From contig JADGAR010000035.1 in assembly GCA_015231915.1 (NCBI GenBank), positions 1 to 38,367 of the forward strand: 38,367 nucleotides of DNA, in the 5' to 3' direction. The notes below the pieces were generated by a model. It saw nothing but the letters and a program-made list of their open reading frames with translations, was not told the DNA's origin and searched no databases. Positions 1-38,367 of this stretch are shown here, in pieces. This DNA comes from Magnetococcales bacterium. Lineage in GTDB: Bacteria > Pseudomonadota > Magnetococcia > Magnetococcales > Magnetaquicoccaceae. The position numbers and the translations under genes were made by a program. How positions within the stretch are numbered: position 1 is the stretch's first letter; each line of letters begins with the position of its first letter.

Positions 1-125
1 CGATCTGCCCCTGCCGCTGCGCCTGCCGCTGCGGTGCCTGCGGCCCCTGCCGCTGCGGTGCCTGCGGCCCCTGCCGCCGCGCCTGCCGCTGCGGTGCCAG
101 CCGCACCTGCCGCTGCCGCGCCACG
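1..125 (+). repeat. Ala/Pro-coding tandem repeat, ~24 bp period
   Basis: The 24-bp unit beginning at 27 (cgctgcggtgcctgcggccc...) repeats at 51, with degenerate copies to about 125. It encodes the (P/A)AAxPAA tract at the N-terminus of the partial NrfJ-like protein. Copy number may vary between strains because such repeats slip. Confidence 0.6.
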
Positions 126-735
126 CCTTCCCCAATCCGGTACCGTGACCGAGATCCAACAGGCGGGCACGTATACCTATGTGGAGGTCGAGGCCGATGG
201 CAAGCGCTGGTGGCTGGCTACCAACCAGACCGAAGTCAAGACCGGTGAGGTGGTGCACTGGTTTCAGTCTTCGCTGATGGCCAATTTCCACAGCAAGATT
301 CTGAACCGGACCTTTCCGGCTTTGTTGTTCGTCGGTGCGGTGCTGCCCGGACCCTTTCCCGAGGGAGGCACGCCCCCAGCCGCCGCATCCGGGCGTCCCG
401 CCATGCCCGCCGGGCATCCGGGGATGCCGGCAGCCGGACATCCGGGGATGACCGCTCCCCAAACCGGCATGGCGGGTGGCGGACCAGCCGCCGCTGCCCC
501 CCAGGAGACCCCCGTCGGCAAGGGCAAGGTGCATGTCCTGATGCAGAGTGGCGGGTATACTTATGTGCAGGTCGATGACGATAAAGGCCCCTGGTTGGCC
601 GCTCCCACGGTTGCCGTCAAGGAAGGGGATACCGTTTCCTGGGGCAAGGGGATGGTCATGAAGGATTTTACCAGCAAGTCGTTGAATCGTGTCTTCCCGG
701 AAATCCTGTTTCTGGGCAGCCTGCGGGTGGAGTGA
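1..735 (+). CDS. Exported protein with two NrfJ-like domains (5' partial)
   Basis: The frame is open to the left edge, so the true start lies outside the window; the GTG at 34 is only an internal codon. The first ~40 residues are an Ala/Pro low-complexity tract. Two homologous ~70-residue units follow. The first reads TYTYVEVEADGKRWWLA and ends near LNRTFPALLFVGAV; the second reads GYTYVQVDDDKGPWLA and ends near LNRVFPEILFLGSL. The G(T/G)YTYV..V....WLA pattern matches small OB-fold-like proteins annotated as NrfJ-related in cytochrome gene neighbourhoods (family memory, not searched). A Gly/Met/Pro-rich linker (PGMPAAGHPGM type) joins the units. No haem motif. Function is not known; the neighbouring cytochrome genes suggest a periplasmic redox accessory role, which is inference. 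Confidence 0.75.
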   Translation, partial: RSAPAAAPAAAVPAAPAAAVPAAPAAAPAAAVPAAPAAAAPRLPQSGTVTEIQQAGTYTYVEVEADGKRWWLATNQTEVKTGEVVHWFQSSLMANFHSKILNRTFPALLFVGAVLPGPFPEGGTPPAAASGRPAMPAGHPGMPAAGHPGMTAPQTGMAGGGPAAAAPQETPVGKGKVHVLMQSGGYTYVQVDDDKGPWLAAPTVAVKEGDTVSWGKGMVMKDFTSKSLNRVFPEILFLGSLRVE

Positions 736-756
736 TCTTGCGCGCGTGACAGGAGC

Positions 757-790
757 GGGGATCCAGGGGCATGGCGCCACCTGGATCCCC
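757..790. terminator. Perfect 11-bp inverted repeat between convergent genes
   Basis: The arms 757-767 (ggggatccagg) and 780-790 (cctggatcccc) are perfectly complementary around a 12-nt loop. They sit between the stop codon of the plus-strand NrfJ-like gene at 735 and the end of the minus-strand Cys-rich gene at 800. Position and symmetry fit a bidirectional transcription end. There is no T tract on either side, so it is not a canonical intrinsic terminator. Confidence 0.55.
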
Positions 791-799
791 ATGGGTCTC

Positions 800-1315
800 T
801 TACTGGCCGGGCCAGTAACCGGTACTGGTGGGCATGGTCGCCCCAACCCCACCGCTGGAAGGCATCTGCGGCATGCCTGGCATGGGGGGTTGGCCGGGCA
901 CCGCAGGCATGCCCGGCATGCCCGGCATGGCCGGGATCCCGGCACGCGGCACCTGCCCGGCAAACGGAGAACCACCCATGGATCCTTCCGGATTCGCCAT
1001 GCACACCGTCTTGGTCGTCGCCGCCTGACGCTCGCACGAAGCCATGTCGTTGTACACGCATTCGGTGCGCCAGCTCTCCACCAGACAATAAGGCGCATTG
1101 CCAAAAGGCTTGGCAATCTCCGCCTCGTTCAGGACACAGCCACCCTGTTTGCCAACGGCACGCCGACAACTGTCCAGATCCGTGTACTGACACCGCTTGC
1201 CGAGCATGTTGTCCACCGAACAAAACAATCCGGCCTCGCTCTCCCCGGCCACAAAAAGCGCAACACCAACCCCTATCCCGCCCAACCATCTCCGCGACAT
1301 CCTGCCTTGCTCCAT
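800..1315 (-). CDS. Small exported Cys-rich protein with Pro-Gly-Met tail
   Basis: About 171 residues. The N-terminus has basic residues followed by a hydrophobic stretch (GGIGVGVALFVAG) ending ESEAG, a likely signal peptide. The mature part has six or more cysteines in two similar blocks, CQYTDLDSCRRAV...GGC and CVYNDMASCERQA...VC, recalling the C-x-Y-x-D-x-x-x-C spacing of DUF3551-type small secreted proteins (tentative). The C-terminus is a PGMPGMP-type repeat. I chose the ATG at 1315 because GGGAG lies 8 nt upstream; ATGs at 1321 and 1300 are alternatives. It lies 28 nt downstream of the TPR gene and is probably the last gene of the minus-strand cluster. Function unknown. Confidence 0.7.
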   Translation of the reverse strand: MEQGRMSRRWLGGIGVGVALFVAGESEAGLFCSVDNMLGKRCQYTDLDSCRRAVGKQGGCVLNEAEIAKPFGNAPYCLVESWRTECVYNDMASCERQAATTKTVCMANPEGSMGGSPFAGQVPRAGIPAMPGMPGMPAVPGQPPMPGMPQMPSSGGVGATMPTSTGYWPGQ

Positions 1316-1343
1316 CGTCATTTCTCCCATGCAATGAAATTCC

Positions 1344-2657
1344 CTAACCGTTTTTTTTGCCATTTTCCGCACCACCCGTTCCCAATCGCCGCGTCTCCTC
1401 CAAAGCAATGGCGCGCAATACCACCTCGGCGGCGCTTTCATCGGCGAGGATCCGTTCCAGCCACTCCCTGGCAGCGGGGAGATCCCCCTTCGCCAGCCGC
1501 TCCTGCGCGATGAAAAACCACGCCTCCGCCAGGGCGGATCGTCTGACCTCCCCCTCCGGCAAACGATTGGCAGCGGCCACCACCCCCTCCGGGGTCACCT
1601 GACCACGGAACAGCCCATACAAAGGACCCGGCCACTCCCGATCCACCGACCCACGCAGCTCAGGAGCCGCCTCCATGCCGCCGCCCCGCCGCCGCGCGAC
1701 ATGTCGCCACAACGGCGCATAAGGATCCTCCGGACGCAACGCCTCGGCTTGCCGAAACACCCCCTCCGCCAACCCGTACTCCCCCTCCAGAAAATGCAGC
1801 AATCCCAGATTGGCCAAAAACGACGGATCCCCCGGACGCAAGGCGACTGCGCGGGCAAAATCCTCACGCGCTTCCCGGAATTGCGACCGCGACGCCCGCA
1901 GGGAACCCCGCTGCAGATAGGCGACGGCATCCTCCGGATCCATGCCGATGGCGCGGTCCAACTCTTCCAAAGCCTCGGTGATTCTGTTGAGCGCGATCAA
2001 CGCCTCGCCCCGCAGGCGGGTGGCCTCGCCATCCCACGGATGGGTGGTCTTGAGCCGCGTCAGATCCTCCATGGCCTTCTGGGTCTTGCCCTGGGCCAGC
2101 AACAGGGCGGCCCGCTCCAGGCGCGCATCGCGCAGGTCCGGTTGCCCCTGCAGCAGTTGATCGTACAACGCCAGCGCCTCGCCCACCCGATCCAGACGCC
2201 GCAGGATCCGTGCGCGGTCCAGGCGCAACCGGTCATCCTCCGGGCCGAGCCGCATGGCAACGCCATTGTCCTCGTCCGCCTGTTCCCACTCCCCCCGAAT
2301 GGCGCGTATCCGGCTGCGCGCGGCATACCAGATCGCCTGGTTCGATTGCAACGTCACCGCCCGGTCACAATCCCGCAAGGCCAGCTCCAGCAGAGGCGCC
2401 GACTGCCGGCGCGCGCTGGCGGCCAGACGCAGTTGACAGCGTCCCCCCAACGCCGCAGCCTGCATCCGGCGCGGCAGATGTGCCGCCGAACGCAAGGCGC
2501 GTGAAAAGAGGCGCAACGCCTCGTCCTCCCGGCCCCGCATCAACGCTTCGTTGCCCTTTTCCACGTGGGTCACCGCCGGATGCTCTGCCCAGACCCATCC
2601 CACCGGCCAACACAACCAAACCAAAAACCACCACCGCGCAGCCCGACCCTCAAACAC
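1344..2657 (-). CDS. Exported tetratricopeptide-repeat protein
   Basis: 437 residues. The N-terminus WWFLVWLCWPVGWVWA is a signal peptide or anchor, followed by tandem TPR units over most of the protein (for example DAVAYLQRGSLRASRSQFRE and DPSFLANLGLLHFLEGEYG). The start is a GTG with GGAGG 6 nt upstream. It overlaps the preceding 2-TM gene by 8 nt, so the two are translationally coupled. TPR proteins act as periplasmic scaffolds, and this one may organise the adjacent heptahaem cytochrome and membrane proteins. That role is inferred only from position. Confidence 0.85.
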   Translation of the reverse strand: MFEGRAARWWFLVWLCWPVGWVWAEHPAVTHVEKGNEALMRGREDEALRLFSRALRSAAHLPRRMQAAALGGRCQLRLAASARRQSAPLLELALRDCDRAVTLQSNQAIWYAARSRIRAIRGEWEQADEDNGVAMRLGPEDDRLRLDRARILRRLDRVGEALALYDQLLQGQPDLRDARLERAALLLAQGKTQKAMEDLTRLKTTHPWDGEATRLRGEALIALNRITEALEELDRAIGMDPEDAVAYLQRGSLRASRSQFREAREDFARAVALRPGDPSFLANLGLLHFLEGEYGLAEGVFRQAEALRPEDPYAPLWRHVARRRGGGMEAAPELRGSVDREWPGPLYGLFRGQVTPEGVVAAANRLPEGEVRRSALAEAWFFIAQERLAKGDLPAAREWLERILADESAAEVVLRAIALEETRRLGTGGAENGKKNG

Positions 2658-3210
2658 ACCGATCCTCCAATTCCCCGCCAGAGCGCGGCAACAGGGCGAT
2701 CATCTCGTGCAGACGCCCGGCCAACGCCTCTTCGGACAACTCCTCCACGCCGGAGAGCAATCGACGGATCGCCAACAAACGCTCCCGCTCCTCATGCCGG
2801 CAGGCCAGCAGCTGGTCCAGGGCGCCATGCACCCCCGGGGTATCCGGCACCACACGCAAATCCAGATCCGCCACCTGATTGGTCAATACCGTAAACCGCC
2901 CCAACACCAGCCGCGCATACTTCACCCAGATGCGATCCGCTGCCAGCAAGCCCATCAGGTTGACCGCCAGCATCACCACCAGCACCGGCAACGCCTCCTC
3001 CCAGATCAACAGAAAGATCTCCCTGTGCGCCACATGAATCCGATACAGTTGACTCTCGATCACCCCACCCAGCCGGATGTGCAGATAGGTCAAGCCGCCG
3101 CCGATCAACAGGATCTCCAGCACGATCAAGGTCACCAGCATGCCCATCTGCAACCGGTAATCCAATCGCCGTGCCGCCTGATCTCTTCCTGCCCCGTCAG
3201 CCATGATCAT
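2650..3210 (-). CDS. Two-TM membrane protein with HAMP-like cytoplasmic tail
   Basis: 186 residues. TM1 covers about residues 22-46 (MLVTLIVLEILLIGGGLTYL); a ~27-residue loop holds the sequence RIHVAHREIFLLIWEEA; TM2 covers about residues 75-93. The C-terminal ~90 residues are charged and helical (VHGALDQLLACRHEERERL). The layout resembles the input half of a chemoreceptor or sensor protein without an output domain. The start ATG at 3210 has AGGAGG 6 nt upstream. It lies 14 nt downstream of the heptahaem cytochrome gene. The other 2-TM protein, upstream of that cytochrome, has the same layout, so the two may be distant paralogues. Function unknown. Confidence 0.75.
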   Translation of the reverse strand: MIMADGAGRDQAARRLDYRLQMGMLVTLIVLEILLIGGGLTYLHIRLGGVIESQLYRIHVAHREIFLLIWEEALPVLVVMLAVNLMGLLAADRIWVKYARLVLGRFTVLTNQVADLDLRVVPDTPGVHGALDQLLACRHEERERLLAIRRLLSGVEELSEEALAGRLHEMIALLPRSGGELEDRCV

Positions 3211-3224
3211 GCCCGTCCTCCTGA

Positions 3225-4034
3225 TTACAAATCATGACATGCATAACACAATCCGGACTGTTTGTTGTCCACGGTCAGCGCCCCATGCTGCTTGCCGTAA
3301 CCGAGATGACAGGAAACGCAACCCACCTTGCCGTCCGGCAGCACAATGGCGGCGGGCAGGCTGCCCGCGGGACGGTAACCGCCGACCTTGATGCTGCTGG
3401 TGTAGGAACGACCAATGGGGTGCGTCATGGTGCTGCCCCGGTGCAGCATGATCCCGCCCGGATCCATGTTCACCAGTTGCGGGGCGGTGCCGGTTTTTTC
3501 TTCATGACAGCTCATGCATTGCAAGGAAAAACCGTCCAGCTCCACCCGCCGGGGATCCGTCGCCGTGGCCTTCAGATGACCCGATTCCACCACCGATGCG
3601 CCCCGATCCGCCATGCGCTCGAAAAAAGCCTGGTCGTGACATTCCAGGCAGAACGGCGCACCTCGCTTGGGGGAGCGCAACAACCCCGACCCGCTGCCAT
3701 GCACCACATGACAGGAACCGCATGTCAGTTCCCCCTTCCAGTCCACCGGGAATTGCGCCGGCAGGATCCGGTTCGGGACGAATCCGGAGGGGTGGCTGAC
3801 AACATTGGTTTTGGAATGGCAGGGGGCGCACATTTTGTCTTGACTGTAAACCAGCATGCGCGCCTGTTCCGGCGTGACCTGATCGGAGAGGTGACAATCC
3901 TGACACCGGCTGTCGGCCAGGTGACCCGCCACGCCGGAGACGTTGCGCACGCCCGGCAGCAGCAGCGGCAGCAGGATCGCCAGCGGGATCAGCAGCCGCC
4001 AGCGGCCATTTTTCCACCATTCAGAATTGCACAT
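3225..4034 (-). CDS. Membrane-anchored heptahaem c-type cytochrome
   Basis: 269 residues. A short basic N-terminus is followed by a hydrophobic segment (LLIPLAILLPLLLPGV), either an anchor or a signal peptide. Seven CXXCH motifs follow: CQDCH, CAPCH, CGSCH, CLECH, CMSCH, CVSCH and CYACH. Many other histidines are available as distal ligands. The protein ends six residues after its last motif starts (CYACHDL). The ATG at 4034 overlaps the end of the upstream 2-TM gene by 14 nt; the longer open frame upstream is out of phase with that gene and has no cytochrome character. Likely a periplasmic electron carrier tied to the inner membrane. The exact family is not recognised. Confidence 0.9.
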   Translation of the reverse strand: MCNSEWWKNGRWRLLIPLAILLPLLLPGVRNVSGVAGHLADSRCQDCHLSDQVTPEQARMLVYSQDKMCAPCHSKTNVVSHPSGFVPNRILPAQFPVDWKGELTCGSCHVVHGSGSGLLRSPKRGAPFCLECHDQAFFERMADRGASVVESGHLKATATDPRRVELDGFSLQCMSCHEEKTGTAPQLVNMDPGGIMLHRGSTMTHPIGRSYTSSIKVGGYRPAGSLPAAIVLPDGKVGCVSCHLGYGKQHGALTVDNKQSGLCYACHDL

Positions 4035-4590
4035 GGCGGTCAAGCTCGCGCAGTCTGTGCAGTGCGTTTTGCAGTTCCCTGCGTGCCTCGGGATCGGTGC
4101 GTCCGAGTTGATCCAGGGCCTGACGGGAGGAGGCGCGCAGGGCTTCGTAATGGTCACGCAGTCTGGTGGTGGCCACGGCGTACTGGACATTTTCCAGGGG
4201 CACGGGTTCGCCTTCCAAACCCAGAACCAGGGTGGGGAGGCCATGCCGGACCTGACGCCCGAGATGCAGATCGATCCAGAACATGGGACCACGCACCCGC
4301 CAGATGCTGTAGGAGGCGATCAGCCAGGTGATCAGACCGGTCAGGGCGATCAGCGAAAGCCCCAGCAGCAACAGAACGGGCAGCAGATGCCGGCGGGTCA
4401 TCAGATAGCCGCTCAGGATTTCCTGGTAGGTCATGCCCTCTTCTCCGGCCCAGTGGCCCAGGAGGAGATACAGAACCAGTGCCGCCGCCACGCCGATCAG
4501 CAGTGCGATCCGGGCGACCAGAAGCAGCTTCGTTGCCATGGGGGGTTTGGCATTGCGAATGCTGGTCGTATCGGTTTCGTCCTGTCTCAT
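4021..4590 (-). CDS. Two-TM membrane protein upstream of heptahaem cytochrome
   Basis: 189 residues. TM1 lies near residues 20-45 (LLLVARIALLIGVAAALVLY), a short loop contains TYQEILSGYLMTRRH, and TM2 lies near residues 70-92 (LPVLLLLGLSLIALTGLITW). About 90 residues of charged helix follow (RDHYEALRASSRQALDQLGR). There is no haem motif or enzymatic signature. The start at 4590 is preceded by a G-rich segment (ggggggaacc) that resembles the ribosome site of the dihaem gene at 9586. It is the first gene of the 4590-to-800 minus-strand cluster. It may anchor or sense the state of the cytochrome it overlaps; this is inference. Confidence 0.75.
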   Translation of the reverse strand: MRQDETDTTSIRNAKPPMATKLLLVARIALLIGVAAALVLYLLLGHWAGEEGMTYQEILSGYLMTRRHLLPVLLLLGLSLIALTGLITWLIASYSIWRVRGPMFWIDLHLGRQVRHGLPTLVLGLEGEPVPLENVQYAVATTRLRDHYEALRASSRQALDQLGRTDPEARRELQNALHRLRELDRHVQF

Positions 4591-4760
4591 CTGGTTCCCC
4601 CCCCTTGCCGCGTCCCATCTTTATCGTCAAACGGCCATGATTCTATCATCGGCGAAATGAAATTGCTTCATATTTTTTTTCTCACCTTCACCATTGACAG
4701 GTGATGCGGGAATCCGGCATTAAAGAATCCATCATCGCCCCCCATTTTCAGGAGACCCGC

Positions 4761-6266
4761 ATGAAAGGGATTCGATCCTGCCTGGCGTGCCTCGTGCTGT
4801 TGAGCACCCCCTGTACGGTGTTTGCCGAGGATCTGCCCGCCGATACCTATTTTTCCCTGGCTGTCACGGAAAACTCTCACAATCACTACGGCGAGAATCT
4901 GTTGTTTCTGCACTTCCGGGAAGCGACCAGTGCCGTGCCTCCCGCCAATTCACGGGTCGTGGTCGCCACGCGGGTGCAAGACGATGCCATGACCATCGAC
5001 GGGGAGTTCAGGGAGTGGGATCCGCAGCGCTTCGTCACGGTGCAGGGGCGGGTGATGAACAACTACCCCTTGAGCGAGTATTTCGATGCCCGACCGGGCG
5101 CCATCCGGGTGGCAGCGGCCTTCGATTCCCGGCACCTCTATTTTGCGGTGGATTTCGAGGATGCCAATCACGACGCCTCCACGCGGCGCAAGGAGTGGGT
5201 TTATTCCCAGGGCCGCTGGCGCATCGCGCCCCATGTCCGGCCTGACGATAAGCTGCCCCGTCCGGTCAACGCCGCCGAGGAGCCGGAAGGCGCGGAAAGC
5301 GAGGACCGGGTGCTTTTCATGTTTCCCATCGTGGACCGCCAGGACCTCTTTCGGGATGGCGGCCTGGGTTGTGCCGGGTACTGTCACCCCAACCTGAAGG
5401 AGGGCAGGGACCCGAAAACCACCCCGGTCGGCAAGGGGAGCGCGGAGATGCATACCGCCCTGCCCGGCGACACCGCCGATGTCTGGCACTGGAAGGCCAC
5501 CCGCACCAATCCGGCCCGCAGCGCCGACGATGGCCACATCGACTTCGCCGCAGGGGCCGTGGAGGGGTTCAAGGCGGATCCCGGCCAGGCGGCATTCGAA
5601 GACAACGACACCAAGGCCCTGGGCATGGCCGATACCAGCCAGCCGGCCTTCGTCAACCGGGAGGATTTCCAGGCCGGACGTTTCTCCACACCCGGTTTCG
5701 CATCCTCACCCGTCACCGAGGAGAACAGGCTTGCCATCACCCCTGACATGACCTTTGCCGAGGGGACCACCCTGCCGTATGCCATGCATCGTCAGGCCAC
5801 GGCAGGCCGGGGCGATGTCGCCGCCTTTGGCCGCTTCGACCCCAAGACCTCCCGCTGGACCATCGAGTTCAAGCGCAAACTGGTGACCGGCGACCCCTTC
5901 GATCACGCCTTCGCCCCCGGTCCCGGCGCCACGCCCCCGGTGACGCGGCCAGCCGTGCCCGGCAATGCCATGACGGGAGAAAAGCTTTTCAAGGAGAGGG
6001 CCTGCAGCGCCTGTCACGGCGATGAGGGCGAAGGCAGGTTCGACAAGGGTCGTTGGCTTTTCCCGCGCATCCAGCGTGCAAGCGGTGCCCTGATCGCCAA
6101 GACCGCCGCCCTGACCCGTCCGGAGCGGGAGCGTGCCCTCTCCTTTCTTGTGACCGAAGCGGGCAGGCCGGTGGAAAATGTCATGTCCCATGTGCCCCTG
6201 ACCCCGCAGGAGGCGGAGGATATCGCGGCCTGGCTGCAGACCCGTTTCCTTGCGCGGGGGCAGTAG
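4761..6266 (+). CDS. Ethylbenzene-dehydrogenase-like haem protein fused to cytochrome c
   Basis: 501 residues from the ATG at 4761, which has AGGAG about 6 nt upstream; earlier in-frame ATGs lack such a site. A signal peptide (CLACLVLLSTPCTVFA) is followed by a region resembling EB_dh haem-binding proteins, the gamma-subunit-like family of DMSO-reductase-type enzymes (IDGEFREWDPQRF; IRVAAAFDSRHLYFAVDF). A CAGYCH motif (CXXXCH) sits near residue 204, an unusual spacing also seen in some EB_dh relatives. The C-terminal ~90 residues form a class I cytochrome c domain with CSACH near residue 415 and a possible Met ligand in NVMSHVP. No molybdopterin subunit is present nearby, so this is probably a stand-alone periplasmic electron-transfer protein. 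It converges with the oxidase-like gene, 3 nt apart. Confidence 0.8.
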   Translation: MKGIRSCLACLVLLSTPCTVFAEDLPADTYFSLAVTENSHNHYGENLLFLHFREATSAVPPANSRVVVATRVQDDAMTIDGEFREWDPQRFVTVQGRVMNNYPLSEYFDARPGAIRVAAAFDSRHLYFAVDFEDANHDASTRRKEWVYSQGRWRIAPHVRPDDKLPRPVNAAEEPEGAESEDRVLFMFPIVDRQDLFRDGGLGCAGYCHPNLKEGRDPKTTPVGKGSAEMHTALPGDTADVWHWKATRTNPARSADDGHIDFAAGAVEGFKADPGQAAFEDNDTKALGMADTSQPAFVNREDFQAGRFSTPGFASSPVTEENRLAITPDMTFAEGTTLPYAMHRQATAGRGDVAAFGRFDPKTSRWTIEFKRKLVTGDPFDHAFAPGPGATPPVTRPAVPGNAMTGEKLFKERACSACHGDEGEGRFDKGRWLFPRIQRASGALIAKTAALTRPERERALSFLVTEAGRPVENVMSHVPLTPQEAEDIAAWLQTRFLARGQ

Positions 6267-6269
6267 CCG

Positions 6270-8051
6270 TCAAGGCGCCTGGCCCCACTCCCAGAGGGCC
6301 GCGCGCGCCTTGCGGACGAACGGGGTCTCCTCTTTGCTCAGATGGACGAACGTCCGCATGGCGCCGATGGCCCCGGGTCGGTCCTTGAGTTCTTCCAGGC
6401 TCAACGCCAGGCCGTAATAGGCATTGACCTGTTCGGGACGCAGGGTGATGGCGGTCTGGAAGAAATCCCTGGCCACCTCTGGTCGTTCCAGGCCGAGCAT
6501 GGCGAATCCCATGTTGACATGCGCTTCCGGCAGTTCCGGGGCGTGTTGCAGGACCCAGTGGAAGGCGGTGAGGGCATGCTCGTATTGTTTGGCATGCAGC
6601 ATCATGGCCCCCTGTTCGAAGCGGGTAGCCACTTCGGGAGCGATCCGCAGCGTGGTCGTATCGTTGTGGGGCCAGAAGCGGATCATGCCGCCCAGTGCCC
6701 CGATGGAGAGGACGGCCAGCAGTACCGCGCTGCCCCGGCGCAGGCGTCCGCCCAGCAGGGCGCGCAGGGCCGGCACCAGGAACAGAAAGGTGGCGGTCAG
6801 GGCGATGGCGGCGCCGGCTCCCATCAGGGCCATGCCTTCCGGGGCGTGGCTTGCGAGGGGGGTTTTGCGTGGTGCGTTGTTCGCCCCTGACCAGGCCAGG
6901 CCCAGGATCACCAGGCTCAAGCCGAGGGGATAGACGCGGGCCTGCAGGCGGGCGAGCGCGGGCCGCACCGGGGTGCGGCCCAGGTCGGGCAGCAGTGTCA
7001 GGGTCATCCCCATGTAGGCCAGGGTGATCGCCCCCACGGTGCCGTGGTAATGGGCGGTCACCAGCACGCTGTCGTTGTGGATGGCCGTGCCGGTGGCGAT
7101 TCCCAGGCCGAGCAGCAGCATCGAACCCCACAGGGCATTGTCTGCATTGGCCGCGAGGGGGGCCGTGCGGCGTCGATATCCCCAGGCGATCCCGCCGGCG
7201 ATCCAAGGCACGGCCCACCAGTTGCCCCAGACCATCAAACTGGTGAAAAAAAGGCGTTGCTCCGGGGAATCCGGCGCGAGGGAGAGACCCGGCCAGGCGC
7301 CCAGCAGGGCCGGGAGAGCGCCGAGCCACAGGATGCGTCCCTGCCCGGTCGCCCCGAACGGCATGGGGATGCCTGCCCGCCGCGCCAGGGCCAGCCAGAC
7401 GGTCAGCATCGTCAGGATGTGGGTGAACTGCAACAGGTGGCCGCCTGCCCAGAACAGCGGATTGAAATAGGCCTTGCCCTGCAATTCGTCAGGCAGGCGG
7501 GCGAATGCCGTCCCGCAGGCGAGGAGGGCCAGCAGATGGCAGAGCGCGGCGGCGCGCAGGCCGCTGCCGGGCACGCCGCCCAGGACCATGCCCCCGCGCG
7601 GGATCACCAGCAGGGCGCGGGTCGCCGCCAGGGCGAAACCGATGCCCAGGGTCACCACCCCCCCCAGAAAGACCGGGTTGCGCAGCACCGGGAGGTAGTC
7701 GGAGAGCACCGGTTGTCCGGAGGCCAGCCAGGGTGCCGCCAGCAACAGCAGGCCGCCTGTCAGGCTGAGCACGAAGGCCGTCCGGTCCAGGCCGGCCATG
7801 CGTGTCCCTCCTGCCAGGCTCCACAGGGCGCTGGTGAAGGCCAGGAACCACACCGTGACCGAAAGATCGACATGCAGCACCAGTGCGGTATTGAAGATCC
7901 ACTCGCGTCCGGCGAAGCGTTCCGACAATCCTGGCATGCGTGCCGCTGCCAGCAGCAGGGCGCACAGACTCGAAAGGGCCAGAGAGGAGATGCCGAGCAG
8001 CAGCCAGGCGAGAGGTCCGCGTCCCACTTGCGGGTGAATCGGCTCTTCCAT
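6270..8051 (-). CDS. Divergent haem-copper-oxidase subunit I homologue with C-terminal TPR domain
   Basis: 593 residues. About 12 hydrophobic helices are followed by a soluble tail. Features matching haem-copper oxidase subunit I are His60 in helix II (ALVLHVDLSVTVWF), GGH at 203-205 in helix VI, and the helix X block HNDSVLVTAHYH at 325-336, which parallels HDTYYVVAHFH of classical oxidases (haem ligands His334 and His336). Where the helix VII HH pair that binds CuB is expected, the sequence reads EQRLFFTS (264-271), so CuB looks incomplete. Residues ~470-593 contain about three TPR units. The ATG at 8051 lies 5 nt after the CcsA gene; the frame continues upstream to 9086, but that part is only a shadow of CcsA and the dihaem gene. 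Catalytic oxygen reduction is doubtful. It may be a haem-b electron-transfer or sensory membrane protein. Confidence 0.8.
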   Translation of the reverse strand: MEEPIHPQVGRGPLAWLLLGISSLALSSLCALLLAAARMPGLSERFAGREWIFNTALVLHVDLSVTVWFLAFTSALWSLAGGTRMAGLDRTAFVLSLTGGLLLLAAPWLASGQPVLSDYLPVLRNPVFLGGVVTLGIGFALAATRALLVIPRGGMVLGGVPGSGLRAAALCHLLALLACGTAFARLPDELQGKAYFNPLFWAGGHLLQFTHILTMLTVWLALARRAGIPMPFGATGQGRILWLGALPALLGAWPGLSLAPDSPEQRLFFTSLMVWGNWWAVPWIAGGIAWGYRRRTAPLAANADNALWGSMLLLGLGIATGTAIHNDSVLVTAHYHGTVGAITLAYMGMTLTLLPDLGRTPVRPALARLQARVYPLGLSLVILGLAWSGANNAPRKTPLASHAPEGMALMGAGAAIALTATFLFLVPALRALLGGRLRRGSAVLLAVLSIGALGGMIRFWPHNDTTTLRIAPEVATRFEQGAMMLHAKQYEHALTAFHWVLQHAPELPEAHVNMGFAMLGLERPEVARDFFQTAITLRPEQVNAYYGLALSLEELKDRPGAIGAMRTFVHLSKEETPFVRKARAALWEWGQAP

Positions 8052-8056
8052 GCGTG

Positions 8057-8869
8057 TCAGAAAACGCCTCGATGCATGGTGCGCGAAAGAAACGGCACCC
8101 CGAAGAAGTTGACGAAAGCCACGCCAAATACCAATATCCCAATCACCGCGCCAACGCGAGGGGAAATGTGCAGGGTGGGCCGCAGATGCAAGGCGAGGGC
8201 AATCAACAGCCAGTTGATCAGCGACCACACTTCCAGGGTGTCCCAGCTCCAGTAGCTGCCCCAGGCGTCCTGCGCCCAGATTGCGCCGGCCAGGATCATC
8301 AGCGTGTCGAAAACGAACGCCACGGCCATGAACCGATAGGCCAGTCCGTCCAGGGCGTCGTCGCAGGGGAGGGCGGCAAAAGGGGCACTCCCCGCCATCA
8401 TCCGGGCCAGAACGACCACCCCCAGAGCCGCTGCCACCAGCGCCGCACCCAGGAACACCTTGCCAAAACCGATATGCACATACAACCAGATGGTGTGGTA
8501 GGTGGCGGGATACTCCGAATGGAACGGATCCACCACCAGCAGCCAGCCCCCCATGATGAACAACAGGGGCAACACCACCATGGCCAGGGGTCTCAGCCGG
8601 GGGAGACGCCAATAAACCACCGCGTACACCAGGGTCAGACTCCAGAGGTTGCTGGAAAGAATCTCGAACTGATTGACGAACGGGCCATGGCCGAGCCGTT
8701 CCCAACGCATGCCCAGGGCCGCCCCATGCAGGAGCAGCCCGGCGACCAGCATTGCCAATACCCCCATCCCCGGCCCGCGGCGTCCCACAAGGCCCATGAT
8801 CAGCGCGAAAGACCCTGCCATGACATAGGCCGTCAGTCCCAGCCACATGCAGAGGATTTCGACTTCCAT
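8057..8869 (-). CDS. ccsA: CcsA/ResC-family cytochrome c maturation protein
   Basis: 270 residues with about eight TM helices. The WWD signature of haem-handling proteins is present as WGSYWSWDTLEVW at residues 203-215, flanked by His132 (YVHIGF) and His228 (ALHLR), the usual external haem ligands. The motif NQFEILSSNLW near residue 66 also matches CcsA. This protein presents haem to apocytochromes on the outer face of the inner membrane together with ResB/Ccs1. It lies 9 nt downstream of the dihaem cytochrome gene and 5 nt upstream of the oxidase-like gene. The matching ResB-like gene lies about 2.5 kb away, beyond the diguanylate cyclase. Confidence 0.9.
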   Translation of the reverse strand: MEVEILCMWLGLTAYVMAGSFALIMGLVGRRGPGMGVLAMLVAGLLLHGAALGMRWERLGHGPFVNQFEILSSNLWSLTLVYAVVYWRLPRLRPLAMVVLPLLFIMGGWLLVVDPFHSEYPATYHTIWLYVHIGFGKVFLGAALVAAALGVVVLARMMAGSAPFAALPCDDALDGLAYRFMAVAFVFDTLMILAGAIWAQDAWGSYWSWDTLEVWSLINWLLIALALHLRPTLHISPRVGAVIGILVFGVAFVNFFGVPFLSRTMHRGVF

Positions 8870-8878
8870 CCCGGTTCG

Positions 8879-9586
8879 TCAATGCACCGGCAGTGTCTGT
8901 TCGTAGGCGAGAATGTCTGCCGCCACCTCCGGGGGCAGCATGCGCAGGCTGATCATCTCCTGGCCCGGCTGGCCGTTGCGGATTTTGTGCAACACCTCGA
9001 AGGGGTTTTCGTTCGCCTCGGTGCCGAGGTATTCCGGCTCCTTGTCCGAACCGAAATTGAGCTTGCGTCCGTCCAGGCCGTGACAAGCCGCGCAGATGGT
9101 TTGGAAATAGGGCGCCCCCCTGGCGGCATCGCCCCTGGAGCGTCCCGATGTCGCATCGATGTATTTTTCCGGTTCGATCAGCCCCTTGGCAAGAAACAAC
9201 GCCACATCGCTGGCCGCATCGTCAGGCAGGAGTTCCGGTGTGTAGCGATGGACCGGATCACGCAGAATCGCGGTCACTTGCTGGGGATCTTTGCCCATCC
9301 AGGTGCGCAAATCCCTGGCGACCGTTCCCTTCGTGCCCTTGTAGTCCCAGCCGTGGCAGGCAACGCAGCGCCATGTGGCGGATCCCTTCGTTTCCCCGCC
9401 GGACGGATAGGAGGCATGGGTCTCCTTGGGGGGGGTTTTCATTTTCAGTGTGGTCATCCAGTTGTCGTAGATGCGGCCCCCCCGTGAGATCCGATAGACT
9501 TCGGTCAGGTCCCCCGCGAGCGTCGTCAGGGGGGTGATTGCCATTCCGAACAGGCAGCATGACAAAAAAAGGTATTTTGTTTGCAT
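8879..9586 (-). CDS. Exported dihaem cytochrome c
   Basis: 235 residues from the ATG at 9586. I preferred this start to 9601 because GGGGGAA lies just upstream and the signal peptide is then compact (MQTKYLFLSCCLFGMAITPL). The mature N-terminus carries SRGGRIYDNW and the haem motif is WRCVACHGWDYKG (~74-78). This resembles a class of cytochromes whose SGGxLYDxW-type start precedes a GWDYKG haem block (family memory). The second haem motif, CAACH near 165-169, is in a class I cytochrome domain. It is the first cytochrome of the minus-strand group with CcsA and the oxidase-like protein, and is a likely electron donor or partner for that membrane protein. Confidence 0.88.
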   Translation of the reverse strand: MQTKYLFLSCCLFGMAITPLTTLAGDLTEVYRISRGGRIYDNWMTTLKMKTPPKETHASYPSGGETKGSATWRCVACHGWDYKGTKGTVARDLRTWMGKDPQQVTAILRDPVHRYTPELLPDDAASDVALFLAKGLIEPEKYIDATSGRSRGDAARGAPYFQTICAACHGLDGRKLNFGSDKEPEYLGTEANENPFEVLHKIRNGQPGQEMISLRMLPPEVAADILAYEQTLPVH

Positions 9587-9631
9587 AATTGGTTCCCCCA
9601 TATTTTTTGATTGACATTCAGGCGCGCCTGC

Positions 9632-11323
9632 TCAAACCAGATTTGCCATCACCACCCGGTTGCGTCCGGCCCGTTTGGCCTGATAGAGCGCATTGTCCGC
9701 CACCTTGACCAGATCGAAGGGGGCCTTGATCTCCGGCATGGGATGAACCGCCACGCCAATGCTGATGGTGACCTTGAGGCCGTCGATGGCTTGCGCCTCG
9801 ACCCTCTGGCGGAAACGCTCGGCCACCCCCCACGCCCCGTGTCCGTCCATGTTGGCGGGGGTGCTGGGGAGGATGACGCAGAACTCCTCGCCACCGTAAC
9901 GGCAGGGAAAATCGATCTTGCGGAAGTGCTCCTTCATCAGGCGGCCAATGGCCTGCAAAACCCGATCCCCCTGATCGTGTCCGTGTTCGTCATTGAAACG
10001 CTTGAAGTGATCCACATCGAACAGCAGAAAGGAGAGCGGATAGTGGTAACGCGCCGCGCGGTCGAATTCGGCGGTGAGCAACTCCTCCATGCGCCGGCGG
10101 TTGAAGATGCCGGTCAGCTTGTCGGTGTAGGAGATGAGGCGCAACTCCTCTTCCAGCCGTTTTGCCTCGGTGATGTCCCGGATGAGGGCGGCGGAACCGA
10201 TCACCGTGCCATCCGGGGCGAGGATGCGTGCGGCGTGGACCGACAACACCTGTTCCTTGTAGACGAGTTCGTCCGGGTAGGCGCGGCCTTTGTTGTCGAT
10301 GTAGCTGGCCAGATAGTCGGGATCGTCGAGCAGGTGCATGAATCCCTGCTTAACAATCTGCTCGGCGCTTTTGCCGAGGAGACGTTCCGCCGAGGGATTG
10401 ACCAGCACCACCGTGCCGTCACGATCCGTGACCACGATCCCCTCGCGGGCGCTGAGGATGATGGTGTTCAGCTTGTCGCGTTCCTGCTGGAAGCCGGTAT
10501 AGGTCTGCAACAGTTGGGCCAGCATGTGGTTGAAGCTGGCCGCCATGCGGCTCAGTTCGTCGTGTCCCGGTTCCGGGACCCGGATGGTGAGATCCCCGGC
10601 GGCCACTCGGGTCATGGCCGCGGTCACCTGGCCCAGCGGTGCGACCACCAGGCGGCGCACCAGCAGGAAAACCAGGACGAGTTTCAACAGGATGACCACA
10701 ATCAGAATGCGAAACGCCCGTTCCCGCGACTCCCGGATCGCGGCCAGCACGGGTTCCATGGTGGTGGTCACCTTGACCACCCCCCGCAGGGCTTCGTCCT
10801 CGTCATGACAGCGATGGCATCGTTCTTCGTTGGGGATCGGGGTCAGAAAGGTGAGGTAGCGGGTATTCTCCTCGACCTCCTCGAACGAGGTCATCTCCTT
10901 GCTGGCCAGGGCGCGCAACAGGGCCGGATGGTCGGCGGGGAGGATACGGATGGTCAGTTCTTCGCTTCTGGGTTTGAAGGATGGCTTGCCGCGGTAGGTG
11001 TTGACCGCCTCGATGGTCTTGTTGTCCTGGAAGGCCTCCAGGCCGTTTGCGCGCAGGATGCGGAAGTCGTGAATGCCTGGGACTTTTTTCAGCTCTTCGG
11101 CGAACTGCTGTGTAATGATCGCCGAGCCGGTGAGCATCACCGCGTCCAACCCATGGATCACGCTGCGCGTCATCTCCAATCGGGCCAGTTCGTTTTGTCG
11201 CAGCAGGGAGGTTTCCTCGTGATGGGAGTAAAACAGGATCATGCCAATCAAAATAATGGTGGAGGGAATGGCCACGCCAATCATGATTTTACTGCCGATT
11301 GAGTGCCGCAATTGATTAAACAT
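9632..11323 (-). CDS. Diguanylate cyclase with periplasmic haem-c sensor, HAMP and PAS
   Basis: 563 residues. TM1 is at about 12-30. A periplasmic domain spans ~31-202 and ends with the covalent haem motif CHRCH at 169-173 (NEERCHRCHDEDEALRG). TM2 is at about 203-225, followed by HAMP (~226-280), PAS (~285-395) and GGDEF. The active site is intact (GGEEF), and the RxxD inhibitory site is present five residues before it (RKID then FPCRY). It should therefore make c-di-GMP from two GTP with product inhibition. The arrangement fits a Tll0287-like haem sensor of redox state or gas. A PilZ protein encoded at 33 kb could be one receptor. A promoter candidate lies 40-75 nt upstream. Confidence 0.92.
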   Translation of the reverse strand: MFNQLRHSIGSKIMIGVAIPSTIILIGMILFYSHHEETSLLRQNELARLEMTRSVIHGLDAVMLTGSAIITQQFAEELKKVPGIHDFRILRANGLEAFQDNKTIEAVNTYRGKPSFKPRSEELTIRILPADHPALLRALASKEMTSFEEVEENTRYLTFLTPIPNEERCHRCHDEDEALRGVVKVTTTMEPVLAAIRESRERAFRILIVVILLKLVLVFLLVRRLVVAPLGQVTAAMTRVAAGDLTIRVPEPGHDELSRMAASFNHMLAQLLQTYTGFQQERDKLNTIILSAREGIVVTDRDGTVVLVNPSAERLLGKSAEQIVKQGFMHLLDDPDYLASYIDNKGRAYPDELVYKEQVLSVHAARILAPDGTVIGSAALIRDITEAKRLEEELRLISYTDKLTGIFNRRRMEELLTAEFDRAARYHYPLSFLLFDVDHFKRFNDEHGHDQGDRVLQAIGRLMKEHFRKIDFPCRYGGEEFCVILPSTPANMDGHGAWGVAERFRQRVEAQAIDGLKVTISIGVAVHPMPEIKAPFDLVKVADNALYQAKRAGRNRVVMANLV

Positions 11324-11370
11324 ATCAGATATCGACTAGTGATCCACGAGAGATTTATGAAGAAATGTTC

Positions 11371-11399
11371 ATTATGCCAGAATGCACCAACCAAAGCAA
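11371..11399 (-). promoter_or_regulatory. Candidate sigma-70 promoter of the diguanylate cyclase gene
   Basis: Reading the minus strand, TTGCTT (11399-11394) and CATAAT (11376-11371) are separated by 17 nt. A TG precedes the -10 box by one base (TGGCATAAT), giving an extended -10. The predicted transcript would start about 40 nt before the ATG at 11323. The surrounding 110-nt gap is AT-rich compared with its neighbours and holds no gene. Confidence 0.45.
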
Positions 11400-11432
11400 A
11401 AGAAAAATTATTATATTTTGCAATAGATGGTT

Positions 11433-12383
11433 TCAGGACGGAAATTTGCGCCAATAATGCCAGGCGAGGCTGCCGCTCGCCACCAGAAAGGCGGCCAGCA
11501 GCCAGTAACGGGCCCAGTCATAGGCCACCCGATAGCCCATCCAGAAGCTCATGGCCACATAGCGCAGCTCGCCACCCCCGGGAAAAGGGAACCGGTCGCC
11601 TGGGACCAAATCCCGGGTTTCGCCCTGTGCGGTGACCCGCAGGCGATGACGCGGCAGCGCAGGAAAAACCCCGCCCAACGCCGGGTGGATGACCGCTTCC
11701 TCCAACAAAAGCATGGCCAACACCGCCGTGTCGGTACCAGGAATGGTCCAGGAATGGCTTTGCTCGCGATAGAGGGGGTAGGATGGAAAATGCACGGCGC
11801 CCCGGATGGGGGTTGCCTGCGGGTCGGCTGACCATTCGAAAACCGGGGCGAATCCGTGGTTGGAGGTGGGGTCGATGCGGTAGCCGTGGAGCAGCAGCGA
11901 CTCGCCCGCGCCCAACTCGCTGCGGCGCCAGACGCCCTCCTCGTCGCGCCAGCGCAAGGTGGTGCGTTTTTTTTTCACCCGCCAGTCCGGGCCGTACTCC
12001 CTGGCGAATCCCTCGTTGACGAACACCAGCCGCTGCAGGTCACCCCAGTGCAACCAACCCTGTTCGATCCCGCTCAACTCGCCAGCGAAAGCCTCGCCGA
12101 TGGGCAGTTCCACCCACCCCTGCTGGTAGGTCAGACGACCCAGGCCCAGCAGCAGGGCCGCCATCAACAGCGCGACATGAAAGACCAGCAAGGCGGGCTG
12201 GGCGCGAAACGAGGCATTGGCGAGAATGGCCGCCAGCAGATTGACCCCCAGCAGAGCGACAGGGGGACCCAGGAGCGCGGCGGGCGATGCCATCTCCCGC
12301 GCCGCGCCCACTGCCGCCAAACCCAGCAACGCGATCAGCCACGGCGTCCACAGCAGGGAACCCGGCGCAGGAAGAGGTTTCAA
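11433..12383 (-). CDS. ResB/Ccs1-like cytochrome c maturation protein
   Basis: 316 residues. Three N-terminal hydrophobic segments (TPWLIALLGLAAVG; PPVALLGVNLLAAILA; LLVFHVALLMAALLLGLG) precede a long periplasmic region containing LRWRDEEGVWRR and SWTIPGTDTAVLAMLL. A final TM lies near residue 295 (YWLLAAFLVASGSLAW). The FHVALL histidine in TM3 and the final TM match the ResB/Ccs1 plan, though the protein is shorter than typical ResB. It should work with CcsA in System II haem attachment. The start is a TTG with AGG about 9 nt upstream. The gene follows the 11-haem cytochrome by 9 nt and is the last gene of the main operon. Confidence 0.8.
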   Translation of the reverse strand: MKPLPAPGSLLWTPWLIALLGLAAVGAAREMASPAALLGPPVALLGVNLLAAILANASFRAQPALLVFHVALLMAALLLGLGRLTYQQGWVELPIGEAFAGELSGIEQGWLHWGDLQRLVFVNEGFAREYGPDWRVKKKRTTLRWRDEEGVWRRSELGAGESLLLHGYRIDPTSNHGFAPVFEWSADPQATPIRGAVHFPSYPLYREQSHSWTIPGTDTAVLAMLLLEEAVIHPALGGVFPALPRHRLRVTAQGETRDLVPGDRFPFPGGGELRYVAMSFWMGYRVAYDWARYWLLAAFLVASGSLAWHYWRKFPS

Positions 12384-12392
12384 AACATTTAC

Positions 12393-14867
12393 CTATGGTG
12401 AAGGACTGGTACACTTTTCGCTGCCATCCCGCATCCAGGTTCTCCCGGTCTCACCATTGCCCGGTGCGCCCTTGGAGCCGCAACTGGACGCGGTCCAGCT
12501 GCCGCTCTTCTGCCAGGTCTTGACCTTCAGGACCGCGCCCAGGTAATAGGGAGCCTGGCTGTAGGTGGCTGTGGTGCCATTGCGCACCTGCGTGCCGCTG
12601 GTCTTGCCCGCCTCAGGTCCGACATCGTTCAGATTGACGAGAAAGGCCTTGTTCTTCCAGCCGTGCGGTATGGCGATGTGGCACCAGCGACATTTCAAGC
12701 TGCCGATCTTGTCCGCGTGATAGCCATGCAGGTTGGTGTCCTTTTCACAGCAGAAACCGCTTTGCGTGCTGTTTCTGGTGGCGTAGTTGTTGTAGTTGTG
12801 GCAGCGGAAACAGATGCCGCTGGACTGCCCCGACCCGGTCGAAAGATCCCAGGTCCCCTTGAGAATGAAATCGTTCGTCGAGCCATGGGGTCCCCAGGGT
12901 TTGCCGGCATTGGGGATGGAGGTGCCGTCCGCAGTGGCCGAGCCGTGGCAGTCGGTGCAGAACATGGTCAGGTTGCCGATGAAGCCGCCGGTGGAGCCGT
13001 TCCACGGGGAGAGCCAGAGATTGGCCATGCCGCCGCGCTCCGACAGGGTGCGGCCCGTGGGCCAGATCACCGGGTGGAAGGAACGACGGTTGGCGCTGGC
13101 ATTGCTCGACTCCTTCTGGTCCGTGCCGGTCAGGGAGTCGTTGGCGTTGGCGCCGAACTCCATGGCCTGGTTGGTGTACTGGGTCAGGCCGTTGGTATTG
13201 GTGGCCGTTCCGCCGGTGAAGCTGCCCAGATTGGGCCGGTTGCCGGTGGGATAGGTGTTGTTGTCGTCGTAGCCGTAATCCGAGTGGCACTTGAGGCAGA
13301 TCTGGTATTCGCGGGTGACGTGACTGGCGGAGCGCAGCGTAGAGGCCCCGGCCCCGCCGTCCCCCTTCTTGACGGTGTAGCTCGTCGGCAGCGTGGGGAA
13401 GGTGGTGGTTCCGTAGGTCGGCTCCACCCCCCAGGTCCCGCGCAATGCCCCTGAGGCCAGATTCGAGTGCTGGACCGTGGCATCGTGGGTATGCGTCGGT
13501 GCGGTCGTTGCCCCGGAACCGTTGAAAAGACGGTTCTTGATCGCCCGGTGCGGGTTGTGGCAGTCGGTGCATTCCACGTGGCGATTCAACAGGTCCCCCT
13601 TGCCCAGGGAGAGTTGCGTTTCCTGAAAATCGGCGTTGATGATGTCGTGTTTCTCGGTGGTGCCGTGGGCGGCCTGATCCGCGCTGGTGATCGGCATGCG
13701 GCGGTTGCCCACGTCGGTGAAATCGCTTTTGATGTTCGGCGGCGAGCTGGTCAGGACGCTTTGCGTGGAGGTGATGTGACACTGGTAGCAGGTCTCCTCG
13801 ATGGCAGGATTGCCTCCCTGCTTGACCGGGGTGGCGGTGCTGTCGGTCCCCTCGCGCAGCAGGCGTCGGGAGCCGGCCACGGTGTGGGAGTCGTGACAGT
13901 TGAGGCAGGCCATCTCCCACACCTTGGCATTGGTCGGGAACTCCCGCGCCTCCGCCGGGGAGCCGACGCCGGATTTGTAGATCAGGCTGGCGCTGGTGGT
14001 ATTGGCATGCACCGATTCGGCCCAGGCGTTCTTGCCCTTGTCGTGACAGGCCAGGCAGATGATGTCGGCGCTCTGGCTGAAGGTGCTGCCCACCGGGGCC
14101 ACCTTCTGAAACCGGTTCAGACGCAAAAACTTGATGCTGTCGGCCTCGGCGGGATCGCGGATGTGGGGGTCATGACAGGAGGCGCATTGCACCTGGTTGT
14201 TGTCCAGCGGCACAAGGGGTCGCGGCGTGACCCCCTGGGCGGCGTTGCCCATGATCAGCGTGGTCCCGGAGGTGTAGGGGGGAGTGCGCAGTTCGCCGTC
14301 CTTGGTGGCCACAGTGGCGTTGAAGGTGAAGGAGATCGGATGGTCGTTGGAGAGATCCACCCCCAGATTGCGGGTGAATCCGGTGGTGGCACCGCTGCCG
14401 GAAGGCATCACCCCGCCGGTGCCGGCACCGGACATGCTGATGGTCGGGGGGACCTTGCCCCCCAGGACGTTCACCGAACCGATGGCCACGGTGCCGTCAT
14501 GACAGGAGAGGCACAACTTGGAGGTCCCCCCCGGTCCCGCGCGCAGTTCGTTGACATCCGCGTCGATGGAGGAGGATTCGTAGGTCTTGGTGTAGGTCGC
14601 CGTGGAGAGGGTGCGGTTCCACAGCGGGGTGGGCACCCCGGCGGCCTGGGTGGCGGCGTGCGGGGTGTGGCAGAAGACGCAGATCTGGGTTTCGGAGACC
14701 GCCTTGACCGTGCGTTGCGGTCCGCCGGAATAGTCGGTGGCCGAAAGATTGTGTTTGGTGCGCCGTACATCGGAGATGCGCGCGCCAAAACCCTCCTGCC
14801 AGGGCCAGAACAGCACCCCGGTCAGCAGACAGGGTACGATCATCCACCACGCCAGTTTACGCATCAT
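12393..14867 (-). CDS. Large exported 11-haem cytochrome, doubled-CXXCH type
   Basis: 824 residues from the ATG at 14867, which overlaps the NHL gene by 4 nt (ATGA) and has GGAGG upstream. A signal peptide (WWMIVPCLLTGVLFWPW) is followed by eleven CXXCH motifs: CVFCH, CLSCH, CASCH, CLACH, CLNCH, CYQCH, CTDCH, CLKCH, CTDCH, CFRCH and CRWCH. The first four, with their context (TKHNLS, PLWNRTL, LSNDHPISF, CASCHDPH), align with the tetrahaem protein encoded at 23141-23947. The protein is therefore a tetrahaem-like module plus a seven-haem extension. Long Ser/Thr/Asn/Gly-rich stretches suggest surface exposure. A haem-free tail of ~75 residues carries two Cys. Probably an outer-surface terminal reductase or conduit component. 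Confidence 0.92.
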   Translation of the reverse strand: MMRKLAWWMIVPCLLTGVLFWPWQEGFGARISDVRRTKHNLSATDYSGGPQRTVKAVSETQICVFCHTPHAATQAAGVPTPLWNRTLSTATYTKTYESSSIDADVNELRAGPGGTSKLCLSCHDGTVAIGSVNVLGGKVPPTISMSGAGTGGVMPSGSGATTGFTRNLGVDLSNDHPISFTFNATVATKDGELRTPPYTSGTTLIMGNAAQGVTPRPLVPLDNNQVQCASCHDPHIRDPAEADSIKFLRLNRFQKVAPVGSTFSQSADIICLACHDKGKNAWAESVHANTTSASLIYKSGVGSPAEAREFPTNAKVWEMACLNCHDSHTVAGSRRLLREGTDSTATPVKQGGNPAIEETCYQCHITSTQSVLTSSPPNIKSDFTDVGNRRMPITSADQAAHGTTEKHDIINADFQETQLSLGKGDLLNRHVECTDCHNPHRAIKNRLFNGSGATTAPTHTHDATVQHSNLASGALRGTWGVEPTYGTTTFPTLPTSYTVKKGDGGAGASTLRSASHVTREYQICLKCHSDYGYDDNNTYPTGNRPNLGSFTGGTATNTNGLTQYTNQAMEFGANANDSLTGTDQKESSNASANRRSFHPVIWPTGRTLSERGGMANLWLSPWNGSTGGFIGNLTMFCTDCHGSATADGTSIPNAGKPWGPHGSTNDFILKGTWDLSTGSGQSSGICFRCHNYNNYATRNSTQSGFCCEKDTNLHGYHADKIGSLKCRWCHIAIPHGWKNKAFLVNLNDVGPEAGKTSGTQVRNGTTATYSQAPYYLGAVLKVKTWQKSGSWTASSCGSKGAPGNGETGRTWMRDGSEKCTSPSP

Positions 14868-15991
14868 CCCGCCCCTCCGTGCTCGCGCAGGATCATCACC
14901 CTGCCATTGAACATGTCGGCGATGTAGACCCGGTTGCCAGCGTCGGTCCATATGCCGCTCGGCAGATAGAAACGCCCGATATCCTTGCCGGTCCCGCCGA
15001 TGGGGAGCAGGAACTGGCCATTCTCGTCGTAGATCAGCAGATGATCGTGTTCCCCCTCAATGACATAAATACGACCCCGGCTGTCCACGGCCACCCCCTT
15101 GGGGCGCACCATCTGTCCGATCACTAGGCCCCGCTGGCCGAAGGTGAGCAGAAACTCCCCGCCGGGATCGAAGATCTGAATCCGGGCGTTCAGGGTATCG
15201 GAGACATACAGCCGGTCCCTGGCGAAGGCCAGATGGGTCGGGGCATGAAACTCTCCCGGCATCTGGCCGGGACTCCCGAACCGCTTGATCAACTGGCCCG
15301 CATCGTCGAAGACCTTGATGTCGTGGGCGCGGGAATCAGCCACGTAGACCCGTCCGCGCGTCGCGTCCCGCGCCAGGCCGGTGGGCCGCACCAGTTCCCC
15401 CTTGCCGAAGGTGCCGACCGGCACCCCTTCCGGCGAAAGGCGGACCACCATGCCCAGGTCGGCATCGGCCACCAGGATCTCCCCCTTGGCCCCCTGGGCG
15501 ATCCCCACCGGCGCGGCGAAGCCGCTCTCTGCGGTGGCCTGTTTCCAGATGCGCAGCCGTCCTGCCGGGCGGTCGAAGACCACCACCCCCTGCTGGCCCG
15601 CGTCGGTGACGAGGATCCGGCCCGCCGTGTCCACCATGCCGGCATGGGGGCGTTGCAGTCCCTGGTCCGAATCCCGGTTGACCGGTTCGGCATCGGGATC
15701 CATGCCCACCAGCCACATGAGCGCCTTTTGCGACTTCTCCCGATCCCGCAGCGTCTGTTTGCCGGCATCGGTGAGGACGAAGTTCTCCTTCCCCAACAGC
15801 TGCCCCGCGTACTGGTAGCGGGGGGGATCCGGCGGCGAGGGCCAGACCGGCAGGTGCAAGCCGGGTTCCTCCACCCCCAGGCGCAGCTCACGGGGCAGAT
15901 CCGCCTCGAAGCACCCCCCCAGCGCGAGGGTGAGCGCCATCCCTGCCACAACTCGGCCCCAGGCGACCGGATTGGTGAAAAAACCATTCAC
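14864..15991 (-). CDS. NHL-repeat beta-propeller lipoprotein
   Basis: 375 residues. A GTG start at 15991 has AGGA 8 nt upstream and gives a short signal peptide ending in the lipobox LALGGC, so the protein should be lipidated. After a Pro-rich lead (WPSPPDPPRYQYAGQLLG), repeated NHL blades fill the chain (GILVADADLGM-type, RVYVADSRAHDIKVFDDAG, RLYVSDTLNARIQIFDPGG). NHL propellers bind proteins, and such proteins recur in extracellular-cytochrome gene clusters of metal-reducing bacteria (established association). The lead segment is shared with the NHL lipoprotein at 24183-25352, so the two are paralogues. It lies between the second trihaem pair and the 11-haem cytochrome. Confidence 0.88.
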   Translation of the reverse strand: MNGFFTNPVAWGRVVAGMALTLALGGCFEADLPRELRLGVEEPGLHLPVWPSPPDPPRYQYAGQLLGKENFVLTDAGKQTLRDREKSQKALMWLVGMDPDAEPVNRDSDQGLQRPHAGMVDTAGRILVTDAGQQGVVVFDRPAGRLRIWKQATAESGFAAPVGIAQGAKGEILVADADLGMVVRLSPEGVPVGTFGKGELVRPTGLARDATRGRVYVADSRAHDIKVFDDAGQLIKRFGSPGQMPGEFHAPTHLAFARDRLYVSDTLNARIQIFDPGGEFLLTFGQRGLVIGQMVRPKGVAVDSRGRIYVIEGEHDHLLIYDENGQFLLPIGGTGKDIGRFYLPSGIWTDAGNRVYIADMFNGRVMILREHGGAG

Positions 15992-16025
15992 GCGCGGCTT
16001 CCTCGCGGTTGGAGGATGAGGCGAC

Positions 16026-16418
16026 TCAGTACTCCCCTGGACCGGTGGATTTGCTGCCTCCGCGAATGCCGGTCTGCAGGCCGGGCAGACCGGAGTGGCA
16101 GCGGTCGCAGAACTCCGTGCCCCAGGCGATATCTCCATTGTGACACATTCCGCAGAACTTGCCATCCAGAATTTTGTTCATGTCGATCTGGTTCGACCCC
16201 ACCTTCATCTCGAAACCCAGTTCGTTGTGGCACACCTTGCAGCGGAACCGGATGCGATGAAACCAGTGGGGGTAGATCACCGGTCGCACCCCCTGCGCCT
16301 CGGCCTGGCTGTTGAGCACCACGTCGGCATACTCGGCCAGGGCCGCGTCCATGCCCAGGCACAAAGCCAGCGCAAGGGCCATCGTCAGCCGCCAGAATCC
16401 TCGTCCGATTGGTTTCAT
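16026..16418 (-). CDS. Periplasmic trihaem cytochrome c7-type, form B2
   Basis: 130 residues with a signal peptide (MALALALCLGMDAALA). Three haem motifs are present: CKVCH (60-64), CGMCH (89-93) and CDRCH (104-108), in the frame PHWFHRIRFRCKVCH...ILDGKFCGMCHNGDIAWG. This is the c7-like trihaem pattern described for the nanowire_3heme domain (recognised from memory). The start has GGGAGG 6 nt upstream and overlaps the preceding gene by 4 nt. It is a close paralogue of the protein encoded at 19515-19949. Likely a soluble periplasmic shuttle between inner-membrane donors and the outer-membrane complex. Confidence 0.92.
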   Translation of the reverse strand: MKPIGRGFWRLTMALALALCLGMDAALAEYADVVLNSQAEAQGVRPVIYPHWFHRIRFRCKVCHNELGFEMKVGSNQIDMNKILDGKFCGMCHNGDIAWGTEFCDRCHSGLPGLQTGIRGGSKSTGPGEY

Positions 16419-16987
16419 GGTTTGCCTCCCGCCGCCTGTTGCGCCCCGAGCTTGCCCTTGAACGTGCCCGGGTCGATGCTGTGGCAGCGCCGGCATTCGG
16501 TCAGGGGAAAGGAGACCGCCCCGTGACACTGGCCGCAGGCCTTGCCCGCGAGGATGTCCATCATCTTGAAACCCGTGGCGCCGAACTTGGTCTTGAAGAT
16601 CCGTTCGTGGCAGTTGGCGCAGTCCAGCCATTCGGTGTGTGCCTTGTGGGGGAACAGCACGAACCAGTTGTCTCCGGTGTTGCCGTAGATCAGATCCTGG
16701 TCCAGCACCTGGATCTTGGTTTCCGGCAGGATATTGGTGCGTGGGTTGATCGTCCCCTTGCGCAGGGCCTCCACCCAGCGCACCTGATTGCCCACCGAAT
16801 CCGGCGGCATCTGGGAGAGGGCCTCTCCCGGCTGCTGCAATTCGTGAATCGCCGGTCCCTGGGGATCGTGCAATCCGTCCTTTTCCAGCGGAGACCATTT
16901 TTCCGGCCCCGCCACTGCGGGGACCGGGGCGGTGCTCCACAGCAGCACCGTCCAGGTCACCGCCAGAAATTTCAGGAGTGCGTTCAT
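16415..16987 (-). CDS. Periplasmic trihaem cytochrome c7-type, form A2
   Basis: 190 residues with a signal peptide ending APVPAVAG. An N-terminal ~90-residue haem-free region contains WVEALRKGTINPRTNI. It is followed by a c7-like domain with CANCH, CGQCH and CRRCH (FPHKAHTEWLDCANCH). It is a paralogue of the protein encoded at 18833-19501, which has the same haem-free N-terminal block (WVQALNKQLIKPRYD). It overlaps both neighbours by 4 nt, indicating coupled translation. Probably a periplasmic electron carrier. What separates the roles of forms A and B is unknown. Confidence 0.9.
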   Translation of the reverse strand: MNALLKFLAVTWTVLLWSTAPVPAVAGPEKWSPLEKDGLHDPQGPAIHELQQPGEALSQMPPDSVGNQVRWVEALRKGTINPRTNILPETKIQVLDQDLIYGNTGDNWFVLFPHKAHTEWLDCANCHERIFKTKFGATGFKMMDILAGKACGQCHGAVSFPLTECRRCHSIDPGTFKGKLGAQQAAGGKP

Positions 16988-17895
16988 CCCGGGATGTACA
17001 CGCCGGCCCCGCGGATGGCCTTGACCAACTCATCCGTGGAGGACTCCATGGTGGTGACCGCCGCGTCGAACTTGCCTGCCGCTGCCTGCTTCTCCGCCTG
17101 ATCCCGCAGATCCCTGGCCCGCTTCACGAACTGATCGGCCATCTGCTTGACCGCATCGCCCTTGTTTTGCAACAGCATATTGATCAGCATCTGATGGGTG
17201 TCGTTGCGATCCACCTCGTAGTGATACTCTTCTTCCTTGTTCTTGAAATTCAGGGAGCGCACCAGGGTGTCGCCGCGCCGCAGCTTTTCGATGCCCAGCT
17301 TGGCGGTCACGTACCCTTCGTCCAGCCGCAGGCGGGCGCGGGTCGTGTCGCCCCCCTGATGCATCTTCACCGCTTCGTCCATGGCCTTGCGGATCTCTTC
17401 GTTGGTCTCCTGGCCGCGTCCCTTTTCTCCGCTGATGCGGATGTGCGCATCCAAAAGCACCTTGACGCTCGCCAGTCGGCGGTCGAAATCCATGCTCTGC
17501 TTCTCCCGCTCCGAGGCCCCGCCGTCCGCCTTGCGGATCGCCTCGAACATGGTCTGGGAGGCCTGGCCCAGCAGTTTCTTGGCCCCCTCGTAATCCTTGC
17601 GATCATAGGCGGATCTGGCCTCCTGCAGACCAGCCAGGGCCTGATCCCGCATCGCGGAGGCTTCGGGATTGCCGGCTGCCGCGATCTTTTGCGCTCCGGA
17701 CGACTTGTTGATCAGGGTGGTGAGTGCGTCCATCCGCTGGGCAATCTGCTGCGGATCCGCGCTCCATTTGTTCTGGGTCTGCTCCCCCCCCGTGCCCGGT
17801 GCTTTCGCCTGGGGCGCTTCTCCCGCCCATGCCCCGAGTGCTCCCGACAGGGCCAATATCCCGGACAGGATCGTGATCGAATGCTTAATTTTCAT
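16984..17895 (-). CDS. Exported helical protein, paralogue H2
   Basis: 303 residues; ATG at 17895 with AGGAGAG 8 nt upstream. Signal peptide (ILSGILALSGALGAWA). The rest is predicted long helices rich in charged residues (EARSAYDRKDYEGAKKLLGQ; RDLRDQAEKQAAAGKFDAA), without cysteines or haem motifs. The segment FKNKEEEYHYEVDRNDTHQM aligns with FDTPKDEFQYEIQRGESYEA of the neighbour encoded at 17933-18796, and both end in G-V-(Y/M)-I-P. Not a family I recognise. Its place between trihaem genes suggests a periplasmic scaffold for them. Overlaps the next gene by 4 nt. Confidence 0.85.
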   Translation of the reverse strand: MKIKHSITILSGILALSGALGAWAGEAPQAKAPGTGGEQTQNKWSADPQQIAQRMDALTTLINKSSGAQKIAAAGNPEASAMRDQALAGLQEARSAYDRKDYEGAKKLLGQASQTMFEAIRKADGGASEREKQSMDFDRRLASVKVLLDAHIRISGEKGRGQETNEEIRKAMDEAVKMHQGGDTTRARLRLDEGYVTAKLGIEKLRRGDTLVRSLNFKNKEEEYHYEVDRNDTHQMLINMLLQNKGDAVKQMADQFVKRARDLRDQAEKQAAAGKFDAAVTTMESSTDELVKAIRGAGVYIPG

Positions 17896-17932
17896 CAAAA
17901 ACGCTCTCCTTGAGTTCTTTAGTAGAAAAACA

Positions 17933-18796
17933 TCACATCGGAATCATGACACCCAACATTCTCAGGACCTTGACGAGGTCGCCGTTGGCCTGCTCCTGGA
18001 GCTTGATGGCCGCCTCGTACTGGCCTTCTCCGGCCTTTTGCGACGCCTGCCTGGCCGTTTCCTGGCTCTTTTCCATCAGGGCGTTGAAGGTCTTGCCGTC
18101 CGGCAGTTTCGTCTCGGGATCGGCCAGCACCATGCGGATCAACGCCTCGTAGCTCTCACCCCGCTGGATTTCGTACTGGAATTCATCCTTTGGGGTGTCG
18201 AATTTCAGTTCATACACCAGGGCCTTGGAATCGAGCAGTTTCTTCAGGCCGTCCACCACCATGGCCTGGGCGCGCTCCAGGGGCACGTTGGCCTCGCGGA
18301 ATTTCTTTTCCTGGCCGAGCATGGTTCCCTGGGCCAGGAGCGTATCGACTTCCCCGGTGTTCATGGGGCCGGATTCGCCCGGTTTGAGACGTTTGAGGTG
18401 GCGCAGGTAGGCATCCCGGAAATTGCGCACGCTCACCAGCAGGTCCTCGTGCCGGGCGCGGTGCAGCCACTGGCGGCCCGCCGGATCGACGCTCTCCCGG
18501 GAGGCCGTGATCACCAGTTTGAGCGCCTTGTCCAGCAGTTCCGCGCCGCGCCGGGCGTCGCCGTCCGCCATGGCCCGTCGGGCCTCCTCCCGCGTTTTGG
18601 CCGCCTCCTCCAGCATGGCGCGGGTGGCATCGCTGCCCTTGGCGGTGACTCTTTGCCGGGTATCCGATTCCTTGAGCATGCGATCCACCAGTTCCGCCTT
18701 TTTTTGCAACGCATCGCCTGCGGCCCCGAGGAAGGGGGAGGGAGTGGCGGACAGCAGGAGCGTCAATACCGCAAACACAGTCCATGCCTTGTTCAT
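17933..18796 (-). CDS. Exported helical protein, paralogue H1
   Basis: 287 residues; ATG at 18796 with GGAGGG upstream. Signal peptide (WTVFAVLTLLLSATPSPFLGA). A helical protein with TPR-like pairs (AMADGDARRGAELLDKALKL; KFREANVPLERAQAMV) and no cysteine-based cofactor motif. It shares a ~100-residue C-terminal half with H2. It lies 37 nt upstream of H2 and 36 nt downstream of trihaem A1, in one transcription unit. Function unknown; a scaffold or haem-protein chaperone role is possible but unproved. Confidence 0.85.
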   Translation of the reverse strand: MNKAWTVFAVLTLLLSATPSPFLGAAGDALQKKAELVDRMLKESDTRQRVTAKGSDATRAMLEEAAKTREEARRAMADGDARRGAELLDKALKLVITASRESVDPAGRQWLHRARHEDLLVSVRNFRDAYLRHLKRLKPGESGPMNTGEVDTLLAQGTMLGQEKKFREANVPLERAQAMVVDGLKKLLDSKALVYELKFDTPKDEFQYEIQRGESYEALIRMVLADPETKLPDGKTFNALMEKSQETARQASQKAGEGQYEAAIKLQEQANGDLVKVLRMLGVMIPM

Positions 18797-18832
18797 CTCC
18801 GTTTCCCTCCCTCGCCTCAGGGCCGACATCCA

Positions 18833-19501
18833 TTATTTGGTTGGTTTTTTGGCCGGTTCGCTCTTGGCCGGCTCCGCCTGGGCCGCCGGCTTGCCGCCGC
18901 CGCTGCCGTCCTTCTTTTTGGAGTGGCATTTGCGGCATTCGGCCACCGGAAACGCCACCTTCCCATGACAGACACCGCACTTCTGACCCATCAGGATCAT
19001 GGCCATGCTGATCTGGTTCTTGCCCTTTTCGGGGATGAAGATGTCGGGATGACAGTTGGAGCAGTCCAGCCACATGGTGTGCCGATCATGGGGATAGACC
19101 ACGTCCGGCATGGTTCCCTTCACTTCCCGGACGATGTCCAGATCGAGGACCACCGGCTCCTCGTTGGGGTTTTTCCGGTCGTAGCGGGGTTTGATCAACT
19201 GCTTGTTCAACGCCTGCACCCAGTCCACATAGTTCCCGGAACTGGCCTCGGGCATATCCTTGAAGGCCTCCTTGGGGAGTTGCAGCAGTCCGGTCCCTTC
19301 GCAGGTGGGGTCGTGGATGCCGTCGTTGGCCTGGGCCGGATTGCGATCCGATTTGGGTTTCATCAGGCGATTGAAGGTGTTGACGCCCGCTGCGGGCGCC
19401 GGTGCGGCTGCCGGTTCCGCAGCGTGCGCAGCGGAGGCGAACAGGGTGGCGACCAACACTCCGGCCACGGTTCCGGCCATCAGACGCTTCATGAGTTTCA
19501 T
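18833..19501 (-). CDS. Periplasmic trihaem cytochrome c7-type, form A1
   Basis: 222 residues; ATG with AAGGAGG 8 nt upstream. Signal peptide ending ASAAHA, then an Ala/Pro spacer, a haem-free block, and a trihaem domain with CSNCH, CGVCH and CRKCH (YPHDRHTMWLDCSNCH). The C-terminus is a Lys/Pro/Ala tail (PAKSEPAKKPTK) absent from A2. It follows form B1 by 13 nt. The tail might mediate binding to acidic partners or peptidoglycan; this is speculation. Confidence 0.9.
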   Translation of the reverse strand: MKLMKRLMAGTVAGVLVATLFASAAHAAEPAAAPAPAAGVNTFNRLMKPKSDRNPAQANDGIHDPTCEGTGLLQLPKEAFKDMPEASSGNYVDWVQALNKQLIKPRYDRKNPNEEPVVLDLDIVREVKGTMPDVVYPHDRHTMWLDCSNCHPDIFIPEKGKNQISMAMILMGQKCGVCHGKVAFPVAECRKCHSKKKDGSGGGKPAAQAEPAKSEPAKKPTK

Positions 19502-19514
19502 GGCTGGATCCTCC

Positions 19515-19949
19515 TTATTTCTGGCCGGCCGCAGGGGCGGGCTTGCCGATCAGTTTTTGTACCGTGCTGCCATGGACCTGCGTGGGCGTGCCCGGCTTGC
19601 CGGAGTGGCAGACATCGCAGTTCTCCACCGACCAGGCGATCTCGCCGTTGTGGCAGGCCCCGCAGAATTCACCGTCGATGATCTTGAGCATGTTGATCTG
19701 ATTGCCGCCCGCCTGGAACTTGAAGCCCAGGTCCGCGTGACAGACCTTGCAGCGGAAGCGGATGCGGTGAAACCAGTGGGGGAAGATCGGCGGACGCATG
19801 CCCGCCTTGTCCGACTGGTTGTTGATCACCACGTCGCCGTACTCTGCCTGGGCTTGCGGCACGATCTCCACGCCGCTGGCCAACATGAGCAGCGCCATTA
19901 GCCATAAAATGAAATTACGTTTCGGTTTGTGGATATGACTTTTTCCCAT
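19515..19949 (-). CDS. Periplasmic trihaem cytochrome c7-type, form B1
   Basis: 144 residues. N-terminus MGKSHIHKPKRNFILW precedes a hydrophobic segment ending PQAQA, a likely signal peptide. Haem motifs CKVCH, CGACH and CDVCH lie in a frame nearly identical to B2 (PHWFHRIRFRCKVCH). The gene begins 35 nt inside the end of the beta-barrel gene, so the two are translationally coupled. It is the first trihaem gene after the barrel gene, which suits a periplasmic partner of the barrel. Confidence 0.9.
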   Translation of the reverse strand: MGKSHIHKPKRNFILWLMALLMLASGVEIVPQAQAEYGDVVINNQSDKAGMRPPIFPHWFHRIRFRCKVCHADLGFKFQAGGNQINMLKIIDGEFCGACHNGEIAWSVENCDVCHSGKPGTPTQVHGSTVQKLIGKPAPAAGQK

Positions 19950-22047
19950 CTTCGTGTTTCTCTCTCTTTTTGGTGGTTGGAAGCAAGAAATCCGGCAACG
20001 ATAATTTATTGAACGTGGAATCGAAAAACCTTTGCACCTGCAGCAGGAACAAGCCCGTCCGCTCCAGGGGCTGCTTATCCCCCTGGGTCTCGGTCATGCC
20101 GAGGGTCACGCGCGCGTTGAATTTGCCAACGTTGAAATCGAGAAAATTCCACCAACTGTGGGACTCTTGCCGGGCGATCACCCCCACCAGGCTGCCCAGG
20201 GGCAGAAACTGGCTGTTCGCATCGATCTGCACCTTGGACGAGAGGATCAGATTGCGGATGTCGAACAGGTCCCGGTGCGATACCGTGAAATCCGCGCTGG
20301 AAAAGAACCCGCTGACGGTCTTTCCCAGAGCGCTGGCACGGGTATAGCGTGACGTGATATGCCCCTGCCAGGTGGTCTTGCGCAACAAAACCCCCTCCAT
20401 GGAGACCTGGGTGTTGAGCCCCTGACCGTTGCCCAGGATATTACCCAGGGAGCGGGAATCGGTCAAGGCGACATCCAGGTAGGCCTTGCCCTTGGAGGTG
20501 ATGCGGGTGATGCGACCGTTCAGACCGTGGCTGAGGGTGAAAATGGGGGGGATGTCGCTCTGGTAAAGACCGTTGCCCACCTGATTGGTCCCGAAGTTGA
20601 GGTAGGTGGCATTGCCCAGATCATGGTCACGGGTGACCGACTGCCCGCCGCTCACAATCAGGTTGCTGATCGGCTTGGCGTCGGTGGCCTGATGGTTGTT
20701 CAGCCCCGAGGTGACGAACCAGTTGTGCATGAACGCACCCCACTCGATCCGATCCGGGGTGTAATTGGCCGAAATGGCCTGGGTGGAGTTCCGCGTGATC
20801 AGGTAGGCGGTGGAGGACTCCGCGATGTTGTGATTCGCGGAGAAGGTGGCGTTGATGGCCATCTGCGGGGAAAACTGGTAATTGCCGCCGCTGACCATAT
20901 TGATCTGCCGGGTGGTGGAATCCTTGCCGCCCTGGCTGAAGGTCTGGTCGTTGGAAGAGAAACGGAGCGAACCGGACAGAAAGAGCGGCGACTCCTCGGA
21001 ACGCCAGAAGGCGCTGTTCCCAAGCTGCCAAGCACGCGTGAAGGCGTCTTCCCGTTGTTTGGAGATGGATTGGGCATGCACGCGGGAAAAGTTGCCCAGG
21101 GAGTTGACCGACCACACCTTGCCGCTGGTCATCGTGTGATTGAGGATCGCGGAATCCTCCTGATTGAAGCCTCTTGTGCTTTGTCCGTCCTGATCGCTTT
21201 TCCCCTTGGCCATGGCATGCCGCAGGGAGAGGTCGATGCTCTGCTCTTCCATCCGCTTGCTGATGCTCAGTGAGAGGACATCGTTGCTGTAGCTGGTCTC
21301 CCGCTGATGGATGGAGGGGAGGGTCATGCCGAACAGTTTGGGCTGGTTGCGCCGCCCGGTCAGATCACGGGTGTGATCCAGACGCAGATTGGCCCGCAGA
21401 TCGCCTTCCAGGGTGCGGTAGTCCTGACTGAACCCGAAGGTTTCGTTCCGCGACGCCTGCCCGGCGCTGTTCACCACGCCAGTGGAGCTGGAGTTGCCTT
21501 CGCTGGAGTCGGTGGCGCTGCGATTGCCATAAACCTTCAAGGGGTAACGGCTCTCCGGAAGAACCGTGAAATCCAGTCCGCCGTACACGTTGCGCGTGAG
21601 GGAGTCGTTGCCCGGTGTCTGGCCGGTCGGGGAGGCGATCACCTGCTGCTGGGTGCTGGTTCCGCCCACCATGGCCATGGCATTCCAGCGCAGCACCCAT
21701 GGCTTCCAGACGAATCCCCTGGCACTCCGGCTCAGATTGAGATTGGTCGTGCTGAGTTGGGCGATATGGGATTTGTGGTCCTTGTTCATGGTGCTGGCAA
21801 TCTGGTATCCGCTGTTGCCCCAGACACGCCAGGGAGAGAACTCGCCCCTGAAGCGCACCGGCCAGAAGGTGAATTCCGCCCGCACCGGCAGGGCGCCAAG
21901 GCAGGCTGCCAGCAGACAGAGGAGAAATACGATCCGCGACCGTTCATGGTTTGCGCGCCTCGCCCGGCGCAGCGGCCTTGCCGCCGGGCTTGGCGGGCTT
22001 GGGGGTCGCAGCGCCGGCTGGCGACGATGGCAGATAGTATTCCTCAT
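19915..22047 (-). CDS. Outer-membrane beta-barrel (porin) of the cytochrome operon
   Basis: The uninterrupted frame is 710 residues. A hydrophobic signal sequence (IVFLLCLLAACLGALPVRA) is followed by alternating amphipathic strands typical of large barrels (RYPLKVYGNRS; LYLNFGTNQ-type) and by FFDSTF near the end, then a charged ~30-residue tail. The protein lacks haem and Cys motifs, and I do not recognise it as MtrB/PioB. The only in-frame start is ATG 22047, which has no ribosome site and adds ~35 unusual residues inside the prolyl isomerase gene. An ATG at 21947 overlaps that gene's stop (ATGA) but is one base out of phase with the barrel. A one-base deletion or sequencing error near 21940 is therefore possible. 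Likely the barrel of a porin-cytochrome conduit. Confidence 0.82.
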   Translation of the reverse strand: MRNTICHRRQPALRPPSPPSPAARPLRRARRANHERSRIVFLLCLLAACLGALPVRAEFTFWPVRFRGEFSPWRVWGNSGYQIASTMNKDHKSHIAQLSTTNLNLSRSARGFVWKPWVLRWNAMAMVGGTSTQQQVIASPTGQTPGNDSLTRNVYGGLDFTVLPESRYPLKVYGNRSATDSSEGNSSSTGVVNSAGQASRNETFGFSQDYRTLEGDLRANLRLDHTRDLTGRRNQPKLFGMTLPSIHQRETSYSNDVLSLSISKRMEEQSIDLSLRHAMAKGKSDQDGQSTRGFNQEDSAILNHTMTSGKVWSVNSLGNFSRVHAQSISKQREDAFTRAWQLGNSAFWRSEESPLFLSGSLRFSSNDQTFSQGGKDSTTRQINMVSGGNYQFSPQMAINATFSANHNIAESSTAYLITRNSTQAISANYTPDRIEWGAFMHNWFVTSGLNNHQATDAKPISNLIVSGGQSVTRDHDLGNATYLNFGTNQVGNGLYQSDIPPIFTLSHGLNGRITRITSKGKAYLDVALTDSRSLGNILGNGQGLNTQVSMEGVLLRKTTWQGHITSRYTRASALGKTVSGFFSSADFTVSHRDLFDIRNLILSSKVQIDANSQFLPLGSLVGVIARQESHSWWNFLDFNVGKFNARVTLGMTETQGDKQPLERTGLFLLQVQRFFDSTFNKLSLPDFLLPTTKKREKHEDGKKSYPQTET

Positions 22048-23041
22048 GGACGGAGACCGGCGTCTGTTCCCTTAAGCGTTTCTTGAGAGCATCCCATGCC
22101 TGATCCGCCATCCGTCGTGTCAGGAGCTGCTTCGCCCGTTCCCGGACCTCCTGGAACGCGATCAATTTGGCCGGCTTGCGTTCATCCAGACGAAAAATGG
22201 CGACGCCTTCCAATACCATGATCGGCTCCGTGATCTCTCCGACCGCGATTTTCTCCAGTGCCTTTTCCGCCTCCGGAGCGATCATGCCCTGATGGGTATT
22301 GTCCATTTTGCCACCCTGCGCAGCCGAGGCATCGCCGGAGTGGTTACGTGCCATATCGGCGAAATCCGCGCCAGCCTTGAGTTCTTTCACCAAAAGCCCT
22401 GCCTTCTCCATGGCCAGTTTCCATGCCTCGCCACCGGCGCCGGGATCCACCTTCAGCAGAATCACCGACGCCTCCTGACGCATCGGCATGGTGAACTTGT
22501 CCGGATTGGCCTCGTAATAGGCCCGCAACTCCTGCTCGGAGGGTTCGGGCACGGCGCGCACCGTGCTCTCCAGGCGCTTGAGCAGGCTCTGATCCCGCAA
22601 CTGGCGCAAAAGCACCGGACGCAGCGTTTCCTTGTTGGCCTGCCATTCGGGGTCCTGGGCGTTCTTCTTTTCGTACTCCTCGGCCTGACGGGCGACCAGG
22701 GCCTCATCCGGCTCCACGCGACGCCTGGCGGCTTCGCGCAGCAGCAGCACCCGGTCCACCAGAATGTCGCCCACCTCCTTCAGGAAGGTGTCGCGCTGGT
22801 CGGCAGGGATGGTGCCGTGATAGAAACGCCACCGCATCTCCATGCGTACCGTGTCGAAATAGGTTTGCGCGGGGATATCTTCGTCGCCGATCCTGGCGAA
22901 GGGGGGGGGAGGGGAGGAGCCGACTGGCGGAGTGGCCTCGGCGGATGCGGCATGCCGCGGCGCGAGGGTTGCGAACATGGCAAGGGCGAGCATGCAGATG
23001 CCCGGCCATCCCGACTGACCGAAACGCGAGTGTTTGACCAA
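21944..23041 (-). CDS. PpiC/parvulin-type peptidyl-prolyl isomerase, exported
   Basis: 365 residues from a TTG at 23041 with AGGAG exactly 6 nt upstream; this gives a clean signal peptide (GICMLALAMFATLAPRHAASA). The N-terminal ~190 residues are a SurA/PrsA-like helical chaperone region (EEYEKKNAQDPEWQANKETL). The parvulin domain covers about 190-290 (ASVILLKV; GADFADMARNHSGDASAAQGG; GEITEPIMVLEGVAIFRLDE). An Ala/Pro/Lys tail closes it. Such isomerases help fold secreted and outer-membrane proteins. Lying between the tetrahaem and barrel genes, it probably assists one or both. Confidence 0.92.
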   Translation of the reverse strand: MVKHSRFGQSGWPGICMLALAMFATLAPRHAASAEATPPVGSSPPPPFARIGDEDIPAQTYFDTVRMEMRWRFYHGTIPADQRDTFLKEVGDILVDRVLLLREAARRRVEPDEALVARQAEEYEKKNAQDPEWQANKETLRPVLLRQLRDQSLLKRLESTVRAVPEPSEQELRAYYEANPDKFTMPMRQEASVILLKVDPGAGGEAWKLAMEKAGLLVKELKAGADFADMARNHSGDASAAQGGKMDNTHQGMIAPEAEKALEKIAVGEITEPIMVLEGVAIFRLDERKPAKLIAFQEVRERAKQLLTRRMADQAWDALKKRLREQTPVSVHEEYYLPSSPAGAATPKPAKPGGKAAAPGEARKP

Positions 23042-23064
23042 TGGTGGCTCCTGTAGCAAACGGT

Positions 23065-23099
23065 CATGGCCAAACGGAATCCATTCACGTTTGGCCATG
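23065..23099 (-). promoter_or_regulatory. Perfect 12-bp hairpin between tetrahaem and isomerase genes
   Basis: The arms 23065-23076 (catggccaaacg) and 23088-23099 (cgtttggccatg) pair fully around an 11-nt loop. The hairpin lies in the 99-nt gap downstream of the tetrahaem gene. No T tract follows on the minus strand, so it is more likely an RNA-processing or stabilising element, or a partial attenuator, than a strong terminator. A smaller 5-bp hairpin (23111-23115 with 23123-23127) lies next to it. Confidence 0.55.
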
Positions 23100-23140
23100 T
23101 ACCGGTATGCGCCGGATAGACTCCGGCTGTTTTCAAGCAA

Positions 23141-23947
23141 TCACTTGTTGTGACAAGCCAAGCAGACTTCGCTGTTGGAGTTGTCGGTACGCAGGAAGGC
23201 CACCTGCTTCGCGCCCGCCGTGGCGGCGTTGTGCGGATCGTGGCAGCTTGCGCATTCCACGAACGGCTGGGTCACACCGCCCAGGGTACGGGTGTAGAGC
23301 ATCATTTCCGTCTTCTGGCGCAGCCCGTCGGTGTTGCTGTCCACCCACCACTGGGGCACGGAGTTGATGGTGGCCTTGCGGACACTGTTGAAATCCTTGT
23401 CCTTGAACGCCGTGCTGGTGTAGGCGCCATCCGCGTCGCTGCTGACCAGACCGCCACCAGCATACTGAATGCTGATCGGGTGGTCGTTGCTCAGATCGGA
23501 TCCCAAAACCGGGAAACTGCCCGCGCCCGTCATCTTGCCGCCCGTCGGGGCCGTGCCCGCGCCGCTGCCTGGGGCGTTGATCATCACGTTCATGGCCTGG
23601 GTGCCGTCATGGCAGGAGAGGCAGGCCAGAGAGACCGAACCCACCGGCGCTTCGGCGCCGTCCAGGGTGGAGGTGTTCAGGGCCGAGTAACGGGTGTAGG
23701 TCGTGGAGGGCAGGGTCTTGTTCCACAACGGCACCGCCGCGCTGGTATCCGATCCGTGCGGGGTGTGGCAGAACACGCAGATTTCGCCCGTGTTGGTGCC
23801 TGCCGAGATCTGGGAAGTACCACCGGTGCCCAGGTCGTGCTTGCTGCCCTTGATCCCGGCGAAGGCGGCGCCGTACCCCATCACCATGACCGAACCCACC
23901 ATGGCGGCTACGGTCATCATCGAGATATTTTTGCGAGGTGCGTTCAT
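23141..23947 (-). CDS. Exported tetrahaem cytochrome, candidate nanowire-type subunit
   Basis: 268 residues; signal peptide (MMTVAAMVGSVMVMGYGAAFAG) and an AGGG ribosome site. Four motifs are CVFCH, CLSCH, CASCH and CLACH, within GSKHDLG, HTPHG, PLWNKTL, LSNDHPIS and SCHDPHNA blocks. Size, haem number and the KHDL/CVFCHTPH start recall tetrahaem extracellular cytochromes such as Geobacter OmcE (recognition from memory, not aligned). It is the first gene after a sigma-54-type promoter and is followed by a hairpin, an arrangement expected for a highly expressed first product. The 11-haem protein carries a related module. Filament formation is a hypothesis. Confidence 0.92.
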   Translation of the reverse strand: MNAPRKNISMMTVAAMVGSVMVMGYGAAFAGIKGSKHDLGTGGTSQISAGTNTGEICVFCHTPHGSDTSAAVPLWNKTLPSTTYTRYSALNTSTLDGAEAPVGSVSLACLSCHDGTQAMNVMINAPGSGAGTAPTGGKMTGAGSFPVLGSDLSNDHPISIQYAGGGLVSSDADGAYTSTAFKDKDFNSVRKATINSVPQWWVDSNTDGLRQKTEMMLYTRTLGGVTQPFVECASCHDPHNAATAGAKQVAFLRTDNSNSEVCLACHNK

Positions 23948-24011
23948 CGGTTGGTCCCTTCGGAATGGTTTGATTGTTGGTTAAAAGTAAAAACGCTTTG
24001 ATTTACTATAC

Positions 24012-24028
24012 TGCAATGCCGAGGCCAA
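24012..24028 (-). promoter_or_regulatory. Sigma-54 (-24/-12) promoter of the cytochrome operon
   Basis: The minus strand reads TTGGCCTCGGCATTGCA. It has the invariant GG and GC exactly 12 nt apart, TTGGC at -24, TTGCA at -12 and a purine at the R position of YTGGCACGRNNNTTGCW. The predicted start is near 24001, giving a ~54-nt leader before the tetrahaem ATG at 23947. This implies RpoN and an enhancer-binding activator, which is not encoded in the window. Confidence 0.7.
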
Positions 24029-24054
24029 CCTTGAAACGCATACATTTTTTCGAT

Positions 24055-24067
24055 TAAGTTATTGATT
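24055..24067. promoter_or_regulatory. IHF-like binding site upstream of the sigma-54 promoter
   Basis: The sequence taagttattgatt fits the IHF consensus YAANNNNTTGATW at every fixed position. It starts 27 bp upstream of the -24 element in an AT-rich patch. IHF commonly bends DNA between activator sites and sigma-54 promoters. Confidence 0.5.
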
Positions 24068-24135
24068 TTTGAAATATTTAATTGATACCTTCCCGCGCAT
24101 TCCCACGCCCTTCGGTTCCCGAATTCCGGAAGGTC

Positions 24136-24176
24136 GCGGGGCCGGTTTTCCCATTTTTTGGAATCACCGGCCCCGC
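24136..24176. promoter_or_regulatory. 10-bp inverted repeat, terminator or activator site
   Basis: The arms gcggggccgg (24136-24145) and ccggccccgc (24167-24176) are perfectly complementary with a 21-nt spacer. It lies 7 nt beyond the stop of the NHL lipoprotein gene and 108-148 bp upstream of the sigma-54 promoter. It could end NHL transcription, although no T tract follows, or it could be an upstream site for the sigma-54 activator. The rest of the 235-nt gap contains no gene. Confidence 0.5.
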
Positions 24177-24182
24177 TGGGGT

Positions 24183-25352
24183 TCAACCCTTTTTCTGCTT
24201 GGGCTTGGACTTGAGCTTGCTCAAAGCCTGGAAAGCCTGCGCCAGACTCCCTTCCTCCTCCTTCATCCGGGCCGGGCGGAAGACCTCCACCTTGCGGAAC
24301 CCCTGATCCACGATGTAGACCCGGCCATCCTCGTCCAGGGCAATCATGGAGGGGAGCAGATATTTGCCCCGCTCGGACTCCTTGCCACGGGAACCGACGA
24401 ACATCAGCAACTGGCCGTTCTTGTCGAAAATCTGGAAATTGGCGTGGGAGGCATCGGAAATGTACAGATTGTTCTCCTTGTCGATGGCAATCCCCTTGGG
24501 ACGCGCGAACTGACCCAGGCGCCGACCCACCGATCCGAACATGCGCACGAACTTGCCATCCTGATCGAAGACCTGGACGCGGAAATTGCCACCGTCCACC
24601 ACATACAGCAGCCCGTCCGGACCGAAATCGAGGTCGCGGGCCAGATTGAATTCGCCCTCCTTGTCGCCCCGCTTGCCGATGTTGAAGAGATGCTTGCCGG
24701 ATGCAATGTCGTAGACCCGCACGTTATGGTTCTCTTCCTTGCCCTTGACCGCCCCGGTATCCAGGGCGTACAGCCGCGTGCCCTGCGGATTCACCGCCAC
24801 CGAGGAGGGGTGATCGAAGGAATCCCCATGGCCGATGGCCCGCAGGTATTTGCCATCCCGGTCGTAGACCAGCACCTCCTTGCGGGTGCCGTCCATGACA
24901 TAAAGGTTGCCAGCAGCATCCAGACGCAGCCCCATGGGCTTGGCCAGCACGCCGGGGTCATCCTTGCCGATCTCCACCATGCGCCCCTGGGCCGGATCCA
25001 GCATCATCACGGTCCGGTTCACCGTGTCCCCGACATAGATCCGCCCCTTGGCCGCCGCGATGCCGAAGGGCTTGCCGAAGCCCTCGCCCCCGCCGGGCGA
25101 CGCATCGCCGGTCAGCAGTTCCCGCAGACTCATCGCATCCTCGTCCTCTTCGCGGGGCTGCACATCCCTGGCGCCGTAGAGCGTCCGCTCGTAATAAAAG
25201 CGCGGCGTGTCCGGCGGCTCTGGAAACACGAGTACCTTGAGGGCTTCGGTCACCACCCCTTCCTCCCCCTTGCAACCCGCCAACAGCAGCAGAACCACAC
25301 CCAGGGACCAGAACCAATGCAGACGACGATTCGATATCAGACTCAAGCTCAT
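24183..25352 (-). CDS. NHL-repeat beta-propeller lipoprotein (second copy)
   Basis: 389 residues from the ATG at 25352 (GGGAG 7 nt upstream). Signal peptide with lipobox LLLAGC. The lead PEPPDTPRFYYERTLYG matches the corresponding region of the NHL lipoprotein encoded at 14864-15991. NHL blades follow (RIYVGDTVNRTVMMLDP; NLYVMDGTRKEVLVYDRDG; NLYISDASHANFQIFDKNG). A Lys-rich tail closes the protein (SKPKQKKG). It precedes the sigma-54 promoter of the main operon and faces a divergent trihaem gene. It could form a surface protein-binding platform for cytochromes. Confidence 0.88.
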   Translation of the reverse strand: MSLSLISNRRLHWFWSLGVVLLLLAGCKGEEGVVTEALKVLVFPEPPDTPRFYYERTLYGARDVQPREEDEDAMSLRELLTGDASPGGGEGFGKPFGIAAAKGRIYVGDTVNRTVMMLDPAQGRMVEIGKDDPGVLAKPMGLRLDAAGNLYVMDGTRKEVLVYDRDGKYLRAIGHGDSFDHPSSVAVNPQGTRLYALDTGAVKGKEENHNVRVYDIASGKHLFNIGKRGDKEGEFNLARDLDFGPDGLLYVVDGGNFRVQVFDQDGKFVRMFGSVGRRLGQFARPKGIAIDKENNLYISDASHANFQIFDKNGQLLMFVGSRGKESERGKYLLPSMIALDEDGRVYIVDQGFRKVEVFRPARMKEEEGSLAQAFQALSKLKSKPKQKKG

Positions 25353-25398
25353 GGATAAACTCCCGCAACGCAACAGTGGTCAACCTGATTGAAAACCT

Positions 25399-25429
25399 CT
25401 CCGGCACGCGATCCGGAGCCTATTTTTTT
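25399..25429 (+). promoter_or_regulatory. Terminator-like hairpin in a divergent leader region
   Basis: On the plus strand, CTCCGG (25399-25404) and CCGGAG (25413-25418) pair with an 8-nt loop and are followed 4 nt later by seven T. No plus-strand gene lies upstream within the window. The element sits in the 164-nt divergent gap about 90 nt before the trihaem gene at 25517, so it could attenuate that gene. I find no convincing -35/-10 pair nearby. Confidence 0.35.
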
Positions 25430-25516
25430 CGCTTTGCATTTCCCGCGCAATCCGTTCACCATGCGCCAACCGTTCCCCGACCCCATGGAAACAGACCAAC
25501 GCTGAGGAATGCCGAC

Positions 25517-26551
25517 ATGCAGCATACCCGATGGCGCGCGGCGCTTATCAACAACGCTCTTGCAGCCACCCTCGCCGGTCGGATCCGGCTGCTGGCGCTG
25601 CTGCTGCTCGGCGCCATGCCCGCCTGGGGCGCGGATGCCGATCAAATGACCCTGGAGGCCGGTCGGGCGATCTACAACTTCCGCTGCTATTTCTGTCACG
25701 GCTACTCCGGGGACGCCCGCACCCTGGCCGCCAGCTACATGGCCGTCCCGCCGCGCAATTTTTTGGCCAGCGACCCCCAGGAGTTCCCTCCGGAACGCCT
25801 GGAGAACGCCATCGCGCATGGCCGGCCCGGCACTGCCATGCCCGGCTTCGCAAGTCTGCTTTCGTCGGAGGAGATTCGTCAAGTGGCTTTGTTCGTCCGC
25901 GAGACCTTCATGACCCGCCGCCTGCCCAATACCCGTTACCACACCGTGGAGAACGGCTGGCCGGATCACGACCGCTACCGCGACGCCTTCCCGTTCGTCA
26001 CCGGGCAGACCGCCCTGGACACCCCGGAGGCGGAGTTGACCCCGGATCTCAAAAACGGGAAACGGCTCTTCATGGGGGCTTGCGTCACCTGTCACGACCG
26101 GGCCAGGGTCGTCAACGACGGCCCGGTCTGGGAAACCCGCGCCCTCTCCTGGCCGCGCAACCGCTACTCCCACCGCGACGACCCCACATCACCACCCGCG
26201 ACGGACGCCATGGCCTCGGCCACCCCTTACGCCCGCCACGACCGCCCCCCCGCGCTCCCGGATCCCGATCCCGTCGAACGTCTCGGCGAGCAGCTCTATC
26301 AGAAGAACTGCGCCTTTTGTCACGCAGCGGACGGGACCGGTCGCAACTACATCGGCACCTTTCTCGACCCCCATCCCCGCGACCTCACCCAGCCGGGACT
26401 GCTGGCCAACCTCGACCTGGAAGCGGTGATCCGTGACGGGCTGCCGGGTGCCTCGATGCCGGCCTGGGCCGGCGTGCTCTCCGGCGACGAGATCACCGCC
26501 ATTGCCCGTTACGTGCGACGGGTCTTCGCCGCCCCGGCAGCCACCCCCTAA
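25517..26551 (+). CDS. Exported trihaem cytochrome made of three class I-type domains
   Basis: 344 residues from the ATG at 25517 (GAGGA 8 nt upstream). Signal peptide (RLLALLLLGAMPAWGADA). Three haem domains: CYFCH near 57-61, with Met ligand candidates in GTAMPGF; CVTCH near 189-193; CAFCH near 265-269, with ASMPAW as a possible Met site. The first and third match class I cytochrome c domains of ~90 residues; the middle one is shorter. The last codons overlap the convergent dihaem gene by 4 bp. Likely a periplasmic electron carrier with mixed His/Met ligation, unlike the multihaem proteins of the main operon. Confidence 0.9.
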   Translation: MQHTRWRAALINNALAATLAGRIRLLALLLLGAMPAWGADADQMTLEAGRAIYNFRCYFCHGYSGDARTLAASYMAVPPRNFLASDPQEFPPERLENAIAHGRPGTAMPGFASLLSSEEIRQVALFVRETFMTRRLPNTRYHTVENGWPDHDRYRDAFPFVTGQTALDTPEAELTPDLKNGKRLFMGACVTCHDRARVVNDGPVWETRALSWPRNRYSHRDDPTSPPATDAMASATPYARHDRPPALPDPDPVERLGEQLYQKNCAFCHAADGTGRNYIGTFLDPHPRDLTQPGLLANLDLEAVIRDGLPGASMPAWAGVLSGDEITAIARYVRRVFAAPAATP

Positions 26552-27171
26552 TCCTTCACTTTGCGGGATTTCAGAAAGGTGACGATCCGATCCGTGTCGT
26601 CGTGGCTTGGGATGTGTTTGCTCATTTTTTGCATATGCTGCTTCATGCGCTGCACCACTTCGCGCCAATCCGTGGCTTCGTGCTGATCGGGGGCCGGCAG
26701 GCGGTGGCACTGCATGCAATATTTCAGAAATTCCTTCGCCCCCGGCGCATCCGCCTGCACGTCGCCGGCATTGATGGCGCGCAGGGCATTGGCGCTCAGA
26801 TAGGCCTGCATCTGGTGGCTTTCCGCGTAGGTGGGGGCCTGAAACGTCTTGAATTGCCCCCGCATCACCTGCATGCGCCAGATCATGTTCCAGAAGATCC
26901 GGTTCCACTCCTCGACCGTGTGCATTCCCGGACCCGGGGGGTTGTGGCACTGGCTGCAATACTTGTACACCGCCTTGGCGCCCGGCGACTCCGCATCCTT
27001 GAGTTCATTCGCCTCCAGGGTGGGGAGCAGACCACCCATGTTGCCGAAATGAAACAACTCCCGAGAATCCTCCGGGGGGGCTGCCGGCTCGGCGGCCCGC
27101 ATCCCCGCAGATGGCCATGCCAACAAAAGGAACAGCAGTAGACCGGTTCGTAATACAGGTTTCATGTTCAA
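26548..27171 (-). CDS. Exported dihaem cytochrome downstream of a pilin-like gene
   Basis: 207 residues from a TTG at 27171, which has AGGAG 7 nt upstream; the ATG at 27165 is nearly as plausible. Signal peptide (TGLLLFLLLAWPSAGMRA). Two similar halves each carry one haem: YKYCSQCHNPPGPGMHTVEEW and LKYCMQCHRLPAPDQHEATDW. The repeated (Y/L)KYC-Q-CH...H..(E/D)W pattern indicates internal duplication. It lies 41 nt downstream of the type IV pilin-like gene and probably shares its transcript. Likely periplasmic. Confidence 0.9.
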   Translation of the reverse strand: MNMKPVLRTGLLLFLLLAWPSAGMRAAEPAAPPEDSRELFHFGNMGGLLPTLEANELKDAESPGAKAVYKYCSQCHNPPGPGMHTVEEWNRIFWNMIWRMQVMRGQFKTFQAPTYAESHQMQAYLSANALRAINAGDVQADAPGAKEFLKYCMQCHRLPAPDQHEATDWREVVQRMKQHMQKMSKHIPSHDDTDRIVTFLKSRKVKD

Positions 27172-27212
27172 TGTTTTTCTCCTGTTGGGGGCCTGGATCG
27201 CTCGACAGGGAA

Positions 27213-27896
27213 TCAGAATTCCGTGCAAATGTAGATGTTTCTGTTTGCCAGGGCATAGGCCGTCGCGGCATCCGTGGTGGCGCCGGTGGCGTTGTTCGCA
27301 CTGCCACGAATCTGACCGGTGGTGCCCACCCCGTCGTCGAACTGGGTGTCATAGACCATCGCGTACTCCGAGATCATGCCCCGCAGGCAGACCACCTTCC
27401 GGCCCATGCCCAGGACGGTGTTTTCACGTCCGTCCGCCAACCCCATGGAGCCGCCCAGAGAGTTTACCGGCAGGGTGATGGCGGTTGCGACATTGCCCAG
27501 ACAGGTCCCCTTGATCAGGTTTTCGCAATAGAGGTGATTCCATGCCTTCGCGGTTTCATCCCCGGCATTGGCGGTCAGGTCCGCCGGGATGAACAGCCCT
27601 TCGATGATGCCATCGCCGTCACCAGCCACCGCCGCCGTGGCCCAACGGGTGGCCGAGCCGGCGTCATCCCCCGGCAGTGACCAGAAGGAGTCCATGTAGC
27701 TGTTGATCGCGCCCTGCACCGACGTGGTGTCGGTGGCCATGCGTTTGATCTTGGAGTTCTTGACCATGGTCTGTCCCTTGAGCACGCCGCCGATCAACAA
27801 GCCGATGATCACCAGCACAATGGCGATTTCGATCAGGCTGAAACCGGCCTGCCGATTTGCGGATGATGGCAGTGTGAGTTTTTTGAGAATTTGCAT
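27213..27896 (-). CDS. Type IV pilin/pseudopilin-like protein 1
   Basis: 227 residues; ATG with AGGA 7 nt upstream. A prepilin leader ends ANRQAG, and cleavage is expected before FSLIEIAIVLVIIGLLIGG, with the conserved Glu at +5. The globular part has at least three Cys (LYCENL; KGTCLG; KVVCLRG) and ends CTEF. A PilD-type peptidase would process it, but none is in the window. A promoter candidate lies just upstream. Its cotranscription with a dihaem cytochrome is notable. Confidence 0.88.
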   Translation of the reverse strand: MQILKKLTLPSSANRQAGFSLIEIAIVLVIIGLLIGGVLKGQTMVKNSKIKRMATDTTSVQGAINSYMDSFWSLPGDDAGSATRWATAAVAGDGDGIIEGLFIPADLTANAGDETAKAWNHLYCENLIKGTCLGNVATAITLPVNSLGGSMGLADGRENTVLGMGRKVVCLRGMISEYAMVYDTQFDDGVGTTGQIRGSANNATGATTDAATAYALANRNIYICTEF

Positions 27897-27935
27897 CGCA
27901 TGATCCTTCCAATTAGTGTTGAATGCGGCATCAAT

Positions 27936-27964
27936 ATCTTAAAAATGAGACAAATTGGAGCCAA
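27936..27964 (-). promoter_or_regulatory. Candidate promoter of the pilin-cytochrome unit with operator-like repeat
   Basis: The minus strand has TTGGCT (27964-27959), 17 nt, then TAAGAT (27941-27936), each matching four of six consensus bases. An inverted repeat aattgg-ag-ccaatt (27953-27966) overlaps the -35 box, with flanking gaga/tctc, and could be a regulator site. The 87-nt gap has no gene. Confidence 0.45.
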
Positions 27965-27983
27965 TTTTCTCAAAAATGGGAAT

Positions 27984-28679
27984 TCAATGCCTCTCTTCGA
28001 GGCGTTCCCGCCACATTTCCACGGCCTGACGTTGCCGCTCCGAGAGGCCGTCGTCCTGCGCCACCAAGGCCATCAGGTGCCTTGCAGCCTCGATTTCATT
28101 GCCTTCGCGCAGCATTATGACATGCAATCCCCGGACCCAAAAGGGGAGTTGCCGGGCCGGGACGCGCTGCTCCAATTCCGTAACGAGAGCAAGCGCCAGC
28201 TTGCGGTCATCCAGACCATGGCGGGCCTGCATGGCGGCCAGGGCCTGCCACTGCCAGCGCCGCTCCGGGGCTTCGCGAAAGGCGCGACCGACGAAATCGA
28301 TCATCAGACGCTGCCGGGCAGGATCCAACACCGCCCCGTAAACCCGCGTCGCCATGAGCAGCGGGTATTCCGAGGCAGGGTCGAGGGCGAGGAGCCGCTC
28401 CAGCCAGTCGGCAAGCCTGGCGAAATCCATCTTTTTGAATGACGCGGTAATGCCTGCCTGGTCATCGAAGGTTTGCAGCCAGAGCATCCAGAAGAGGGCG
28501 CCGGCCTGGGGATCGCCCAAAGTGGTCAGGCGCAAGGCCGCCGGGGCAGGGGCACGGGGGTAATCCTCCAGGGTGGCGGCATGGGGCGCGGTGACGAGAC
28601 GCCAGGCCACCAGCGCCGCCAGGGCCAGTAGCGTCCAGCGCCACGGGGCGGCAGGGGGGAGTCGCGCATCAGAAGGCAC
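27984..28679 (-). CDS. Membrane-anchored helical-repeat protein
   Basis: 231 residues from a GTG at 28679 with GGAG 10 nt upstream. One N-terminal TM (WTLLALAALVAWRLV), then a helical region with TPR-like units (FARLADWLERLLALDPASEYPLL; GLHVIMLREGNEIEAARHLMAL). It overlaps the ABC permease gene by 11 nt. No known family is recognised. The neighbours suggest a role in envelope protein assembly; this is weak inference. Confidence 0.75.
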   Translation of the reverse strand: MPSDARLPPAAPWRWTLLALAALVAWRLVTAPHAATLEDYPRAPAPAALRLTTLGDPQAGALFWMLWLQTFDDQAGITASFKKMDFARLADWLERLLALDPASEYPLLMATRVYGAVLDPARQRLMIDFVGRAFREAPERRWQWQALAAMQARHGLDDRKLALALVTELEQRVPARQLPFWVRGLHVIMLREGNEIEAARHLMALVAQDDGLSERQRQAVEMWRERLEERH

Positions 28680-29460
28680 GGCGTCGCAACTCCAGGTGAC
28701 CGACGGCCATCAGCAGGGCGAGATAGAGGAGCGTCTCCGCGAAAATCGGGCCGAGGGCCGGCAGGGAGCCGCCATGATGGAGCAGCCAGTCGGTCACGGT
28801 GAAACGTTCCAGATCGGGCAGCAGCCAGGAGATGAGGGTGAGCAGGTGTCTTGCCAGGGCGGCGCTCCAGTGCTCCGTGGCCATTTCGGCGGATTGCCGG
28901 GCGATGAGAAGCAGGGAGTGCATGGAGCGACCGAGCAGATAGAGCGCAGCGGTCATGGTCAAAGCGAGCGGGGCCTGACGCAAGGCCAAAGTGAGGAGCA
29001 TGGCGAGGGTGGCCATGAGCCACAACTCCGCGTTGATGGCCACGCCCCAAAGGAGCGCCTGGCCGGGCGGGGCCAGGGGCATGAGCGCCAGTGCGTCCAG
29101 CAGGGCCAGCAGTGAGGCGATCATGGCGAATCCCACCCCCTTGCCGAGCCAGATCGCGCCGCGCGGGTAGGGCAGGGCCAGCAAAAGCTCCAGTCCGCGA
29201 TTCTGCAGGTCGCGCGTCAGGGAGAAGGTGACCGTGACCATGGTCAGGAATACGCTGCCCAGGCGCAGCAGAAAACCCAGCATGGCAGCCTGTGGGCCGG
29301 TTTCGTCGCTCACCAGCAGGCTGGCCAGAAACCAGGTTGCGGCCCAGCTCAGGGCGATCATCAGGGCCATGGCCCGCGCCAGTCGTTCCCGCAATGCCAT
29401 GCGCAGGGTCAGAACCGCCAGGATGGTCACGGCCTGGAGGCGGCCTGGGGAGGTGGTCAT
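28669..29460 (-). CDS. ABC-2-type transporter permease-like membrane protein
   Basis: 263 residues; ATG overlaps the prepilin stop by 4 nt (ATGA). Six or so TM segments are visible, including LGFLLRLGSVFLTMVTVTF and LWGVAINAELWLMATLAMLL. The cytoplasmic motif RDLQNRGLELLLALPYPRG matches the coupling region of ABC-2 permeases. No ATPase gene is adjacent, so its partner must be elsewhere. The substrate is unknown. Confidence 0.75.
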   Translation of the reverse strand: MTTSPGRLQAVTILAVLTLRMALRERLARAMALMIALSWAATWFLASLLVSDETGPQAAMLGFLLRLGSVFLTMVTVTFSLTRDLQNRGLELLLALPYPRGAIWLGKGVGFAMIASLLALLDALALMPLAPPGQALLWGVAINAELWLMATLAMLLTLALRQAPLALTMTAALYLLGRSMHSLLLIARQSAEMATEHWSAALARHLLTLISWLLPDLERFTVTDWLLHHGGSLPALGPIFAETLLYLALLMAVGHLELRRRAF

Positions 29461-30224
29461 GGCAGGCGTCCGGCCTTGACCATGCGGTATTTGAGCACCA
29501 AAGGGGAGATCCAGACCACGAGGTCGTCGCCGCCCTGGCGGAAGATCCCGTTGGTCAGGTCGCTGTTTTGCGTTTCTGCGGCCATGGCGCCGGTGGTGGG
29601 GATCCGGGAGCCGTTCATGGTGTAGGCGCCCAGGCCGTTGGCGCCATGGGAGAGAATGACCGCCGGCACGGAGGCCACCAGGGTGGTGCCGGCGGCATTC
29701 TGGATCGACAGGTCCCCCTCGCACTGGCAGCGCAGGGAAAAGGAGGCGTTGGCCGCCGTCGGGCAGGCCACGGGGGCTGCGGGGGGACAGGTCTCGCCGG
29801 TGAGGGTGCCGCTGCCGGTGGTGGCCAGCGCCACGGCGTCGGCGAACAGGCCGGTGACCTGATAGCTGAACAGATGGGTCCAGGCGTCCGCCGGCGCGAC
29901 CCCCAGGGTGTTCCAGGGGATCACCCCGGTAAACTGACCGCTGGCATTGGCCACGCAGGCATTGGCCACGACGTTTTCATTGCCGTCGAAGTCGGTGTCC
30001 GGGCAGGGCAGGCGACCATTGACCACCGCGAAGCCGAGCAGGGCCTCACGGATTTCCTGCAGCTGATCGAGGGTTTTTTCCGCGCGGCGCTTGGTGGATT
30101 GGCCGTGAATCGCCTGGATCGCCCCGCCGAGCAGCAGGCCGGAGATGACCAGCACGATGGCCATCTCGATCAGGGTGAAGCCAAGAAGGGATGTGGCGGT
30201 TGGGTTGCGCATGGGGTGGAGCAT
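29457..30224 (-). CDS. Type IV pilin/pseudopilin-like protein 2
   Basis: 255 residues. Leader ends TSLLG and the processed N-terminus would be FTLIEMAIVLVISGLLLGG with Glu at +5. The globular part contains LPCPDTDFDG and several Cys (ANACVANA; TCPP; LRCQCEGD). No clear ribosome site precedes ATG 30224; an ATG at 30212 is possible. It follows the GT41 gene by 3 nt. Possibly a minor pseudopilin. Confidence 0.85.
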   Translation of the reverse strand: MLHPMRNPTATSLLGFTLIEMAIVLVISGLLLGGAIQAIHGQSTKRRAEKTLDQLQEIREALLGFAVVNGRLPCPDTDFDGNENVVANACVANASGQFTGVIPWNTLGVAPADAWTHLFSYQVTGLFADAVALATTGSGTLTGETCPPAAPVACPTAANASFSLRCQCEGDLSIQNAAGTTLVASVPAVILSHGANGLGAYTMNGSRIPTTGAMAAETQNSDLTNGIFRQGGDDLVVWISPLVLKYRMVKAGRLP

Positions 30225-30227
30225 AAT

Positions 30228-32288
30228 TCATTTTTCGACGCAGGCCAAGTAAAGCGCTTCCAGATGGCGGGTATAACGGGCCGCGTCGCACAGCGGGGAG
30301 TCGAGCATGCGTCGGCGCATGCCGGCGCGCAAAGTGGCCAGGGCATCTCCATCGCAGGTCAAAGCAACGGCCTTTGCCACGAGTTCCTCCGGATGCGTCG
30401 CTGTCCAGGCATGCGCCAGACCGAGATTGGCCAGGATGGTCAGGCCCAGCCGGGAGGCGGCGTTTTGTCCGGTGCGGGTCAGGGTGGCCACCCCCATCCA
30501 CAGGCTGTTGCAGGTGGTGGTGTGGCCGTTCCAGGGCCAGGTGTCCAGCAGGATGTCCACCTGGGCGTGGAGGGCCAGGTGGTCCTGAAAGGGGGTCTGG
30601 TCGAGGAGTTCCAGGCGGGAGGCGGGGATGCCCCGGCGGGCGAAGGCGGCGCTCATCCGGGAGCGCGTCGTCGCTTCGCCGAGGCCCGGGGCCTGCAGCA
30701 GGAGCCGGGCCTCGGGAATGCGGCGCAACACCGCGCACCAGTCATCCAGGGCCTCAGGCGTGATCTTGATCAGGCGGCAAAAGACCCCGAAGGTGGGATG
30801 ACCGCGTTTGGCGAGAGGCGGGGGGGCCACCTCCGGGGCGGTTTCCGGCGGGGTATAGCAAAAAAAGGCATCCGGCAGGCGCGCCAGCCGCTCCGTATAC
30901 CAGGAAGCGCGATCCTCGTCGGGGGGATCCAGAAAGCGATCCGTGATGCGCCAATCCACGCCCGGCATGCCGGTGGTCGCGGGATAACCCAGGAAACTCA
31001 CGCCGACGAAAGCCGGACGATGGGCGAACACCCCCAGCCGGTTGCCGGTGGTGTGGCCGGCCAGATCCACCAGGATGTGGATGTTGTCCCGGCGGATCAG
31101 CAGGGCCAGTTCCCGGTCGTCGAGGCCATGAACGGCGCGCCAGTTGGGCAGGGATTGCAGCGCGGCGGTCACCGTGTCGCCTGCCGGGAGGTTTGCGTAG
31201 AGAAAGACCTCGCACACCGCCGGGTCGTGATGGCGCAACACCCCCTGAAAAAAGGTGAAGACCGAGTGATCGCGAAAATCGGCGGAGAGGTATCCCACCC
31301 GCAGCGGCATGCCGGTCGGCAAGGGTGCGGTTCGGGGAGGGGAGTCCCCGATGGCGCAATGGGCAGCGGCGCGTTTTTCCGGATGGTCTTCGAGATTGGC
31401 CCGCACAAAAAGGTGTTGCGATACCGCCACCGGATCCTGGGTTTTGGCCAGGAGCGCCTCGGACGCGGCCAGGGCGCGGGGTCCGTCCCCGGCGGCGATC
31501 AGGGCGGTGACACGGCGCAGGGGCCACTCCGTGTTGTCCGGGTCGAGGACCGCTGCCCGGCCATAGGCGGCTGCCGCCGCCTCGTAGTGGCGCCGGTCCA
31601 GTTCCAGATGGCCCAGATTGGCATGGGTCTGCGCCACGCCCGGCTGCAGCCGGATGGCGTTGGTCAGCCAGACGAGCGCCTCGTCGAGGCGCCCCTGATC
31701 CCGCAGGACGTTGCCGAGATTGTTCATCGCCTCCCCGTGGCCGGGGTGCAGGCGCAAGGTGGTACGCAAGGCGGCCTCTGCATCGCTGGTCTGCCCGGCG
31801 TGGCGGCAGGCGATGGCGAGCTGGTTCAAAACGATGGCATCGTCGGGTGCCAGGCGCAGGGCTTCCTGGCACAGGGTGATTGCCCGTTGCGGATCCCCGA
31901 GGGCCAGCGCGGCCCGCGCCAGACCGCTCCATGCCTCCACCAGGCGTGGATCCTTCTTCAGGGCGAGGTCGAGGGCGTCCCCCGCCTCTTGCGGGCGCCC
32001 CAGGGCCAGCAGGACCCTGCCGAGATTGAGGTGGTAGAAGGCCGGATCCGGGCGTCGGGCGATGGCTGCCTGGATGGCGGTCAGGGCGCCCTGATGGTCG
32101 CCTTTTTTGTGCAGCGTCACCCCCAGCAGATGCCAGGCATCCGCCTCGCCGGGGGCAAGGGCCAGCACCCGGCGGTAGCCCTGCTCCGCCCCGGCCAGAT
32201 CGCCCCGTTCCAGGCAGCGGGAGGCCTCGATCAGCTGTGCCTGGCTTGTCTGGCGCGCCCCGGTTCTGTGAAGATTTTTATTTTTCAA
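30228..32288 (-). CDS. TPR plus GT41 (OGT/SPINDLY-type) glycosyltransferase
   Basis: 686 residues. About eight TPR units fill the first ~300 residues, followed by the GT41 catalytic region: VGYLSADFRDHSVFTFF, DLAGHTTGNRLGVFAHRPA, FLGYPATTGMPGVDWRITD, and LDTWPWNGHTTTCNSLWMG near the UDP-sugar site. Such enzymes transfer a sugar to Ser/Thr of proteins. The start is a TTG that overlaps thiE by 4 nt with no obvious ribosome site, implying coupling. The adjacent prepilin is a possible target, by analogy with glycosylated pilins and flagellins. Confidence 0.9.
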   Translation of the reverse strand: MKNKNLHRTGARQTSQAQLIEASRCLERGDLAGAEQGYRRVLALAPGEADAWHLLGVTLHKKGDHQGALTAIQAAIARRPDPAFYHLNLGRVLLALGRPQEAGDALDLALKKDPRLVEAWSGLARAALALGDPQRAITLCQEALRLAPDDAIVLNQLAIACRHAGQTSDAEAALRTTLRLHPGHGEAMNNLGNVLRDQGRLDEALVWLTNAIRLQPGVAQTHANLGHLELDRRHYEAAAAAYGRAAVLDPDNTEWPLRRVTALIAAGDGPRALAASEALLAKTQDPVAVSQHLFVRANLEDHPEKRAAAHCAIGDSPPRTAPLPTGMPLRVGYLSADFRDHSVFTFFQGVLRHHDPAVCEVFLYANLPAGDTVTAALQSLPNWRAVHGLDDRELALLIRRDNIHILVDLAGHTTGNRLGVFAHRPAFVGVSFLGYPATTGMPGVDWRITDRFLDPPDEDRASWYTERLARLPDAFFCYTPPETAPEVAPPPLAKRGHPTFGVFCRLIKITPEALDDWCAVLRRIPEARLLLQAPGLGEATTRSRMSAAFARRGIPASRLELLDQTPFQDHLALHAQVDILLDTWPWNGHTTTCNSLWMGVATLTRTGQNAASRLGLTILANLGLAHAWTATHPEELVAKAVALTCDGDALATLRAGMRRRMLDSPLCDAARYTRHLEALYLACVEK

Positions 32289-32965
32289 TGGCGGTTTTTT
32301 TGTAATTCAAGGCAGAGGGGAACCGTTGCAGCCCTGCCCCACGCCTCGCACGCCTCTCCAAGTCGGCTGGACCAATCCCCGCGCCACAAATCGCTGATCA
32401 TGGCGGCAGTCCAGGCACCCGCACCAGCCACGGCAGAAAGATGCTCCAGGGTGATGCCCCCGATGGCCGCCACCGGCAGACGGGTCGCCCGCACCAGTTC
32501 CTTCAACCCCTCCACCCCCAGAACCGGTTGGGTGTCGTCCTTGGTGCGGGTCGCAAATACCGGACCGCAGCCCACGTAATCCACTCCCCACGCCTCGGCC
32601 TCGCGCAGTTCCGTCACGGTATGGGCGGAAAGACCGATGATGCGCCGGTCGCCCAACCATTTCCGGCATGCCGAAACCGGCACGTCCTCCTGTCCCACAT
32701 GCACCCCGTCGGCTTCCAGGTGCAGGGCCAAATCCAGGCGGTCGTTGATCAGTATGGGCAAACCAGGAGCGTGATGGCGCAACAAGGGCAGCCAGCGGGC
32801 AAAAAAATCGTGCGCCTGCCGTCCGTTGCCCTTGCAACGCAATTGCACCATGGCGATGGGGAGAGCGCCCAGACGACGGGCAACGGCCTCGGGGACGATA
32901 CCGGGAGCCTCCAGCCAGGCGGCATCGAGAATCGGATAGATCCCGGAGCAGGCGAAGGGGTTCAT
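32285..32965 (-). CDS. thiE: Thiamine-phosphate synthase
   Basis: 226 residues, the usual length. Conserved ThiE blocks are VQLRCKGN (the usual VQLR-K motif), LPILINDRLDLALHLEADGVHVGQEDVP, IIGLSAHT, DYVGCGPVFATRTKDDTQPVLG and PVAAIGGIT. It joins the HMP-pyrophosphate and thiazole-phosphate moieties to make thiamine phosphate. Overlaps both neighbours by 4 nt. No other thiamine genes are in the window, so this one is separated from its pathway. Confidence 0.93.
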   Translation of the reverse strand: MNPFACSGIYPILDAAWLEAPGIVPEAVARRLGALPIAMVQLRCKGNGRQAHDFFARWLPLLRHHAPGLPILINDRLDLALHLEADGVHVGQEDVPVSACRKWLGDRRIIGLSAHTVTELREAEAWGVDYVGCGPVFATRTKDDTQPVLGVEGLKELVRATRLPVAAIGGITLEHLSAVAGAGAWTAAMISDLWRGDWSSRLGEACEAWGRAATVPLCLELQKNRH

Positions 32966-33348
32966 AGAGTGGCGAAAAATTCCTCGTCGATGATGTCCGA
33001 ATCCCCCATGTTCAGGGAGACCAGGCGGCGCAGATGGCTGAAACTCTCCACGTCCATCTCCTCGAAACGGACGGCGGCCCCGCGCGCCGGCTCAACCGCC
33101 ACCACCACCCCCTTGATCACCATGTTGAAACTGCCGAGATGCACGACCCCGGTGACCTTCACGCCCTTGGGGGGGAGCCGGTCGCAGTTGAACAGCATCC
33201 CCTTGAGGCTGACATCGCTGAAGGCCCCGCGATAGGTGGCCCCGTTGCCATCCTGCAGCGTCAATTCGTGCTGGTAGTAGACACGCGAATAGGAACGCCG
33301 GTCGTGGATGGCCCCGCTCCTGGGTTTGCTCTTGGATCGTTCGCTCAT
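32962..33348 (-). CDS. PilZ-domain c-di-GMP receptor
   Basis: 128 residues. The c-di-GMP-binding motifs are present: RRSYSR (RxxxR) near residue 18 and DVSLKG ([D/N]xSxxG) near residue 45. Single-domain PilZ proteins relay c-di-GMP to motility or secretion machinery. It starts 4 nt after the PfkB gene and overlaps thiE by 4 nt. It could respond to the haem-linked diguanylate cyclase encoded at 9632-11323. Confidence 0.92.
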   Translation of the reverse strand: MSERSKSKPRSGAIHDRRSYSRVYYQHELTLQDGNGATYRGAFSDVSLKGMLFNCDRLPPKGVKVTGVVHLGSFNMVIKGVVVAVEPARGAAVRFEEMDVESFSHLRRLVSLNMGDSDIIDEEFFATL

Positions 33349-33352
33349 GGCA

Positions 33353-34342
33353 TTAATCCAGATTGTTCAGTACATTCAAGGTCTGGTCCCGGGAAAGCCT
33401 GGCGCCGTGCCTGGTCACCAGCAGGGCCGCTGCCCGGCAGGCCAGCTTGCCCGCGCGCTCGGTGGCAAAGCCATGGGTCAGTCCGTACAACAACGCGCCC
33501 GCGAACAGATCTCCCGCGCCATTGGCATCGACCGCCTGAACCTGGACGCCGGGTATCGCATATTCCTGATGATCGGTATAGATCAGCGCCCCCCGCGCTC
33601 CAAGCGTTACACCGAAAGAGACACTCCGGCTGGCCAGTACGGCCTTGGCCTCCTCGAGGCGGTCGGTATTGGCGTATTTCAAGGCTTCGGCCTGGTTGCA
33701 GAACAAAAGATCCACCCCTGTGCCCATGATCTCGTCCAGGCCCGCACGAAAGAATTCTATCATGCTTACGTCGGAAAAGGTCAAGGCAATTTTGACCCCA
33801 TGTCTGCGCGCCAGCCGAACCGCCTCCAGGGCCGCCTGACGGGCGGACGGCGAGGAGACGAGATATCCCTCCACATAAAGCCAGCTCGCCCCGGCCAGCC
33901 GATCCGGGGCGAGATCCTGGATGGAAAAGCTTTCCGAAACGCCGAGATGGGTACACATGGTCCGCTCCGCGTCCGGAGTGATCAGGACCAGGCATTGCCC
34001 GGTGGTCCCGGCACCCTGACGGGTCTCCAGGTCGTTGTCCACCCCGTTGGTCTTCATGTCGCGGGCGAAGAAGGCGCCGTTTTCGTCATTGGCGATCCGG
34101 CTCGAATGAAAACAGCGTCCGCCCAGTTGCGCCGTGCCGATCAGGGTGTTGGCCGAAGAGCCGCCGCAGGACCGATGCCGGGAAAACCCGCTGAGCATCC
34201 GCAGCAATTCGGCGTGCCTGGCATCGTCGATCAGGGTCATGGTCCCCTTGGTCAGGCCGGCAGCGGCGAGAAAATCGTCACTGACCTTGACCTCCGTATC
34301 CACGAGGGCGTGACCAATGCCGTAAACGTCGTAACGATTCAT
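33353..34342 (-). CDS. PfkB-family carbohydrate/nucleoside kinase (adenosine-kinase-like)
   Basis: 329 residues; AGGA 9 nt upstream of the ATG. PfkB signatures include GGSSANTLIGTAQLGG (motif 1) and VDANGAGDLFAGALLYGL (motif 2), with the GAGD anion hole and catalytic Asp intact. Sequence layout (GIGHALVD; RMCTHLGVSESF-like) resembles bacterial adenosine kinase-like proteins. The exact substrate is not determined. Belongs to the minus-strand run from cysQ to 27984. Confidence 0.9.
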   Translation of the reverse strand: MNRYDVYGIGHALVDTEVKVSDDFLAAAGLTKGTMTLIDDARHAELLRMLSGFSRHRSCGGSSANTLIGTAQLGGRCFHSSRIANDENGAFFARDMKTNGVDNDLETRQGAGTTGQCLVLITPDAERTMCTHLGVSESFSIQDLAPDRLAGASWLYVEGYLVSSPSARQAALEAVRLARRHGVKIALTFSDVSMIEFFRAGLDEIMGTGVDLLFCNQAEALKYANTDRLEEAKAVLASRSVSFGVTLGARGALIYTDHQEYAIPGVQVQAVDANGAGDLFAGALLYGLTHGFATERAGKLACRAAALLVTRHGARLSRDQTLNVLNNLD

Positions 34343-34377
34343 GACTGGTTTTCCTTAGACAGTGGCTTGAGGATGCC

Positions 34378-35208
34378 TCATTGGCGATCCGGCGAGTAGG
34401 GTATATCCTTGAGACGGTCCAGCAGTTGCGCATGGAGCGGGCCGTTGGTGGCAAGCAAGGAGAGCACCCTGGGCGTGGGCCGGTTGTAGCGGCAGGGTTC
34501 GCCGGTCTTGTGGGTCACCATGCCCCCCGCCTCGCGCACCAGCAGGTCTCCGGCGCAGAAGTCCCATTCGTTCTTCGGGGTGAGGGTGAAGGTCATGTCG
34601 TAGCGTCCGGTCGCCACCAAAGCGAGTTTGTAGGCGATGGACCCCATGGTCTGCAAGCGCCATTCGGACAGAAAAGGGGCCCAGTCGCCGCGCCTGGTCT
34701 CGGAGCGGCTCGCCAGACAGGAAGCGCCGGTCAGGTGTTGGCGCGCGGAGGTGCACATGGGGTGACCGTTGAACCACGCACCCCGACCCGCCAGTGCCGT
34801 GAAGGTCTCCCCGGTGGCGGGATTGTACACGCAGGCCGCCATGGGGACTCCCTCCTCCACCAGGGCCACGGAGATGGCGAATTGCGGCAGACCCGTGATG
34901 AACTCCTTGGTGCCGTCGATGGGATCCACGACCCACACCTGACGCCGATCGAGGCGCACCGGGTCGTCCACGGTCTCCTCGGAGAGCCAGCCGCACTCGG
35001 GACAATGGGCCAGCAGGCGTTGTTTCAGCAACGCATCGGCCTCCAGATCGGCCTTGGTCAGGGGATTGTTGTGACCTTTTTCCCGCACTTCGGCCAGCGC
35101 GTCTACGGCCTGGCCATGGCGGAAATAGGCCATGATCGCCGTACCGGCTTCGTGGCAGGCCCGGATCATGATGGCGAGGGAGGTGGTGATGTCGGATGTC
35201 GCGGTCAT
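34378..35208 (-). CDS. cysQ: 3'(2'),5'-bisphosphate nucleotidase, CysQ-type
   Basis: 276 residues from ATG 35208; the open frame extends further upstream, but that part overlaps the divergent methyltransferase gene and has no family character. Inositol-monophosphatase superfamily motifs: WLSEE (metal), VVDPIDGTKEF and WDFCAGDLLVREAGG. CysQ removes phosphate from PAP/PAPS, linking it to sulfate metabolism. An inositol-phosphatase relative is the alternative. It is the first gene of a run of eight closely spaced minus-strand genes. Confidence 0.88.
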   Translation of the reverse strand: MTATSDITTSLAIMIRACHEAGTAIMAYFRHGQAVDALAEVREKGHNNPLTKADLEADALLKQRLLAHCPECGWLSEETVDDPVRLDRRQVWVVDPIDGTKEFITGLPQFAISVALVEEGVPMAACVYNPATGETFTALAGRGAWFNGHPMCTSARQHLTGASCLASRSETRRGDWAPFLSEWRLQTMGSIAYKLALVATGRYDMTFTLTPKNEWDFCAGDLLVREAGGMVTHKTGEPCRYNRPTPRVLSLLATNGPLHAQLLDRLKDIPYSPDRQ

Positions 35209-35250
35209 GCGGAAGATCTTAATCGATTTGCAGGGGAATGTCAGGGTATC

Positions 35251-35859
35251 ATGAACGGATTGCCTGGAGTGCTCCCCGGATTGTGCCGCCGGGTGGGGGG
35301 AGGCGTGGAAGGTCGCCTGCTGGCCGGAATGGTGCGGGCACGCATCGGCGAGCGGCTCGCCGAACTGGGCAGCGGCTGCGGCGAAGTGGCCATCCGGGTG
35401 GCTTTGGGCCATCCCGGCATCCTGGTGGATGCCCTGGAGTTCCAGGAGCCACTGAACCGGGTGGCCAGGCGTTTGTCCCAGGCCCATGGCGTGGCGGACC
35501 GGCTGCGGATTCTCGACGGGGATGTGCGCTCCCCTCCGGCAACCATGACCCAGGGTGGCTATGCGCAGGTCTTTTGCAATCCGCCGTTTTTTCCCGTGGG
35601 CGCGGGGCGCTTGCCGCCGGATCCGCAACGGGCCGCCGCCCGTTTCGAGCTGACTGCCACCCTGGCCGATTTCTGCCGTTGCGCCGCCTGGCTGTTGTCG
35701 CCGGGCGGTCGCCTCCACCTGGTGCTGCGCCCGGAGCGGCTGGCGGAACTCCCGGCCATCCTGAACGCCCACGGCCTGGGGCCGCCTCGTGTCGAACTGG
35801 CCCGGGCCAGGCCGGAGTGCCTGCCCTTCGCGGCGCTGATTACCACCCGCAAGGCATGA
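35251..35859 (+). CDS. TrmN6-like tRNA adenine-N6 methyltransferase
   Basis: 202 residues; start ATG 35251, preceded by AGGG. SAM-binding motif I is LAELGSGCGEVAIRVA, and the N6-adenine catalytic motif is NPPFF near residue 110. The arrangement matches YfiC/TrmN6, which methylates A37 of tRNA-Val. A few N-terminal residues are atypical for the family. Divergent from cysQ by 42 bp; converges with ispH 10 bp away. Confidence 0.82.
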   Translation: MNGLPGVLPGLCRRVGGGVEGRLLAGMVRARIGERLAELGSGCGEVAIRVALGHPGILVDALEFQEPLNRVARRLSQAHGVADRLRILDGDVRSPPATMTQGGYAQVFCNPPFFPVGAGRLPPDPQRAAARFELTATLADFCRCAAWLLSPGGRLHLVLRPERLAELPAILNAHGLGPPRVELARARPECLPFAALITTRKA

Positions 35860-35869
35860 GGAACGACCC

Positions 35870-36814
35870 TCAGGGTGACATCAACGCTTTGGGCAGGGGA
35901 AAGACCAGGTTTTCCCGGTTGACGGCCAGGCATTCCACCTGGGAAACATATGCCTGCAACGACTCCAGCAACTCATCCACCAGGACCTCCGGAGCGGACG
36001 CACCGGCGGTCACCCCCAGACAGGAGATGCCGGCCAGCCATTCGGGGCGTACATCGCGGGCCGACTCGATGAGATGGGCGCGGGTGCCGGCCCTCTCGGC
36101 CACCTCGCGCAGACGGTTGGAGTTGCTGCTGTTCGGCGCGCCCAGCACCAGGATCAGGTCGCATTCCCGGGCCAGGGCCTTGACCGCGTTCTGTCGGTTC
36201 TGGGTGGCATAACAGATGTCTTCACGGCCAGGGGCCTGGATGCGCCGAAATTTTTGTTTCAACTGCGCGATGATCTCCGCCGTCTCGTCCATGGAGAGGG
36301 TGGTCTGGGTGATGTAGGCCGTCGGCGTGCCGGCAGCGAACGGGATTTGAGCCAGATCCTCCGGCCCGGTGATCAGCGTGATCCGACCGGGCGGGAGCTG
36401 CCCCATGGTCCCCACCACTTCCGGATGTCCCTTGTGGCCGATCAGGATCACCCGGCGCCCTTCCTGATCATGGCGCAGGGCTTCGCGATGGACCTTTTCC
36501 ACCAGGGGACAGGTGGCGTCCAGGATCCGCAACGGACGGCGCGCGGCCTCCTCCTCCACCTCCCTGGAGACCCCGTGCGCGGAAAAGATCACCACGGCCC
36601 CGTCGGGCACGTCTGACAGCTCCTTCACGAAAATCGCCCCCTTGGCGCGCAGCGACTCCACGACCCGGCGGTTATGCACGATTTCGTGTCGCACGTAGAT
36701 CGGCGGCGGAAAGAGTTCCAGGGCGCGTTCGACGATGGCGATGGCCCGCTCCACTCCGGCGCAGAAGCCGCGCGGCTCGGCCAGCAGGACCCGGAAGCTT
36801 TTCGTCATCTTCAT
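35870..36814 (-). CDS. ispH: 4-hydroxy-3-methylbut-2-enyl diphosphate reductase
   Basis: 314 residues, standard length. The three Fe-S cysteines are in GFCAGV (Cys18), DATCPLV and [10 protein letters not shown]. His ligands are in RHEIVHN and IGHKGHPEV. It carries out the last step of the non-mevalonate isoprenoid pathway, forming IPP and DMAPP. It overlaps pyrD by 4 nt (ATGA), so translation is probably coupled. Confidence 0.96.
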
Positions 36815-37743
36815 GACCGCCGCTCCAGGGTGCCGGTGAGGCGTTCCGGGCCGGAAAGTGAGTGCGCGACCAGATATTCCCGTATCCCCTGCGCGATCCG
36901 CTGGCCCAGCAGGGGCTCGGTGAACAAAGCGGTCCCGATGCCGACCGCCGTGGCCCCGGCCAGCATGAACTCCACGGCATCCCGGCTACAGGCGATCCCG
37001 CCCTGACCGATGATGGGGATGCCCAGGGGCGCGGCAACCTCGTAAACCCGCCACACTTGCAACAAAGCAGCGGGTTTGATGGCCGGGCCGGACAGCCCAC
37101 CCTGGGTATTGCCCAGTACCGGGCGACCGGTTTGCCAATCGATGGCCATGCCCATGAAGGTGTTCACCGCCGACAAGGCATCGCTGCCGGCCTCGATTGC
37201 CGCCCGGGCGATGATGCGGATGTCGGTGACATTCGGGGAAAGCTTGGCGATGATCGGCTTCGAGGTGGCATGGCGCACCGCCGCCACCACCCTGGCCGCC
37301 ATGATCGGGTCCGAGCCGAAGGCCACCCCTCCCTCCTTGACGTTGGGGCAGGAGATGTTGATCTCGATGGCCGCCACCAGGGTGTCGTCGAAGATGCGCG
37401 CCACCTCTGCGTATTCCTCCACCGTGGAGCCGGCGATATTGGCGAAAAAAAGGGTGGGCAACCCTTCCAGACCAGGGAGGATGTGGTCGGCCACATGCCG
37501 GGCGCCGGGATTTTGCAGGCCGATCGCGTTGAGCATGCCGGCAGGGGTCTCGGCGATGCGGGGCGTCGGATTGCCAGGACGGGCATGCAGGGTGGTCCCC
37601 TTGAGGCATATGGCCCCGATGGCGGCAAAGTCGAACCCCTCCAGGCGCGTCAGTTCCTCCCCGAAGCCGACGCAGCCGGACAGCAGGACCACCGGATTGG
37701 CCAGGGTGACCCCAGCCAGTTGCGTGACCAGTTGCGTATCCAT
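36811..37743 (-). CDS. pyrD: Dihydroorotate dehydrogenase, class 1B
   Basis: 310 residues from ATG 37743 (1-nt overlap, TGATG, with the upstream gene). Class 1B features: [18 protein letters not shown] with the catalytic Cys, [15 protein letters not shown]-type loop ([13 protein letters not shown]), [14 protein letters not shown] and IPIIGQGGI. Class 1B enzymes pass electrons from dihydroorotate to NAD through PyrK. No pyrK is visible in the window and it may lie elsewhere. Confidence 0.94.
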
Positions 37744-38367
37744 CACTCCCGGTCCACGAATACGGCTTCCAGCGACTGTGCCTCGAACAACCGGAGACTC
37801 CATTCTTCCAGGGAGTTGGCATCGGCCTGGGTGATTTTTTCTTGCACCCAGCCAGGCAGGGATCCGAAACGGCGCTGCAGGAGGCGCGTCAGAATGGCGG
37901 CCTCGCCTTCCAGTCGGCCTTCCAGTTTGCCTTCCAGTTTGCCTTCCAGCTTGCCTTCCAGCTTGCCTTCCAGTTTGCCGATCCGCATGCCTTCCTGTTT
38001 GTACTCCCGCGCCCACGCATCGATACGTGCCGTCAACATGGTCACCACCTCCTGAAGATCTTCGGGCATGGCGGGCAGGGGCTCCACCTTGAGGCGGGTC
38101 AATCCTGCCAGCAACAACTCTTGAAACAACTGTTTGACCGGGGGTCCATCCGGGTGCCGCGCAAACCAGGTTCCCACATCCCGCCCCGCGCGTATCATGG
38201 CTTCCGGATCGGTGGGATATTCCATCCGGAACAATATGGCGGTCAGGTAGGGGCTGCCTTCCAGGAGTTCCCTGGGATAGGCCCCCTCGTCGATGACATG
38301 GTAACGCATTTCCGGCTGGAATTTCCACAAGGATGATCCCTCCGGCAGGCGGATCAGGCTCCTCAGG
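37743..38367 (-). CDS. Rpn/PD-(D/E)XK-type protein with DUF4351 tail (5' partial)
   Basis: The frame is open to the window's right edge, so the N-terminal nuclease-like domain is cut off. Visible parts are LRSLIRLPEGSSLWKFQPEM (typical Rpn-family text), a KLEGKLEGKLEG charged repeat (~132-160), and a DUF4351-type C-terminus (ILTRLLQRRFGSLPGW; EEWSLRLFEAQSLEAVF). These proteins are often associated with recombination-promoting nucleases and are abundant in some bacterial genomes. It has no clear connection to pyrD apart from the overlap. Confidence 0.85.
   Translation of the reverse strand, partial: LRSLIRLPEGSSLWKFQPEMRYHVIDEGAYPRELLEGSPYLTAILFRMEYPTDPEAMIRAGRDVGTWFARHPDGPPVKQLFQELLLAGLTRLKVEPLPAMPEDLQEVVTMLTARIDAWAREYKQEGMRIGKLEGKLEGKLEGKLEGKLEGRLEGEAAILTRLLQRRFGSLPGWVQEKITQADANSLEEWSLRLFEAQSLEAVFVDRE
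37905..37976. repeat. Six tandem 12-bp repeats encoding KLEG units
   Basis: The unit gccttccag(t/c)(t/c)(t/g) occurs six times without gaps from 37905 to 37976, encoding the K/R-L-E-G repeat of the Rpn/DUF4351 protein. Copy number is likely to vary in frame between strains. Confidence 0.85.

Follow-up and report, generated by a model that had tools for sequence, protein, structure and literature searches.

The window analyzed here, a stretch of 38,367 nucleotides of the Magnetococcales contig JADGAR010000035.1 from a magnetotactic-type bacterium, raises the question of what a homologue of the haem-copper oxidases (HCOs) does when it is encoded directly behind a cytochrome c synthase gene, and whether such a protein can be an oxidase at all. 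The gene and its C-terminal part are the following:

6270-8051, minus strand: HCO-like gene, encoding a CuB-less B-family HCO homologue of 593 amino acids with 12 HCO helices, a 13th transmembrane helix (residues 439-459) and a TPR domain (residues about 472-590)
6270-6690, minus strand: TPR tail, with free-standing homologues close to CcsA where a Uet locus has no HCO-like gene

The open reading frame begins with an ATG at position 8051, and its start lies 5 nt past the CcsA stop codon.

Fold and active-site residues of the HCO-like protein

In Pfam, the window protein has a sub-threshold COX1 match (E 6e-4) around the H-Y-H motif of helix X. The relationship becomes evident when a family profile, built from 23 relatives, is run against the PDB: the B-family ba3 oxidase of Thermus is matched over its full length (E about 1e-17), 7deg is another B-family match (E 4e-8), and no sequence matches are found outside the B-family. 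The AlphaFold2 model, calculated with 31 family sequences as input, is confident (pLDDT 89.4, pTM 0.81) and has the 12-helix subunit I fold of the HCO superfamily. Its closest folds are solved HCO subunits I (Foldseek E about 1e-8; VIA Z about 31, a structural score that cannot tell the A, B and C families apart), with an rmsd of about 3.2 over about 410 superposed residues. Alignment to the oxidase families and structure prediction had been suggested as checks in an earlier, sequence-only reading of this gene, and both bear out its assignment to the superfamily. The window protein has an HCO-superfamily subunit I fold with B-family affinity, and its family is a new subfamily within this known superfamily. 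A chance open reading frame, a frameshift artefact and a pseudogene were considered and ruled out, as 51 relatives share both the invariant residues and the loss. No account of CuB-less HCOs of this kind was found in the literature searched, which mostly excludes subscription papers, and this counts as weak evidence.

The haem ligands H60, H334 and H336 and the helix VI histidine H205 (of a GGH motif), located exactly where they had been read from the sequence, are invariant in all 51 aligned members, as are Q208, W201, Y119, P121, R395 and K396, and M273 is kept in 50 of the 51. The histidine of helix II and the H-x-H motif of helix X, aligned with ba3 and with neighbouring B-family enzymes, are thereby present throughout the family. 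These residues predict a low-spin haem site at H60/H336 and a second haem site with H334 as the proximal ligand. The helix VII HH pair, on the other hand, is absent from all 51 aligned members, 11 of which have a single histidine at one of the two columns. The sequence-only reading had recognized this loss, and that part stands; its register, in which the pair was replaced by the RL of EQRLFFTS, is not retained, as the alignment with neighbouring genuine B-family oxidases places P254-G255 (in GAWPGLS) at the HH columns, about 11 residues ahead of EQRL.

Oxygen reductases have three CuB histidines, of which one (H205) is kept and two are absent in every member. The cross-linked active-site tyrosine sits in helix VI in the A and B families; at this position, four residues after the helix VI histidine (H+4), the window protein has Phe209, as had been noticed before, and phenylalanine occurs in 46 of the 51 members. 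The FeB ligands of cNOR and qNOR are three histidines and a helix VI glutamate at H+4, and neither the HH pair nor this glutamate is found in the same alignment. Since two CuB histidines and the cross-linked tyrosine are gone, the window protein is not expected to be a conventional O2 reductase. This agrees with the earlier prediction, made from the sequence, of a membrane haem protein of the superfamily in which the haem ligands are kept.

In the ba3 oxidase of Thermus thermophilus (1ehk), the low-spin haem ligands are H72/H386, the high-spin ligand is H384 and the helix VI residues are His233 and Tyr237. Its 12-helix fold, haem ligands, helix VI histidine and propionate-proximal arginine pair are all matched in the window protein, whereas its helix VII HH pair is not, and Phe209 stands in the place of Tyr237. 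Unlike the ba3 system, the Uet loci have no subunit II gene, and the window protein adds a transmembrane helix and a TPR tail.

The fusion to TPR repeats, as originally proposed, is confirmed by a Pfam TPR_2 match (E 4.5e-8, residues about 474-570); only generic TPR models match, and the TPR_CcmH_CycH model does not. In oxidase subunits I, the C-terminus is cytoplasmic after twelve helices. Because in the window protein a 13th transmembrane helix, preceded by RR, follows the twelve-helix fold with its cytoplasmic end, the predicted topology should place the TPR tail in the periplasm. The free-standing homologous TPR proteins start with a membrane anchor or a signal-like helix, in agreement with a periplasmic TPR.

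The Uet locus and the gene order around CcsA

The genes upstream of the HCO-like gene, all on the minus strand, are the following:

8057-8869, minus strand: CcsA/ResC-like subunit of a cytochrome c synthase, in whose sequence the WWD motif reads WGSYWSWDTLE
8879-9601, minus strand: dihaem c-type cytochrome (2 CXXCH), between ResB and CcsA in the window genome
9632-11323, minus strand: membrane-bound sensor diguanylate cyclase with HAMP, PAS and GGDEF domains; its periplasmic sensor has a single CXXCH
11433-12383, minus strand: ResB (Ccs1)-like subunit, identified through homologues
12393-14951, minus strand: undecahaem cytochrome, UetJ-like (11 CXXCH)
14864-16165, minus strand: NHL beta-propeller, UetH/I-like
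16026-16987, minus strand: two trihaem c7 cytochromes, UetD/E/G-like (open reading frames 16026-17033 and 16415-16987)
16984-17898, minus strand: YfdX-like protein
17933-18829, minus strand: protein in the UetF position
18833-19949, minus strand: two more trihaem c7 cytochromes (open reading frames 18833-19501 and 19515-19949)
19915-22047, minus strand: 710-residue protein in the UetC (porin) position, assigned by position only, no Pfam match
21944-23140, minus strand: peptidyl-prolyl isomerase, UetB-like
23141-23947, minus strand: tetrahaem cytochrome, UetA-like (4 CXXCH)
24183-25373, minus strand: second NHL beta-propeller

The region 12393-25373 thus holds, in one locus, the UetA tetrahaem (4 CXXCH) and UetJ undecahaem (11 CXXCH) cytochromes, the UetB peptidyl-prolyl isomerase, four trihaem c7 cytochromes and two NHL genes. 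By this gene content, compared with the description in PMC10734462 and not with the Tenderia sequences as reference, the cluster matches Uet (undecahaem electron transfer), a porin-cytochrome system described previously. PCC3 had been considered as the host cluster and was replaced by Uet on the basis of the same description. The tetrahaem cytochrome, the isomerase, the trihaem c7 cytochromes, the NHL propellers and the 11-haem cytochrome are shared with the Uet of Ca. Tenderia and Gallionella, whereas neither the ResB-CcsA-TPR genes nor an HCO-like gene are mentioned in the consulted passages of these descriptions (PMC10734462, PMC5371394). The portions of the Uet literature covered contain no description of how the multihaem conduits of these bacteria are matured.

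Next to the Uet genes lies a System II synthase, comprising a CcsA with the WWD motif and a ResB partner recognized through its homologues. CcsA matches Cytochrom_C_asm (E 2e-23) and the CcsB model (E 1e-37, below the NCBI cut-off), and PF05140 is matched above cut-off by betaproteobacterial homologues of ResB, the window copy being without a Pfam match. The diguanylate cyclase gene (9632-11323) is inserted between ResB and CcsA, and its product may couple c-di-GMP to electron transfer. The YfdX-like periplasmic protein (37-62% identity) occurs in nearly all Uet loci examined, with a PF10938 match just under cut-off. On the other side of the HCO-like gene, a fusion of an ethylbenzene-dehydrogenase-type haem domain with a cytochrome c (4701-6266, plus strand) is convergent with it; a seven-CXXCH cytochrome with one transmembrane helix is encoded at 3225-4292 on the minus strand, and behind it come small unassigned membrane proteins (2650-3210, 4021-4590) as well as a TPR protein (1344-2657).

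With a diguanylate cyclase in the cluster, and with gas binding conceivable for a haem protein lacking CuB, the HCO-like protein might be taken for a haem-based sensor of gas or redox state. Such a function is very improbable: the protein has no output domain, its TPR is predicted to be periplasmic, and the diguanylate cyclase carries a haem c-type sensor of its own, and most relatives do not conserve it at that position. The sensing branch suggested by the sequence-only reading finds no support here, also because no signalling domain is attached and because elsewhere a separate TPR gene lies near the synthase.

Relatives from Magnetococcales, Betaproteobacteria and Gammaproteobacteria share the order UetJ-ResB-CcsA-[HCO-like]-TPR, in which the HCO-like gene is either fused to the TPR gene (in Magnetococcales and some Betaproteobacteria) or its neighbour. 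One homologue (L014) comes from a strain in culture, Noviherbaspirillum denitrificans TSA40. UetJ is found in 23 of 398 sampled genomes, and this type of CcsA in 22, every one of them a UetJ genome; being confined to UetJ genomes in this sample, the window-type CcsA is a Uet-dedicated synthase. Within Magnetococcales, UetJ occurs in 20 genomes; 18 of them have the sequence downstream of CcsA assembled, and the HCO-like gene directly follows CcsA in 17 of these 18. In one genome (G181), the HCO-TPR fusion lies away from the Uet locus, moved as one unit (L075, 9289-11091); there it adjoins a diguanylate-cyclase-like/sensor open reading frame. In another (G149), the fusion is found at a contig end. 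An apparent absence of the HCO-like gene from the Uet locus of G097 was dropped, the contig ending 28 bases past CcsA.

The HCO-like protein is absent genome-wide from four beta- and gammaproteobacterial genomes with Uet-ResB-CcsA-TPR, and the HCO-like gene is absent from three Uet genomes outside Magnetococcales, according to the match list for the covered part of the sample. In the latter three the TPR gene is kept: one has it immediately behind CcsA, and the other two have it on the strand opposite CcsA, about 0.5 and 1.6 kb away. In the loci without the HCO-like gene (L019, L020, L026-L028, L112-L114), the TPR gene is directly after CcsA or within a few kb of it. The TPR thus persists near CcsA when the HCO-like gene is missing, which assigns it to the maturation module; the HCO-like protein is an optional, though frequent, extra of the ResB-CcsA-TPR module. 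Because of these four and three Uet genomes, it cannot be essential for maturation. In some betaproteobacterial loci (L017, L025, L027), the TPR gene is followed by CcmF, redoxin, CcmH and CcmI genes, a second maturation set of System I type. In a Saccharospirillaceae locus (L091, 1-3155), an HCO-like gene occurs with a separate TPR gene and an NHL protein, with neither ResB/CcsA nor UetJ nearby; an NnrS-like open reading frame was read from the sequence at 10013-11197 of the same locus.

The sister branch and CtaA

In the tree, the TPR/Uet-linked members, including the window protein, form one supported group (96/92). Three proteins in it are not so labelled, one of which (L029) has a TPR gene next door. 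The members of the sister branch are without TPR, and their genes keep other company. In Zetaproteobacteria-type genomes the sister-branch open reading frame overlaps that of CtaA, and in several Magnetococcales the gene is the divergent neighbour of CtaA, within 400 bp. In a sample of 48 Magnetococcales genomes, with the branch assigned by hand from match lists, it is present in 34 of 36 genomes with CtaA and in 1 of 12 without (Fisher p 4e-8, kinship ignored). In Betaproteobacteria it accompanies a B-family oxidase-like operon with CtaB, SCO and cytochrome b/Fe-S genes. The CtaA link may reflect heme A oxidase operons going with CtaA and not haem handling as such. The dedicated ResB-CcsA-TPR context and this sister branch tied to CtaA are additions to what the sequence-only reading contained.

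A B-family oxidase-like subunit I that keeps the HH pair, with GHSSQQ in helix VI in place of the tyrosine motif, is encoded at L083:14633-16348 (minus strand) and L087:736-2445 (plus strand), and the same subunit I family is also seen in L102, L103 and L110. Its operon encodes COX2, CtaB, SCO and a cytochrome b fused to Fe-S/FlpD domains, and it is possibly an NO reductase-type family. These genuine B-family oxidases beside the sister branch, with a glutamine at H+3 and no tyrosine, resemble the window protein in its distal pocket, where the invariant H205 and Q208 and nearly invariant M273 point to selection. It could be imagined that the second haem with H205 and Q208, perhaps with a non-copper metal, reduces O2, NO or another small molecule. 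An active non-canonical enzyme of this type is nevertheless improbable, given that two of the three CuB/FeB histidines are missing from all members, that the NOR glutamate is absent, with Phe at H+4 in 46 of 51, and that the Uet loci lack a subunit II gene.

The window genome itself has CtaA (L101, G000:C45:20001-40000, at 9586-10578), and cbb3 and two CuB-less proteins are the sole oxidase-type proteins in the assembly. No CtaB and no A- or B-family oxidases are found in its draft assembly, in which a gap is possible. Haem A was therefore rejected as the default cofactor in this genome, CtaB and a B-family oxidase not being found in the assembly, and for the same reason haem B is more likely than haem A in the window protein.

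A proposed partner of cytochrome c maturation

It is possible, and this is the reading tentatively preferred here, that the dihaem CuB-less HCO now serves a dedicated System II maturation module for the Uet cytochromes, having been recruited as its partner in redox or haem handling. Counted in its favour are the 5-nt spacing to CcsA, the Uet-dedicated CcsA, the link of the TPR with CcsA and the link of the sister branch with CtaA; the fold, the family, the residue losses, the synteny, the Uet-specificity of CcsA and the clade support are computed. Haem must be Fe(II) for its attachment to CXXCH. System II (CcsBA/ResBC) is described as transporting haem that is already reduced, and is not known to require an additional haem reductase; this counts against a role in maturation.

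Two precedents are relevant. The b-haem of CcmF, the System I synthase, has been proposed as a haem reductase, whose own reductant is stated to be unknown (PMC10663686), and the TPR proteins NrfG/CcmI bind an apo-cytochrome (NrfA) for the synthase (PMC12285233). In view of these precedents, and because both branches adjoin membrane haem machines, a dihaem redox or haem partner of ResB-CcsA that carries its own TPR chaperone is proposed. The likeness to CcmF concerns the proposed role, a transmembrane b-haem giving electrons for haem ligation, whereas the folds are unrelated and the HCO-like protein has no WWD domain and lies beside a System II synthase. Likewise, a periplasmic TPR adjoins a cytochrome c synthase in NrfG/CcmI and in the window, but the window TPR matches neither model and is fused to an HCO fold.

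From these data we infer the haem content, the electron source, the contact with CcsA, the client cytochromes and the maturation role. The HCO-like gene would have been inserted between CcsA and TPR of the Uet-dedicated ResB-CcsA-TPR module, and then fused with TPR in Magnetococcales and some Betaproteobacteria. A quinol or another membrane donor would reduce the two b-type haems of the protein, where H205 may make the second haem six-coordinate or hold a non-copper ligand. Electrons (or haem) would go from there to the periplasmic CcsA/ResB active site, and the fused periplasmic TPR would bind the apo-cytochrome, as NrfG/CcmI do. The HCO-like protein would be a modular counterpart of the CcmF b-haem. 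It is rather unlikely, although conceivable, that this extends to both branches, with a widespread CuB-less HCO subfamily redeployed as redox/haem-transfer partner of the System II synthase of Uet (TPR-linked) and of CtaA.

The position of the gene in an extracellular electron transfer locus also fits an inner-membrane conduit, in which electrons would pass between the quinone pool (or an oxidase) and the periplasmic trihaem and undecahaem cytochromes of Uet by way of the dihaem protein, with the TPR as docking platform; the Uet wire would then end at this protein in the inner membrane. This possibility, doubtful but to be taken seriously, keeps the electron-transfer branch of the sequence-only reading as one of two leading readings, although not the preferred one. 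The two haem sites are kept, with R395/K396 in the propionate region and W201, the sister branch adjoins real oxidases and cytochrome b/Fe-S proteins, and a dihaem b inner-membrane protein has been proposed as the quinone partner in PCC3 and PCC4 (PMC5566968). However, complete Uet loci exist without the HCO-like gene, so that it is not an obligatory membrane end, and the gene is placed with CcsA and TPR and not with the cytochrome genes, the TPR having its own link with CcsA.

For the family as a whole, the retention of both haem sites with the CuB site removed by evolution provides a natural comparison for the contribution of CuB in oxidases. Automatic annotation as an oxidase subunit would inflate the inference of oxygen respiration, which is corrected here. 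The HCO-like protein most likely handles electrons or haem instead of reducing O2, in a cluster that makes cytochromes, and loads them with haem, for electron traffic across the cell boundary in either direction, and, if this is true, an oxidase fold has been turned from O2 reduction to cytochrome assembly or extracellular electron transfer.
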